DNA of 43,836 bases from an uncultured Pelagibacteraceae bacterium. GTDB taxonomy: Bacteria > Pseudomonadota > Alphaproteobacteria > Pelagibacterales > Pelagibacteraceae. Position numbers and translations under genes: made by a program. Each line of letters opens with the position of its first letter. Position 1 is the stretch's first letter. The notes beneath the pieces were generated by a model. That model did no database searches. It was not told where the DNA came from and saw only the letters and a list, made by a program, of their open reading frames with translations. Below, piece by piece: positions 1-43,836 of the stretch. The stretch is from the NCBI GenBank assembly GCA_902617975.1, contig CACMYV010000006.1:1-43836 (forward strand), in the 5' to 3' direction.

Positions 1-1434
1 AGTTTAAAAAGACAAGGGTCAGGTGGCTTTAAAGAAATTGATGATGTTTCAATTGCTGCTCCTCTTACAAAATATAGTGCAAGCATTACAGATGGAACAA
101 GAATTAGAGAATTTGTTGATAAAGCATACAGAATTGCAACAAATGGATACCCTGGAGCTGTTCATCTAAGTTTACCAGTAGACATAATGTTTTCTTCATT
201 TGAAGAAAATGCTGGACTTGAAGAAAGGCCATTTTCACATAAAGCAAAGCCAGTTGCAAAAGCATGGCCAGATCCAAATGCTCTATCAAGAATACTTGGG
301 TTAGCATGTAATGCAAAAAAACCTGTCATAATTGGAGGGCATGGTGTTTGGTGGTCAAACTCAGAAAAAAATTTAGAGACTGCTGGTGAAAGTTTAAATA
401 TTCCAGTTTTTAATGTGCCTTACCATCAAAAACTTTTAGGAGAAGAGGCAAATGCATATATGGGTTTAGCAGATATTCATCAATATCCACCATCGGAATT
501 TGCATTACATAATTCAGACTTAGTTTTGATGATTGGTGCAAGATTAGATAACCAAATGAATTTTGGTAACCCTCCTTTCATTCCAAAAACAACAACTTTA
601 GTTTGTATTAACGGTTCCCATGAAGAAATTGAGTTTAATAGAGCAGCTGATCATAACCTTTTATGTGATCCAGGAGTATTTTTGGATACTCTATGTAATT
701 TAAAGAAAAATAATAAATGGAATTTAGGAAATAGTTGGTTTCAAGATAATAAAAATAAAAAAAAAGATTGGGTAGATAAATCTTTAAATGAATTAAAAAT
801 TGAAGCAGATAAAGCAAAAAAAAATGGTGGAAAAATTCATCCACTGCAATTAGCGTTAGACGTTCAAGACGTAATGGATGAGAAAGATTGGCTTATAATT
901 GATGGAGGAAATACTCATTTCTGGTCGGAGATCGCAATAAATTTAGCCGGAGCTCAAGGAAAAAAATTGGGTGGAATTTTACATCCTGGCACATTTAGTA
1001 TGCTGGGTGTTGGTGTATCATTTGCATTGTCTGCAAAAAATAATAACCCTAAATCGAATGTAATTTTAATTAGTGGAGATGGTGCCTTTTTATCTGGAGG
1101 CATGTCTATAGAAACTGCATTTTTTGAAAAGAAACCAATCGTAGTTGTTATTGACAATAATGGTGGCTTAGCATCAATTGGTCAACAACAAGAAAGACTA
1201 TTTGAAAGCGGAAAAAGAGTTGCAACAGATTTTAGAGATATACCTTTCCACAGTATATTTGAAGGTTTTGGGGGTCATGGAGAATTAGTAACGAAAAGAG
1301 AGGAATTGGGTCCAGCATTAAAAAGAGCTATTGCGAGCGGTAAAACTGCTTGTGTAAATGTAAAAGCTAAACCAGTATTAAGTCCAATTGTTGCTGCTGT
1401 GGCCAGCAAGAGAGAGAAATCTTCAATAGAGTAA
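1..1434 (+). CDS. Thiamine-diphosphate-dependent enzyme, 5' end missing
   Basis: The frame is already open at base 1, so the gene starts outside the window and only about 477 C-terminal codons are present, against about 550-590 for the acetolactate synthase/oxalyl-CoA decarboxylase superfamily. The central domain (from about base 270) shows PVIIGGHGVWW and LMIGARLD, typical of the Rossmann-like TPP_enzyme_M domain. The C-terminal domain has the TPP/Mg motif GDG (about 1078-1086) followed after 24 residues by NN. It is not a convincing glyoxylate carboligase, because the characteristic C-terminal motif of that enzyme is absent. The substrate is unknown; decarboxylation or carboligation of a 2-oxo acid or 2-hydroxyacyl-CoA is likely. 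The next gene begins 1 bp downstream, so it is co-transcribed with the HIU-hydrolase-like, DmdA-like and thiolase genes. Confidence 0.85.
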   Translation, partial: SLKRQGSGGFKEIDDVSIAAPLTKYSASITDGTRIREFVDKAYRIATNGYPGAVHLSLPVDIMFSSFEENAGLEERPFSHKAKPVAKAWPDPNALSRILGLACNAKKPVIIGGHGVWWSNSEKNLETAGESLNIPVFNVPYHQKLLGEEANAYMGLADIHQYPPSEFALHNSDLVLMIGARLDNQMNFGNPPFIPKTTTLVCINGSHEEIEFNRAADHNLLCDPGVFLDTLCNLKKNNKWNLGNSWFQDNKNKKKDWVDKSLNELKIEADKAKKNGGKIHPLQLALDVQDVMDEKDWLIIDGGNTHFWSEIAINLAGAQGKKLGGILHPGTFSMLGVGVSFALSAKNNNPKSNVILISGDGAFLSGGMSIETAFFEKKPIVVVIDNNGGLASIGQQQERLFESGKRVATDFRDIPFHSIFEGFGGHGELVTKREELGPALKRAIASGKTACVNVKAKPVLSPIVAAVASKREKSSIE

Positions 1435-1435
1435 A

Positions 1436-1771
1436 ATGGCAAAATTTAGCTCACATTTATTGAATGGTTCTGATGGAACTCATGCAAGTAACGTCAAAGT
1501 AAAGATTTATCAAATACAATCCTCAAAATTAAAAAAGCTTTTTTTGAATACAAAGACTGATGGAAATGGTAGGATTAATCAGCATTTCAATCTTAGCAAA
1601 AAAGATTGTAAATGCGATTATGAAATGATTTGTGATATTAAAAGATACTTTAAAAAGAAAAAAATTGTGGGTGAAATAGTCGTAAAATTTAAAATGACTG
1701 ATAATAAAAAAAATTACCACTTACCAATAATAATTTCTCCTAACAGCTATACAGTTTGGTGGTCAAAATAA
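1436..1771 (+). CDS. Transthyretin-like / 5-hydroxyisourate hydrolase-like protein
   Basis: This 111-residue protein has the usual length and order of motifs of the HIU hydrolase/transthyretin fold: FSSHLLN at residues 4-10, TDGNGR ending at R46, YEMICDIKRYF around 62-72, and YHLPIIISP from 94. The three catalytic positions of HIU hydrolases (His9, Arg47 and His98 in described enzymes) appear to be H7, R46 and H95. The C-terminal signature YRGS is replaced by VWWSK, so the substrate may differ. HIU hydrolase normally follows uricase in purine breakdown, yet no other purine gene is visible. The gene sits 1 bp after the TPP enzyme and 3 bp before the DmdA-family gene, which implies a role in their pathway. 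The family call is fairly firm; the reaction is not. Confidence 0.72.
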   Translation: MAKFSSHLLNGSDGTHASNVKVKIYQIQSSKLKKLFLNTKTDGNGRINQHFNLSKKDCKCDYEMICDIKRYFKKKKIVGEIVVKFKMTDNKKNYHLPIIISPNSYTVWWSK

Positions 1772-1774
1772 TAT

Positions 1775-2938
1775 ATGGCTTCGTTGATACAAAGCAAAAT
1801 TAGTTCAAAACTAAATATGTCTAGGAGAATAAGAAGAACTCCTTACACCAAGAGAGTTGAAGAATGTGGTGTAACTGATTTTACTGTTGTAAATCATATG
1901 CTCTTACCAAAAAGATTTCAGAAATCTGTTGAGGATGATTATTGGCATTTAAATGAGCATGTTCAGCTATGGGATGTTTCTTGTCAAAGACAAGTTCAGA
2001 TATCAGGTCCAGACGCTAGTTTATTAGTACAAAAAATGACGCCAAGATCTTTAAAAAATATGGAGACTGGAAAATGTTTTTATATTCCTATGATAGATGA
2101 AAATGCTGGAATGATAAATGATCCAGTGTTGTTAAAGTTAGATGATGATATGTTTTGGATTTCTATAGCAGACTCTGATGTATTGCTTTGGGCAAAAGGT
2201 ATTGCAGTTGGTTTAAATCTAAATGTGAGCATAACAGAACCAGACGTATATCCTCTTGCAGTACAAGGTCTAAAGTCTGAAGATTTGATGGCATCAATAT
2301 TCGGAGAAGATATTAGAAAATTAAAATTTTTTAATTTTAGAATATTTGATTTTTTAGGAACTAAACAAGTTATTGCAAGATCAGGATATAGCAAACAAGA
2401 TGGATTTGAGATTTATTTTAAATGCTTTGAAAATTACTTCGACAAAAATGAAATGGGAGAAAAAATTTGGGATATAATATGGAAAGCGGGGAAAGAATTT
2501 AACATTGCTCCAGGATGCCCAAATTTAATTGACAGAATAGAAGCAGGATTAATGTCATATGGAAATGATTTTACAAAAGAAAATAATCCAATTGAATGTA
2601 ACTTAGAAAAATATTGTAGTGACAAAAGCGATCATGATTTCATTGGAAAAAATGCTTTAGATAAAATTAAGAAACAAGGTGTAAAACAAAAATTAAAAGG
2701 GGTATTGTTTGATGGTCTAGATTGTCCTCCATGTTCAATTCCTTTTCCACTTTATTCAAAAGATAAGAAATTAATTGGTAAAATTACTTCAGGGATTTAT
2801 TCTCCAAAATTCAAAAAAAATATTGGTTTATCTATGATTTTAAATGAATTTTGCAAAACAGGATCAGAAGTTTTAGTTCACACTCCTGATAATAAATTAA
2901 GAAAAGGAATTGTGTCCTCTTTACCATTTTCAAAATAA
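1775..2938 (+). CDS. dmdA: DmdA-family tetrahydrofolate-dependent demethylase (aminomethyltransferase fold)
   Basis: This 387-residue protein has the GcvT-like fold. Several stretches strongly recall the DMSP demethylase DmdA: SRRIRRTPYTKRVE, VVNHMLLPKRF, DYWHLNEHVQLWDVS, IDENAGMINDPV and WISIADSDV. DmdA moves a methyl group from dimethylsulfoniopropionate to tetrahydrofolate, giving methylmercaptopropionate. Described DmdA proteins are about 369 residues; a second ATG at 1817 would give 373 residues starting at SRRIRR, so the first 14 residues are doubtful. The first ATG lies 3 bp after the upstream stop, which favours it as the operon start. DmdA-like paralogues acting on other methylated compounds exist, and dmdB, dmdC and dmdD are absent from the window, so family membership is firm but DMSP as substrate is only likely. 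Confidence 0.75.
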   Translation: MASLIQSKISSKLNMSRRIRRTPYTKRVEECGVTDFTVVNHMLLPKRFQKSVEDDYWHLNEHVQLWDVSCQRQVQISGPDASLLVQKMTPRSLKNMETGKCFYIPMIDENAGMINDPVLLKLDDDMFWISIADSDVLLWAKGIAVGLNLNVSITEPDVYPLAVQGLKSEDLMASIFGEDIRKLKFFNFRIFDFLGTKQVIARSGYSKQDGFEIYFKCFENYFDKNEMGEKIWDIIWKAGKEFNIAPGCPNLIDRIEAGLMSYGNDFTKENNPIECNLEKYCSDKSDHDFIGKNALDKIKKQGVKQKLKGVLFDGLDCPPCSIPFPLYSKDKKLIGKITSGIYSPKFKKNIGLSMILNEFCKTGSEVLVHTPDNKLRKGIVSSLPFSK

Positions 2939-2961
2939 TAATTAGTAGGTATAAGTCTTAT

Positions 2962-4086
2962 ATGAAAAGAGCAGTTATAGCAGGATATTCAAGATCACCT
3001 TTTACAATGGCAAGAAAAGGTGAATTAATTGATGTTAAGCCTGTAAATATGTTTGCAGAAGTTGTTAAAAATCTTGTATCTAAAACTAAAGTAAATCCTG
3101 CTGATATAGAAGATATTGTTGTTGGGTGCGCTTTCCAGGTTGGAGAGCAGAGTTTTAATATTGGGAAACTCACAACATTTTTATCTGGAATGGAAATACA
3201 TACGTCTGGAATGACTGTCGATAGATGGTGTGGTTCATCTATGGAAGCTATTCATGTTGCAGCAGGTAAAATAGCAATGGGTGCAGGAAAAGTTTTCGTA
3301 TGTGGAGGTGTTGAAAGTATGACTAGAGTTACAACTGGCTTTGAACCAATACCTTATCCTTACACAGATAAAGAAAATCCAAATGTTTATTTTTCAATGG
3401 GAATTACTGCTGAAAATGTTGCCAAGAGATATAAAATATCAAGAACTGAGCAACAAGAGTTTGCAATTCAAAGTCATCAAAAAGCCAATGAAGCTGAAGT
3501 TAATGGTAAATTTAAAAATGAAATCGTTGAAATCGCTGGTTGCACAAAAGATGGAAACATACGTCCAAAAAGTAATCAAGAAACTTTAGATGGTTTAAAA
3601 CTTGCATTTGATCAAGAAGGAACTGTTACTGCAGCAACATCCTCACCTCTTACCGATGGAGCAGCAGCAACATTGATATGTGAAGAAAGCTATGCAAAAG
3701 AAAATGGTTTAGAGATTTTAGCTAGAATTGTTTCAACTGGAGTTAAAGGATGTGAACCAGATGTAATGGGACTTGGACCTATAGGAGCAACTAAAAAAGC
3801 ATTAGAGAGAGCAAATTTATCAATTAATGATATCGATATTGTAGAGATTAATGAAGCTTTTGCTTCTCAATCAATAGCATGTTTAAAAGATCTTGGTATC
3901 GATCAAAAGAAAGCTAATTTGGATGGTGGAGCGTTAGCTCTAGGACACCCTCTAGGAGCAACAGGAGCTAGAATTACTGGCAAAGCTGCTGATTTGCTTA
4001 GACGTGAAAATAAGAAATACGCTTTATCTACTCAATGCATCGGTTTAGGTATGGGTATTGCGACTGTAATCGAGTCGGTAAATTAA
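2962..4086 (+). CDS. Thiolase (acetyl-CoA acetyltransferase family)
   Basis: This 374-residue thiolase is slightly shorter than the usual 390-400. The acyl-accepting cysteine is C90 in DRWCGSS, the NEAFASQ motif is present, the GHPLGATGAR motif carries H329, and the second catalytic cysteine is C359 in TQCIGLGMG. All residues needed for biosynthetic or degradative thiolase chemistry are therefore there. Its role could be acetoacetyl-CoA cleavage or formation, or thiolysis of another 3-oxoacyl-CoA made by the upstream enzymes. It is the last gene of the plus-strand run, 23 bp after the DmdA-family gene. Its stop codon directly abuts the stop codon of the convergent permease gene, leaving no room for a separate terminator. 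Confidence 0.9.
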   Translation: MKRAVIAGYSRSPFTMARKGELIDVKPVNMFAEVVKNLVSKTKVNPADIEDIVVGCAFQVGEQSFNIGKLTTFLSGMEIHTSGMTVDRWCGSSMEAIHVAAGKIAMGAGKVFVCGGVESMTRVTTGFEPIPYPYTDKENPNVYFSMGITAENVAKRYKISRTEQQEFAIQSHQKANEAEVNGKFKNEIVEIAGCTKDGNIRPKSNQETLDGLKLAFDQEGTVTAATSSPLTDGAAATLICEESYAKENGLEILARIVSTGVKGCEPDVMGLGPIGATKKALERANLSINDIDIVEINEAFASQSIACLKDLGIDQKKANLDGGALALGHPLGATGARITGKAADLLRRENKKYALSTQCIGLGMGIATVIESVN

Positions 4087-4941
4087 TTATCTATTAATTC
4101 CTCTTAAACGTTCTGATCTTCTTCTTAATAATTCAGCACTTATCAATATTAAGGTCGATAAAACAATTAAACATGTAGCAACTGCTAGAATTGTAGGACT
4201 TAATTGTTCTCTTAAACCTGTCCACATTTGAATTGGAATAGTTGTATTTTCAAGACCAGCTAAAAATAAAACGACTACAACTTCATCAAAAGAAGTTACA
4301 AAAGCAAACAAACCTCCTGATATTACTCCAGGTAAAATCAATGGAAGTGTTACTTTCATAAATGTATTTACTGGGTTACTACCTAAACTAGCTGCCGCTC
4401 TTGTTACACTATGATCGAAACCTGATAATGTTGCAGTAACAGTAATTACAACAAAAGGTGTTCCCAAAATTATATGAGCTAAAACTATTCCTGTATGAGT
4501 TGCTGCTAAACCTGCTTTTGCCATAAAAAAGAATATTGCAACACCTGATATAATAAGTGGAACTATCATTGGCGAAATCAAAGTTGCCATTATTATTCCT
4601 TTAAAAGGCATGTGTCTGCTGCTCAATCCTAATGCAGCAACCGTTCCTAAAATTACTGACCCTAAAGTTGCAAATATAGCAATAATAAAACTATTCTTTG
4701 CAGCAAGACCCCATGGGTTCTTTGTACCGTAAACCATATCTTTGTACCATCTTAATGAAAAAGCATCTGGGTCTAAATTCTTCATTCCTTCTGAAAAAAC
4801 AAGAAACTCTTCTGCATTAAATGATAATGGAAATATTACAAACAAAGGTGCTATTAAAAAAATAAAAACAAAAGTACATATGGCAATGTAAAAGTAGTGC
4901 CAAATTCTATATCTAGTTTCTGTATACTTTGGTAATGCCAT
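4087..4941 (-). CDS. Polyamine-type ABC transporter permease (PotC-like)
   Basis: This 284-residue inner-membrane permease of the binding-protein-dependent family has about six hydrophobic segments, the first near residues 15-38. The EAA loop, which contacts the ATPase, is visible as TRAAASLGSNPVNTF followed by LPLILPGVISG. Size and sequence fit PotC of spermidine/putrescine importers. It is the last gene of the block ATPase, binding protein, PotB-like, PotC-like, and its start follows the PotB-like stop by 1 bp. The substrate cannot be read from the permease. The neighbouring EutD-like and EutA-like genes suggest a small nitrogenous compound rather than necessarily a polyamine. Confidence 0.88.
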   Translation of the reverse strand: MALPKYTETRYRIWHYFYIAICTFVFIFLIAPLFVIFPLSFNAEEFLVFSEGMKNLDPDAFSLRWYKDMVYGTKNPWGLAAKNSFIIAIFATLGSVILGTVAALGLSSRHMPFKGIIMATLISPMIVPLIISGVAIFFFMAKAGLAATHTGIVLAHIILGTPFVVITVTATLSGFDHSVTRAAASLGSNPVNTFMKVTLPLILPGVISGGLFAFVTSFDEVVVVLFLAGLENTTIPIQMWTGLREQLSPTILAVATCLIVLSTLILISAELLRRRSERLRGINR

Positions 4942-4942
4942 A

Positions 4943-6205
4943 CTAACCTAACTTAATATTATCAACTCCAACTAATTTATTATAAAGCCAATAGATAACC
5001 AAAACTCCTCCAAGCAACATAAGACCCATCGCTGAAGCAAAACTCCAATCTAAAGTAGTTTTCATATGATATGCAATTTGGTTACTAATTAAGGTTCCTG
5101 ATGCTCCCCCAACTAAAGCGGGTGTGATGTAGTATCCAATTGCTAAAATAAAAACTAAAAGACACCCTGCCCCGATACCTGGTATGGTTAATGGAAAATA
5201 TACTTTCCAAAAAGCTACAAAAGGTGTTCCACCAAGAGATTTACCTGCTCTCATTAAACTTGGCGAGATAGTTTTCATCACACTGTAAAGTGGTAAAACC
5301 ATAAATGGTAATAGAATTTGTGTCATAGCAACATAAGTTCCGACTTTGTTGTACATCATTTCTGGCCTATTATCGTCTGACACAAGGCCAATCAATACAA
5401 AGAAATCATTAACTACTCCTTGCTGTTGAAGCAAAATCATCCAGCTAGCTGTTCTAACTAATAACGACGTCCAAAACGGAAGAAGAACACAAATCATTAA
5501 TAAATTACTATACTTCATTGGAAGTGTTGCTAGTAAATGGGCTATTGGGTAACCCATTAAGAAACAGAATACAGTAACAAAGAAAGCAACCTCTACAGTT
5601 CTCAACCATAAAATTCTATGTATTCTTCTATCTTCACTAACTTGAGTAATTTTGTTATCTTCATTCAAATACATATCCATAGCTTTTAAATATTTAGCTG
5701 AAGTGTAAGGAGGTGCAGTCCTTTTAATTGCTTGCCAGTATTCTACATTTCTCCATCTCTTATGAACTTTCATTATTTGTTCTTTAATACTTTGTGTCTC
5801 GTCAATTTTATTTCTTTTTACCTGTCTGAATAATTTTTTTGTGATGGTGTTGAACCCATTTTTTTCTTTATTAAGTCTTTGAGCTAGTTTTCCATGTTCT
5901 TTTTTTTCTACAAGAATTTTAAAATCAGATAAAAATGAAGCAAATACTTCTTCAGATGGAAGTTCTTTACCATCCCATGTCTCCATAGACTTAAATGTTT
6001 TTGGAAGCATGTTTGTAATCATTTTATCATCAATACTTCTTGTAAACATTTCTCCGATTGGAAAAATATAAGTAATAATCAAAAAAAGTAGTAATGGCGC
6101 AACAAGTAAAAATGCTTTAATTTTGTTTTTTCTTTCAGCTTTTTTTAAACTTATCTCTAAAGGAATTCCGTCAGTTGTAAGTATTTGTTTTGTTTCGCTG
6201 CTCAT
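4943..6205 (-). CDS. Polyamine-type ABC transporter permease with long N-terminal insertion (PotB-like)
   Basis: This 420-residue permease partners the PotC-like protein. A charged N-terminal region is followed by a membrane segment near residues 30-52. A polar stretch of about 145 residues (roughly 53-200), rich in Lys, Glu and Arg, comes before the normal set of membrane helices. The EAA loop reads MRAGKSLGGTPFVAF and then FPLTIPGIGAG. Classical PotB proteins are about 275-310 residues, so the inserted region between the first and second helices accounts for the extra length. Its topology places it most simply in the periplasm, where it could touch the binding protein. The start ATG lies just after the intra-operon hairpin at 6214-6237. 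Confidence 0.87.
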   Translation of the reverse strand: MSSETKQILTTDGIPLEISLKKAERKNKIKAFLLVAPLLLFLIITYIFPIGEMFTRSIDDKMITNMLPKTFKSMETWDGKELPSEEVFASFLSDFKILVEKKEHGKLAQRLNKEKNGFNTITKKLFRQVKRNKIDETQSIKEQIMKVHKRWRNVEYWQAIKRTAPPYTSAKYLKAMDMYLNEDNKITQVSEDRRIHRILWLRTVEVAFFVTVFCFLMGYPIAHLLATLPMKYSNLLMICVLLPFWTSLLVRTASWMILLQQQGVVNDFFVLIGLVSDDNRPEMMYNKVGTYVAMTQILLPFMVLPLYSVMKTISPSLMRAGKSLGGTPFVAFWKVYFPLTIPGIGAGCLLVFILAIGYYITPALVGGASGTLISNQIAYHMKTTLDWSFASAMGLMLLGGVLVIYWLYNKLVGVDNIKLG

Positions 6206-6213
6206 AAATAAAA

Positions 6214-6237
6214 AGGGCGACTTAAAAAAGTCGCCCT
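6214..6237 (-). terminator. Hairpin between binding-protein and permease genes (attenuator-like)
   Basis: A 10-bp perfect stem (AGGGCGACTT and its complement) closes a 4-base AAAA loop and, on the minus strand, is followed by a T-rich run. It looks like a leaky intrinsic terminator between the binding-protein gene and the permeases. Such a structure would keep the binding protein in excess over the membrane components, and would also protect the 3' end of its message. Confidence 0.7.
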
Positions 6238-6272
6238 ATATATATTATATTATTCTAGTCTTTTATACTCTT

Positions 6273-7388
6273 TTATAGACCAGCTTTCATAGCTTCCCAC
6301 TTCTCACCAAGTTCTGTACCGTTATCAGCCCAGAAAAATGGATCAACTAAAAAGTATTTTTTAGTGTTTGCAGGAGCAGTTGGCATTTGTGGCATCATTT
6401 CAGTTTTACCATCTTTGTACCAAGGCTCATTTGCTTTGATAATTTCTAAAGATGATAATCTGTATGGAGCATATGCAATATATTTAGCACTTCCAGCTAA
6501 CATTTCAGTGTTAGTCATCATTGCTAAAGCTTTTTTAGCATTTGCTTCATCTGGTCCACCTTTAACAAGTGCGAAATATTCATAGTCAAGACCTTGTCCA
6601 TCCCATACTTGTTTAATTGGAGCACCTTCACCGATTTCAGCATTAAAGAATCTTCCATTCCAACCAGTTGCCATAACAACTTCACCAGATACTAATAATT
6701 CTGGTGGTTGAGCACCTGCAGACCAGAATACACATCCACCATTTGGATCTGTACAAAGCTCTTTAATTTTATTCATAGCTCTATTAACACCAGCTTCAGT
6801 TTCTAGTAATTTGTAGATCTCTGATCCACCTTTACCCATATAAACACCGTCACCAGCTAATGCTATTTCTAGGTTTGTTAGAGCAGATTTGTAAATAGCT
6901 CTTTTTCCTGGAAATTTTTTAGTGTTAAAGAAATCTTTTATAGTCGATGGTGTACCGTCAACGTTGTTTACGTTGTAAGCATAGTTCCAAGAATATAAAA
7001 TGTTTCCTACAGCACATTTACTCGGCATTGGAGCAAAGAAATCTTCACTTGCAGGAGTTCCATCTGGAGCTGCAGGGAAGTCTTTGTCAAAATCGAATTC
7101 GACAAAAATTCCTTCGTCACATCCGTTGATAGTATCAAATGCGAATACATCGATAATATCCCAAGTAATTGCACCTGCTTCTTTTTGAGCTTTAATCTCA
7201 GATAATCCACCTGAATAGTCTACCCAGTTGATATCAACACCAAGAGCTTTTGCAGTTGGATCACCATACCCTAGCTTTTGAGACTCTGTATAAGCTCCAC
7301 CCCAAGATGCTACTGTAACCGCAAATGCTGATGAAGTTATTGAAAGAGCAAAAGAAAGAGCAAGTAATAATTTACTTAATTTTTTCAT
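6273..7388 (-). CDS. Periplasmic solute-binding protein, PotD/PotF-like (family 1)
   Basis: This 371-residue protein has a clear signal peptide: a Lys-rich start, a hydrophobic core and a likely cleavage after SSAFA near residue 23. The mature protein opens with VTVASWGGAYTESQ, typical of polyamine-type and related small-cation binding proteins. ITWDIIDVFAFD and LYSWNYAYN are further family-like segments. The start is well supported, because an almost ideal Shine-Dalgarno sequence (GGAGGAT at 7391-7397) lies 2 bases before the ATG. It supplies substrate to the two permeases encoded downstream. The ligand is unknown; gene context suggests an ectoine-, creatine- or amino-acid-derived compound as an alternative to polyamines. 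Confidence 0.88.
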   Translation of the reverse strand: MKKLSKLLLALSFALSITSSAFAVTVASWGGAYTESQKLGYGDPTAKALGVDINWVDYSGGLSEIKAQKEAGAITWDIIDVFAFDTINGCDEGIFVEFDFDKDFPAAPDGTPASEDFFAPMPSKCAVGNILYSWNYAYNVNNVDGTPSTIKDFFNTKKFPGKRAIYKSALTNLEIALAGDGVYMGKGGSEIYKLLETEAGVNRAMNKIKELCTDPNGGCVFWSAGAQPPELLVSGEVVMATGWNGRFFNAEIGEGAPIKQVWDGQGLDYEYFALVKGGPDEANAKKALAMMTNTEMLAGSAKYIAYAPYRLSSLEIIKANEPWYKDGKTEMMPQMPTAPANTKKYFLVDPFFWADNGTELGEKWEAMKAGL

Positions 7389-7400
7389 TTATCCTCCGTT

Positions 7401-7428
7401 TAAACGTTTAATATAAATTAATTTATAT
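7401..7428. repeat. Two adjacent AT-rich palindromes in the leader of the binding-protein gene
   Basis: An 18-bp perfect palindrome (ATATAAATTAATTTATAT, 7411-7428) lies next to a 10-bp one (TAAACGTTTA, 7401-7410), just upstream of the Shine-Dalgarno sequence. They could be operator sites or form a leader hairpin. In DNA this AT-rich, chance palindromes are common, so function is unproven. Confidence 0.45.
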
Positions 7429-7434
7429 AAGCGA

Positions 7435-7463
7435 AGTACAACAAAAACGATATTCAGAGTCAA
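7435..7463 (-). promoter_or_regulatory. Candidate promoter for the binding-protein gene
   Basis: On the minus strand, TTGACT (7463-7458) is separated by 17 bases from TGTACT (7440-7435). These match the sigma-70 consensus at 5 of 6 and 4 of 6 positions. This would let the binding-protein gene be transcribed separately from the ATPase gene upstream, with a leader of about 40 bases that contains the palindromes. Confidence 0.4.
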
Positions 7464-7503
7464 CAGGCCATTTTGTTATAGGAATACTGGGATATTTAAG
7501 AAA

Positions 7504-8589
7504 TTATTTAGGATCTAGAGCTCTTGCGTCTTGACTGTTCCATCCTACTTTAATCTCATTACCTAATTTTAAATCTAACTCGTTTGAACTATTTGGAACT
7601 TTTAAAATAAATTCTTTATTACCTAAAAGATCTAATCTTACTCTAGTGTGATCACCATGGTAAATAACTTCTTCGATTTTTCCCGTTTGATTATTATCCA
7701 TTTTATCTTTTGGATTTATCAATGCCCTCTCAGGTCTTATTGAAACTGTTGTTTTATCACCTTTGGAAGTTACTGAAACTGGATTAGCTAAAATTTCTCC
7801 ATTTTGTAGTTTAACTTTACAAACATCTTTTGAAATGTCAGTTACTTCTCCTCCAAATGTATTATTTTCACCTATAAACTCTGCAACAAAAGAATTAACT
7901 GGTTCTTCGTACAATTTATCAGGACTTGATAATTGTTGAACTTTACCATCATTAAAAACTGCGATCCTATTTGACATTGTTAATGCTTCTCCTTGATCGT
8001 GTGTAACGTAAACTACAGTAACACCAATATTTTCATGAATATGTTTAATTTCGTATTGCATACTTTCTCTTAAGTTTTTATCTAAAGCTCCAAGAGGTTC
8101 ATCCATTAGAACTACTGCTGGATCAAATACTAGAGCTCTTGCAACAGCTACCCTTTGTTGCTGACCACCAGATAATTGCGCTGGCATTCTACTTTCAAAT
8201 CCTGATAAAGAAACCATTGATAAAGCTTTGTCTACTTTTTTATCAATCTCATCTTTTTGAACTTTTCTAACTCTTAAAGGAAAAGCTAAATTTTCATAAA
8301 CTGTCATATGAGGAAACAATGCATAATTTTGAAAAACCATTCCAATTCCTCTTTTGTGCGGTGGAATATTTGAAATAGGATTAGAATCTAAATAGATTTC
8401 ACCATTGGTTGGTGTTTCAAATCCAGCCAACATCATCAGACAAGTTGTTTTTCCTGAACCAGATGGACCAAGCATAGTAATGAACTCGCCCTCTGAGATA
8501 TTAAGATTTAAATCTTTTACTACTAAGACTTTACCATCGTAACTTTTGTCAACTTTATCGAACTTAACGAATTCTGTATTTTTAGACAT
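7504..8589 (-). CDS. Polyamine-type ABC transporter ATPase (PotA-like)
   Basis: This 361-residue cytoplasmic ATPase powers the importer. Walker A is GPSGSGKTT near residue 41, the signature is LSGGQQQRVAVARAL, Walker B is VVLMDEPLGALD, and the switch His is in VTHDQGEALT. A C-terminal TOBE-type domain (about 290-355) carries VSIRPERALI, which is usual in PotA, MalK and related ATPases. The arm EEPVNSFVAEFIGENN is characteristic of the spermidine/putrescine and iron(III) groups. The gene lies 38 bp downstream of the M24-family gene on the same strand, and the binding-protein gene follows after a 115-bp gap with its own candidate promoter. Confidence 0.9.
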   Translation of the reverse strand: MSKNTEFVKFDKVDKSYDGKVLVVKDLNLNISEGEFITMLGPSGSGKTTCLMMLAGFETPTNGEIYLDSNPISNIPPHKRGIGMVFQNYALFPHMTVYENLAFPLRVRKVQKDEIDKKVDKALSMVSLSGFESRMPAQLSGGQQQRVAVARALVFDPAVVLMDEPLGALDKNLRESMQYEIKHIHENIGVTVVYVTHDQGEALTMSNRIAVFNDGKVQQLSSPDKLYEEPVNSFVAEFIGENNTFGGEVTDISKDVCKVKLQNGEILANPVSVTSKGDKTTVSIRPERALINPKDKMDNNQTGKIEEVIYHGDHTRVRLDLLGNKEFILKVPNSSNELDLKLGNEIKVGWNSQDARALDPK

Positions 8590-8627
8590 CTAGTGTTTAA
8601 AACATTTAAGAAGTTAATTATCAATAG

Positions 8628-9800
8628 CTAATAGTTCTTAATATGTAGCTCTTTTGGAAATTTACAGAATAATTCACAACCTTTGTCGGTAACTCGGATT
8701 GCTTCAGATGCTTCTACTCCCCAATCACCAAACTGCATTACTGCAATCATATGAAAACAAACATTTGGTTCAAGTACTGTCATATCGCCTTTATAAATAT
8801 TTAAAGTATGCTCTCCCCAATCTGGTGGATATCCAATACCTATTGAGTAACCCGTTCTTGATTTCTTCTCGATACCATATTTATCTAAAATTTTCCAAAA
8901 GGCTTGGGCAACATCATTTGCTGTGTTTCCGGGTTTTGTAGCATTAATTCCAGCTTGTAAAGCTTCTATAGTTTTATTCATTGTATCTATTTTTAATTGA
9001 TCAGGTTTACCTAATAAAATTGTTCGAGCCATAGGTGCGTGATATCTTTTATAAACACCTGAAAGTTCAATTATAGTTGCTTCACCTTCAATAAATTTAT
9101 CTTGGGTTGCTGTTAAATGTGAAGCAGATGTACCTTTTCCAGTTGGAAGAAGCGTTGCGATACTAGAATATTCACCTCCAAATTCTTCTGTGCCATAAAA
9201 TAAAGACTTTTGAATTTCTCCAACAGCATCGCATTGTCTTGTACCAGGTTTAATTACTTCCATGGCAGTTTGCATTCCTTTTTGAGAAATTAAAGCAGCA
9301 GACTTCATATAATTTATCTCTGCATTAGATTTAATTAATCTAGCCCAATTAACTAGTCGATCAGAATCGATAATGTTTGCATTTGGCAACCCCTGTTTAA
9401 TCTTTTCATAACAAAAAGCTGTAAAATAATGAGCATCCATTTCAACTCCAATAGATAGTTTATCCCATTTTTTTTCTTTAATTACTTTGGTCAAGTAATC
9501 ATAGGGATGTTTTGGCCAAGTATGAATATAACTCTCATCATAAACAATAATATTGTCTTTATTTAAATAGGTCTTTATGTACGCCCCACCTGCATCCTGA
9601 TCTCTAACAAAGCAAATTGGCTCTTTTGAATCAACGTGCACTAATACACATTGTGCATAATAAAAAGACCAAGCATCGTAGCCTGTAAGATAATTCATAT
9701 TATTTGTGTCGTGAGAAATGATTAAATCAATTTTTTTCTCTCTCATCAGAGATTGAACTTTTAATAGTCTTTGTTTGTATTCTTCTTTTGAAAAGGACAT
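8628..9800 (-). CDS. M24 family protein, ectoine hydrolase (EutD/DoeA)- or creatinase-like
   Basis: This 390-residue protein has the creatinase N-terminal domain (NYLTGYDAWSFYYAQ near 36-50, DQDAGGAY near 67-74) followed by a pita-bread domain. The pattern resembles EutD/DoeA, which open the ring of ectoine. At the place where metal-dependent M24 peptidases have two Asp ligands, this protein has E245 (IIELSG) and A255 (YHAPMART). H228 in ASHLT and the later GEHTL and VEASEAI are kept. This fits the metal-independent creatinase/ectoine-hydrolase branch rather than an aminopeptidase. It is 3 bp downstream of the EutA-like gene and upstream of the ATPase gene, so the importer probably brings in its substrate. 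Creatine, ectoine or a similar compound are candidates. Confidence 0.72.
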   Translation of the reverse strand: MSFSKEEYKQRLLKVQSLMREKKIDLIISHDTNNMNYLTGYDAWSFYYAQCVLVHVDSKEPICFVRDQDAGGAYIKTYLNKDNIIVYDESYIHTWPKHPYDYLTKVIKEKKWDKLSIGVEMDAHYFTAFCYEKIKQGLPNANIIDSDRLVNWARLIKSNAEINYMKSAALISQKGMQTAMEVIKPGTRQCDAVGEIQKSLFYGTEEFGGEYSSIATLLPTGKGTSASHLTATQDKFIEGEATIIELSGVYKRYHAPMARTILLGKPDQLKIDTMNKTIEALQAGINATKPGNTANDVAQAFWKILDKYGIEKKSRTGYSIGIGYPPDWGEHTLNIYKGDMTVLEPNVCFHMIAVMQFGDWGVEASEAIRVTDKGCELFCKFPKELHIKNY

Positions 9801-9803
9801 AAA

Positions 9804-10544
9804 TTAATCAAAAAGTCTTCCAAATCCTTTTACAGATTTATTTTCACCTATGTTTTCTAAAGATTCCCAGATTAAAGCCTGATTGCTTGAAAGAACTGGT
9901 ATTCCAAGTTTATCTTCTAATTTTTGTATTAGAGGAAGAACTGGTAAAGCGGTGCAAGATACAAATAAAGCATCTGCCTCACTTACATCTAAATTTATTA
10001 GCACATCAAACAGATAATTTTGATCTACTTTACCAATCTCCATGTCAGAATGAATATCAAAGTATGAATTTGAGGTGATTTCAAAACCAGATGATTTAAA
10101 ATAATCAACAACATCATCGTTAACTTTTTTACTATAAGGTGTGAATATAGAAAGTTTTTTAATATTTAATTTTTTCAATGCTTTCAAAGCTGCTGTACTT
10201 GGTGTTGAAAGTTTTGCCTCAGGTTTTGCTGCTTGTATTTTATTTTTAATATTATCGTACCCTGCTGCAATAGTTCCTGATGTACAAGCATATACAACAC
10301 AGTCTAATTTTTGCTCCGGCAAGATATCTCTTGTTACTTGAGTAATATTCTCTGACATTTTGATCAAATTCTCTTTGGTTAAGGGATTATAACATTCTAT
10401 TCTATTTACAAAAAAATCTATTTTTTTATCTTTAATTACACTTATAAAATCTTTTTCAATCACTAGATCGGTTGCTAAAGCGATAAGTCCAATGCGTGGA
10501 TTTTGGTTATTTTCAAACTTTGGTTCTATTTTTTGTGATTTCAT
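9804..10544 (-). CDS. Asp/Glu racemase superfamily protein, EutA/maleate isomerase-like
   Basis: With the start at 10544 (MKSQ) the protein has 246 residues. An ATG at 10565 adds only an odd MWWYIVF heptapeptide and is less likely. Two catalytic-type cysteines are present: C87 in YACTSGT and C197 in VSCTALP. This is the two-cysteine arrangement of maleate isomerases, Asp/Glu racemases and EutA, not the single-cysteine arylmalonate decarboxylases. In ectoine-utilisation clusters eutA accompanies eutD, and here the EutD-like gene begins 3 bp downstream. EutB, EutC and EutE (DoeB) partners are not in the window. It is the first gene of the minus-strand block, divergent from the aldehyde dehydrogenase gene. 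Confidence 0.7.
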   Translation of the reverse strand: MKSQKIEPKFENNQNPRIGLIALATDLVIEKDFISVIKDKKIDFFVNRIECYNPLTKENLIKMSENITQVTRDILPEQKLDCVVYACTSGTIAAGYDNIKNKIQAAKPEAKLSTPSTAALKALKKLNIKKLSIFTPYSKKVNDDVVDYFKSSGFEITSNSYFDIHSDMEIGKVDQNYLFDVLINLDVSEADALFVSCTALPVLPLIQKLEDKLGIPVLSSNQALIWESLENIGENKSVKGFGRLFD

Positions 10545-10605
10545 AAATACAATATACCACCACATATTGATTAATCATTAAAATTTAAAAACTGTATCTA
10601 ATTTC

Positions 10606-10635
10606 TTGAATGGTTATAGTAAATAAACGTATAAT
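10606..10635 (+). promoter_or_regulatory. Sigma-70 type promoter for the aldehyde dehydrogenase operon
   Basis: TTGAAT (10606-10611) is separated by 18 bases from a perfect TATAAT (10630-10635), giving a predicted start near 10642 and a leader of about 19 bases before the ATG at 10661. It lies in the 116-bp divergent region shared with the EutA-like gene. Confidence 0.6.
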
Positions 10636-10660
10636 AAGAAAAATTAATTTTGAAATATAA

Positions 10661-12094
10661 ATGCTCGATAAAAAAAAATTTTATATCAATGGCAAATGGG
10701 TTGAGCCAGTAAACAAGAATGAATGTGAAGTTATTAATCCATCAACAGAAGAAGTTTGTGCAATTATAAATCTTGGAAGTTCTGATGATACAAATGCTGC
10801 AGTCAAAGCAGCAAAATCTGCATTTGAGACTTGGAAAGAAACTTCAAAAGAAGAAAGGTTAAATTTATTAGAAAAATTATTAAAAATTTATAATTCTAGA
10901 TGGGATGATATGACAGATGCTATTACTACTGAACTAGGTTGTCCTAAAGATTGGTGTTCAGCTAATCAAACATCTTCTGGCGCAGGTCATATCGAAGACT
11001 TTATAAAAAGATTAAAAGATTTCGAATTCGAGCCAGGTTTTGATAAAGGATCTACTAATCATATTGTATATGAACCAATTGGAGTTTGCGGATTAATTAC
11101 ACCTTGGAATTGGCCTATAAATCAAATTGCTTTAAAAGTAATTCCAGCTTTTGCTACTGGATGTACAATGGTACTTAAGCCATCTGAAATTGCACCATTG
11201 TCGGGAATGCTTTTTGCAGAGATGATAGATGAGGCTGGATTTCCAGCTGGAGTATTTAATTTGGTAAATGGTGATGGGCCTGGTGTTGGAACTGACCTGT
11301 CAGGACATCCTGATGTTGATATGGTCTCATTTACAGGATCTACTAGAGCTGGAAAATTAATTACAAAGAATGCTGCTGAAACTATAAAAAGAGTTTGTCT
11401 TGAACTTGGTGGTAAAGGTGGAAATATTGTTTTTGCTGATGCATATCCTGATGCAGTCAGAGATGGTATTAGAAACGTAATGAGTAATTCAGGTCAATCC
11501 TGTGATGCCCCAACTAGAATGCTTGTTGAAAAATCAATTTATAAAAGAGCTGTTGAAGAAGCTGCAGATGAAGCAAATAAAATTAAAGTTGATCTTGCTT
11601 CAAAAGCTGGTGACCATATTGGACCTGTAATTTCAAAAACTCAATTTGATAAAATTCAAAGTTTAATAAATAGTGGAATTGAAGAAGGTGCTACTTTAGT
11701 AGCAGGTGGCCCTGATAAACCTGAAGACTTAAAGAAAGGTTATTTTATTAAGCCGACGGTATTCACCGATGTTAATAATAATATGAGAATTGCTAAAGAG
11801 GAAATATTTGGACCAGTATTGTCAATCATTCCTTTTGAAAATGAAGAGGAAGCTATCCAAATTACAAATGACACAGAATATGGATTAGGAAACTATTTAC
11901 AAACAGAGGATAAAGAAAAGGCAAAAAGAGTCTCAAAAAAATTAAGATCCGGAATTGTGTATGTAAATCATAAAGCAGCTGACTCTGGGACTCCTTTTGG
12001 TGGGTATAGACAATCTGGAAATGGTCGTGAGGGTGGAACCTGGGGATTGCATGAATATCTAGAGGTAAAAACTATTACTGAATGGAAAAATTAA
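10661..12094 (+). CDS. NAD(P)-dependent aldehyde dehydrogenase
   Basis: This 477-residue protein is of normal family length. It has the PWNWP motif with the oxyanion-hole Asn, the cofactor-loop motif FTGSTRAG, the general base near E248 in LELGGKGG, the catalytic C281 in SGQSCDAPT, EEIFGPVLS, and a C-terminal NGREGGTWGLHEYLEVK. It oxidises an aldehyde to a carboxylate in the cytoplasm; the substrate is not evident. The context of osmolyte and amine breakdown makes an aminoaldehyde such as betaine aldehyde or a diaminobutyrate-derived semialdehyde plausible. It is the first gene of a five-gene plus-strand run from the promoter at 10606-10635, and the VOC gene starts 1 bp after its stop. Confidence 0.9.
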   Translation: MLDKKKFYINGKWVEPVNKNECEVINPSTEEVCAIINLGSSDDTNAAVKAAKSAFETWKETSKEERLNLLEKLLKIYNSRWDDMTDAITTELGCPKDWCSANQTSSGAGHIEDFIKRLKDFEFEPGFDKGSTNHIVYEPIGVCGLITPWNWPINQIALKVIPAFATGCTMVLKPSEIAPLSGMLFAEMIDEAGFPAGVFNLVNGDGPGVGTDLSGHPDVDMVSFTGSTRAGKLITKNAAETIKRVCLELGGKGGNIVFADAYPDAVRDGIRNVMSNSGQSCDAPTRMLVEKSIYKRAVEEAADEANKIKVDLASKAGDHIGPVISKTQFDKIQSLINSGIEEGATLVAGGPDKPEDLKKGYFIKPTVFTDVNNNMRIAKEEIFGPVLSIIPFENEEEAIQITNDTEYGLGNYLQTEDKEKAKRVSKKLRSGIVYVNHKAADSGTPFGGYRQSGNGREGGTWGLHEYLEVKTITEWKN

Positions 12095-12095
12095 A

Positions 12096-12476
12096 ATGCT
12101 TGGTTATGTAATGGTAGGAACCAATAACTTAGAAAAAGCGATAATTTTTTATGATGAAGTCTTAAAAGTTTTAAATCTAGAAAGAAATTATAAAGATGAA
12201 GTTTGCGCTGGTTACACAGAAAAAAATGGCGATGGAACAATAGAGTTTTATGTGACCAAACCTGTCAATATGAAAGAGGCAACAAATGGAAATGGAACGC
12301 AAGTTTCATTTATTACATCATCTAGAGATATAGTTGATAAGTTTCATGAGATTGGGCTTAAGGCAGGTGGAAAAAGTGAAGGAGCTGGAGGTGAAAGACC
12401 AGAAGGTTCTGGAGTTTACTATTCTTATATTCGAGATCTTGATAATAATAAAATTTGTGCTTTCACAAACAATTAA
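12096..12476 (+). CDS. VOC (glyoxalase/bleomycin-resistance) family protein
   Basis: This 126-residue single VOC unit has the recurring family pattern: YVMVGTNNLEKAIIFYDEVL at the start (two metal-side strands and the helix) and YYSYIRDLDNNKICAF at the end. The usual first metal-ligand His near the N-terminus is replaced by Val/Met in GYVMVG, so a canonical glyoxalase I site is doubtful. Its function is unknown. It is closely coupled to both neighbours: it starts 1 bp after the aldehyde dehydrogenase stop, and its own TAA overlaps the ATG of the next gene as TAATG. Confidence 0.82.
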   Translation: MLGYVMVGTNNLEKAIIFYDEVLKVLNLERNYKDEVCAGYTEKNGDGTIEFYVTKPVNMKEATNGNGTQVSFITSSRDIVDKFHEIGLKAGGKSEGAGGERPEGSGVYYSYIRDLDNNKICAFTNN

Positions 12477-13387
12477 TGTCTTACACTTTAATTCAAGAAA
12501 AAATCGATCAAGGAAAAATTATTTTACTTGATGGAGGTATAGGTGCTGAGCTTGAAAAAAAAGGAGCTAAAATGGATCAAAACCTCTGGTGTGGAAAATG
12601 TTCTGTAGATAGCCCAGAATTTCTAAAAGAAGTTCATGAAAATTATATTGATGCAGGTGCTGATGTTATTACAACAAATACTTATGCTACAACTCCAATT
12701 TCTCTTAGAAAACACGGATATGAAGACTCAATTGAATTATATAATAAACAAGCAGTTCAAATTGCAAAACAAGCAATTGATAATTCAAAAAAGGACGTCA
12801 GTTTAGCGGGAAGTGTTTCGAGTTATGGAAGTTTTCTTAAACTTGGAACAAAGAAGATGAAGCCATGTTTTAATGAACAAATTAAAATTTTATCAAACGA
12901 GGGTGTAGATTTAATAATTTTAGAAGCAATGACATCTCAAGCAGAAATCGTGGAGGCTATGCTTGAGTGTTCTTCAAATATAAAGTTACCTGTTTGGCTT
13001 TCTATTTCCTGTGTAATAGATCATAATACAAAAAATATTACACTTGGTTATGATGATGTGAAGAATAAAACTGAAATTTACGAGGATTTAGAAGTATCGT
13101 TGAAAAATTTTAGTAAATTGCATAAGGGGCCAATTTTAATTGCTCACTCAGATATTAAAACAACGAGTGCAGCTTTAGATACTGCATTAAAAAATTATAA
13201 TGGAGTTATTGGTGCATATCCTAACAAAGGCTATTACGAAAAACCAAATTGGAAGTTTGTGGATGATTTTTCACCCAATGATTATTTGGAAGTTGCAAAA
13301 AAATGGGTTAGCAAAGGTGTTAAAATCATTGGTGGTTGTTGTGGTATAGGAGTTGAAGAGATAAAAGCTGTTTCAATTTTGAAGTAA
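12476..13387 (+). CDS. Homocysteine S-methyltransferase family protein (copy 1)
   Basis: This 303-residue protein has the S-methyl_trans barrel: DGGIGAELEKKG at the start, DAGADVITTNTYAT near 60, and the Zn-binding IIGGCCGIG at the C-terminus. The start is placed at 12476 because its ATG overlaps the VOC stop (TAATG); the longer reading from 12455 uses seven extra residues inside the VOC gene. In MmuM and betaine-homocysteine methyltransferases the third zinc cysteine is in a GxNC motif. Here the equivalent position reads LIAHSD, so that Cys is absent. Transfer of a methyl group from betaine or S-methylmethionine to homocysteine is the family reaction, but the altered site leaves this uncertain. 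Confidence 0.83.
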   Translation: MSYTLIQEKIDQGKIILLDGGIGAELEKKGAKMDQNLWCGKCSVDSPEFLKEVHENYIDAGADVITTNTYATTPISLRKHGYEDSIELYNKQAVQIAKQAIDNSKKDVSLAGSVSSYGSFLKLGTKKMKPCFNEQIKILSNEGVDLIILEAMTSQAEIVEAMLECSSNIKLPVWLSISCVIDHNTKNITLGYDDVKNKTEIYEDLEVSLKNFSKLHKGPILIAHSDIKTTSAALDTALKNYNGVIGAYPNKGYYEKPNWKFVDDFSPNDYLEVAKKWVSKGVKIIGGCCGIGVEEIKAVSILK

Positions 13388-13404
13388 TAATATATTGTAA
13401 AATT

Positions 13405-13860
13405 ATGAAAACTTTTATTGGTGGTATTGGTTGTTTTTGGGACGAAACTAAATACGATGGTATAAAAGGAATATTATCTACTGAATGTGGTTACTGCGGA
13501 GGTGATGATCCTAATGTTACTTACAAAGCAGTTTGTGGTGGAGATACAGGTCACATAGAAGTAGTTAAAGTTCAATATGATGAAAATATTTTAAGCTATG
13601 AAGACATGGTCAGATTATTTTTTAAACTCCATGACTCAACACAAAAGAATAGACAAGGAACTTATGTAGGAATTCAATATCGCTCTGAGATATTTTATAA
13701 TAATGATAATGAAAAAAATACAGCAGAGAAAATTTTAAAAGAAATGAATGAGAAATTAGATGGAAAAGTTACTACAAAAATTTCCAAAGAAAAAAACTAT
13801 TGTAAAGCAGAAGGCTATCATCAAAAGTACGAGAAAAATAAATCTCTTAAGTTTGGATAA
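13405..13860 (+). CDS. msrA: Peptide methionine sulfoxide reductase A
   Basis: This 151-residue protein is a compact MsrA. The catalytic cysteine is C10 in GGIGCFWDE, and TGHIEVVKVQYD carries the Glu that assists catalysis. HDSTQKNRQG, GIQYRSEIF and AEGYHQKY are all conserved family segments, and a possible resolving Cys precedes the last one. The usual GCFWG reads GCFWD, a minor variation. It repairs oxidised methionine in proteins or reduces free methionine sulfoxide. It follows the methyltransferase gene by 17 bp, a plausible link to methionine supply. Confidence 0.9.
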   Translation: MKTFIGGIGCFWDETKYDGIKGILSTECGYCGGDDPNVTYKAVCGGDTGHIEVVKVQYDENILSYEDMVRLFFKLHDSTQKNRQGTYVGIQYRSEIFYNNDNEKNTAEKILKEMNEKLDGKVTTKISKEKNYCKAEGYHQKYEKNKSLKFG

Positions 13861-13871
13861 AAAGTACTAAT

Positions 13872-15029
13872 TTGAAAAAAATTATTTCAGAAAAAAATCC
13901 AGAATTAGTTACAAGAAAAGATAATAAAGCTCAATGGAATCTCCCAAATAAAAGGAGGTTGGGTTTTAGAAATTTATATAAAATTAATAGATATGGAATA
14001 TACCTTAGATCAGATTTTGTTTTAAAATTAAAAAAAAAAATTAATAAGAGAATTGGTAAATTATCTTCTGTAAAAAAGGTAACTAAAAATAAAGCTTTTT
14101 GCTCTTTAATAGTTGGTAAAGATCAGGATATTTTATTCGAGCAGTACGCAAAGGACTTTTCTACAAATCAGCCTCAAACAATTATGTCAATTACAAAAAT
14201 GTTTATACATTTATTTGTGGGAGAGCTGATAGACAGAAAACTAATAAACTTAAATAAGAAAATTTCATTTTACTTACCAAAAATTGGCAGTGGTTATGCA
14301 AATGCAAAAGTAAAAGACGTTTTAGACATGAACATTGTAAATTTATATAGCGAGGATTATACAAAAGCTTATTCGTCTTCGTTTTTACATGAGCCTGTGG
14401 GAGGATGGAGACTGCCGATTAAAGGCAAAAACATTCAAAGCCAGGAACAATATTTAAATTCAATTAAATCTTTAAAAAGCAGAGATTTAAAAAATTATAC
14501 CGATCTGGCGCATTATAAATCAGCTAATACCGATGTTATTGGACTAATTGTAGAAAAAGTAAGTAAAAAAAGTTTAAGACAATGGCTGTTGGAAACAGTT
14601 GAAGCAACAGGATTTGAAGAAGGATTGTATATAGGAACAGATAGATTTGGAACACCGTGGATGTCTGGAGGTGGAAGTTTAATTACAAGAGATTTTTTAA
14701 GAATGGGTTTACTTTTTTCTAGGTTTGGAAAAGGTATAAATGGAAAAAATATTGGTTCTAAAACTTTTTTGAGTAAAACTATTAATAGTGAGGGACCCAA
14801 ATACATTCAATTATCTAAAGATAAATTTGTCTGTTATGTTAATTCATTAATGAAATGCGGTAACTGGATTGGTCACTCTGGGTATGGGGGCCAATTTTTA
14901 GGAATAAATTTGAAAACAAAAGTTGTTGCTGCGTTTTTTTCTGTCTTAGAGACTAAATCTGCAACAAATGAAAAATATAAAAAAGATATGGTAAATATGA
15001 TAGACCAAATAATTAGTAAAGATTACTAA
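13872..15029 (+). CDS. Beta-lactamase-fold serine hydrolase (class C / NylB-like)
   Basis: This protein has up to 385 residues from a TTG at 13872. No ATG precedes the active-site region at a sensible distance, so the exact start is uncertain. The nucleophile motif SxxK is SITK, the second motif is YKSANTDVIG (Tyr-x-Ser type, as in 6-aminohexanoate-dimer hydrolase-like proteins rather than YxN), and the third is HSGYGGQ. No convincing signal peptide is seen; the N-terminus is Lys-rich and polar. Likely an esterase or amidase of unknown substrate rather than an antibiotic resistance enzyme. It is the last gene of the run, with one base separating its stop from that of the convergent methyltransferase gene. 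Confidence 0.8.
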   Translation: MKKIISEKNPELVTRKDNKAQWNLPNKRRLGFRNLYKINRYGIYLRSDFVLKLKKKINKRIGKLSSVKKVTKNKAFCSLIVGKDQDILFEQYAKDFSTNQPQTIMSITKMFIHLFVGELIDRKLINLNKKISFYLPKIGSGYANAKVKDVLDMNIVNLYSEDYTKAYSSSFLHEPVGGWRLPIKGKNIQSQEQYLNSIKSLKSRDLKNYTDLAHYKSANTDVIGLIVEKVSKKSLRQWLLETVEATGFEEGLYIGTDRFGTPWMSGGGSLITRDFLRMGLLFSRFGKGINGKNIGSKTFLSKTINSEGPKYIQLSKDKFVCYVNSLMKCGNWIGHSGYGGQFLGINLKTKVVAAFFSVLETKSATNEKYKKDMVNMIDQIISKDY

Positions 15030-15030
15030 T

Positions 15031-16014
15031 TTAAGAAAATTTTGTTATCAAGGATTTTAAATGTTTATCTGTGACGCCACAACAACCCCCAATAATTTTT
15101 ACCTGATCGTCTATTAACGCGGAACACTTATCAACAAATTCAATTTCATTTTCAGTTATTAATGCTTGCATAGTACTTGTGTCAAATTTATGAATTTCTG
15201 GATAGAACATAATTGGCCCATTCCAATTTGATTTTAAAACTTTCATTCCCTCTTTTGTATCAATAAACCAACTATGCATAATGCCATAAACATCTCCACC
15301 GATAGATTTGAGTGAATTAATTATTTCAGCGAAATTTATAATTTTATCTTCAGGAAGGAATTTTGGCTCATCAGGATATTTTAAAGGGTCATATATAATA
15401 GATCTCTCTTTTTCAGCTCTAAAATTTCTACCTACTACGGTTTCATCAAACTTACTTATGCAGCAACTTAATCCAACCCAGACAGGTAAACCTGTTTCCA
15501 AAGCTGCATTAAGCAAAATTTTAGCATGGTCAATATCTAAAAGCATTTCAAGAATAAGCACTTCGACTCCCTCTTCTTTTAATACCTTCGCTTGTTCTTT
15601 ATAATTTTTTTCTTCTTTTGCAAATGATGGTACAAATTTTGTGTCAGGTCTAAATTCATTTTCAGCCAAAGCTAAATATGTTGACATGCTTCCAGCAATT
15701 TTAATTTTTTTTCCAGAATTTTTGACTGCTTGTCTTGCTAACTTAACTGTATCAATGTTAATTTTTATAGTCTGATCTCCTAAATTTGAAGGCTCAAGAC
15801 AATGCCTTGCAGTTCCAAAAGTATTGGTTGTTATCATATCACATCCGGCGTTTATATGACTTTCGTGTACTTTGATTACTATTTCTGGTGAGAAAACATT
15901 TGCTAAACCAGAAAAAGCTGGTCCCATAGTTCCGCCAAGTCTCTGAATTTCTGAACCTGTTCCACCATCTAAGAAAACTTTTTTTTTTGATTTCAATAAT
16001 TCATTAATATCCAT
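15031..16014 (-). CDS. Homocysteine S-methyltransferase family protein (copy 2)
   Basis: This 327-residue paralogue of the protein at 12476-13387 has DGGTGSEIQRLGG at the start, NAGCDMITTNTFGT near 60, and IIGGCCGVT near the C-terminus. As in copy 1, the GxNC zinc motif is altered, here to GIMHSW, so two cysteines remain and a His takes the neighbouring position. It contains an extra loop (about residues 195-225) compared with copy 1. Its ATG overlaps the upstream EamA stop (TAATG), so it is translated with a transporter, an amidase and an alcohol dehydrogenase. It may accept a methyl group from an imported methylated compound. Confidence 0.83.
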   Translation of the reverse strand: MDINELLKSKKKVFLDGGTGSEIQRLGGTMGPAFSGLANVFSPEIVIKVHESHINAGCDMITTNTFGTARHCLEPSNLGDQTIKINIDTVKLARQAVKNSGKKIKIAGSMSTYLALAENEFRPDTKFVPSFAKEEKNYKEQAKVLKEEGVEVLILEMLLDIDHAKILLNAALETGLPVWVGLSCCISKFDETVVGRNFRAEKERSIIYDPLKYPDEPKFLPEDKIINFAEIINSLKSIGGDVYGIMHSWFIDTKEGMKVLKSNWNGPIMFYPEIHKFDTSTMQALITENEIEFVDKCSALIDDQVKIIGGCCGVTDKHLKSLITKFS

Positions 16015-16916
16015 TATGCTAATTTCTTCTCTGACTTTGGAACATATACAACTTCAATTACACCACCAAGAATTATTAGAATACTACCTATTGTTTCTCT
16101 CCAACCAAAAGGTTCATTTGTTAAAATACTAGCACTAACAACACCAACAATTATTTCAGCTAAAAATAAAATAGATGATAAGCCGGCTCCTAGTTTACTT
16201 GGAGCCCAAAAGATTATTACTCCTGTAGGAATAAAATAAAATATCGAGATAAGTAATAAAAAAGTGGACATTGACATGATAACCTCCACTGATGGAACTG
16301 GTCCTAAATAATCTACTAAGAATAACCCAATAGGTATACTGGCTAAACCTCCATAAAAAAAGAATGTGAATATAATTGGAAAGACTCCATCTGTTTTAAT
16401 TATTTCCATTCTGATTAAACCAGCACCAAATAGTGCACCTCCAGCAAGAGCCAACCAATCCCCTGCATTTTGAGGTAATGGGATTATATTTTCTTGACTG
16501 AATACAATCCATAAACCTCCTAGTGCTAAACCTAATGTGATTACCCTCTTCCAACCAAATTTCTTTTTTAAAAATATAATTTCAAATATAGTTGTCCAAA
16601 CAGGTATCATGTAAAACATGATTAATGCTTTAACTACATCAGTAAGAAGAAAGCTAAGAGCATAACAAACAAATCCACTTCCAACAAAAAAACCAGTGAG
16701 AGGAAATTCCAAGCCAATAGACTTTCCTTTTATAACTCTCCAAATTGCGACTGGTGATAATATTAATATTCCAACCGCCATTTGAGATATTGTTCCCCAG
16801 CCACCTGTCAAACCTCCATCTTCAAGTATTCTTTGAGGTAACCAATAAATTCCCCATGAACCAGCAGCAATAGCTAATGCAAATGAAATTTTAAAATGAT
16901 GAGGGTGTCTGGTCAT
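16014..16916 (-). CDS. EamA/DMT superfamily transporter
   Basis: This 300-residue protein has about ten hydrophobic segments in two repeated halves, as expected for the drug/metabolite transporter superfamily. The C-terminal half ends in GWRETIGSILIILGGVIEV, a typical EamA repeat end. The direction and substrate cannot be inferred. It is not closely similar to the EamA proteins at 19571 and 32641, which resemble each other. It lies 2 bp downstream of the amidase gene and overlaps the methyltransferase gene. Confidence 0.87.
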   Translation of the reverse strand: MTRHPHHFKISFALAIAAGSWGIYWLPQRILEDGGLTGGWGTISQMAVGILILSPVAIWRVIKGKSIGLEFPLTGFFVGSGFVCYALSFLLTDVVKALIMFYMIPVWTTIFEIIFLKKKFGWKRVITLGLALGGLWIVFSQENIIPLPQNAGDWLALAGGALFGAGLIRMEIIKTDGVFPIIFTFFFYGGLASIPIGLFLVDYLGPVPSVEVIMSMSTFLLLISIFYFIPTGVIIFWAPSKLGAGLSSILFLAEIIVGVVSASILTNEPFGWRETIGSILIILGGVIEVVYVPKSEKKLA

Positions 16917-16918
16917 TA

Positions 16919-18331
16919 TTATTGCATTAATTTCGGTTTAAATTTTGAAAAGTTAAAAATTTCTTCATAAGATTTGGCAAAGTTAATTACTTTATTATCT
17001 TCTTTAACGTTTGCTATAATCTGCATTCCCATTGGTAGCCCTTTATTATTAAAACCTACTGGAATAGATATAGTTGGCAAACCAAGCAAACTTGATAATG
17101 TATAGACTTCCATATATCTATGATAAGTGTCAATTTTATTATTATTGATAAATTCTGGATTATTTAGGCTCTTTTCAAACGGAAATAATTGAGCGGAAGG
17201 TAATGCTAAAAAATCATAATGTTTAAATAGGTTTTGAATTTTATTCATATATTTATTTCTTATTTCTATTGCTTTTAAAACATCGTTTGTTTCGATGCTT
17301 TTACCTTTTTCATATTCCCAATATGCTTGGGAAGGTAATTCATTTAAATTTTTTAAATTATATAACAAAAAGTTTTCATATAATGTTTTGGCTCTTAATG
17401 TTATCCAAGAATACCATAATTCTCCTGAGTTAATTTCAGTTTTTAAATTTTCAACATTTAAACTATTTGATTGTAATTTTTTTAAAATATTTTCACATAA
17501 GTCTATAATTCCATCTTCATACTTATATTGTTCGTTTAGATCAATGCACCATCCAATTTTTAAATCTGAAAGTTTTTTATTATTTATATCTTTAAGATCG
17601 AAAGATAATTTATCCTTTACATTTTTCCCTTTTATATAGTTAAATAAAAATTCCATGTCATTAGGAGTCCTAGCAAAACATCCAGTTGTAGATATTAAAG
17701 GAAAATCTTTTAAATTTTTAATTTCAAATCTATCTTCTGCAATCGCACCAGGTGTTGGTCTCAATCCATAAATATTTGCAAATGCTGCAGGATTTCTACA
17801 GGATCCCATCATGTCTGTACCATCTGCAAAAGGAATTAAATTTGCTGCAACAGCTGCTGCTGCACCACCAGAAGACCCTCCCGCTGACTTACTATAATCA
17901 TAAACATTGGAGGTGGCTCCATAAACTCTGTTAGTAGTATGACAACCAACAGCAAATTCAGAGAGATTTGTTTTACCAATTAAAATTGTGTTTTTTCTAT
18001 AATTATCTACTAATAAAGAGTTCTGTTTTGGGATGTTTTTTATTAACTCTTTATATCCATAGCATGTTACCTCATTTTTAATATCAAATAGTTCTTTAAC
18101 AGCAATTGGAAGACCGTAAATATCATCTTTGTCATTATTACTATTAAAATTTTCATCTTTTAATTTTGCTTCTTCAGTAATTTTTGTTTCATCTATATGT
18201 GAAATAATAGCATTTAATTTTGGGTTGAATTTTTTTATTCTATCTAAATAGAAATTTACTACCTCTGGTATTTTAATTTCTCTTTTCTTTATTTTTGAAA
18301 TTATTTGATGGACAGAAAAATTCTCAAGCAC
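16919..18331 (-). CDS. Amidase signature family enzyme
   Basis: This 470-residue amidase has the Ser-cisSer-Lys triad. Lys lies in PIAVKELFD (about residue 79), the GGSSGGAAAA motif carries the cis-Ser (about 153), and the nucleophile is in GTDMMGSCRNP (about 177), followed by YGLRPTPG. The C-terminal TISIPVGFNNKGLPMGMQI is also typical. It hydrolyses an amide bond in the cytoplasm; substrates in this family range from Glu-tRNA-linked glutamine to small amides. The absence of gatB and gatC nearby argues against GatA. It sits between an alcohol dehydrogenase gene (10 bp) and an exporter-type gene, which suggests a degradative pathway. Confidence 0.87.
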   Translation of the reverse strand: MLENFSVHQIISKIKKREIKIPEVVNFYLDRIKKFNPKLNAIISHIDETKITEEAKLKDENFNSNNDKDDIYGLPIAVKELFDIKNEVTCYGYKELIKNIPKQNSLLVDNYRKNTILIGKTNLSEFAVGCHTTNRVYGATSNVYDYSKSAGGSSGGAAAAVAANLIPFADGTDMMGSCRNPAAFANIYGLRPTPGAIAEDRFEIKNLKDFPLISTTGCFARTPNDMEFLFNYIKGKNVKDKLSFDLKDINNKKLSDLKIGWCIDLNEQYKYEDGIIDLCENILKKLQSNSLNVENLKTEINSGELWYSWITLRAKTLYENFLLYNLKNLNELPSQAYWEYEKGKSIETNDVLKAIEIRNKYMNKIQNLFKHYDFLALPSAQLFPFEKSLNNPEFINNNKIDTYHRYMEVYTLSSLLGLPTISIPVGFNNKGLPMGMQIIANVKEDNKVINFAKSYEEIFNFSKFKPKLMQ

Positions 18332-18341
18332 TTAATTAAAC

Positions 18342-19532
18342 CTATCTTGCTTGTCTAATGCTCTCTAAAACTAAAGTCTTGACCTCATCTAATGATGCCT
18401 TTTTAGGATTTTGTCCATAAGCTTGGTCTAACATTGATTTCTTTGCTATTCTCTCTTGGCAATCTTCTGGTACTCCTAATTCATTTAATCCTTTAGGGAT
18501 TTTTAATCTATCTAGAATTATATTTAAGTTGTCTTGAAAACTTTCAATTGAATGGTTTTCAAATTGCATAGCCTCTGACATTCTTTTTACTTTTTCTTCT
18601 AATCCAGGTAAATTATATTTCATGACTGCAGGAAGTATAATTGCATTAGTCAATCCATGATGTGTATTATATTCAGCACCAACCATGTGCGAAATTGCAT
18701 GAACTAAACCTAGGCCTTTTAAGAAAGCTATTCCACCCAAATAAGATCCAATAATCATTCCTCCTCTCGCTAAAAGATTATCAGGTTCTTCGACAGCTGC
18801 ATAAAGTGATTTTGAAATTAAATTTAAACTTTCTAATGCAGAACCATCACAAAGTGGATGAAACATAGGAACACTATAACCTTCAATTGCATGTATCATT
18901 GCATCTATACCGGTCCAAGCAGTAAGATTTGCTGGTAATTTTAAAGTTAGCTCTGGATCTACTAAAGCTAAACATGGTCGGGCATCTGGATGCCATAAAC
19001 AAAATTTCATTCCTTTTTCAAGATGAGTGACCATGGCAGTGACTTCTGTTTCAGCACCTGTTCCTGCTGTAGTTGGAATAGTAATTATTTTTGGAAAAGG
19101 ATTTTCCATAGTTAGTTTTGGCGGCTCTTTTTCAAATTCAAAATCCCATAAAGGCACACCGCTATCAACTGTAAGAGAAATTGCTTTTCCTCCATCCATT
19201 GCACTTCCACCGCCTATTGCAATTATTGCATCATGATTGCCTTCACGAAATTTTTTACATCCAGAATCTATTTCATCATCTCTAGGATTTGGCGATATAT
19301 TTGAATAAATATCTGATTTGATTTTTGAGTCATTAAGTAAATTTTGTAAATCACTTATAAATGGTAAATTTACACTACCACTATCAGTAACGATTAATGC
19401 ATTATTTATTTTAAAATTTTTACAAAACTTTCCAATTTCTTTAAATCTTCCAGGTCCATAAGCTGTAAAAGTTGGGAATGTCCAATCTTGATTATTTAAT
19501 AAAAATTCTTCATTAAGCTTAAAATTTTGCAT
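18342..19532 (-). CDS. Iron-containing alcohol dehydrogenase
   Basis: This 396-residue protein belongs to the FucO/AdhE type-III alcohol dehydrogenase family. The NAD-binding loop is IAIGGGSAMDGGKAI and PTTAGTGAE follows. The metal ligands are recognisable in WTGIDAMIHAIE (Asp and His four apart), LVHAISH and NTHHGLTNA. It interconverts an alcohol and an aldehyde with NAD(P)H. It heads a four-gene minus-strand operon with the amidase, EamA and methyltransferase-family genes. Only 38 bp separate it from the divergent EamA gene at 19571, so any promoters must overlap. Confidence 0.9.
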   Translation of the reverse strand: MQNFKLNEEFLLNNQDWTFPTFTAYGPGRFKEIGKFCKNFKINNALIVTDSGSVNLPFISDLQNLLNDSKIKSDIYSNISPNPRDDEIDSGCKKFREGNHDAIIAIGGGSAMDGGKAISLTVDSGVPLWDFEFEKEPPKLTMENPFPKIITIPTTAGTGAETEVTAMVTHLEKGMKFCLWHPDARPCLALVDPELTLKLPANLTAWTGIDAMIHAIEGYSVPMFHPLCDGSALESLNLISKSLYAAVEEPDNLLARGGMIIGSYLGGIAFLKGLGLVHAISHMVGAEYNTHHGLTNAIILPAVMKYNLPGLEEKVKRMSEAMQFENHSIESFQDNLNIILDRLKIPKGLNELGVPEDCQERIAKKSMLDQAYGQNPKKASLDEVKTLVLESIRQAR

Positions 19533-19570
19533 AATATTTTAAAAACTTATACTAATTTCAATATTATTAA

Positions 19571-20503
19571 ATGAAAATTTCATCTGAAAAAACAGATCTA
19601 AAAAAAACATATTTAGCAATTGCTACAATGCTCTTAGCAATTTTATGTATAGATCTTTACATGGTTATTATTAAATTTTTAGGTGATGAATACTCAATAA
19701 TTCAATTAACTTTATTTAGAAATGTAGCAGCAATTATACCTTTGTTATTATTGATCTTATTCACAAATGAATTTTCAACAATATTCAAAAACTTAGGAAA
19801 TAAGTTTTTGATATTGAGTTGCTTGAGAGGAATATGTTTTCTTTCTATGAATGTATTCATTTTTATCTCAGTAGTGAATCTGGAATTTGCAACAGCAATG
19901 ACGCTAACCTTTTCGTCACCTTTCTTCATAGTAATACTATCAATAATTTTATTGAGTGAAAAAATTGGTATTTACAGATGGTCAGCAGTTATAATTGGTT
20001 TTGTTGGTGTGGTTATGATAATGAAACCAACAAGTGAAATTTTTAGTTTGTACTCAATTTTTCCAATTCTAACCGCTATAGCATGGGCTTTCACTGTCAT
20101 AATTTTAAAATTCATTCAAGGCAATCATTCAACTGCAAAAATTCAGTTATACACATTAATATTTAATGTCATTGGTGGTTTACTTTTATTTTTTGTAACT
20201 ACAGGACATGTTGAAATTAAAAATTTTAAAGATTTTATTTTGATGACAATGACTGGAGTTTTGGGTGGTACAGCAGCAATATTGTTTATTTATTCTTACC
20301 GTTTAATTTCAGCAAGTAAAATAGCTTCATTTGAGTATCTTGGTATACCGTCATCTTTTATTCTTGGTTGGATTTTCTTTAGTGAAGCTCCATGGAGCCA
20401 ACTATTTCCTGGAGTAATAGTAATTATTTTTGCTGGTATGATTATTATATGGAGAGATAATATTAAAAAGAAATCAATAGAAGGTAATAAGCAAATTTAT
20501 TGA
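19571..20503 (+). CDS. EamA/DMT superfamily transporter
   Basis: This 310-residue protein has about ten hydrophobic segments in two EamA repeats. ATAMTLTFSSPFFIV and IGIYRWSAVIIGFVGV mark the end of the first repeat. The same segments occur in the protein at 32641-33588, so the two are paralogues. The substrate is unknown. It is a single-gene unit on this strand. Its last 7 bases overlap the end of the convergent proV gene (20497-20503), an unusually tight arrangement. Confidence 0.87.
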   Translation: MKISSEKTDLKKTYLAIATMLLAILCIDLYMVIIKFLGDEYSIIQLTLFRNVAAIIPLLLLILFTNEFSTIFKNLGNKFLILSCLRGICFLSMNVFIFISVVNLEFATAMTLTFSSPFFIVILSIILLSEKIGIYRWSAVIIGFVGVVMIMKPTSEIFSLYSIFPILTAIAWAFTVIILKFIQGNHSTAKIQLYTLIFNVIGGLLLFFVTTGHVEIKNFKDFILMTMTGVLGGTAAILFIYSYRLISASKIASFEYLGIPSSFILGWIFFSEAPWSQLFPGVIVIIFAGMIIIWRDNIKKKSIEGNKQIY

Positions 20504-21543
20504 TTTGATCTCATAGATTTCATTACTATTACTCTATCTATCTCACCTAATAGCTTTCCACTTTCATTACAAACTACTGGATAAGTTTTATCATTATCAA
20601 TTAGCCTATCTATTAAGTTTTCAATTTTAGAATTATCTAAAATATTATCTTTTCCATTCTCAAATAAATTTTTTGTTTCATTGCAGCACTCAGTTCTCAT
20701 GACTTTGCCTGCACTTAATACTTTATATTTAGGAACATCTTCACAAAAATCTTTAACATATTGATCTTTCGGATTAGATACAATTTCTTCAGGTGTACCT
20801 ACTTGAGAAACTTCTCCATCTTTCATAATTGCTATGTGGTCTCCCATTTTAATTGCCTCTAAAAAGTCGTGAGTTATAAATACCATAGTTTTTTGAAGCT
20901 TTTCTTGGATCTTTAAAAGCTCATCTTGCATCTCTCTTCTAATCAAAGGATCCAATGCTGAAAAAGGTTCATCAAAAATTAATATTTCAGGATCCACAGC
21001 TAGTGCTCTTGCAAGTCCTACCCTTTGCTGCATACCTCCAGATAATTCTCTTGGATAATTATTATGCCAACCATCTAAGCCAACCATTTTTAAAACTTCC
21101 ATTGACTTTTCTGTTCTTATATCTTTTTTTGTTCCCCTTACTTCTAATCCATAACCAATATTTTCTAGTACTGTTCTATGAGGAAATAAACCAAAATGTT
21201 GGAAAACCATGCTCATTTTATTTCTTCTTAATTCTAATAATTCACTTGCACTCATTTTTGTAACTTCAACATCATCCATTTTCACTATGCCAGCTGTTGG
21301 TTCAATCAATCGCGAAATACATCTAACTAGTGTTGATTTTCCACTACCAGATAATCCCATTACTACAAATGTTTCACCTTTTTGAATTGAGAAACTGACA
21401 TCTTTTACAGCAACAACGTGTCCTGTCTTTTCTTGAACTTCCTTAATACTTAAATTTTTATCAAGGTTTTTAATAATTCTTTTTTCGTCTGGTCCAAATA
21501 ACTTCCATATATTTGTACAGGTGATTTTTTGTTCTACAGACAT
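20497..21543 (-). CDS. proV: Glycine betaine/proline-type ABC transporter ATPase
   Basis: This 348-residue ATPase is of the ProV/OpuAA type. Walker A is GLSGSGKST, followed by LVRCISRLIEPTAG, which is characteristic of this subfamily. The signature is LSGGMQQRVGLARAL and Walker B is ILIFDEPFSALDP. The N-terminal lead-in (residues 1-45, WKLFGPDEKR) is also ProV-like. A C-terminal region with only a short CBS-like stretch (YPVVCNESGKLLGEIDR) replaces the full tandem CBS pair of larger ProV proteins, so the osmosensing module may be reduced. It is transcribed divergently from proW, with 77 bp between them. Confidence 0.92.
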   Translation of the reverse strand: MSVEQKITCTNIWKLFGPDEKRIIKNLDKNLSIKEVQEKTGHVVAVKDVSFSIQKGETFVVMGLSGSGKSTLVRCISRLIEPTAGIVKMDDVEVTKMSASELLELRRNKMSMVFQHFGLFPHRTVLENIGYGLEVRGTKKDIRTEKSMEVLKMVGLDGWHNNYPRELSGGMQQRVGLARALAVDPEILIFDEPFSALDPLIRREMQDELLKIQEKLQKTMVFITHDFLEAIKMGDHIAIMKDGEVSQVGTPEEIVSNPKDQYVKDFCEDVPKYKVLSAGKVMRTECCNETKNLFENGKDNILDNSKIENLIDRLIDNDKTYPVVCNESGKLLGEIDRVIVMKSMRSNQ

Positions 21544-21570
21544 TTTTAATAAATAATACTACCCCAAAAA

Positions 21571-21599
21571 TAGACAATATTTTACTTTAAATGTAAAAT
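21571..21599 (+). promoter_or_regulatory. Promoter for proW
   Basis: TAGACA (21571-21576) and TAAAAT (21594-21599) are 17 bases apart, each matching 5 of 6 consensus bases. The predicted start is about 15 bases before the proW ATG. Confidence 0.6.
21579..21599. repeat. Inverted repeat in the proV-proW divergent region
   Basis: ATTTTAC (21579-21585) and GTAAAAT (21593-21599) form 7-bp arms around a 7-base centre. The repeat covers the spacer and the -10 box of the proW promoter, so a bound regulator could block it. On the minus strand the same sequence gives TTTACA, a possible -35 box for proV. Confidence 0.4.
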
Positions 21600-21620
21600 T
21601 ATTTATTTTAATTTGCTAAT

Positions 21621-23741
21621 ATGGCTACTAGAACTGATTTAATAAATAAATCAAATCAATCGAAAAACATAATAACTTATGTAATTATTGGAGTTGTTTT
21701 TTTGGTAGCACTCTGGCTATCTACTCAAAGTGAAGGGCCTTCAAAATTTCCTAAAGAAGTCACTGATAAATTTACATTTACAGCTTGGGTGAACGATGGA
21801 GAAGATTATTTAAAAAAAAATTACAGATGGGTCACTAAAATTATAGCAAGCTATATAAAAGAAACTTACTATTTTTTAGAAGACTTTTTGCTAGAGTCTC
21901 CTTGGATTTTAATAGCAGCAATAATTGTAATACCTTGCATAATTGCGGGTGGTTTGCGATTGGGAATTTACTCTTCTTTTGTAGTTTATTTTTGGGGAGC
22001 TACAGGAATGTGGGAACCATCCTTACAAACAGTGGCATTGATGGGTCTGTCAGTTTTATTATGTGTATTTTTTGGATTTATACTGGGTGTCTTGTGTTCA
22101 CAGAGTAATAGATTTGAAAATTTCATGAAGCCAGTACTAGATACTATGCAAGTAATGCCAGCATTTGTATATTTGTTCCCAGCATTATTTTTTTTTGGGA
22201 TAGGAGGCGCGCCAGCAATATTGGCTACCATGATATATGCAATGCCTCCAATAATAAGATTGACAAACACTGGTATAAGACAAGTGCCAGCTCAAACTAT
22301 TGAGTCTGCAACTTCCTTTGGTTCAAGTAAACTTCAATTGTTATTTAAAATTAAAATTCCATTATCTTTACCAAGTATAATGATGGGTATTAACCAAGTA
22401 ATAATGATGGCATTGGCATTAGTGGTTCTTGCATGCTTTATAGGTGCCGAAGGTATTGGTGGCCAAGTTTGGCAAGCAATAAGAAGATTGGATGTTGGTT
22501 GGGCAATGGAAGGTGGGCTATGTATTTTATTTATGGCGATAATGTTTGATAGATTTAGTTTAGCGTTTAGTAAAGATGTAGAAAGACTTCCTTCAGATGT
22601 TCAAAGATTTTATTTACTTCCACAAAGTTGGGAAAAATATCAAATCGCAAAAATTTTAGAAATGCCGTTAAGTTTTGGAAATAAGATTTTAAAAATCATA
22701 TGTCAAACAGTTACATCTACTATAGCAATAGTATTTAGAGTTTTGGTTTCAATTTTTAATAAATCTACAGCTGAAAACATCGGTGAATTTATTAGCAAAA
22801 GATATTATGTTATTCCCTATTTTTTAGTTTTATTTCTAATTGCATTTATAGATCATTACTTTTTAGAAATAGGAACATTTCCAAAAGAATGGAAATTATC
22901 AATAAGACAACCAATTACAAATGCAGTAGAAAGCCTGACTGTAAATCCAGGATTTATTTCTTTTGCAAAAGGTTTAAGAGCATTTGTTTATTTAAATTTG
23001 TTAAGACCTTTAGATGTTTTTCTAACTCAAATACCTTGGTGGTATACATTGGCAGTATTTTCGGCTTTAGGTTATGTAACTGTTGGAATAAGATTTGCAA
23101 TAATTACTGCAGTACTTCTTCTATTCATTGGTGCATGTGGAATATGGACACAATCAATGATAACTTTATCCTCAGTACTTGTGTCTGTAGTGCTGTGTTT
23201 TGTTATAGGAGTTCCTCTTGGAATAATTGCATCTTACAATGAAAGATTTAGAAATATTCAGAACGTAGTGTTGGATGCAATGCAAACACTTCCTTATTTC
23301 TGTTATTTAATTCCTGTTCTAATGTTTTTTGGTGGTGGAACAGTGTCAGCTGTTCTTGCAACTGTAATATATTCAATTCCGCCAATAATTCGATTAACAT
23401 CTCTAGGTTTAACACAGGTTTCTGGCACTTACTCTGAAGTATCGAGATCATTTGGTGGAACACTTATTCAAACATTAAATAAAGTTAAGTTCCCGTTAGC
23501 TATTCCAAGTTTAGTTATTGGATTTAATCAGACTGTAATTATGGCTTTTGCAATGCAAATAGTTACACCACTTATTGGTGGTAAGGGTTTAGGTTTAGAA
23601 GTATTTAATGGTCTTGCAAGATCTGATACTGGAAGAGGATTAGCAGCTGGTATCGGAATAGTATTACTGGCTATTATTATTGATAGAATTACACTTGCGT
23701 GGACTAAGAAACAAAGAGAAGCTTTAGGCTTAATAAGCTAA
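21621..23741 (+). CDS. proW: Glycine betaine/proline-type ABC permease, tandem fusion of two ProW domains
   Basis: At 706 residues this is about twice the length of an ordinary ProW/OpuAB permease. Two homologous permease domains are visible. The first has DTMQVMPAFVYLFPAL, MIYAMPPIIRLTNTG and FGSSKLQLLFKIKIPL (about residues 172-252). The second has DAMQTLPYFCYLIPVL, VIYSIPPIIRLTSLG and FGGTLIQTLNKVKFPL (about residues 551-631). Both EAA-type loops are intact, so a single chain could replace the usual homodimer. A membrane-spanning linker joins the halves. It starts from its own promoter, divergent from proV, and proX follows after 86 bp. Confidence 0.92.
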   Translation: MATRTDLINKSNQSKNIITYVIIGVVFLVALWLSTQSEGPSKFPKEVTDKFTFTAWVNDGEDYLKKNYRWVTKIIASYIKETYYFLEDFLLESPWILIAAIIVIPCIIAGGLRLGIYSSFVVYFWGATGMWEPSLQTVALMGLSVLLCVFFGFILGVLCSQSNRFENFMKPVLDTMQVMPAFVYLFPALFFFGIGGAPAILATMIYAMPPIIRLTNTGIRQVPAQTIESATSFGSSKLQLLFKIKIPLSLPSIMMGINQVIMMALALVVLACFIGAEGIGGQVWQAIRRLDVGWAMEGGLCILFMAIMFDRFSLAFSKDVERLPSDVQRFYLLPQSWEKYQIAKILEMPLSFGNKILKIICQTVTSTIAIVFRVLVSIFNKSTAENIGEFISKRYYVIPYFLVLFLIAFIDHYFLEIGTFPKEWKLSIRQPITNAVESLTVNPGFISFAKGLRAFVYLNLLRPLDVFLTQIPWWYTLAVFSALGYVTVGIRFAIITAVLLLFIGACGIWTQSMITLSSVLVSVVLCFVIGVPLGIIASYNERFRNIQNVVLDAMQTLPYFCYLIPVLMFFGGGTVSAVLATVIYSIPPIIRLTSLGLTQVSGTYSEVSRSFGGTLIQTLNKVKFPLAIPSLVIGFNQTVIMAFAMQIVTPLIGGKGLGLEVFNGLARSDTGRGLAAGIGIVLLAIIIDRITLAWTKKQREALGLIS

Positions 23742-23743
23742 GA

Positions 23744-23759
23744 CAAATAGTACTATTTG
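23744..23759. repeat. 16-bp perfect palindrome between proW and proX
   Basis: CAAATAGTACTATTTG begins 2 bases after the proW stop and ends 5 bases before the -35 box of the proX promoter. It has no spacer, so it is a better dimeric-operator candidate than a hairpin. Confidence 0.5.
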
Positions 23760-23764
23760 CGTGG

Positions 23765-23794
23765 TTTACATACCAATACATTTTGATCTAAAAT
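23765..23794 (+). promoter_or_regulatory. Promoter for proX, overlapped by a terminator-like hairpin
   Basis: TTTACA (23765-23770) and TAAAAT (23789-23794) are 18 bases apart and each match 5 of 6 consensus bases. The transcript would start near 23801, with a strong GAGAGGA ribosome-binding site before the ATG at 23828. Read from proW, the stretch 23775-23799 folds into a stem (ACATTTT with AAAATGT, extendable by wobble and A-T pairs, 5-base loop) followed by T residues. Read-through from proW may therefore be weakened here. Confidence 0.55.
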
Positions 23795-23827
23795 GTGTTT
23801 TTAATTAATTAAAAAGAGAGGAAATAA

Positions 23828-24832
23828 ATGAAGTTATCAAAAAAGATATCAGCACTAATTCTTTCTGTAGCTCTGTTAATTGGAAGCTTTGGTCAAGCCA
23901 ATGCAGCCAAAAGACTTCACGCAGCTATAGCAGATTGGACTGGTGGGATAATTACGTGCGAAGTTGCCGTAGCAATTCTTGAAAGAGAAATGGGATACAA
24001 AATTAAACAAACTGTATTTCCTTCAGGAACAGGTTTATGGGAAGCAATCGCTGCAGGTGAGTTAGACTTCGCTTGCGAAAGTTGGCCAAGTTACGCTGAA
24101 GCTGACACTGTTATGTTAAAAGAGGACTTAATATACGAAGGTAAAGTCGTTGGTACATACAATGGTGATGGAAGTGTGGACTTACTTGGAACAGCAGGAA
24201 TAATCGGTATGTCAGACTACTGGATACCAAGATATGCTGCTGAGGAACTAGGTATTAAAACTTGGAAAGACTTAAATAAACACAAAGCTAAATTTGCAAC
24301 AATTGAAAGTGGTAAGAAAGGTAGACTTATTGGATGTCCAGTTGCAGGTTGGAACTGTCATGACCAAAAAAGACTTGATCTTTTAGGAATAGACTTCCAG
24401 GCTGATGAACTTGGAACAGAAGCTGCTGCTATCGCAGAAGCAAAAGCTGCTTACATGCGTAAAGAGCCATTCCTACTTTATCTATGGTCACCACATTGGT
24501 TCTTTGGTGAGTATGATATGGTTGGTGTACAACTTCCAGAACACAAAACTTGTGACAGCTTCACTGAAGCAAATAACTGGAAAGATTGCGGAACTGCTGC
24601 ATGGCCAGCAACTGGTTGGGCTAAAGATTACACGATGAACTACGGTAACCCAGCTACTTTTGCTAGTGCAGAACATGCTGATGCTAAGAAGTTCTTTGAA
24701 AAAATGTCTTTACAAAATATTGACCAAGCTAAAATGTTAGTTGAAGTTGATATTAAGAAAAGAGATGTAAAAGAAGTTGTTAATGAGTGGTTAGACAATA
24801 ATCCAGATAAATGGAAAAGTTGGCTTCCATAA
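23828..24832 (+). CDS. proX: Glycine betaine/quaternary-amine binding protein (ProX/OpuAC family)
   Basis: This 334-residue periplasmic binding protein has a clear signal peptide, with Lys-rich start, hydrophobic core and cleavage after GQANA near residue 26. Trp residues suited to an aromatic cage for a trimethylammonium group appear in ADWTGG, GTGLWEA, ESWPSYAE and LWSPHW. It passes glycine betaine, carnitine or a similar compound to the fused ProW. The gene has its own promoter and a strong Shine-Dalgarno sequence, consistent with the excess of binding protein usually needed. A strong terminator follows at 24854-24884. The downstream carnitine genes suggest a wider betaine range than glycine betaine alone. 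Confidence 0.92.
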   Translation: MKLSKKISALILSVALLIGSFGQANAAKRLHAAIADWTGGIITCEVAVAILEREMGYKIKQTVFPSGTGLWEAIAAGELDFACESWPSYAEADTVMLKEDLIYEGKVVGTYNGDGSVDLLGTAGIIGMSDYWIPRYAAEELGIKTWKDLNKHKAKFATIESGKKGRLIGCPVAGWNCHDQKRLDLLGIDFQADELGTEAAAIAEAKAAYMRKEPFLLYLWSPHWFFGEYDMVGVQLPEHKTCDSFTEANNWKDCGTAAWPATGWAKDYTMNYGNPATFASAEHADAKKFFEKMSLQNIDQAKMLVEVDIKKRDVKEVVNEWLDNNPDKWKSWLP

Positions 24833-24853
24833 TAACTTTAAAATAAATTAGAT

Positions 24854-24884
24854 AAAAAGGGCTTTGATTTTCAAAGCCCTTTTT
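24854..24884. terminator. Bidirectional intrinsic terminator after proX
   Basis: A 10-bp perfect stem (AGGGCTTTGA, 24858-24867, with 24871-24880) encloses a 3-base loop. It is flanked by an A run on the left and a T run on the right, so it can end both proX and the convergent dioxygenase gene, whose stop codon is at 24886-24888. Confidence 0.92.
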
Positions 24885-24885
24885 T

Positions 24886-26010
24886 TTATTTCTTAAGATA
24901 ATTTAATCTACCCACAATTTCATCTCTATCCATGTAATAACCTTGTAGGTGTCTGTGTCCAGAATTTGGATCAAATTCAGTTCTTCCATGAAGCACTCTT
25001 CTATTATTGAATGTATATATATCTCCTGGTCTTAGCCTAAATTTTATTTGAAATTTGTCATCGTGTAAAAGTTTTCCAAATTTATGATGAGATTTATAAA
25101 CTTTATCCATTTGATCTGGATGACAATCTAAAGCGTCCATGGTTGCAGTGCTAAATCTAACATCATTATAATCACCATCTTTTGTTAAACTTATTGCAGT
25201 GCCATAAAAGCTTCTATGAGCTTCTTGTGTGTAATCTTTGTCTCTAAACTTTAAAGGTATTGTTGTTAGCGTATCAAAAGTATCTTTATCGTTTTTCTTT
25301 AAATATTCTGCTACAGCGAAAGCATCTACTGCAGATGAGTCACCACCTTTTGCTGAATTAACTAAACAATGTAAAAATTGATACCCAGGAGGATTTTCAA
25401 ACCATGGTAAATCCATATGATTTTGAAGAGCATGAGCTGTATAAGCTGAGTTATTAGGTTTTGGTATATTTATAACTTCAAAAGGTGTTTTAAAAAATGT
25501 CTCTCTTGTATGACTAATTCTGTTTAAAACAGGGAACGCTGAATTTTTTTCTACTGGAGCATTATAAACTATTGCTATTCCTTTATAATGAAGAAGCTCT
25601 AACCATTTAACCAACCCCTCTTCAGAAGATATAATTTCATTGTGATCTATATATATACTATCAATATTTTTTTCTAAACTACTATCCCATAATTGATAAG
25701 GTGATTTGTATTCTTCGTTATTTTTAATTGTGTAACAATTTTCTCTAAGCCAACTAATATCATAATGGCTTACATGATTTCCCTCACTCCACTCTATTTC
25801 CAATTTACCATCGCTATTAAGATTATATTTTTTTGGGTTTATATTTTCTGATACATCTAAAATATTAAACATTCGATGCCTAGAATCTTTATCGTGTGCT
25901 GTAGGACAATTATCTCTAAGCCACATATAATTAAATTTACTCTCTTTTCCGTCATCCCAAATTACTTGAAGATAAGTGCCGTTTTTTGAGATTTTTGAAA
26001 TTGAGTGCAT
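24886..26010 (-). CDS. Gamma-butyrobetaine hydroxylase-like Fe(II)/2-oxoglutarate dioxygenase
   Basis: From the ATG at 26010 the protein has 374 residues; the frame extends to a TTG at 26022, which is less likely. An N-terminal GBBH-like domain shows WLRDNC near residue 30, and a TauD/TfdA-type domain follows. The Fe ligands appear as H198 and D200 (NHMDLPW) and H341 (VLHGRTEF), with R353 in GHRHLQGYYMDRDE for 2-oxoglutarate. Spacing and motifs match BBOX1-type enzymes, which hydroxylate gamma-butyrobetaine to L-carnitine. The N-terminal zinc cluster is degenerate: only C35 of the usual three cysteines is kept. Carnitine-degrading genes lie just beyond the SDR gene, which supports the call. 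Trimethyllysine dioxygenase is the main alternative. Confidence 0.82.
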   Translation of the reverse strand: MHSISKISKNGTYLQVIWDDGKESKFNYMWLRDNCPTAHDKDSRHRMFNILDVSENINPKKYNLNSDGKLEIEWSEGNHVSHYDISWLRENCYTIKNNEEYKSPYQLWDSSLEKNIDSIYIDHNEIISSEEGLVKWLELLHYKGIAIVYNAPVEKNSAFPVLNRISHTRETFFKTPFEVINIPKPNNSAYTAHALQNHMDLPWFENPPGYQFLHCLVNSAKGGDSSAVDAFAVAEYLKKNDKDTFDTLTTIPLKFRDKDYTQEAHRSFYGTAISLTKDGDYNDVRFSTATMDALDCHPDQMDKVYKSHHKFGKLLHDDKFQIKFRLRPGDIYTFNNRRVLHGRTEFDPNSGHRHLQGYYMDRDEIVGRLNYLKK

Positions 26011-26112
26011 AATCAATATCAATATAAAATAATTTAATGCTCAATTCAATTATTAGTTGACATATTAATAGTTGGAAGATTTGTTAGTTTGAATTATCTT
26101 TTAAAATTAAAA

Positions 26113-26898
26113 ATGAGCATAACCTTAAAAAATAAAAAAATAATCATATCCGCAGGAGGTTCGGGTATTGGATGGAGTTCGGCAAAAATATTTTTAGATA
26201 AAGGTGCAACAGTATATCTTTGTGATACCAATTCAACTTTTCTGAATAAATGCAAGACGCACAAGCTCAATAATAAAAAATTATTTGTATTTCAGTGTGA
26301 TGCTTCGGATGAGAACCAAGTAAGAAATTTTTTTAGCAAAATAATAAAAAAAACAAAAAAAATTGATGCTCTAATAAATAACGTTGGAATTGCTGGGCCG
26401 ACAGGGACACTTGAAAAATTAAAAAGCAAGGATTGGGAAAATACATTAAAGGTAAACGTAATTAGCCATTTTTATTTTTCAAAATATTCAATTCCAATGC
26501 TAAAAAAAAATAAAGGTGGAGCTATAATAAATTTATCATCAACTGCAGGTATATTTGGATTTCCATTAAGATCTCCTTACTGTGCAAGTAAGTGGGCTGT
26601 TGTTGGTATAACCAAAACACTGGCAATGGAACTAGGAAAATTTAAAATTAGAGTAAACGCTATTTGTCCTGGAACAATAAAGGGAGATAGAATGGGTAGA
26701 GTAATAAGGGATAAATCGAAATTTTTAAATGTTTCAAAAAAATTAATAGAAAAAGAATTTGTTTCAATGACTTCGATGAATACATGGGTCTATGAGGAGG
26801 ATATTGGAAGAATTTGTAGCTTTTTAATTTCGAATGATGCACCAAGGATATCAGGACAAGTAATTGCTGTAGACGGCAATACTTTAAGAATGCATTAG
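26113..26898 (+). CDS. Short-chain dehydrogenase/reductase
   Basis: This 261-residue classical SDR starts at the ATG at 26113; an upstream TTG at 26089 would add eight residues with no support. The nucleotide-binding motif reads SAGGSGIGWS, in place of the more usual TGxxxGIG. NNVGIAG follows, and the active site has S143 (NLSSTAG) with Y156 and K160 in SPYCASK. The C-terminal SGQVIAVDGN is typical. The substrate is unknown. Its position between the dioxygenase and carnitine dehydrogenase genes makes a hydroxy acid of that pathway, or 3-hydroxybutyrate formed from acetoacetate, reasonable guesses. It is divergent from the dioxygenase gene and convergent with the GFA gene (3 bp). Confidence 0.88.
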   Translation: MSITLKNKKIIISAGGSGIGWSSAKIFLDKGATVYLCDTNSTFLNKCKTHKLNNKKLFVFQCDASDENQVRNFFSKIIKKTKKIDALINNVGIAGPTGTLEKLKSKDWENTLKVNVISHFYFSKYSIPMLKKNKGGAIINLSSTAGIFGFPLRSPYCASKWAVVGITKTLAMELGKFKIRVNAICPGTIKGDRMGRVIRDKSKFLNVSKKLIEKEFVSMTSMNTWVYEEDIGRICSFLISNDAPRISGQVIAVDGNTLRMH

Positions 26899-26901
26899 TA
26901 T

Positions 26902-27312
26902 TTAAACTTTAATATTTTTTTCGCTTATTTCCATAAATGGAAAATGAGACTCTTTATAGTGTATGTTCTCTGCTTTATTTAAAAAACTAATATCGTCTAG
27001 TAAACCTGCATATAAATAGTATTTTTTATACTTTTCTACATAAGTTAAAATAGGAGCAGCACATTTCCCACAAAAATGTTTTTTAATTTTATTACCACTG
27101 CCACCTTCATGTTCATAAATTTTTAATTTAGACTTATCTATATCTATTGCTCCATCTCTAAGTAGTATAATTGTCATTATTCCTCCTATTTTTTTTCTGC
27201 AATCAATACAATGACAATTGAAAACTAAAGGGACTTCATCAAGCTTAACCTTAAAAGTTATATTTCCACAGATACATCCACCAGTTTTATTTATAAAAAT
27301 TTTTTCTTTCAT
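26902..27312 (-). CDS. GFA (glutathione-dependent formaldehyde-activating-like) family zinc protein
   Basis: This 136-residue protein has its ATG at 27312, overlapping the carnitine dehydrogenase stop as TGATG; a TTG one codon earlier is not needed. The zinc-binding motifs of the GFA family are present: GGCICGN, CHCIDC and FCGKCAAP. Members bind zinc and some form adducts with glutathione and formaldehyde, but most are uncharacterised. Demethylation of betaines releases one-carbon units, so a formaldehyde-related role is possible but unproven. A second GFA gene is at 32106-32582, at the other edge of the carnitine/betaine block. Confidence 0.83.
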   Translation of the reverse strand: MKEKIFINKTGGCICGNITFKVKLDEVPLVFNCHCIDCRKKIGGIMTIILLRDGAIDIDKSKLKIYEHEGGSGNKIKKHFCGKCAAPILTYVEKYKKYYLYAGLLDDISFLNKAENIHYKESHFPFMEISEKNIKV

Positions 27313-28253
27313 CAATTTCTAATTTTATTCTCATATTTTTTTCTAATTTTTAATACATCAACTAAATATTGGTCCCTAATATTTGAAAGCATATTAATTG
27401 ATTTACCTTTAGCTTGTTTTTTTGTGCCTGATATAAGTTTATAAGATAATTTATTTGTTAACTTTGGAGCTTTTAATTTTGTCCAAGGCAATTTTAAGGC
27501 TGGACCAAATTGCTTTAACATATGTTTCATTCCTGCATTACCTCCAGCAAGATGAAAGGTTAAAAAGGTGCCCATTATTGAGTATCTAAGACCTGGTCCA
27601 TCTTCTATTGCACGATCTAATTCCTGTGTTGTTGCATAATTTTCATTAATAATATGTAGACCCTCTCTCCACAATGCCTCTTGAAGTCTATCCGATAAAT
27701 AACCTGGTAATTCTTTTTTGAGCATGATTGGCCTCATTGAGATTGATTTGTAATATTTGTTTGCATCTGAAAGAAACTTTCTTGTAGTTTTTTTTCCAGG
27801 AACTATTTCAACTGCTGGCAATAAATACGCTGGATTAAATGGATGTCCAATTATGCCTCTTTGAGGATTTTTACACTTAGAAAAAATTTTAGAGGGCAAA
27901 AGTCCTGACGAACTTGAAGAAATAATTACATTTGATTTTACATATTTAGAGATTTTTTGGATTAAATCAGTTTTAACTTTATAATTCTCTAATACACTTT
28001 CTTGAACAAAATTCACATTTGAAAGAGCCTTTTCCAAAGAATTAAAGAATTTTAAATTTTTAATTAAAATTTTTTTTCCAAAAAGTTTTTTTATACTTTT
28101 TGAAGTTCTTTTTATTTCTTTTAAAACATAGTTTTTGAGATTTTTGTTTTGATCATATGCATGAACAATTTTGTTGTGAGCTAAATTTCTTATTATCCAG
28201 CCAGTCCCTATGACACCAGTTCCAACTATTCCTACAGTTTTAATTTTTGACAT
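27312..28253 (-). CDS. lcdH: L-carnitine dehydrogenase-like 3-hydroxyacyl-CoA dehydrogenase family enzyme
   Basis: This 313-residue protein has an N-terminal Rossmann domain, GIVGTGVIGTGW, and the family motif GHPFNPAYLLPAVEIVPG. Carnitine dehydrogenases (CdhA/LcdH) are about 310-320 residues when not fused to a thioesterase and act on free carnitine, oxidising it to 3-dehydrocarnitine with NAD. The next gene upstream, overlapping by one base (TAATG), encodes the DUF849 enzyme that uses dehydrocarnitine, and a separate thioesterase is nearby. This is the cdhA-cdhC-cdhB set described in Pseudomonas. 3-Hydroxybutyryl-CoA dehydrogenase is the alternative, made less likely by the neighbours. Confidence 0.83.
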   Translation of the reverse strand: MSKIKTVGIVGTGVIGTGWIIRNLAHNKIVHAYDQNKNLKNYVLKEIKRTSKSIKKLFGKKILIKNLKFFNSLEKALSNVNFVQESVLENYKVKTDLIQKISKYVKSNVIISSSSSGLLPSKIFSKCKNPQRGIIGHPFNPAYLLPAVEIVPGKKTTRKFLSDANKYYKSISMRPIMLKKELPGYLSDRLQEALWREGLHIINENYATTQELDRAIEDGPGLRYSIMGTFLTFHLAGGNAGMKHMLKQFGPALKLPWTKLKAPKLTNKLSYKLISGTKKQAKGKSINMLSNIRDQYLVDVLKIRKKYENKIRN

Positions 28254-29140
28254 TACTTGTGTTTTACAAGCTTTAATTTTTCTCTTGTTTCTGAAGGTGA
28301 CATAATCTCTACACCAAGATCTGTGACGATCCTTATAGCTTTCTCAACTAATTGAGGATTTGTTGCCAATTTTCCTTTGGATAAATATAAATTATCCTCT
28401 AAACCAACTCTTGGGTTACCTCCCATTACTACAGTTTGAGCAACATATGGCATTTCGTTTTTAGATATTGCAAAACCTGACCATATACCTTCTTTAGGCA
28501 TTATATCTTTCATCGCCTGCATAGCTAATGGTGTTGCCGGTGCACCCCATGGAATTCCTAAACACATTTGAAAAAGAGGTGGATCACTTAATAATCCCTC
28601 TTTATATAATTGAGCACCAAACCACATGTTTCCTAAATCAAAAGCTTCTATTTCAGGTTTAACTTTTATTTCTTGAAGTTTTTTTGCAGCTTTTCTTAAA
28701 TCGTTAGGTGTGTTGACTGTGATAACTGAACTATCTCCAAAATTTAAGGTTCCGCAATCAAGTGTGCATATTTCTGGAAGAAATTGTTCTGCATTAGCAA
28801 TTCTTTCCATTACATTTGCCATGTCTGTCATTGGACCAAAGTCTAAAGGGTTCTTGCCTTGGCCGATATCTAAATCACCACCCATGCCTGTCGTGAGATT
28901 AAGAATTACATCAGTTTCAGATGATCTCACTCTGTCAACCACTTCTTTATAAAGCTCGAGTCTTCTACTTGGAGTTCCATCTTCCTCTCTGACATGGATA
29001 TGGGCAATTGCAGCACCAGCTTTAGCAGACTCTATTGCTGCTTTTGCAATTTGCTCTGGAGTTTTAGGTAAATCAGGATGTTTACTTGCTGTATCACCAG
29101 ATCCTGTAACTGCACATGAGATGAAGACCTTATTGTTCAT
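28253..29140 (-). CDS. BKACE (DUF849) beta-keto acid cleavage enzyme, probable dehydrocarnitine:acetyl-CoA enzyme
   Basis: This 295-residue TIM-barrel protein shows the DUF849 start (VFISCAVTGSGD), the zinc-binding HxH (H47 and H49 in AHIHVRE), LNLTTGMGG and GGNPRVGLEDN. BKACE enzymes combine a beta-keto acid with acetyl-CoA to give a new CoA ester and acetoacetate. In carnitine degradation the member CdhC makes betainyl-CoA and acetoacetate from dehydrocarnitine. Next to a carnitine dehydrogenase gene and opposite a hotdog thioesterase gene, this is the best fit. It is the first gene of its minus-strand operon, 59 bp from the divergent CitE-like gene. Confidence 0.86.
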   Translation of the reverse strand: MNNKVFISCAVTGSGDTASKHPDLPKTPEQIAKAAIESAKAGAAIAHIHVREEDGTPSRRLELYKEVVDRVRSSETDVILNLTTGMGGDLDIGQGKNPLDFGPMTDMANVMERIANAEQFLPEICTLDCGTLNFGDSSVITVNTPNDLRKAAKKLQEIKVKPEIEAFDLGNMWFGAQLYKEGLLSDPPLFQMCLGIPWGAPATPLAMQAMKDIMPKEGIWSGFAISKNEMPYVAQTVVMGGNPRVGLEDNLYLSKGKLATNPQLVEKAIRIVTDLGVEIMSPSETREKLKLVKHK

Positions 29141-29199
29141 TTTTATTTCTAGTAAAATATAATATCATATCATTAACAATTATAAGAAATAAAAATTTA

Positions 29200-30060
29200 A
29201 TGGACTTAAATAAACTAAGGGTTAGACGTAGTTTTATATTTACACCAGGTCTTCAACCAGAGATGTTTCCAAAAGCCTTGGCTTCAGGAGCTGATATGGT
29301 TTGTATAGAATTAGAAGATGGAATTGCCATGAAAGATAAAGACGAGGCAAGGAAAAATACTATTGAAGCATTAAAGTCACTAGAAGTAAAAAATGATGTT
29401 GAATTAGTTGTTAGATTAAATTGTCAAAGAACTAAAAATGGTCTTTTAGACTTAGAAGCTATTGCTTCAAATAAACTAAAGGTTAAAGCCATCATGTTGC
29501 CGAAAGTTAAAACACCTGATGAAATTACATTTATTGATGATATGCTTACTGATTGTGGTTTAGATACTGATCTTCATGTTATAATGGAAACTAATCAAGC
29601 TCTTGAAAGTATTTATGATATTGCACATTCTAGCGATAGAATAGTTGCTTTATATTTTGGTGGAGAGGATATGGCAGCAGAATTGAGAGTGGAAAACAAA
29701 TTAGAGAATTTAGTTTATGCAAGATCAAGGTTAGTTCATGCTGGTGCAAGTAAAGGAGTTGATGTTATTGATGTTCCTTATTTAAATTTAGAAGATATGG
29801 AAGGAATGAAAAAAGAAGCACAGTTTGTTAAAAACTTAGGTTTCACTGGGAAAGGATCTATTCATCCAAAGCAAATAAGTATTTTAAATGAAATTTTTAC
29901 TCCAACAGAGGAAGAAATAAGTAAAGCTAAAAGAATTATGGATCAATTTAAAAAAGCAAACACAGGTTTAGTTGTAATAGATGGTAAATTGATAGAAAGA
30001 CCTGTTTTACGAGAGATGCAAAGAAAATTGTTAGTAGCAAATAAAATAAACAAAAGCTGA
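29200..30060 (+). CDS. HpcH/HpaI (CitE-like) aldolase/lyase family protein
   Basis: This 286-residue protein is of the CitE/malyl-CoA lyase type. RRSFIFTPGLQPEMF at the start, IELEDGIAMKDKDEAR (metal and CoA-site region), YFGGEDMAAELR and KGSIHPKQ are characteristic. Such enzymes cleave or hydrolyse malyl-CoA, methylmalyl-CoA or citramalyl-CoA-type esters. Its role next to the carnitine genes is not part of the described cdh pathway, so it may process acetyl-CoA/glyoxylate or a CoA ester made nearby. It leads a plus-strand run with the thioesterase (4 bp) and GMC oxidoreductase genes. Confidence 0.84.
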   Translation: MDLNKLRVRRSFIFTPGLQPEMFPKALASGADMVCIELEDGIAMKDKDEARKNTIEALKSLEVKNDVELVVRLNCQRTKNGLLDLEAIASNKLKVKAIMLPKVKTPDEITFIDDMLTDCGLDTDLHVIMETNQALESIYDIAHSSDRIVALYFGGEDMAAELRVENKLENLVYARSRLVHAGASKGVDVIDVPYLNLEDMEGMKKEAQFVKNLGFTGKGSIHPKQISILNEIFTPTEEEISKAKRIMDQFKKANTGLVVIDGKLIERPVLREMQRKLLVANKINKS

Positions 30061-30064
30061 TAAA

Positions 30065-30532
30065 ATGTCATTTCATTTGGCTTCGAGAAAAATAATAAAA
30101 GATTGGACAGATTATAATGAGCATATGAACATGGCTTATTATGTTTTAATTTTTGATGAGGCATGGGAAACAATGCTTAATAAATTTGATATGGGCGGAG
30201 CTAAAGCACAAATAAATAAAAGAAGTACAATGGTGGTTGAAACAAGAACAACTTACGACAATGAAGTTAAAGAAAATGAAGAAGTTGATGTTTATTGCAC
30301 TTTCTTTGATCATGATAAGAAAAGATTACATTTAAAATGTGAGATGATCGAAAAAAAAACAGGAAAACTTGCTGCAACTACAGAAAGTATATCTCTTTAT
30401 ATCGATCTTGAAAAAAGAAAAGTTACAGAATTTGAAGAAGATAAAATAAAAATTATGGATGATTTTATTAACGAAAATAAAAATAGTTTTAAATCAGATA
30501 AATTAGTACTTGCAGATAAACTTAAAAAGTAA
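30065..30532 (+). CDS. Hotdog-fold thioesterase, probable betainyl-CoA thioesterase
   Basis: This 155-residue protein has the 4-hydroxybenzoyl-CoA-thioesterase-like start DWTDYNEHMNMAYYV, whose Asp/Asn-His region is the active site of this family, and a later LHLKCEMIEKKTGKLAATTE strand-helix-strand pattern. It resembles the thioesterase (CdhB) that is separate in Pseudomonas or fused to carnitine dehydrogenase in other bacteria. That enzyme releases glycine betaine from betainyl-CoA. The next gene, a choline-dehydrogenase-like oxidase, starts directly after its stop, so both may feed the same glycine betaine pool. Confidence 0.78.
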   Translation: MSFHLASRKIIKDWTDYNEHMNMAYYVLIFDEAWETMLNKFDMGGAKAQINKRSTMVVETRTTYDNEVKENEEVDVYCTFFDHDKKRLHLKCEMIEKKTGKLAATTESISLYIDLEKRKVTEFEEDKIKIMDDFINENKNSFKSDKLVLADKLKK

Positions 30533-32113
30533 ATGAATTTTGACTACATAATTGTTGGAGCTGGTACAGCAGGATGTGTTCTTGCAAATAGATTAAGTGA
30601 AAATGGGAAATTTAATGTTGCCTTGTTTGAGGCAGGTGGATCTAGTGATATTTGGAAGGTTAATATGCCTTTGGCAATTTTGTATGCAATGCATGATCCA
30701 AAATATAATTATAAATATTATTCGGAACCAGAACCTAATTTAAATAATAGGAGATTATTTTGCCCAAGAGGAAAAATGATAGGTGGTTGTTCTGCACATA
30801 ATGGGATGGTTTATGTTCGAGGAAATAAAAACGACTATGAGAGATGGGCCTCATTTGGCTTGAAATCATGGTCTTATGAAAATGTTTTACCATTTTTTAA
30901 AAAAATTGAGACGTGGTCCGAAGGAGAGAATGAATTCAGAGGTGGGAAAGGAATTTTACCAGTAAATCAATCCAAAAACAAAAATCCGTTGTTTAGTGCT
31001 TTTATTAATGCTTCAGTCGAAGCAGGGTATAAAAAAAATAAAGATATGAACGGAGAAGATCAAGAGGGATTTGGAATGTATGATATTACAATTCATAAAG
31101 GTCAAAGGGCTAGCGCTTCTAAATATTATCTAGAGCCAGCAAAAAAAAGAAAAAATTTAAAAGTTTTTACTAATTCTTTTGCTGAAAGGATTATTTTTGA
31201 GGGAAAAAAAGCAGTTGGAATAGAAGTAAATATTAAAAATAAAGTCACAAAGGTTTACGCTAAGAAAGAAGTTGTTTTAAGCGGGGGTTCAATCAATTCA
31301 CCACAACTATTGATGTTATCAGGTGTAGGACCTGAAAAAGATTTAAAAGATAAAGGAATTAATGTTGTACACTCGTTAGAGGGAGTAGGTCAAAATTTAC
31401 AAGACCATTTAGAAACCTACATTCAGCAAGAATGTAAAACTAAAGATACGCTCTATTCTTATGTTAACAAAATAAATATGCTTAAAATTGGTATTCAATG
31501 GTTTCTTTCAAAAAGTGGTCCATGTTCTACTTCATTTTTAGAAGCAGGTGGTTTCTGCAAATCTTCAGAAGACAAAAGCTATCCGAATATTCAATTTCAT
31601 TTTTTTCCAGCATTTGTAATCGATCATGGATTAGTTGATCCTGACAGACATGGTTATCAATTACATGCAAGTTTGAACCAACCTAAAAGTAGAGGACATA
31701 TTAAATTAAATAGCTCAAATCCATACGATTACCCAAAAATTCAATTTAATTATTTAAAAGATGAATATGATTTAAAAGAAACAATTAAGTGTGTTCGTGT
31801 AGCTAGAAAGATTTTAAGTCAAGATTCAATGAAACCTTACGCTGGAAAAGAAATAGGTCCAGGTGAAAGTGCAACTGATGATGAACAAATAACCGAGTAT
31901 ATTAGGTCAAAAGCCGAAACAGCTTATCATCCATCCTGTACATTAAAAATGGGAGTGGACAAAATGGCAGTAGTTGACGAAAAATTGAAAGTTCATGGTT
32001 TAGAAAATTTAAGAGTTGCAGATGCCTCGGTTATGCCAGAGATTACAAGTGGTAATTTAAATGCACCTACTTTAATGATAGGTGAAAGAGCAGCAGATTT
32101 TATCCTTAATTAG
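30533..32113 (+). CDS. GMC-family oxidoreductase, choline dehydrogenase-like
   Basis: This 526-residue FAD enzyme has the ADP-binding start YIIVGAGTAGCVLANRL, the GMC signature GGCSAHNGMVYVRG, and the C-terminal HPSCTLKMG with H466 and SGNLNAPTLMIGE with N510. The His/Asn pair corresponds to the catalytic pair of choline oxidase and dehydrogenase. It would oxidise an alcohol, with choline to betaine aldehyde the most attractive reaction here. Many GMC proteins act on other alcohols, so the substrate stays open. Its last 8 bases (32106-32113) overlap the end of the convergent GFA gene. Confidence 0.87.
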   Translation: MNFDYIIVGAGTAGCVLANRLSENGKFNVALFEAGGSSDIWKVNMPLAILYAMHDPKYNYKYYSEPEPNLNNRRLFCPRGKMIGGCSAHNGMVYVRGNKNDYERWASFGLKSWSYENVLPFFKKIETWSEGENEFRGGKGILPVNQSKNKNPLFSAFINASVEAGYKKNKDMNGEDQEGFGMYDITIHKGQRASASKYYLEPAKKRKNLKVFTNSFAERIIFEGKKAVGIEVNIKNKVTKVYAKKEVVLSGGSINSPQLLMLSGVGPEKDLKDKGINVVHSLEGVGQNLQDHLETYIQQECKTKDTLYSYVNKINMLKIGIQWFLSKSGPCSTSFLEAGGFCKSSEDKSYPNIQFHFFPAFVIDHGLVDPDRHGYQLHASLNQPKSRGHIKLNSSNPYDYPKIQFNYLKDEYDLKETIKCVRVARKILSQDSMKPYAGKEIGPGESATDDEQITEYIRSKAETAYHPSCTLKMGVDKMAVVDEKLKVHGLENLRVADASVMPEITSGNLNAPTLMIGERAADFILN

Positions 32114-32582
32114 TCTCGAGATATTCTTTATATCTATCTAAACTTTCTTTAGGCCAAGCAATTTTTGGATCATACATTTCATCATAGCAAATATTTTTGT
32201 CTGCAATATCTATCCATGGATCCTTATCTTTTACAAATATATGTGCTTGAGGTGGAAAGTCTTTCGGTTTCAAAAGAGTCTTTGTTCTAACTGTTAATCT
32301 TCTAATTGCAAATTCATAATCGGCATAAATATAAACCCCACATTTTTTACAAAAGTAATGAGTACATTTTTTCCCACTACCTGCAATCAATTCAGCTTTT
32401 AAAAGTTTACCACTAATTTTAAAAGAATCTTCAAAAATGCTAGTATTAATTACATAAGATGATCCAGTTAATTTTTTACAATCTAAACAATGGCAGACCT
32501 GAGTAAAAAGAGGTTTACTATTTATTGAATACTTTACACTCCCACAAATACATCCACCATAAATTGGTTCAAAATCACTCAT
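32106..32582 (-). CDS. GFA family zinc protein (second copy)
   Basis: This 158-residue protein has the same zinc motifs as the one at 26902-27312: GGCICGSVKY, CHCLDCKKLTG and FCKKCGVY. The core is CENP-V/GFA fold and the C-terminal 50 residues are longer than in the first copy. No reaction can be assigned with confidence. It is a single-gene unit, overlapping the GMC gene tail to tail and divergent from an EamA gene 58 bp away. Confidence 0.83.
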   Translation of the reverse strand: MSDFEPIYGGCICGSVKYSINSKPLFTQVCHCLDCKKLTGSSYVINTSIFEDSFKISGKLLKAELIAGSGKKCTHYFCKKCGVYIYADYEFAIRRLTVRTKTLLKPKDFPPQAHIFVKDKDPWIDIADKNICYDEMYDPKIAWPKESLDRYKEYLETN

Positions 32583-32640
32583 TTCTTTAAGAGTATCTTA
32601 TTAATTATGAAGGTTAAAGTTTTTTTGATATAGGTGCGAT

Positions 32641-33588
32641 ATGCAAACAAACAATAATACAAAGGGTATTTTTTTTATTATGACTGGAATGGCCTTTTTT
32701 TCCATTCAAGACTCATTAATAAAGTTCATTTTTGAAGATATTGCATTATTTGAGTTATATTTGGGAAGAACTTTAATACAAGCGACTATTCTTATATCTT
32801 TTTTTTTAATAACAAAAAAAAAAATTACTCTTAAAACACATTATCCTTTTTTAACTTTAGTTAGAGTTGTTTGTTTCTTTTTTGGATTTGCTTTTTTTTA
32901 TATTTCTTTAACCTTTATGTCTTTAGCGATGGTTAGTGCTTTGTTTTTCTCATGTCCTTTCTTTATGTCTATGTTTGCTAAATTTTTCTTAAAAGAACAA
33001 ATTGGAATTAGAAGATGGAGTGCAATTGTTGTAGGTTTTATAGGAGTATTAATTGTTCTTAATCCAACACTTGAGGAATTTAATTTTTTCAAATTAGCAC
33101 CTGTTGGATGTGCACTTTGTTATGCTTGCTCGATGACAATTACAAAATATACTTCCGATAAAGATAATATTTATACTCAAATGACTTTGCTTTATATTTT
33201 TGCGGTTATTGTAAGTTTAATTATTTATCTAGTTAGTGGAGATGGAAAATTTAATAATTTTTCTGATCCTACTTTAAAGTTTATCGTGAGAGAATGGTTT
33301 ACTAACCCTTCGGCTTCATGGCCTTATGTTTTTGTAATGGGAGTGGTTGCTTCTATATCTTTCTTTTGTGTCTTTTCAGCTTATAGTATTGCTTCACCGT
33401 CAATTGTATCTTTGTTTGAATACTCTTATATAATTTTTGCGATGATTGCAGGATACATATTATTTAAAACAATACCTGAGCCAAGAACGTTTCTTGGAGC
33501 AGCTATTATTATTTCTGCTGGAGTATATATTTACTTTAGGGAAAAAGTGAGAGGTCAAATGATTGCGACAGACACTCCAAACAGATAA
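32641..33588 (+). CDS. EamA/DMT superfamily transporter
   Basis: This 315-residue protein has about ten hydrophobic segments in two EamA repeats. MVSALFFSCPFFMS and IGIRRWSAIVVGFIGV mirror the matching segments of the protein at 19571-20503, so they are paralogues. The substrate and direction are unknown. It precedes the branched-chain-type binding-protein gene by 112 bp. That gap contains a 14-bp palindrome, so the two genes are probably transcribed separately. Confidence 0.87.
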   Translation: MQTNNNTKGIFFIMTGMAFFSIQDSLIKFIFEDIALFELYLGRTLIQATILISFFLITKKKITLKTHYPFLTLVRVVCFFFGFAFFYISLTFMSLAMVSALFFSCPFFMSMFAKFFLKEQIGIRRWSAIVVGFIGVLIVLNPTLEEFNFFKLAPVGCALCYACSMTITKYTSDKDNIYTQMTLLYIFAVIVSLIIYLVSGDGKFNNFSDPTLKFIVREWFTNPSASWPYVFVMGVVASISFFCVFSAYSIASPSIVSLFEYSYIIFAMIAGYILFKTIPEPRTFLGAAIIISAGVYIYFREKVRGQMIATDTPNR

Positions 33589-33675
33589 TTGTTAAAATTA
33601 TAAGTATTTGTTCGAAAATTGAGATAATTTTCTCATTGAAATAATAATTTAATAGGATTTAATTTTGATTGTATA

Positions 33676-33689
33676 AATTGTTAACAATT
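33676..33689. repeat. 14-bp perfect palindrome before the LIV-type binding-protein gene
   Basis: AATTGTTAACAATT lies just downstream of a TATAAA-like box (33672-33677) and directly before the AAGGGA ribosome-binding site. It is placed to act as an operator or short leader hairpin. No clear -35 box is seen. Confidence 0.4.
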
Positions 33690-33700
33690 AAAGGGAAAAT

Positions 33701-34891
33701 ATGAAAAAATTACTAATAGGTATATTCGTGTTTATCTTAAGCTTTACTTCAAAAGCTTTTTCAGATGGGCATGGAATTAAAATGGGTATTATTTTAGGAT
33801 TTACTGGTCCAATTGAAACCCTAACACCTGCAATGGCTGCTTCTGCTGAACTTGCTTTTAAAGAAGCTTCAGATTCTGGCTCATTACTTGGTGGAAAAAA
33901 AATATCTGTAGAAAGAGCTGACTCAACTTGTGTTGATTCTGCTGCTGCTACAACTGCTGCTGAAGGTTTAGTTTCAGGTGGTGTTGTTGCTATTATGGGT
34001 GCTGATTGTTCTGGTGTTACAGGTGCAATAGCAACTAATGTTGCCGTACCAAATGGTGTTGTTATGATTTCACCATCAGCTACATCTCCAGGATTAACTG
34101 ATCTTAATGATAATGGTTATTTCTTTAGAACTGCTCCATCGGATGCTAGAGGAGGACAAGTCTTAGCGGATATTACAAAGGACAGAAAAGTTAAATCATT
34201 AGCTGTAACTCATACTAACAATGACTACGGAAAAGGTTTGGCTGATGTTTATGTAGCTGCAGTTAAAGCTCATGGTATTAAAGTAACAGCTGTTACAGCA
34301 CACGAAGAAGGTAAAGGTGACTATGGTGCAGAAGTAGCTACACTTGCAGCAGCGGGTGGAGATGCTCTTGCTGTTTTAGGTTACTTAGATCAAGCTGGTG
34401 GTAGTATAATTCAAGGATCGTTAGACTCTGGATCATTTGATACCTTTGTTCTTTCAGATGGAATGATTGGTGACTCTCTTACTGACAGATTTGGAAAAGA
34501 TTTAAATAAATCATTTGGATCTTTACCTGGATCAATGGGTAAAGGTGCTGGTATATTTAAAGAAGTTGCTAGTGCTGGTGGTATTGATTCATCAGGTCCT
34601 TACACAGGTGAAAGTTATGACGCGGCAGCCTTGATCACGCTTGCAATGCAAGCTGGTGGAAAAGCTGACAGAATGACTGTTCAAAAAAATGTAATGTCAG
34701 TAGCCAATGCTCCTGGAACAAAAATTTATCCAGGTGAATTAAAGAAAGCACTTGATTTATTAGCTAAAGGTAAAGCGGTAAACTATGAAGGTGCTACAGC
34801 TGTTGAATTTACAGATGTTGGTGAAGCTTTTGGATCTTTTATTGAAAAAGAAATAAAAGGTGGAAAGTTTAAAGACAAAAAGCAAAGATAA
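33701..34891 (+). CDS. Branched-chain amino acid-type ABC binding protein (LivJ-like)
   Basis: This 396-residue periplasmic protein has a signal peptide (hydrophobic core about residues 4-19, cleavage probably near 19-22, after KAFS). IKMGIILGFTGPIETL, ERADSTCVDSAAATTAAEGL and IMGADCSGVTGAIAT show the type-1 fold of LIV/urea/amide binding proteins. The two Cys in the last two segments match the usual N-lobe disulfide. The start is supported by the AAGGGA sequence 5-9 bases before the ATG. It is the only such binding protein in the window, though two sets of LIV ATPases are encoded. It is convergent with its probable transporter operon. The ligand is unknown; a neutral amino acid or amide is usual. 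Confidence 0.9.
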   Translation: MKKLLIGIFVFILSFTSKAFSDGHGIKMGIILGFTGPIETLTPAMAASAELAFKEASDSGSLLGGKKISVERADSTCVDSAAATTAAEGLVSGGVVAIMGADCSGVTGAIATNVAVPNGVVMISPSATSPGLTDLNDNGYFFRTAPSDARGGQVLADITKDRKVKSLAVTHTNNDYGKGLADVYVAAVKAHGIKVTAVTAHEEGKGDYGAEVATLAAAGGDALAVLGYLDQAGGSIIQGSLDSGSFDTFVLSDGMIGDSLTDRFGKDLNKSFGSLPGSMGKGAGIFKEVASAGGIDSSGPYTGESYDAAALITLAMQAGGKADRMTVQKNVMSVANAPGTKIYPGELKKALDLLAKGKAVNYEGATAVEFTDVGEAFGSFIEKEIKGGKFKDKKQR

Positions 34892-34900
34892 TTAGAAATT

Positions 34901-34928
34901 AAAACCCCAGTTTCTTAACTGGGGTTTT
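34901..34928. terminator. Bidirectional intrinsic terminator
   Basis: A 12-bp perfect stem (AAAACCCCAGTT, 34901-34912, with 34917-34928) has a 4-base loop. Its A-start and T-end allow it to work on both strands, ending the binding-protein message and the convergent livM operon. Confidence 0.92.
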
Positions 34929-34995
34929 AAAATAAATATTTGTCAGATAAATAAAATATTAATCCTAAAACAATACCTAATAAAATATAATACAT
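34927..34995 (-). CDS. Hydrophobic small ORF (22 residues) coupled to livM
   Basis: ATG at 34995-34993 shares its A with the livM stop (TAATG), and the frame runs 22 codons to a TAA at 34929-34927, right at the edge of the terminator stem. The peptide MYYILLGIVLGLIFYLSDKY (plus LF) is one predicted membrane helix with a short polar end. TAATG coupling is used by several neighbouring genes in this run, which favours translation. I do not recognise it. It could be a small membrane subunit or simply unselected sequence. Confidence 0.4.
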   Translation of the reverse strand: MYYILLGIVLGLIFYLSDKYLF

Positions 34996-36365
34996 TATTG
35001 TTTGATGATTTTTTCTGGAATAATTCCTTGTGGTCTATAACGCATTATTAAAAGTAAACCAATTCCAATAACCAAGAATCTAAAATATGGAGCACTTTCA
35101 ATTAAGTGAACTCTAACTGCATTAGTTTCTGGTAGATGGGATGTAAACAAATTAATTAAAAATAATGCAATTGGAGCAGCTTCGACCCATAAAAACCAAA
35201 CTACAAATCCCCCCAATATTGCTCCGAAATTATTTCCTGTTCCACCTACTATAACCATAACCCAAATTACAAAAGTATATCTCATAGGTCTGTAGCTACC
35301 TGGTGTAAACAAACCGTCATTTGTAACCATCATAGCTCCAGCTAAGCCAACAATTGCAGATCCCAAAATAAAAATAAGAAGATGCTCTTTAACAATATTT
35401 TTACCCATTGCACTTGCCGCCTCTTCATTATCTCTTATAGCTCTCATTTTTCTTCCCCAAGGTGAATAAAGGGCTTTCTGTGTCACAATTAACAAGATAA
35501 TAACAACAGTAAGAAATAAACCTGTAAAACATAATTTCACATAGACCGATGAAGCATCAATAACCATTTGATTTAGAGCTTCTTGCTTATCAGAGATTGA
35601 ATTAATCAAATTTAATTTTGATGAATTAAATTTTGTAACTAAATTTATAAACCATTCTGAAGTTTGTAGATCTATTTCGTATGGTGCTGGTCTTTTTAAT
35701 CCTATTACATTTTTTACACCTCTTGCCAACCATTCCTCATGTTTAATAATTGAAACGATAATTTCTGCTATTAATAATGTTGCAATAGCTAAATAATCTG
35801 CACGAAGACCTAATGCGATCTTTCCTATGACAAATGCTAAACCGCCAGCCAAAAGCGCACCGAAAATCCAGGAAAATAAAACGGGTAATCCCATGCCACC
35901 GAGAAATCCTGTCTTTGCTGGATCAACTGACTCTATAGCTTCTATCCCTGGTGCAGCAGTTACTCTTAGTAAAATTATTCCACCCAAGATTACAGAAGCT
36001 ACTGAGTAATTTCTTAATTTAGACTTATCAAATCTATTAAGTATAAATTTAACTACAAAGATAATTGCAACAATTATCCATATACAAGCTAAAATATTTA
36101 AACCTCCAACTTGCCAAGCTTTTTTGACTGGTTCAACCGAAACTAAAACTACAGCTAATCCTCCTAATGCTGTATATCCCATTATCCCAAAATTAATTAA
36201 TCCAGCATAACCCCATTGTATATTTGCTCCAATTGTCATAACTGCAGAAATTAAACAATAATTTAAAATAGTTAATGCTATAGACCAGGATTGAAATATC
36301 CCAACCAAAATTATTAAAAATATCATGATTGAATATGCGGCAATGACATTTTTATAATTCCTCAT
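34995..36365 (-). CDS. livM: Branched-chain amino acid-type ABC permease (LivM-like)
   Basis: This 456-residue membrane protein is longer than the usual 300-420 residues. It has roughly ten hydrophobic segments, the LivM motif YAGLINFGIMGYTALGG near residue 53, and the cytoplasmic coupling region SPWGRKMRAIRDNEEAASAMG. A polar stretch of about 70 residues (near 212-280) between membrane segments accounts for part of the extra length. The C-terminal LLIMRYRPQGIIPEK is typical. It overlaps livH by 4 bases (ATGA), and the small ORF at 34927-34995 starts in its stop codon. Confidence 0.9.
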   Translation of the reverse strand: MRNYKNVIAAYSIMIFLIILVGIFQSWSIALTILNYCLISAVMTIGANIQWGYAGLINFGIMGYTALGGLAVVLVSVEPVKKAWQVGGLNILACIWIIVAIIFVVKFILNRFDKSKLRNYSVASVILGGIILLRVTAAPGIEAIESVDPAKTGFLGGMGLPVLFSWIFGALLAGGLAFVIGKIALGLRADYLAIATLLIAEIIVSIIKHEEWLARGVKNVIGLKRPAPYEIDLQTSEWFINLVTKFNSSKLNLINSISDKQEALNQMVIDASSVYVKLCFTGLFLTVVIILLIVTQKALYSPWGRKMRAIRDNEEAASAMGKNIVKEHLLIFILGSAIVGLAGAMMVTNDGLFTPGSYRPMRYTFVIWVMVIVGGTGNNFGAILGGFVVWFLWVEAAPIALFLINLFTSHLPETNAVRVHLIESAPYFRFLVIGIGLLLIMRYRPQGIIPEKIIKQ

Positions 36366-37372
36366 ATTACTTTTCCTTTAAAGATACCTGACGGCCTTAT
36401 TAATAAAACAATTACTAAAATTGAGAATGAAACTGCAAACTTGTAATCTGTCGATAATAACTGGAGTAAAGAATCTGGCTCAAGATGTTCAGGTAATAGA
36501 TATGAAATAAATCTTTTGTATGCGTAAGTTACAAATATTTCTGCAAAGGCTATAACGTATCCACCTAGGAAGGCTCCAAATGGATTTCCGATTCCCCCAA
36601 CAATTGCTGCGGCGAATATTGGAAGCATATTATTAAAATAAACAAAAGGTCTATAACTTTTATCTAAACCGTATAATACTCCACCAATAGTGGCTAAAAT
36701 TCCTGCGATGACCCATGTTATCAAAACAACTCTCTTAGGATCTATACCAGACAATAATGCTAAATCTTCATTGTCTGAATAAGCTCTCATACTTGTTCCA
36801 GTTTTAGTTTTATTTAAAAACCAAAACATTATTGAAACAACAATTAAGGTTACAATTATTGTTATTGCTTGTGTTGATTTTAAAGTTATACCTTCTGCAA
36901 GACCAGTCATTTCTTTAAATTCTGTTGCTTTAATTATAAATTTTTCACCATCTAAAAATCTTCTGTCGGATGGTCCAATGATTATTCTAATTAAGGCTTG
37001 AGTGACAAACATTACCCCTACACTAACCATTGCAAACTGAACTGGAGGACTTTTTTTTATCCTGTAATAACTGAAAACAAATTTGTCTATGATTAACATA
37101 TATAAAATCATCATTAGGATGGCGAAAGGAATTGTTAAAAGTGCTGTTGGTAAAACACCTAATCCAAAACCTAAGGACTGAAAATAATATGTTAGAATAA
37201 CTGCAAACATTGTTCCAAAAGACATCATGTCTCCGGTTGCAAAATTAGCAAATCTTAAAACTGCATAAATTAAAGTAACAAAAATAGCACCTAAAGCTAA
37301 TTGTGAACCATAAGCTAACGCTGGTATTACTGTAAAATTAAAAAGTACAATTATTGCATTTAAGAAATCCAT
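36362..37372 (-). CDS. livH: Branched-chain amino acid-type ABC permease (LivH-like)
   Basis: This 336-residue permease has about eight hydrophobic segments, starting with the LivH-like LALGAIFVTLIYAVLRFANFA. A coupling loop (TKTGTSMRAYSDNEDLALLSGID) and FAAAIVGGIGNPFGAFLGG, the hallmark of the family, follow. It forms the membrane channel with LivM. It overlaps livF upstream (TAATG at 37372) and livM downstream, so translation of the whole set is probably coupled. Confidence 0.9.
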   Translation of the reverse strand: MDFLNAIIVLFNFTVIPALAYGSQLALGAIFVTLIYAVLRFANFATGDMMSFGTMFAVILTYYFQSLGFGLGVLPTALLTIPFAILMMILYMLIIDKFVFSYYRIKKSPPVQFAMVSVGVMFVTQALIRIIIGPSDRRFLDGEKFIIKATEFKEMTGLAEGITLKSTQAITIIVTLIVVSIMFWFLNKTKTGTSMRAYSDNEDLALLSGIDPKRVVLITWVIAGILATIGGVLYGLDKSYRPFVYFNNMLPIFAAAIVGGIGNPFGAFLGGYVIAFAEIFVTYAYKRFISYLLPEHLEPDSLLQLLSTDYKFAVSFSILVIVLLIRPSGIFKGKVI

Positions 37373-38079
37373 TATGCTCCCAAAAATGATCTACGAACTT
37401 CGGGATCTTCAAGTAAATCATTACCGGATCCCTCAAATTTATTTTGACCTGTTACCAATACATAGCCTCGATCTGAAATACTTAATGCTTGCTTTGCATT
37501 TTGCTCAACCATAATAACGGCAACATTTGTTTTTTTAACTTTTATAATATGTTCAAACAATTCATCCATTACAATTGGAGAAACTCCAGCTGTGGGCTCA
37601 TCTAACATAAGAACTGACGGATCACTCATTAAAGCTCTTCCAAGCGCGACTTGCTGACGTTGTCCGCCAGATAATTGTCCGACGACTTGGGATTTTTTTT
37701 CACTCAAGATTGGAAATAAGCTATAAATACTCTCAATTTTATTTTCTAAACTACCTTCTGTCAAAAAGCCACCAATCTCTAAATTTTCTCTTACAGTCAA
37801 CTCAGCAAATACATTTCTTGTTTGTGGAACAAATGAAATACCCTTTTTTACTCGATCTTGAGGATTAATTTTTGAAATATCTTCACCATTCAAAGTTACA
37901 GAACCTGATTTTAATTTTAATAATCCGAGCATCGCTTTCATGGCTGTTGATTTGCCAGCACCATTGGGACCTAAAATAGCTACTATCTCTCCCCTATTGG
38001 CAGTTATAGAACATGAACTAATAATATCAGGGCCCTCCCCATAACCTGCAGTCATTTTTGCTCCTTCAAAGTATGCCAT
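37372..38079 (-). CDS. livF: LIV-type ABC transporter ATPase (LivF-like)
   Basis: This 235-residue ATPase has Walker A GPNGAGKST, signature LSGGQRQQVALGRAL, Walker B VLMLDEPTAGVSP and the switch region VEQNAKQAL, which is characteristic of LivF. It pairs with the LivG-like ATPase, whose stop overlaps its ATG (TAATG at 38079). The family serves transporters for branched-chain amino acids, urea and amides. Confidence 0.92.
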   Translation of the reverse strand: MAYFEGAKMTAGYGEGPDIISSCSITANRGEIVAILGPNGAGKSTAMKAMLGLLKLKSGSVTLNGEDISKINPQDRVKKGISFVPQTRNVFAELTVRENLEIGGFLTEGSLENKIESIYSLFPILSEKKSQVVGQLSGGQRQQVALGRALMSDPSVLMLDEPTAGVSPIVMDELFEHIIKVKKTNVAVIMVEQNAKQALSISDRGYVLVTGQNKFEGSGNDLLEDPEVRRSFLGA

Positions 38080-38867
38080 TAATTTTCTTTTTTTGTTACG
38101 TTTGACTTTCCAAGATAGCTCTCAATTACTTTTTCATTTTTTTTGACTTCTTCAGATGTTCCTTCAAATAAAACTGAACCATCTGCCATTACTATTACCG
38201 GATCACACATTCTGCTTATAAAATCCATATCATGTTCAATCATACAAAAAGTGTAATTTTTTTCTTTATTCAATTTTAATATTGCAGTTCCTAGATCTTT
38301 TAAAAGTGTTCGATTAACTCCCGCTCCCACTTCATCAAGTAAAACCAATTTTGCATCAACCATCATAGTTCTTCCTAATTCTAATAATTTTTTTTGACCT
38401 CCTGAAAGATTTCCTGCCCTTTCATTTGCTAAATGTGATAAATTAAGAAAATCTACAACTTCATAGGCTTTTTCTCTAATAACTTTTTCCTCTTTTTTAA
38501 CTAGTCCTGGTTTAATAAGTGCATTTAATAAATTTTCTCCGCTTTGATTTGAAGGCACCATCATTAAGTTTTCTAAAACTGTTAAGTTTGAAAATTCATG
38601 TGCAATCTGAAAGGTTCTTAATAATCCTCTGCCGAATAACTCATGTGATGGTACATCAGTAATATTTTCATCATTAAATATTACCTCTCCATCATTAGAT
38701 TTTAAATTTCCAGCTATTAAATTAAATAATGTTGTTTTCCCTGAACCGTTTGGGCCAATTATTCCAGTTATTGAACCCGATCTAATATTTAATGAGCAAT
38801 TTGATACTGCTGCTAGTCCTCCAAATAATTTTGTAAGATTATTTACCTGTAAGATATTGTCAGACAT
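38079..38867 (-). CDS. livG: LIV-type ABC transporter ATPase (LivG-like)
   Basis: This 262-residue ATPase has Walker A GPNGSGKTT, signature LSGGQKKLLELGR, and the LivG-type IEHDMDFISRMCDPVIVM. Walker B reads LVLLDEVGAGVN, with Val where nearly all ABC ATPases have Pro; the catalytic Glu is intact. It begins 1 bp downstream of the ProC-like gene, which ties that enzyme to the transporter operon. Confidence 0.92.
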   Translation of the reverse strand: MSDNILQVNNLTKLFGGLAAVSNCSLNIRSGSITGIIGPNGSGKTTLFNLIAGNLKSNDGEVIFNDENITDVPSHELFGRGLLRTFQIAHEFSNLTVLENLMMVPSNQSGENLLNALIKPGLVKKEEKVIREKAYEVVDFLNLSHLANERAGNLSGGQKKLLELGRTMMVDAKLVLLDEVGAGVNRTLLKDLGTAILKLNKEKNYTFCMIEHDMDFISRMCDPVIVMADGSVLFEGTSEEVKKNEKVIESYLGKSNVTKKEN

Positions 38868-38868
38868 T

Positions 38869-39642
38869 TTACTTACTTTTTTTTAATCTATTCAAGACGC
38901 TATTTGCTGTTCTATTCAGAGATTTATAAAATCCAAGTTTTCTTAATTCTTTAACAGCTTGTTCATTTAAACCTTTTGGGGTTTGTGAATTTTTAACAAG
39001 GACTTTTAAATCTTTATTTGAATTAATTTTTGCATCTTCAGATAAAGCAATAAATAACGAGGTAATATACTTTTGAGAGTCTCTTCTATTAATTCCCTTT
39101 TTTACCAACCATTCACTCAGAGTTTGTAGTAATTCATAAAATGGTGCCATCATTGATGAAGTTGACCAAAAATTTAGTGATAGGTTTTCATTTTTTATTT
39201 CAACAGATGTGCCAAGCTTATTAAAAAAATTTCTAACTTGTTTATCTGGTGGAAAAATTGGTACCGGTCCTTTTCTAAGAGAAATTGGAGGTAAAGGAAT
39301 TGCTCTAATAATCTTGGCTTTAACTTTAATATATTTTTTTAATTCAGTCATTTTTATAGTTGATATAAAACTTATTATCGTTTGACCTTTTTTAAATTTT
39401 AATTTTGGAAGAATAATTTTTCCAATCGTTGGTGTTACTGCTAAAAAAACCCAATTTGATTGATTTATAATATCCTGATTATCAGCAGATATTTTTATCT
39501 TTTTACTTTTTCCTCTAAGTTCACTTGAAATTTTTGAATTTCTCTTTGAAACAATTATTTTATTAATTTTTAATTTTGACCCCAGTATTCCGTTGATTAC
39601 TGATTTCGAGATATGTCCTGTACCAATAAATCCGATTTTCAT
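38869..39642 (-). CDS. Pyrroline-5-carboxylate reductase family protein (ProC-like)
   Basis: This 257-residue protein has the N-terminal NADP-binding KIGFIGTGHISKSVI and the ProC C-terminal pattern VKNSQTPKGLNEQAVKELRKLGF. It is rich in Lys and differs from housekeeping ProC; for instance AIPLPPISLRKGPVPIF replaces the usual RxMPNTPxxxG segment. It may reduce a cyclic imine other than pyrroline-5-carboxylate, such as a lysine-derived piperideine carboxylate. It lies between csiD (33 bp upstream) and livG (1 bp downstream). Confidence 0.72.
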   Translation of the reverse strand: MKIGFIGTGHISKSVINGILGSKLKINKIIVSKRNSKISSELRGKSKKIKISADNQDIINQSNWVFLAVTPTIGKIILPKLKFKKGQTIISFISTIKMTELKKYIKVKAKIIRAIPLPPISLRKGPVPIFPPDKQVRNFFNKLGTSVEIKNENLSLNFWSTSSMMAPFYELLQTLSEWLVKKGINRRDSQKYITSLFIALSEDAKINSNKDLKVLVKNSQTPKGLNEQAVKELRKLGFYKSLNRTANSVLNRLKKSK

Positions 39643-39675
39643 GATAAACTAAGTGATTATTATCACTAAAATTAA

Positions 39676-40596
39676 TTAATTAGTAAAAAAAGAACCTCTA
39701 ATTCTTAGTAATTCTCTTGATAATTTTTTATTTTCTACAAATGGTTTTCTACCATGAAGCCAGAAATAGTTATTTGCAACTACTGAAAAGCCAACTGGTA
39801 AAGGCATTACAATCTTTTTTTGACTTCCTTCTAAAGAGTCTGATAATTTTTGTAGAAATAATCCTTGTTCCATATTTTTGGGCTCAGGAAATTGGTCTAT
39901 GTAAGAAATTTGTGGTTTTCCATTTTCGTCTTCTGAAAAAACAGGATGTTCCACCTTGTAATCAACATTTTTACTTTTAGGAGAACCCCATATAAAGTTT
40001 TGTTTTCCAACTTTATCATTAGTTAAGCTATCTAAATGTTCCCAATCATCAAGGTGTAACATTGCAGTTTCACCTCCTTGAACATTTTCTTCCTCCATTT
40101 TTAACATTAATAACCAATCAGTTTTTTCTTTGACGTAAGTTCCATCAGTATGAAGATCCATATTAGTATATGCTTTTCTAAGATATGAGTCGCTATTATC
40201 CTCATGTTTAACATGAAATCTCGCATAATATTTTCCAGCCATTGAATCAAAATTTGGATTACCTAGTAAGTGTGTTACAGCTGTTGATAGTTTAATAAGA
40301 AAATTGTTATCAATTTTTTTGGATTTATTTTTAGGTCCTATAACGAAACAACCTGTGTCTCTATCTCTTAATATAGAGTTTATAAATTTTCCCAGCTTTC
40401 CACCCGTTGAATCATCTAAAGATTTTGCAAGTGTAAATCTAGTAAAAGGTTTATATTCAAGAGCTGTAATATCAAATTTTTTAAAAGGAAATATTAGTTT
40501 ATCTATAATTTCATCTTCAATTTTAATATTGATTATTCTTTTGGAATAATCACTAAATGAAATATCAAACCCTTGAATAGTATCTAAGCTATCCAT
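39676..40596 (-). CDS. csiD: Glutarate 2-hydroxylase (CsiD/GlaH), Fe(II)/2-oxoglutarate dioxygenase
   Basis: This 306-residue protein aligns by eye through most of its length with E. coli CsiD (325 residues): ALEYKPFTRF, AVTHLLGNPNFDSMAGKYYARF, NSDSYLRKAY, LLHLDD-like MLHLDDWEHLD and YIDQFPEPK. The Fe ligands are H149 and D151 in DLHTDGTYV and H281 in WLHGR, and the 2-oxoglutarate-binding Arg is in ELLRIRG. CsiD hydroxylates glutarate, an end product of lysine and 5-aminovalerate breakdown, to L-2-hydroxyglutarate. Its partners GabD, GabT and LhgO are not in the window. It sits in a run of LIV-type transporter genes, 5 bp after the pentapeptide-repeat gene. Confidence 0.88.
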   Translation of the reverse strand: MDSLDTIQGFDISFSDYSKRIINIKIEDEIIDKLIFPFKKFDITALEYKPFTRFTLAKSLDDSTGGKLGKFINSILRDRDTGCFVIGPKNKSKKIDNNFLIKLSTAVTHLLGNPNFDSMAGKYYARFHVKHEDNSDSYLRKAYTNMDLHTDGTYVKEKTDWLLMLKMEEENVQGGETAMLHLDDWEHLDSLTNDKVGKQNFIWGSPKSKNVDYKVEHPVFSEDENGKPQISYIDQFPEPKNMEQGLFLQKLSDSLEGSQKKIVMPLPVGFSVVANNYFWLHGRKPFVENKKLSRELLRIRGSFFTN

Positions 40597-40601
40597 TATA
40601 A

Positions 40602-41108
40602 TTATTTGTTACAAACTCCAATTGAATTTGGTCCACATGTTTCACCATTAGTCCATGTTGCTCCAATTAAATTTGCTCCATCAAAATTAGCATTGGTCAT
40701 ATTTGATGAAGTAAAATTAGCTTCCATTAAATTTGCATTTTGAAAATTTGCTTCAATCAATGTTGAGCCCATAAAATCAACTCTTGTCATATTGGCTCCT
40801 GTAAAGTTAGCTTTTTCGAAATTTCCACCAACTAGAGTTGACTCATATAAGTTAGCTCTAACAAATGTTGACTCTGGAAAAGTTCCAAATGACAAGTTAG
40901 AAGTCATCATAATGCTTTTATCAAAATTTACTTGTATAAAACTTGCGAATGATAAGTTTGAGTTAGGCAAATAACTACCTTGCAAATCTTGTCCATCTGA
41001 AAATCTACAGTTAGTATAATCAACTCCATCAGTTAAAGGATCATCACATGCTGCTTGTGAAATACCTGGTATTAAAATTAAGAACAATAGTAAAATAATT
41101 TTTTTCAT
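40602..41108 (-). CDS. Exported pentapeptide-repeat protein
   Basis: This 168-residue protein has a signal peptide (Lys-Lys start, a run of Leu/Ile, cleavage after SQA near residue 19). About 20 tandem A(N/D)(L/F)xx-type pentapeptides follow from roughly residue 40 to 150, for example ANFTGANMTR and ANFDGANLIG. These should form a right-handed quadrilateral beta-helix in the periplasm. Cys residues sit near both ends (CDDP, NCRF; CGPNSIGVC), so disulfides could cap the helix. No function is known for most of these proteins. It directly abuts azlD (no gap) and precedes csiD. Confidence 0.87.
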   Translation of the reverse strand: MKKIILLLFLILIPGISQAACDDPLTDGVDYTNCRFSDGQDLQGSYLPNSNLSFASFIQVNFDKSIMMTSNLSFGTFPESTFVRANLYESTLVGGNFEKANFTGANMTRVDFMGSTLIEANFQNANLMEANFTSSNMTNANFDGANLIGATWTNGETCGPNSIGVCNK

Positions 41109-41435
41109 TTATATCGTAAAGCTACTTAATAAAAACATAATGATAGCAGAGAATAAAGTTGGGTAAACTAAATTATTTCTAGTTAATTTAAAAATTATTA
41201 TTGCTAAAAGTACAACAATAAATCTGGAAAAGTAATTACTGTCAGAAAGTGCACCAGCTGGAAATATTATCATTCTAGAAATTAGAGCCGCCAATGTCGA
41301 ATAGGCTAAATAATTAAACCACCTATATATTTTAGTATTTTCATCTATTATTTCAGAAGTAAAAGCTCCTAAAAACCTTGAGATATAAGTTGCTAAGGAT
41401 GTAATAACTATTATTAAAACAATATTAGCTGACAT
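41109..41435 (-). CDS. azlD: AzlD-family branched-chain amino acid exporter subunit
   Basis: This 108-residue protein has about four hydrophobic segments with the AzlD pattern TSLATYISRFLGAF near the start and FNYLAYSTLAALISR centrally. AzlD is the small partner of AzlC, and the pair exports branched-chain amino acids and analogues. It overlaps azlC by 11 bases. Confidence 0.87.
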   Translation of the reverse strand: MSANIVLIIVITSLATYISRFLGAFTSEIIDENTKIYRWFNYLAYSTLAALISRMIIFPAGALSDSNYFSRFIVVLLAIIIFKLTRNNLVYPTLFSAIIMFLLSSFTI

Positions 41436-42129
41436 TTTTCTCCCCTATTACAAAAGCAACAGTTCCAGCTACAAATCCACCAATCAAAACACACCAATCA
41501 GGACTAATAAAATAAAATAAAGGTCCTAAGATAGCTCCTAAAATTATTGAAACATTTAATTGTATAGACTTCATCACTCCTATCATTGTGCAAGTAAAAT
41601 AAATTGGATTAATTATAGCTAATCCAATCATCATTTCTCTATTTAAGAAATCAGCAGAGTAATAACCTAAGATAGTTGAAAAAATTGCTATCAACCAAGT
41701 TGCAGTTCCAATTCCTATCCAAAAATCGACTCTATATTTTTTTTCAATATCTTTATAATTATTTTTAAGAATTAACCACGAAGATACCGCAACAAAATGA
41801 CAGGATAAATAATACTTCCATCTTGGTTGACTTTGGTGCTTTAACAATGGCATTAAAGATACAGTCATCGGATACAATCTTGCATTAACTAACCAAACTG
41901 CAAAAAATAAATTAAGTAACGAAACGCCAATCAAAATTGATTCTGCCATCACAAGTGAGCCAGGTAATGCATAAGTTAAAAAAGTAGAAAAAATACTTTC
42001 TTGAATTGTAAAACCTAAATTTTTTAGTAATGCACCTATTGCTAAAAAGCTTAAACCTAAAGCAATTGCAGGGCTATCGAATTCTTTTGCACAAAGAATT
42101 CCTTTGAAAAAATATTTTGAATTAATCAT
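41425..42129 (-). CDS. azlC: AzlC-family amino acid exporter subunit
   Basis: This 234-residue protein has seven or so hydrophobic segments. The AzlC repeat regions are seen in FLTYALPGSLVMAES and LLNLFFAVWLVNARLYPM, the latter being the family signature (NxRxxxM). With AzlD it would export branched-chain or related amino acids. Its ATG overlaps the end of the LivF-like gene upstream by 4 bases, so an exporter is translated with an importer's ATPases, perhaps to balance amino acid pools. Confidence 0.88.
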   Translation of the reverse strand: MINSKYFFKGILCAKEFDSPAIALGLSFLAIGALLKNLGFTIQESIFSTFLTYALPGSLVMAESILIGVSLLNLFFAVWLVNARLYPMTVSLMPLLKHQSQPRWKYYLSCHFVAVSSWLILKNNYKDIEKKYRVDFWIGIGTATWLIAIFSTILGYYSADFLNREMMIGLAIINPIYFTCTMIGVMKSIQLNVSIILGAILGPLFYFISPDWCVLIGGFVAGTVAFVIGEKNVS

Positions 42130-42911
42130 CCGCCTAGAAATAGACGTCCAACATCATCATTTTTAAGTAAATCATCACCTCTTCCTGCTATAGCAGTTTG
42201 GCCGGATACTAATACATATCCAATATCAGAAAACTCTAAACCTTTTTTGGCGTTTTGCTCAACTAGAATAATTGTTTTTTTTTCATTTTTTTGTAAATCT
42301 CCCAAAATTTCAAATACCATATCAATATATCTCGGCTCTAATCCAATAGAAGGTTCATCAACTAAAAGAACTGAAGGCTTCATTACTAAAGCTCTAGATA
42401 TTTCTAATAATCTTCTTTCACCACCTGACAAAACTTTTGCTGGTTGATTTCTTCTGTTCCTTAATCTTTCATATTTATCTAAAATCTTTTCTGCCTCTTG
42501 ATATGATTCTTCCGTTTTATCTTTGATAAAACCACCCATTAACAAATTTTCTTCAACAGTCATATCTGGAAAAACTGAATTATCTTGCAGAATATAAGCT
42601 ATACCAACTGACTTTAATTTTTCAGCTGGAGTTAAATTTGTTATTTCTTTTCCATCAATTTCAATTTTACCAGAAAAAATATTTGTAAATCCATATATAG
42701 AATGAAGTATTGTTGATTTACCTGCTCCATTAGGACCAATTAAACATAATGATTGTGCTTTGCTTACAAATAAATCAAAATTATGTAAAATCTCCATTTT
42801 ACCATATCCAGCATTCAAATTTTTTATTGTTAAATGAATATCTTCTGAAGATAAATTTTTTAAATCTTCTGCACCAGGTGCTTTTCCTAAAACTTCATAT
42901 TGATTAGACAT
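42126..42911 (-). CDS. LIV-type ABC transporter ATPase (LivF-like, second system)
   Basis: This 261-residue ATPase has an N-terminal extension of about 25 residues, Walker A GPNGAGKST, signature LSGGERRLLEISRAL, Walker B VLLVDEPSIGLEP and the LivF switch VEQNAKKGL. It is the second LivF-like protein of the window and overlaps its LivG-like partner by one base. Which substrate distinguishes the two systems cannot be told from the ATPases. Confidence 0.9.
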   Translation of the reverse strand: MSNQYEVLGKAPGAEDLKNLSSEDIHLTIKNLNAGYGKMEILHNFDLFVSKAQSLCLIGPNGAGKSTILHSIYGFTNIFSGKIEIDGKEITNLTPAEKLKSVGIAYILQDNSVFPDMTVEENLLMGGFIKDKTEESYQEAEKILDKYERLRNRRNQPAKVLSGGERRLLEISRALVMKPSVLLVDEPSIGLEPRYIDMVFEILGDLQKNEKKTIILVEQNAKKGLEFSDIGYVLVSGQTAIAGRGDDLLKNDDVGRLFLGG

Positions 42912-43651
42912 TATTGAGCCCCCAAATATGCATCTACTACTCTTTTGTCATTTTTAATCTCTTCTGGAGTGCCATTTGCAAGCATTTTGCCATGAGCAAG
43001 ACAAAATATGTCTTCAGCTAATTGCATAATTACTCTCATATTATGCTCAATAACAAGTAATGTTATTCCAAAATTCTGATTAACTTTGATTAGTCTATCA
43101 ATAATTCCATTAATTAAAGTAGGATTAATACCTGCTGTTGGCTCATCTAATAGTAGCATTTCTGGTTCATTCATTAATGCCATTGCAAGTTCTAATAACT
43201 TTTGCTGACCAAAAGATAAGTCTCCTGCTCTAAGTTTTCTTTTTTGATACAAGCCAACAAAATTAAGTAAATTTTCTGCCTTTTCCGTAAGTTCTTTAGG
43301 AATTTTTGAGAAAATTTTAAACAAACTCTCATCACTACCTTTGTGACTGATAAGCATATTGTCTACACAATTTAATTTTCCATATATCCTTGTTTGCTGA
43401 AATGTTCTTAATAAACCAAGTTTAGCTATTACAGGGACAGGTAACTCTGATACTTCTTTTCCATTAAACTTAATTGAACCATTATCTATTGGATAGGTAC
43501 CAACTATTGAATTAAATAAAGTAGTTTTTCCTGATCCATTAGGTCCTATAAGTCCTACTATCTTTCCTTTTTCAACTGACATCGAAATATCAACATTAGC
43601 TTTAACACCACCAAATGATTTACTTACGTTGTTTACTTCTAAAATACTCAT
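42911..43651 (-). CDS. LIV-type ABC transporter ATPase (LivG-like, second system)
   Basis: This 246-residue ATPase has Walker A GPNGSGKTT, the LivG-type signature LSFGQQKLLELAMAL, Walker B MLLLDEPTAGINP and VIEHNMRVIMQLA. It overlaps the LivM-like gene upstream (ATGA at 43648-43651), so this second transporter continues beyond the window. Confidence 0.9.
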   Translation of the reverse strand: MSILEVNNVSKSFGGVKANVDISMSVEKGKIVGLIGPNGSGKTTLFNSIVGTYPIDNGSIKFNGKEVSELPVPVIAKLGLLRTFQQTRIYGKLNCVDNMLISHKGSDESLFKIFSKIPKELTEKAENLLNFVGLYQKRKLRAGDLSFGQQKLLELAMALMNEPEMLLLDEPTAGINPTLINGIIDRLIKVNQNFGITLLVIEHNMRVIMQLAEDIFCLAHGKMLANGTPEEIKNDKRVVDAYLGAQ

Positions 43652-43836
43652 TTTAATTCTACCTGTGCTTTTCGATCTGCTTCATCAACAACTTCACCAA
43701 ATCTTTCTGGATATTTTTCTCTTAACCATCCCATTAATCCCTCTGGGAAATAAATTACTATAACTACAATTAAAACTCCTAATGCAACATACTGCCAACC
43801 AAGGAAGAATGTCCAAAAACCTTCTTTAAAAAAATG
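43648..43836 (-). CDS. LIV-type ABC permease, C-terminal end only (LivM-like, second system)
   Basis: On the minus strand the frame is open from the window edge to a TGA at 43650-43648, giving the last 62 residues. One membrane helix (GVLIVVIVIYFPEGLMG) is followed by a charged tail, which is the usual LivM end. It overlaps the LivG-like start by 4 bases. The rest of the gene, and probably a LivH and a binding protein, lie to the right of the window. Confidence 0.75.
   Translation of the reverse strand, partial: HFFKEGFWTFFLGWQYVALGVLIVVIVIYFPEGLMGWLREKYPERFGEVVDEADRKAQVELK

Follow-up and report, generated by a model that had tools for sequence, protein, structure and literature searches.

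A SAR11 gene block that probably imports quaternary amines and converts gamma-butyrobetaine and carnitine into glycine betaine

The window, the whole stretch of 43,836 nucleotides that was analysed (contig CACMYV010000006.1), derives from a member of SAR11 (Pelagibacterales), ocean bacteria with tiny genomes. The initial annotation had described a compact block that carries its own importer and degrades gamma-butyrobetaine and carnitine to glycine betaine. All genes that it named were present as intact ORFs at the coordinates given below, and their families were confirmed by profile matches. At one side of the block lie a ProV-type ATPase of the betaine/choline-family ABC importers (20497..21543, minus strand; NCBIfam proV subfamily, 365.6 bits against a cut-off of 326.6), a ProW-type permease (21621..23741, plus strand) and a ProX/OpuAC-type substrate-binding protein (23828..24832, plus strand; Pfam OpuAC, 143.8 bits). 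The permease is a tandem fusion, since two BPD_transp_1 stretches occur within its 706 aa; its score of 421.5 bits with TIGR03416 (choline ABC permease; cut-off 363) is the sum of the two stretches. ProX scored far under the equivalog cut-offs for ProX (65.5 against 215) and for the choline substrate-binding protein (37.1 against 379), and its best solved chain by sequence was 4xz6.

The importer genes are followed by a BBOX-like Fe/2OG dioxygenase with TauD and GBBH-like_N domains, a proposed gamma-butyrobetaine hydroxylase (24886..26022, minus strand), and by an accessory SDR dehydrogenase (26089..26898, plus strand; adh_short_C2). An LcdH/CdhA-like protein, for which the best family was L-carnitine dehydrogenase (27312..28253, minus strand), and a BKACE of the CdhC type (28253..29140, minus strand; Pfam BKACE, 305.5 bits) come next, the BKACE stop and the LcdH start having one base in common (TAATG). 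The remaining genes encode an accessory CitE-like lyase (HpcH/HpaI, RipC-like; 29200..30060, plus strand; HpcH_HpaI 137.2 bits, RipC 238.7 against 375), a hotdog thioesterase proposed to act on betainyl-CoA (30065..30532, plus strand; 4HBT_2, 84.3 bits) and a GMC oxidoreductase of the choline-dehydrogenase subfamily (30533..32113, plus strand). Two small GFA-family ORFs, absent from the initial annotation, were also observed: one overlaps the end of LcdH (26902..27315, minus strand; Pfam GFA, 72.5 bits), and the other lies at the block edge (32106..32582, minus strand; Pfam GFA, 94 bits). The block consists of divergent units rather than a single operon, with BKACE, LcdH and the first GFA gene on the minus strand and the CitE-like, thioesterase and GMC genes on the plus strand.

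The window BKACE grouped with the BKACEs of cdh-type carnitine operons with a branch support of 99/99 in a midpoint-rooted tree of 61 of the 111 BKACE rows. The 44-row set in this tree was composed of 35 LcdH-linked BKACEs, eight that were not LcdH-linked and the window BKACE. Among the 93 BKACEs more than 50% identical to that of the window or of Caballeronia, 50% being a chosen grouping limit, an LcdH-like gene was located within 6 kb of 82 (23/28 from SAR11, 8/13 from alphaproteobacterial SAGs and 51/52 others). The BKACE of L102, which is cut by a contig end and accompanied by LcdH, was left out of these counts as too short. The loci from the phylum search extend only 1.5 kb past BKACE, so that an absence of LcdH there may mean that the gene lies outside. 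Adjacency of LcdH alone is no proof of function, because LcdH-like genes also occurred near 5 of the 17 more distant BKACEs. Asp at window position 16 (TG.GD), which we take to be analogous to Glu14 of Kce, was present in 88/93 near BKACEs and in 0/17 distant ones. The residue was not accepted as a strict marker for BKACEs acting on dehydrocarnitine, given that it is missing in five of the 93 despite LcdH nearby. Placement, context and motif give strong grounds for a predicted CdhC-type activity, by which 3-dehydrocarnitine and acetyl-CoA would yield betainyl-CoA and acetoacetate. They also make it very improbable that BKACE and the dehydrogenases act on another beta-hydroxy acid and resemble cdhCAB through ancestry only. 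That explanation would suit the promiscuity of BKACEs as a family, described in an excerpt of PMC4922564, and the genus mate G009 (92% complete), which retains BKACE and BBOX; G009 is one of four BKACE genomes in which LcdH was not found, together with G020 and G026 of the genus and G081 of the sister family.

The window LcdH received 330.3 bits for L-carnitine dehydrogenase, below the cut-off of 414 that the Caballeronia control passed with 614.6; the LcdHs of two tested relatives also remained under it (361.5 and 371.6). Its sequence matches positions 1-308 of PRK07531 (carnitine 3-dehydrogenase), and the thioesterase matches positions 346-475, the portion after the dehydrogenase. PRK07531 is presumably the type of the bifunctional carnitine 3-dehydrogenase/thioesterase of Sinorhizobium. 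Both halves of the rhizobial enzyme thus find a match in SAR11, but as two separate genes, and neither half reaches the fused-family cut-off. For this bifunctional enzyme of rhizobia (Sinorhizobium), Bazire 2019 is cited in an excerpt of PMC12482172. Family and context strongly support LcdH as the enzyme that would oxidise carnitine to 3-dehydrocarnitine. Release of glycine betaine from betainyl-CoA may be attributed to the thioesterase with moderate confidence. Within the genus this gene hardly tracks BKACE, being found in 24/28 genomes with BKACE and 27/45 without, and no match above threshold was obtained in the 38 sister-family BKACE genomes.

The proposed step ahead of carnitine depends on the dioxygenase, which would hydroxylate gamma-butyrobetaine to L-carnitine. 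It scored 313 bits with the GBB dioxygenase profile (cut-off 414.75), a cut-off that the Pseudomonas canadensis protein passes with 446.6 and the Burkholderia ambifaria protein fails with 405. The TmpA profile was close behind at 275.8 (cut-off 400), and TmpA was the best solved chain by phmmer. As in human BBOX1 and Pseudomonas BBOX, the domains, the Fe ligands, the 2OG Arg and aromatic residues at the cage positions are present; in BBOX1 numbering we take the Fe ligands to be His202/Asp204/His347, the 2OG residue to be Arg360 and the cage to be positions 177/181/194/366. The cage reads F/F/Y/Y, as in 11/11 BBOXs of cdh operons and compared with Y/W/Y/Y in human BBOX1, and is uninformative on the substrate because 18 TmpA-like marine proteins are also F/F/Y/Y. 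Differences from human BBOX1 were also evident. At the positions of its N-terminal Zn site, presumably C38/C40/C43/H82, the window protein shows C/T/gap/H, so two cysteines are missing, and none of the 44 near rows or the 21 sister-family rows retains the residue at position 43; Asn292 is replaced by Ser in SAR11 dioxygenases and by Ala in the 11 cdh-operon BBOXs.

The low profile score, the proximity of TmpA and the Ser at position 292 would suit a dioxygenase acting on another trimethylammonium compound, for instance the TmpA substrate 2-trimethylaminoethylphosphonate or a longer betaine, in which case the block would start at carnitine. Such a role seems unlikely. In a thinned tree of 34 of 97 rows, a split with support of 100/98 set the dioxygenase apart from TmpA and the TmpA-like proteins encoded at sister-family loci and placed it on the side of the cdh-operon BBOXs and human BBOX1, the exact place of the human row being unsure because of its very long branch. 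TmpA was accordingly rejected as the identity of this protein. No HD-domain (TmpB-like) protein was found among the block proteins scanned, and the dioxygenase accompanies BKACE in 64/66 genomes. Gamma-butyrobetaine, the substrate assigned in the initial annotation, is probable on the basis of the tree position and the shared cage, but the score is under the curated cut-off.

Across 121 related genomes, BKACE (66), LcdH (63) and BBOX (71) come and go together. LcdH was detected in 62 of the 66 BKACE genomes (p=2.3e-28 over the 121 genomes, a value that is overstated because these genomes are related). In 40 loci of relatives, taken from 20/28 BKACE genomes of the genus and 20/38 of the sister family, BBOX accompanied BKACE in all 40 and LcdH in 36. 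The expected retention of the gene set in relatives was thus seen for these enzymes but did not extend to the thioesterase, nor to the importer: 7 of 20 genus-mate loci retain BBOX and BKACE but carry a different ProXWV in its place. ProV, ProW and ProX do give the block an importer, as had been claimed, but its association with the enzymes varies to that extent. Outside the marine SAG/MAG groups, 38 named loci, drawn from 80 representing the best 80 of at least 595 relatives, carried LcdH in 38, a thioesterase in 36 and BBOX in 11. Their identity to the window proteins was 53-58% for BKACE, 37-47% for LcdH and 24-34% for the thioesterase.

These named Pseudomonas and Burkholderia loci show BKACE followed by LcdH and the thioesterase, with BBOX nearby in the 11 mentioned and ProW/ProV in some. 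An annotated Caballeronia plasmid likewise carries, in a row, a choline-type substrate-binding protein, BKACE, L-carnitine dehydrogenase and a thioesterase. In the carnitine operon of P. aeruginosa, a substrate-binding protein, a BKACE (CdhC), a carnitine dehydrogenase (CdhA) and CdhB similarly lead to glycine betaine. This operon, caiX-cdhCAB-hocS, is given in an excerpt of PMC5806209, and an excerpt of PMC12482172 credits the last step in P. aeruginosa to DhcAB, not to a thioesterase. The SAR11 block differs from the cdh operon by its divergent units and its extra SDR, CitE-like, GMC and GFA genes, the first two having already been recognised as extras in the initial annotation. A CdhR-type regulator was not found among the block proteins scanned. 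The core from carnitine through 3-dehydrocarnitine and betainyl-CoA to glycine betaine is borne out by LcdH and BKACE and less firmly by the thioesterase; it is kept together in many relatives and matches the Pseudomonas/Burkholderia cdh operon.

A compact block of this kind is not new, as some Pseudomonas loci join cdhCAB-like genes with BBOX and ProW/ProV, and a genomic island of Arctic SAR11 was published in August 2025 (PMC12421898). According to an excerpt of that paper, the island contains a betaine ABC importer, BBOX, alcohol dehydrogenase, carnitine dehydrogenase, BKACE, aldolase, thioesterase, choline dehydrogenase and a DMT transporter, as found here; it differs in a second BBOX, in HADH, GPDP and SMR genes and in having ALDH and LGL inside the island. 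If its legend gives the gene order, that order equals the window order from the alcohol dehydrogenase on, the likeness being one of gene lists alone. The excerpt interprets the island as serving glycine betaine uptake and production and links it to high latitude. The gene set is not only polar, because a similar set is present in SAGs bearing name prefixes of a tropical/subtropical survey; these prefixes call into question a purely polar role of the Arctic island.

Taken together, the SAR11 block very probably makes glycine betaine from carnitine, and likely from gamma-butyrobetaine, and would take up quaternary amines. The acetoacetate formed by BKACE may be re-activated by an acetoacetate-CoA ligase encoded elsewhere in the genome, after which thiolase would give two acetyl-CoA, a net gain of one. 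This ligase, missed by the initial annotation, was found in the host genome with 757.6 bits (cut-off 520.9). Counted only above the curated cut-off, since related ligases give a weak family match in 121/121 genomes, it occurred in 76/121 genomes and in 0/14 control genomes. The co-occurrence from which its link to the block is drawn amounts to 61/66 genomes with BKACE against 15/55 without, and in 32/38 sister-family BKACE genomes the ligase lies within 10 kb of BKACE; a concrete fate is thereby suggested for the second BKACE product. A CoA transferase was considered as an acetoacetate route and set aside, as PF01144 had no match in the host genome (77% complete) and the ligase was found instead.

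Glycine betaine could be kept as an osmolyte, or its methyl groups could be removed by an S-methyltransferase-family enzyme and DMGDH/sarcosine-dehydrogenase-type proteins. Genes of the S-methyltransferase family, possibly BHMT though no curated cut-off was reached, lie on the same contig as the block, and two FAO_M proteins are encoded in the genome. The block may instead serve osmoprotection, glycine betaine being taken up and made as a compatible solute with carbon gain secondary. This is the chief reading of the Arctic island in the excerpt of PMC12421898; it would suit a betaine/choline-family importer and would need the same enzymes. We regard it as possible but doubtful, as the ligase tracks BKACE in a manner fitting carbon recovery, and the S-methyltransferase-family genes and FAO_M proteins also stand against it. 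If part of the SAR11 species does convert carnitine and gamma-butyrobetaine to glycine betaine, these compounds would form a substrate pool from which the group could draw an osmolyte, methyl groups and carbon.

The assignment of the GMC enzyme as choline-dehydrogenase-like was upheld by the PRK02106 subfamily score (748.7 bits, cut-off 605), although the betA equivalog score was under its cut-off (677.3 against 732.1). The carnitine route does not include this enzyme, which may supply choline-derived glycine betaine to the same pool. The CitE-like gene occurred in 11/20 genus-mate loci, the identical 11 that carry this ProXWV. Within the genus the SDR was found in 26/28 genomes with BKACE and 0/45 without. 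It might provide the same BKACE with substrate as an additional 3-hydroxy-acid dehydrogenase, acting for example on D-carnitine. The island would then use both enantiomers (or a second betaine), with acetoacetate recovered by its own ligase, which would make the pathway more complete than in the cdh operons seen here; this proposal is speculative and has a low probability. A simple replacement of LcdH by the SDR had been considered for the alphaproteobacterial SAG loci L098, L099, L100 and L113, where BKACE and SDR occur with no LcdH nearby; its strong form was dropped because a genome search located LcdH (53-54% identity) elsewhere in three of these four genomes. In the same search, three other genomes gave LcdH matches of 43% identity (L103) and 68% identity (L087) and a weak match only (L091).

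ORF checking and domain/family profile scores revealed that all genes claimed by the initial annotation within 20497–32113 of the window were present as intact ORFs and belonged to the families named. Two small ORFs of the GFA family, absent from that annotation, could also be located inside the block (26902–27315, overlapping the end of LcdH) and at its end (32106–32582). The genes were arranged as several divergent units, BKACE and LcdH overlapped by one base, and the block was flanked on either side by EamA-type transporters. The block is very probably functional as proposed, in that LcdH, BKACE, and the thioesterase would convert L-carnitine successively to 3-dehydrocarnitine, betainyl-CoA plus acetoacetate, and glycine betaine; a preceding conversion of gamma-butyrobetaine (GBB) to L-carnitine by BBOX is probable. 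The window comprises contig C6 (43,836 bases) in full, and the SAR11 (Pelagibacterales) host genome (1.07 Mb, 77% complete) contained one BKACE only.

The carnitine-to-betaine block of SAR11 is real and conserved. The comparison covered 121 genomes, 73 from the own genus and 48 from a sister family; BKACE was found in 66, LcdH in 63, BBOX in 71, SDR in 32, and the thioesterase in 51. Conservation in relatives, named at the outset as a check, was evident, as LcdH accompanied BKACE in 62/66 genomes and BBOX in 64/66, compared to 1/55 and 7/55 genomes without BKACE, respectively; since the genomes are incomplete and related, co-occurrence p values overstate this association. SDR tracked BKACE in the own genus (26/28 BKACE genomes vs 0/45 others); such tracking was absent in the sister family (5/38 vs 1/10). 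The thioesterase tracked BKACE poorly in the own genus (24/28 with BKACE, 27/45 without) and was found in none of the 38 sister-family BKACE genomes. BKACE was not found in 45 of the 73 genus genomes, indicating that the block is optional. One genus mate (G009, 92% complete) retained BKACE and BBOX (L051:5885–11190), but neither LcdH nor SDR nor the thioesterase reached the threshold there, and a 3-hydroxyisobutyrate-dehydrogenase-like gene was located near BBOX instead.

Among the best 80 of 595 BKACE relatives, from which the named loci were drawn and which by title comprised 29 SAR11, 13 alphaproteobacterial SAGs, and 38 others, LcdH was present in 24/29, 8/13, and 38/38 BKACE loci, respectively; the 38 others carried the thioesterase in 36 and BBOX in 11, and the closest BKACEs outside marine SAGs/MAGs were those of Pseudomonas, Burkholderia, and similar bacteria (53–58% identity). 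A Caballeronia plasmid was annotated with a choline-type SBP, BKACE, L-carnitine dehydrogenase, and thioesterase in a row, with a GlxA-family regulator upstream, and a Rhizobium plasmid with BKACE and carnitine 3-dehydrogenase. The BKACE tree (61/111 sequences used, midpoint root, long branches for some) placed the window protein inside a mostly LcdH-linked set of 44 rows (35 linked, 8 not; branch 99/99), which adjoined the Pseudomonas/Burkholderia group. Of 110 BKACEs, 93 were >50% identical to the window or Caballeronia protein; Asp at window position 16 (TG.GD) occurred in 88/93 of these vs 0/17 of the more distant ones, and an LcdH-like gene lay ≤6 kb away in 82/93 vs 5/17.

LcdH scored 330.3 bits against the L-carnitine dehydrogenase family (cut-off 414; Caballeronia operon gene 614.6), and the thioesterase matched the part of PRK07531 that follows its dehydrogenase. 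According to excerpts of PMC12482172, a single Sinorhizobium protein both makes dehydrocarnitine and hydrolyses betainyl-CoA, and the final step in P. aeruginosa is assigned to DhcAB.

The dioxygenase contained GBBH-like_N and TauD domains. Its best family was GBB dioxygenase (313 bits, below the cut-off of 414.75), followed by TmpA (275.8) and trimethyllysine dioxygenase (203.1). This cut-off is strict, because of two BBOXs beside cdhCAB-like genes, the one in Burkholderia ambifaria also misses it (405) and the one in Pseudomonas canadensis passes (446.6). With residue numbering and roles as in the human enzyme, alignment revealed that the Fe ligands, the 2OG arginine, and the aromatic cage F/F/Y/Y were retained, whereas Asn292 was replaced by Ser (Ala in the 11 cdh-operon BBOXs) and two Zn cysteines were lost. 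The cage was present in 11/11 cdh-operon BBOXs, yet also in 18/18 marine proteins resembling TmpA, which acts on 2-trimethylaminoethylphosphonate. The tree (34/97 rows used) placed the dioxygenase on the BBOX side, apart from TmpA and the sister-family TmpA-like proteins (100/98), and GBB is the probable first-step substrate.

The window-type ProXWV, together with the CitE-like gene, was present in 11 of 20 genus-mate loci, while another ProXWV stood in its place in seven (ProX about 25%, ProW about 37%) and only a ProV-like gene in two. Of the block's components, the importer is therefore the exchangeable one, and neighbouring genes do not reveal its ligand. Of the initially proposed GBB/carnitine-to-betaine block with its own importer, the conserved carnitine-to-betaine block stands and the GBB step is probable, but the importer is not a fixed component. 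One genus mate that lacked the CitE-like gene carried, between the thioesterase and GMC, genes for a TauD dioxygenase and an HD-domain protein (L036:13454–14824), an arrangement that looks like exchangeable cassettes.

Acetoacetate is a product of BKACE chemistry (Kce reaction, excerpt of PMC4922564). An acetoacetate-CoA ligase gene could be identified on another contig of the own genome (C13:5757–7706; 757.6 bits, cut-off 520.9), and PF01144 CoA transferase was not found in this 77% complete genome. The ligase passed the cut-off in 76/121 genomes, own included, and in 0/14 control genomes; it was present in 61/66 BKACE genomes vs 15/55 others. It lay ≤10 kb from BKACE in 32/38 sister-family BKACE genomes, as at L058:3105–5045 (741.2 over 520.9), and shared a contig with BKACE in 0/25 own-genus genomes having both. 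Among the matches listed in the open-access literature, no paper spelling out the SAR11 pathway with this ligase was found. The sister-family locus L058 (1446–3088 and 9574–10944) also held a gene resembling TmpA (347.1 vs 400), a neighbouring gene weakly similar to TmpB (47.1 vs 300), and, in the same stretch, the DMSP lyase gene DddP (787.8 over 600), perhaps a wider methylated-osmolyte hub.

Candidate genes for glycine betaine use, by family membership, are those of the S-methyltransferase family (homocysteine/betaine methyltransferase-like) and FAO_M (DMGDH/sarcosine dehydrogenase type). Two of the former lay in the window 1.6 kb apart (12455–13387 and 15031–16014, the latter matching the family in two separate stretches), and a third lay elsewhere in the genome, as did two FAO_M genes; no curated, function-specific cut-off was reached by any of the three S-methyltransferase-family genes. 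The window also contained the DMSP demethylase gene DmdA (1775–2938; 527.5 bits, above the cut-off of 410) with a thiolase immediately downstream (2962–4086).

The block is not new in kind. According to PMC12421898, half of the 16 SAR11 genomes examined from the Arctic carry a similar island of 17–20 genes, which includes a betaine importer, CHDH, ALDH, CDH, BBOX, and BKACE; the legend also gives ADH, class II aldolase, acyl-CoA thioesterase, DMT, and others. The window block is much like this island; we infer that its SDR corresponds to the ADH and its CitE-like gene to the aldolase. That source reports the arrangement in 0/18 earlier single-contig SAR11 genomes and links it to high latitude, and an excerpt of PMC12636525 mentions carnitine metabolism for offshore SAR11 genera. 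Among the best 80 of 595 BKACE relatives, a similar gene set was observed in SAGs prefixed AG-894 and AG-899 (L075, L114, L077), prefixes borne by Pelagibacter cells of the GORG-Tropics set (excerpt of PMC12416821), and in loci with MED and BS30m in their titles, presumably Mediterranean and Black Sea. The set is therefore not only polar.
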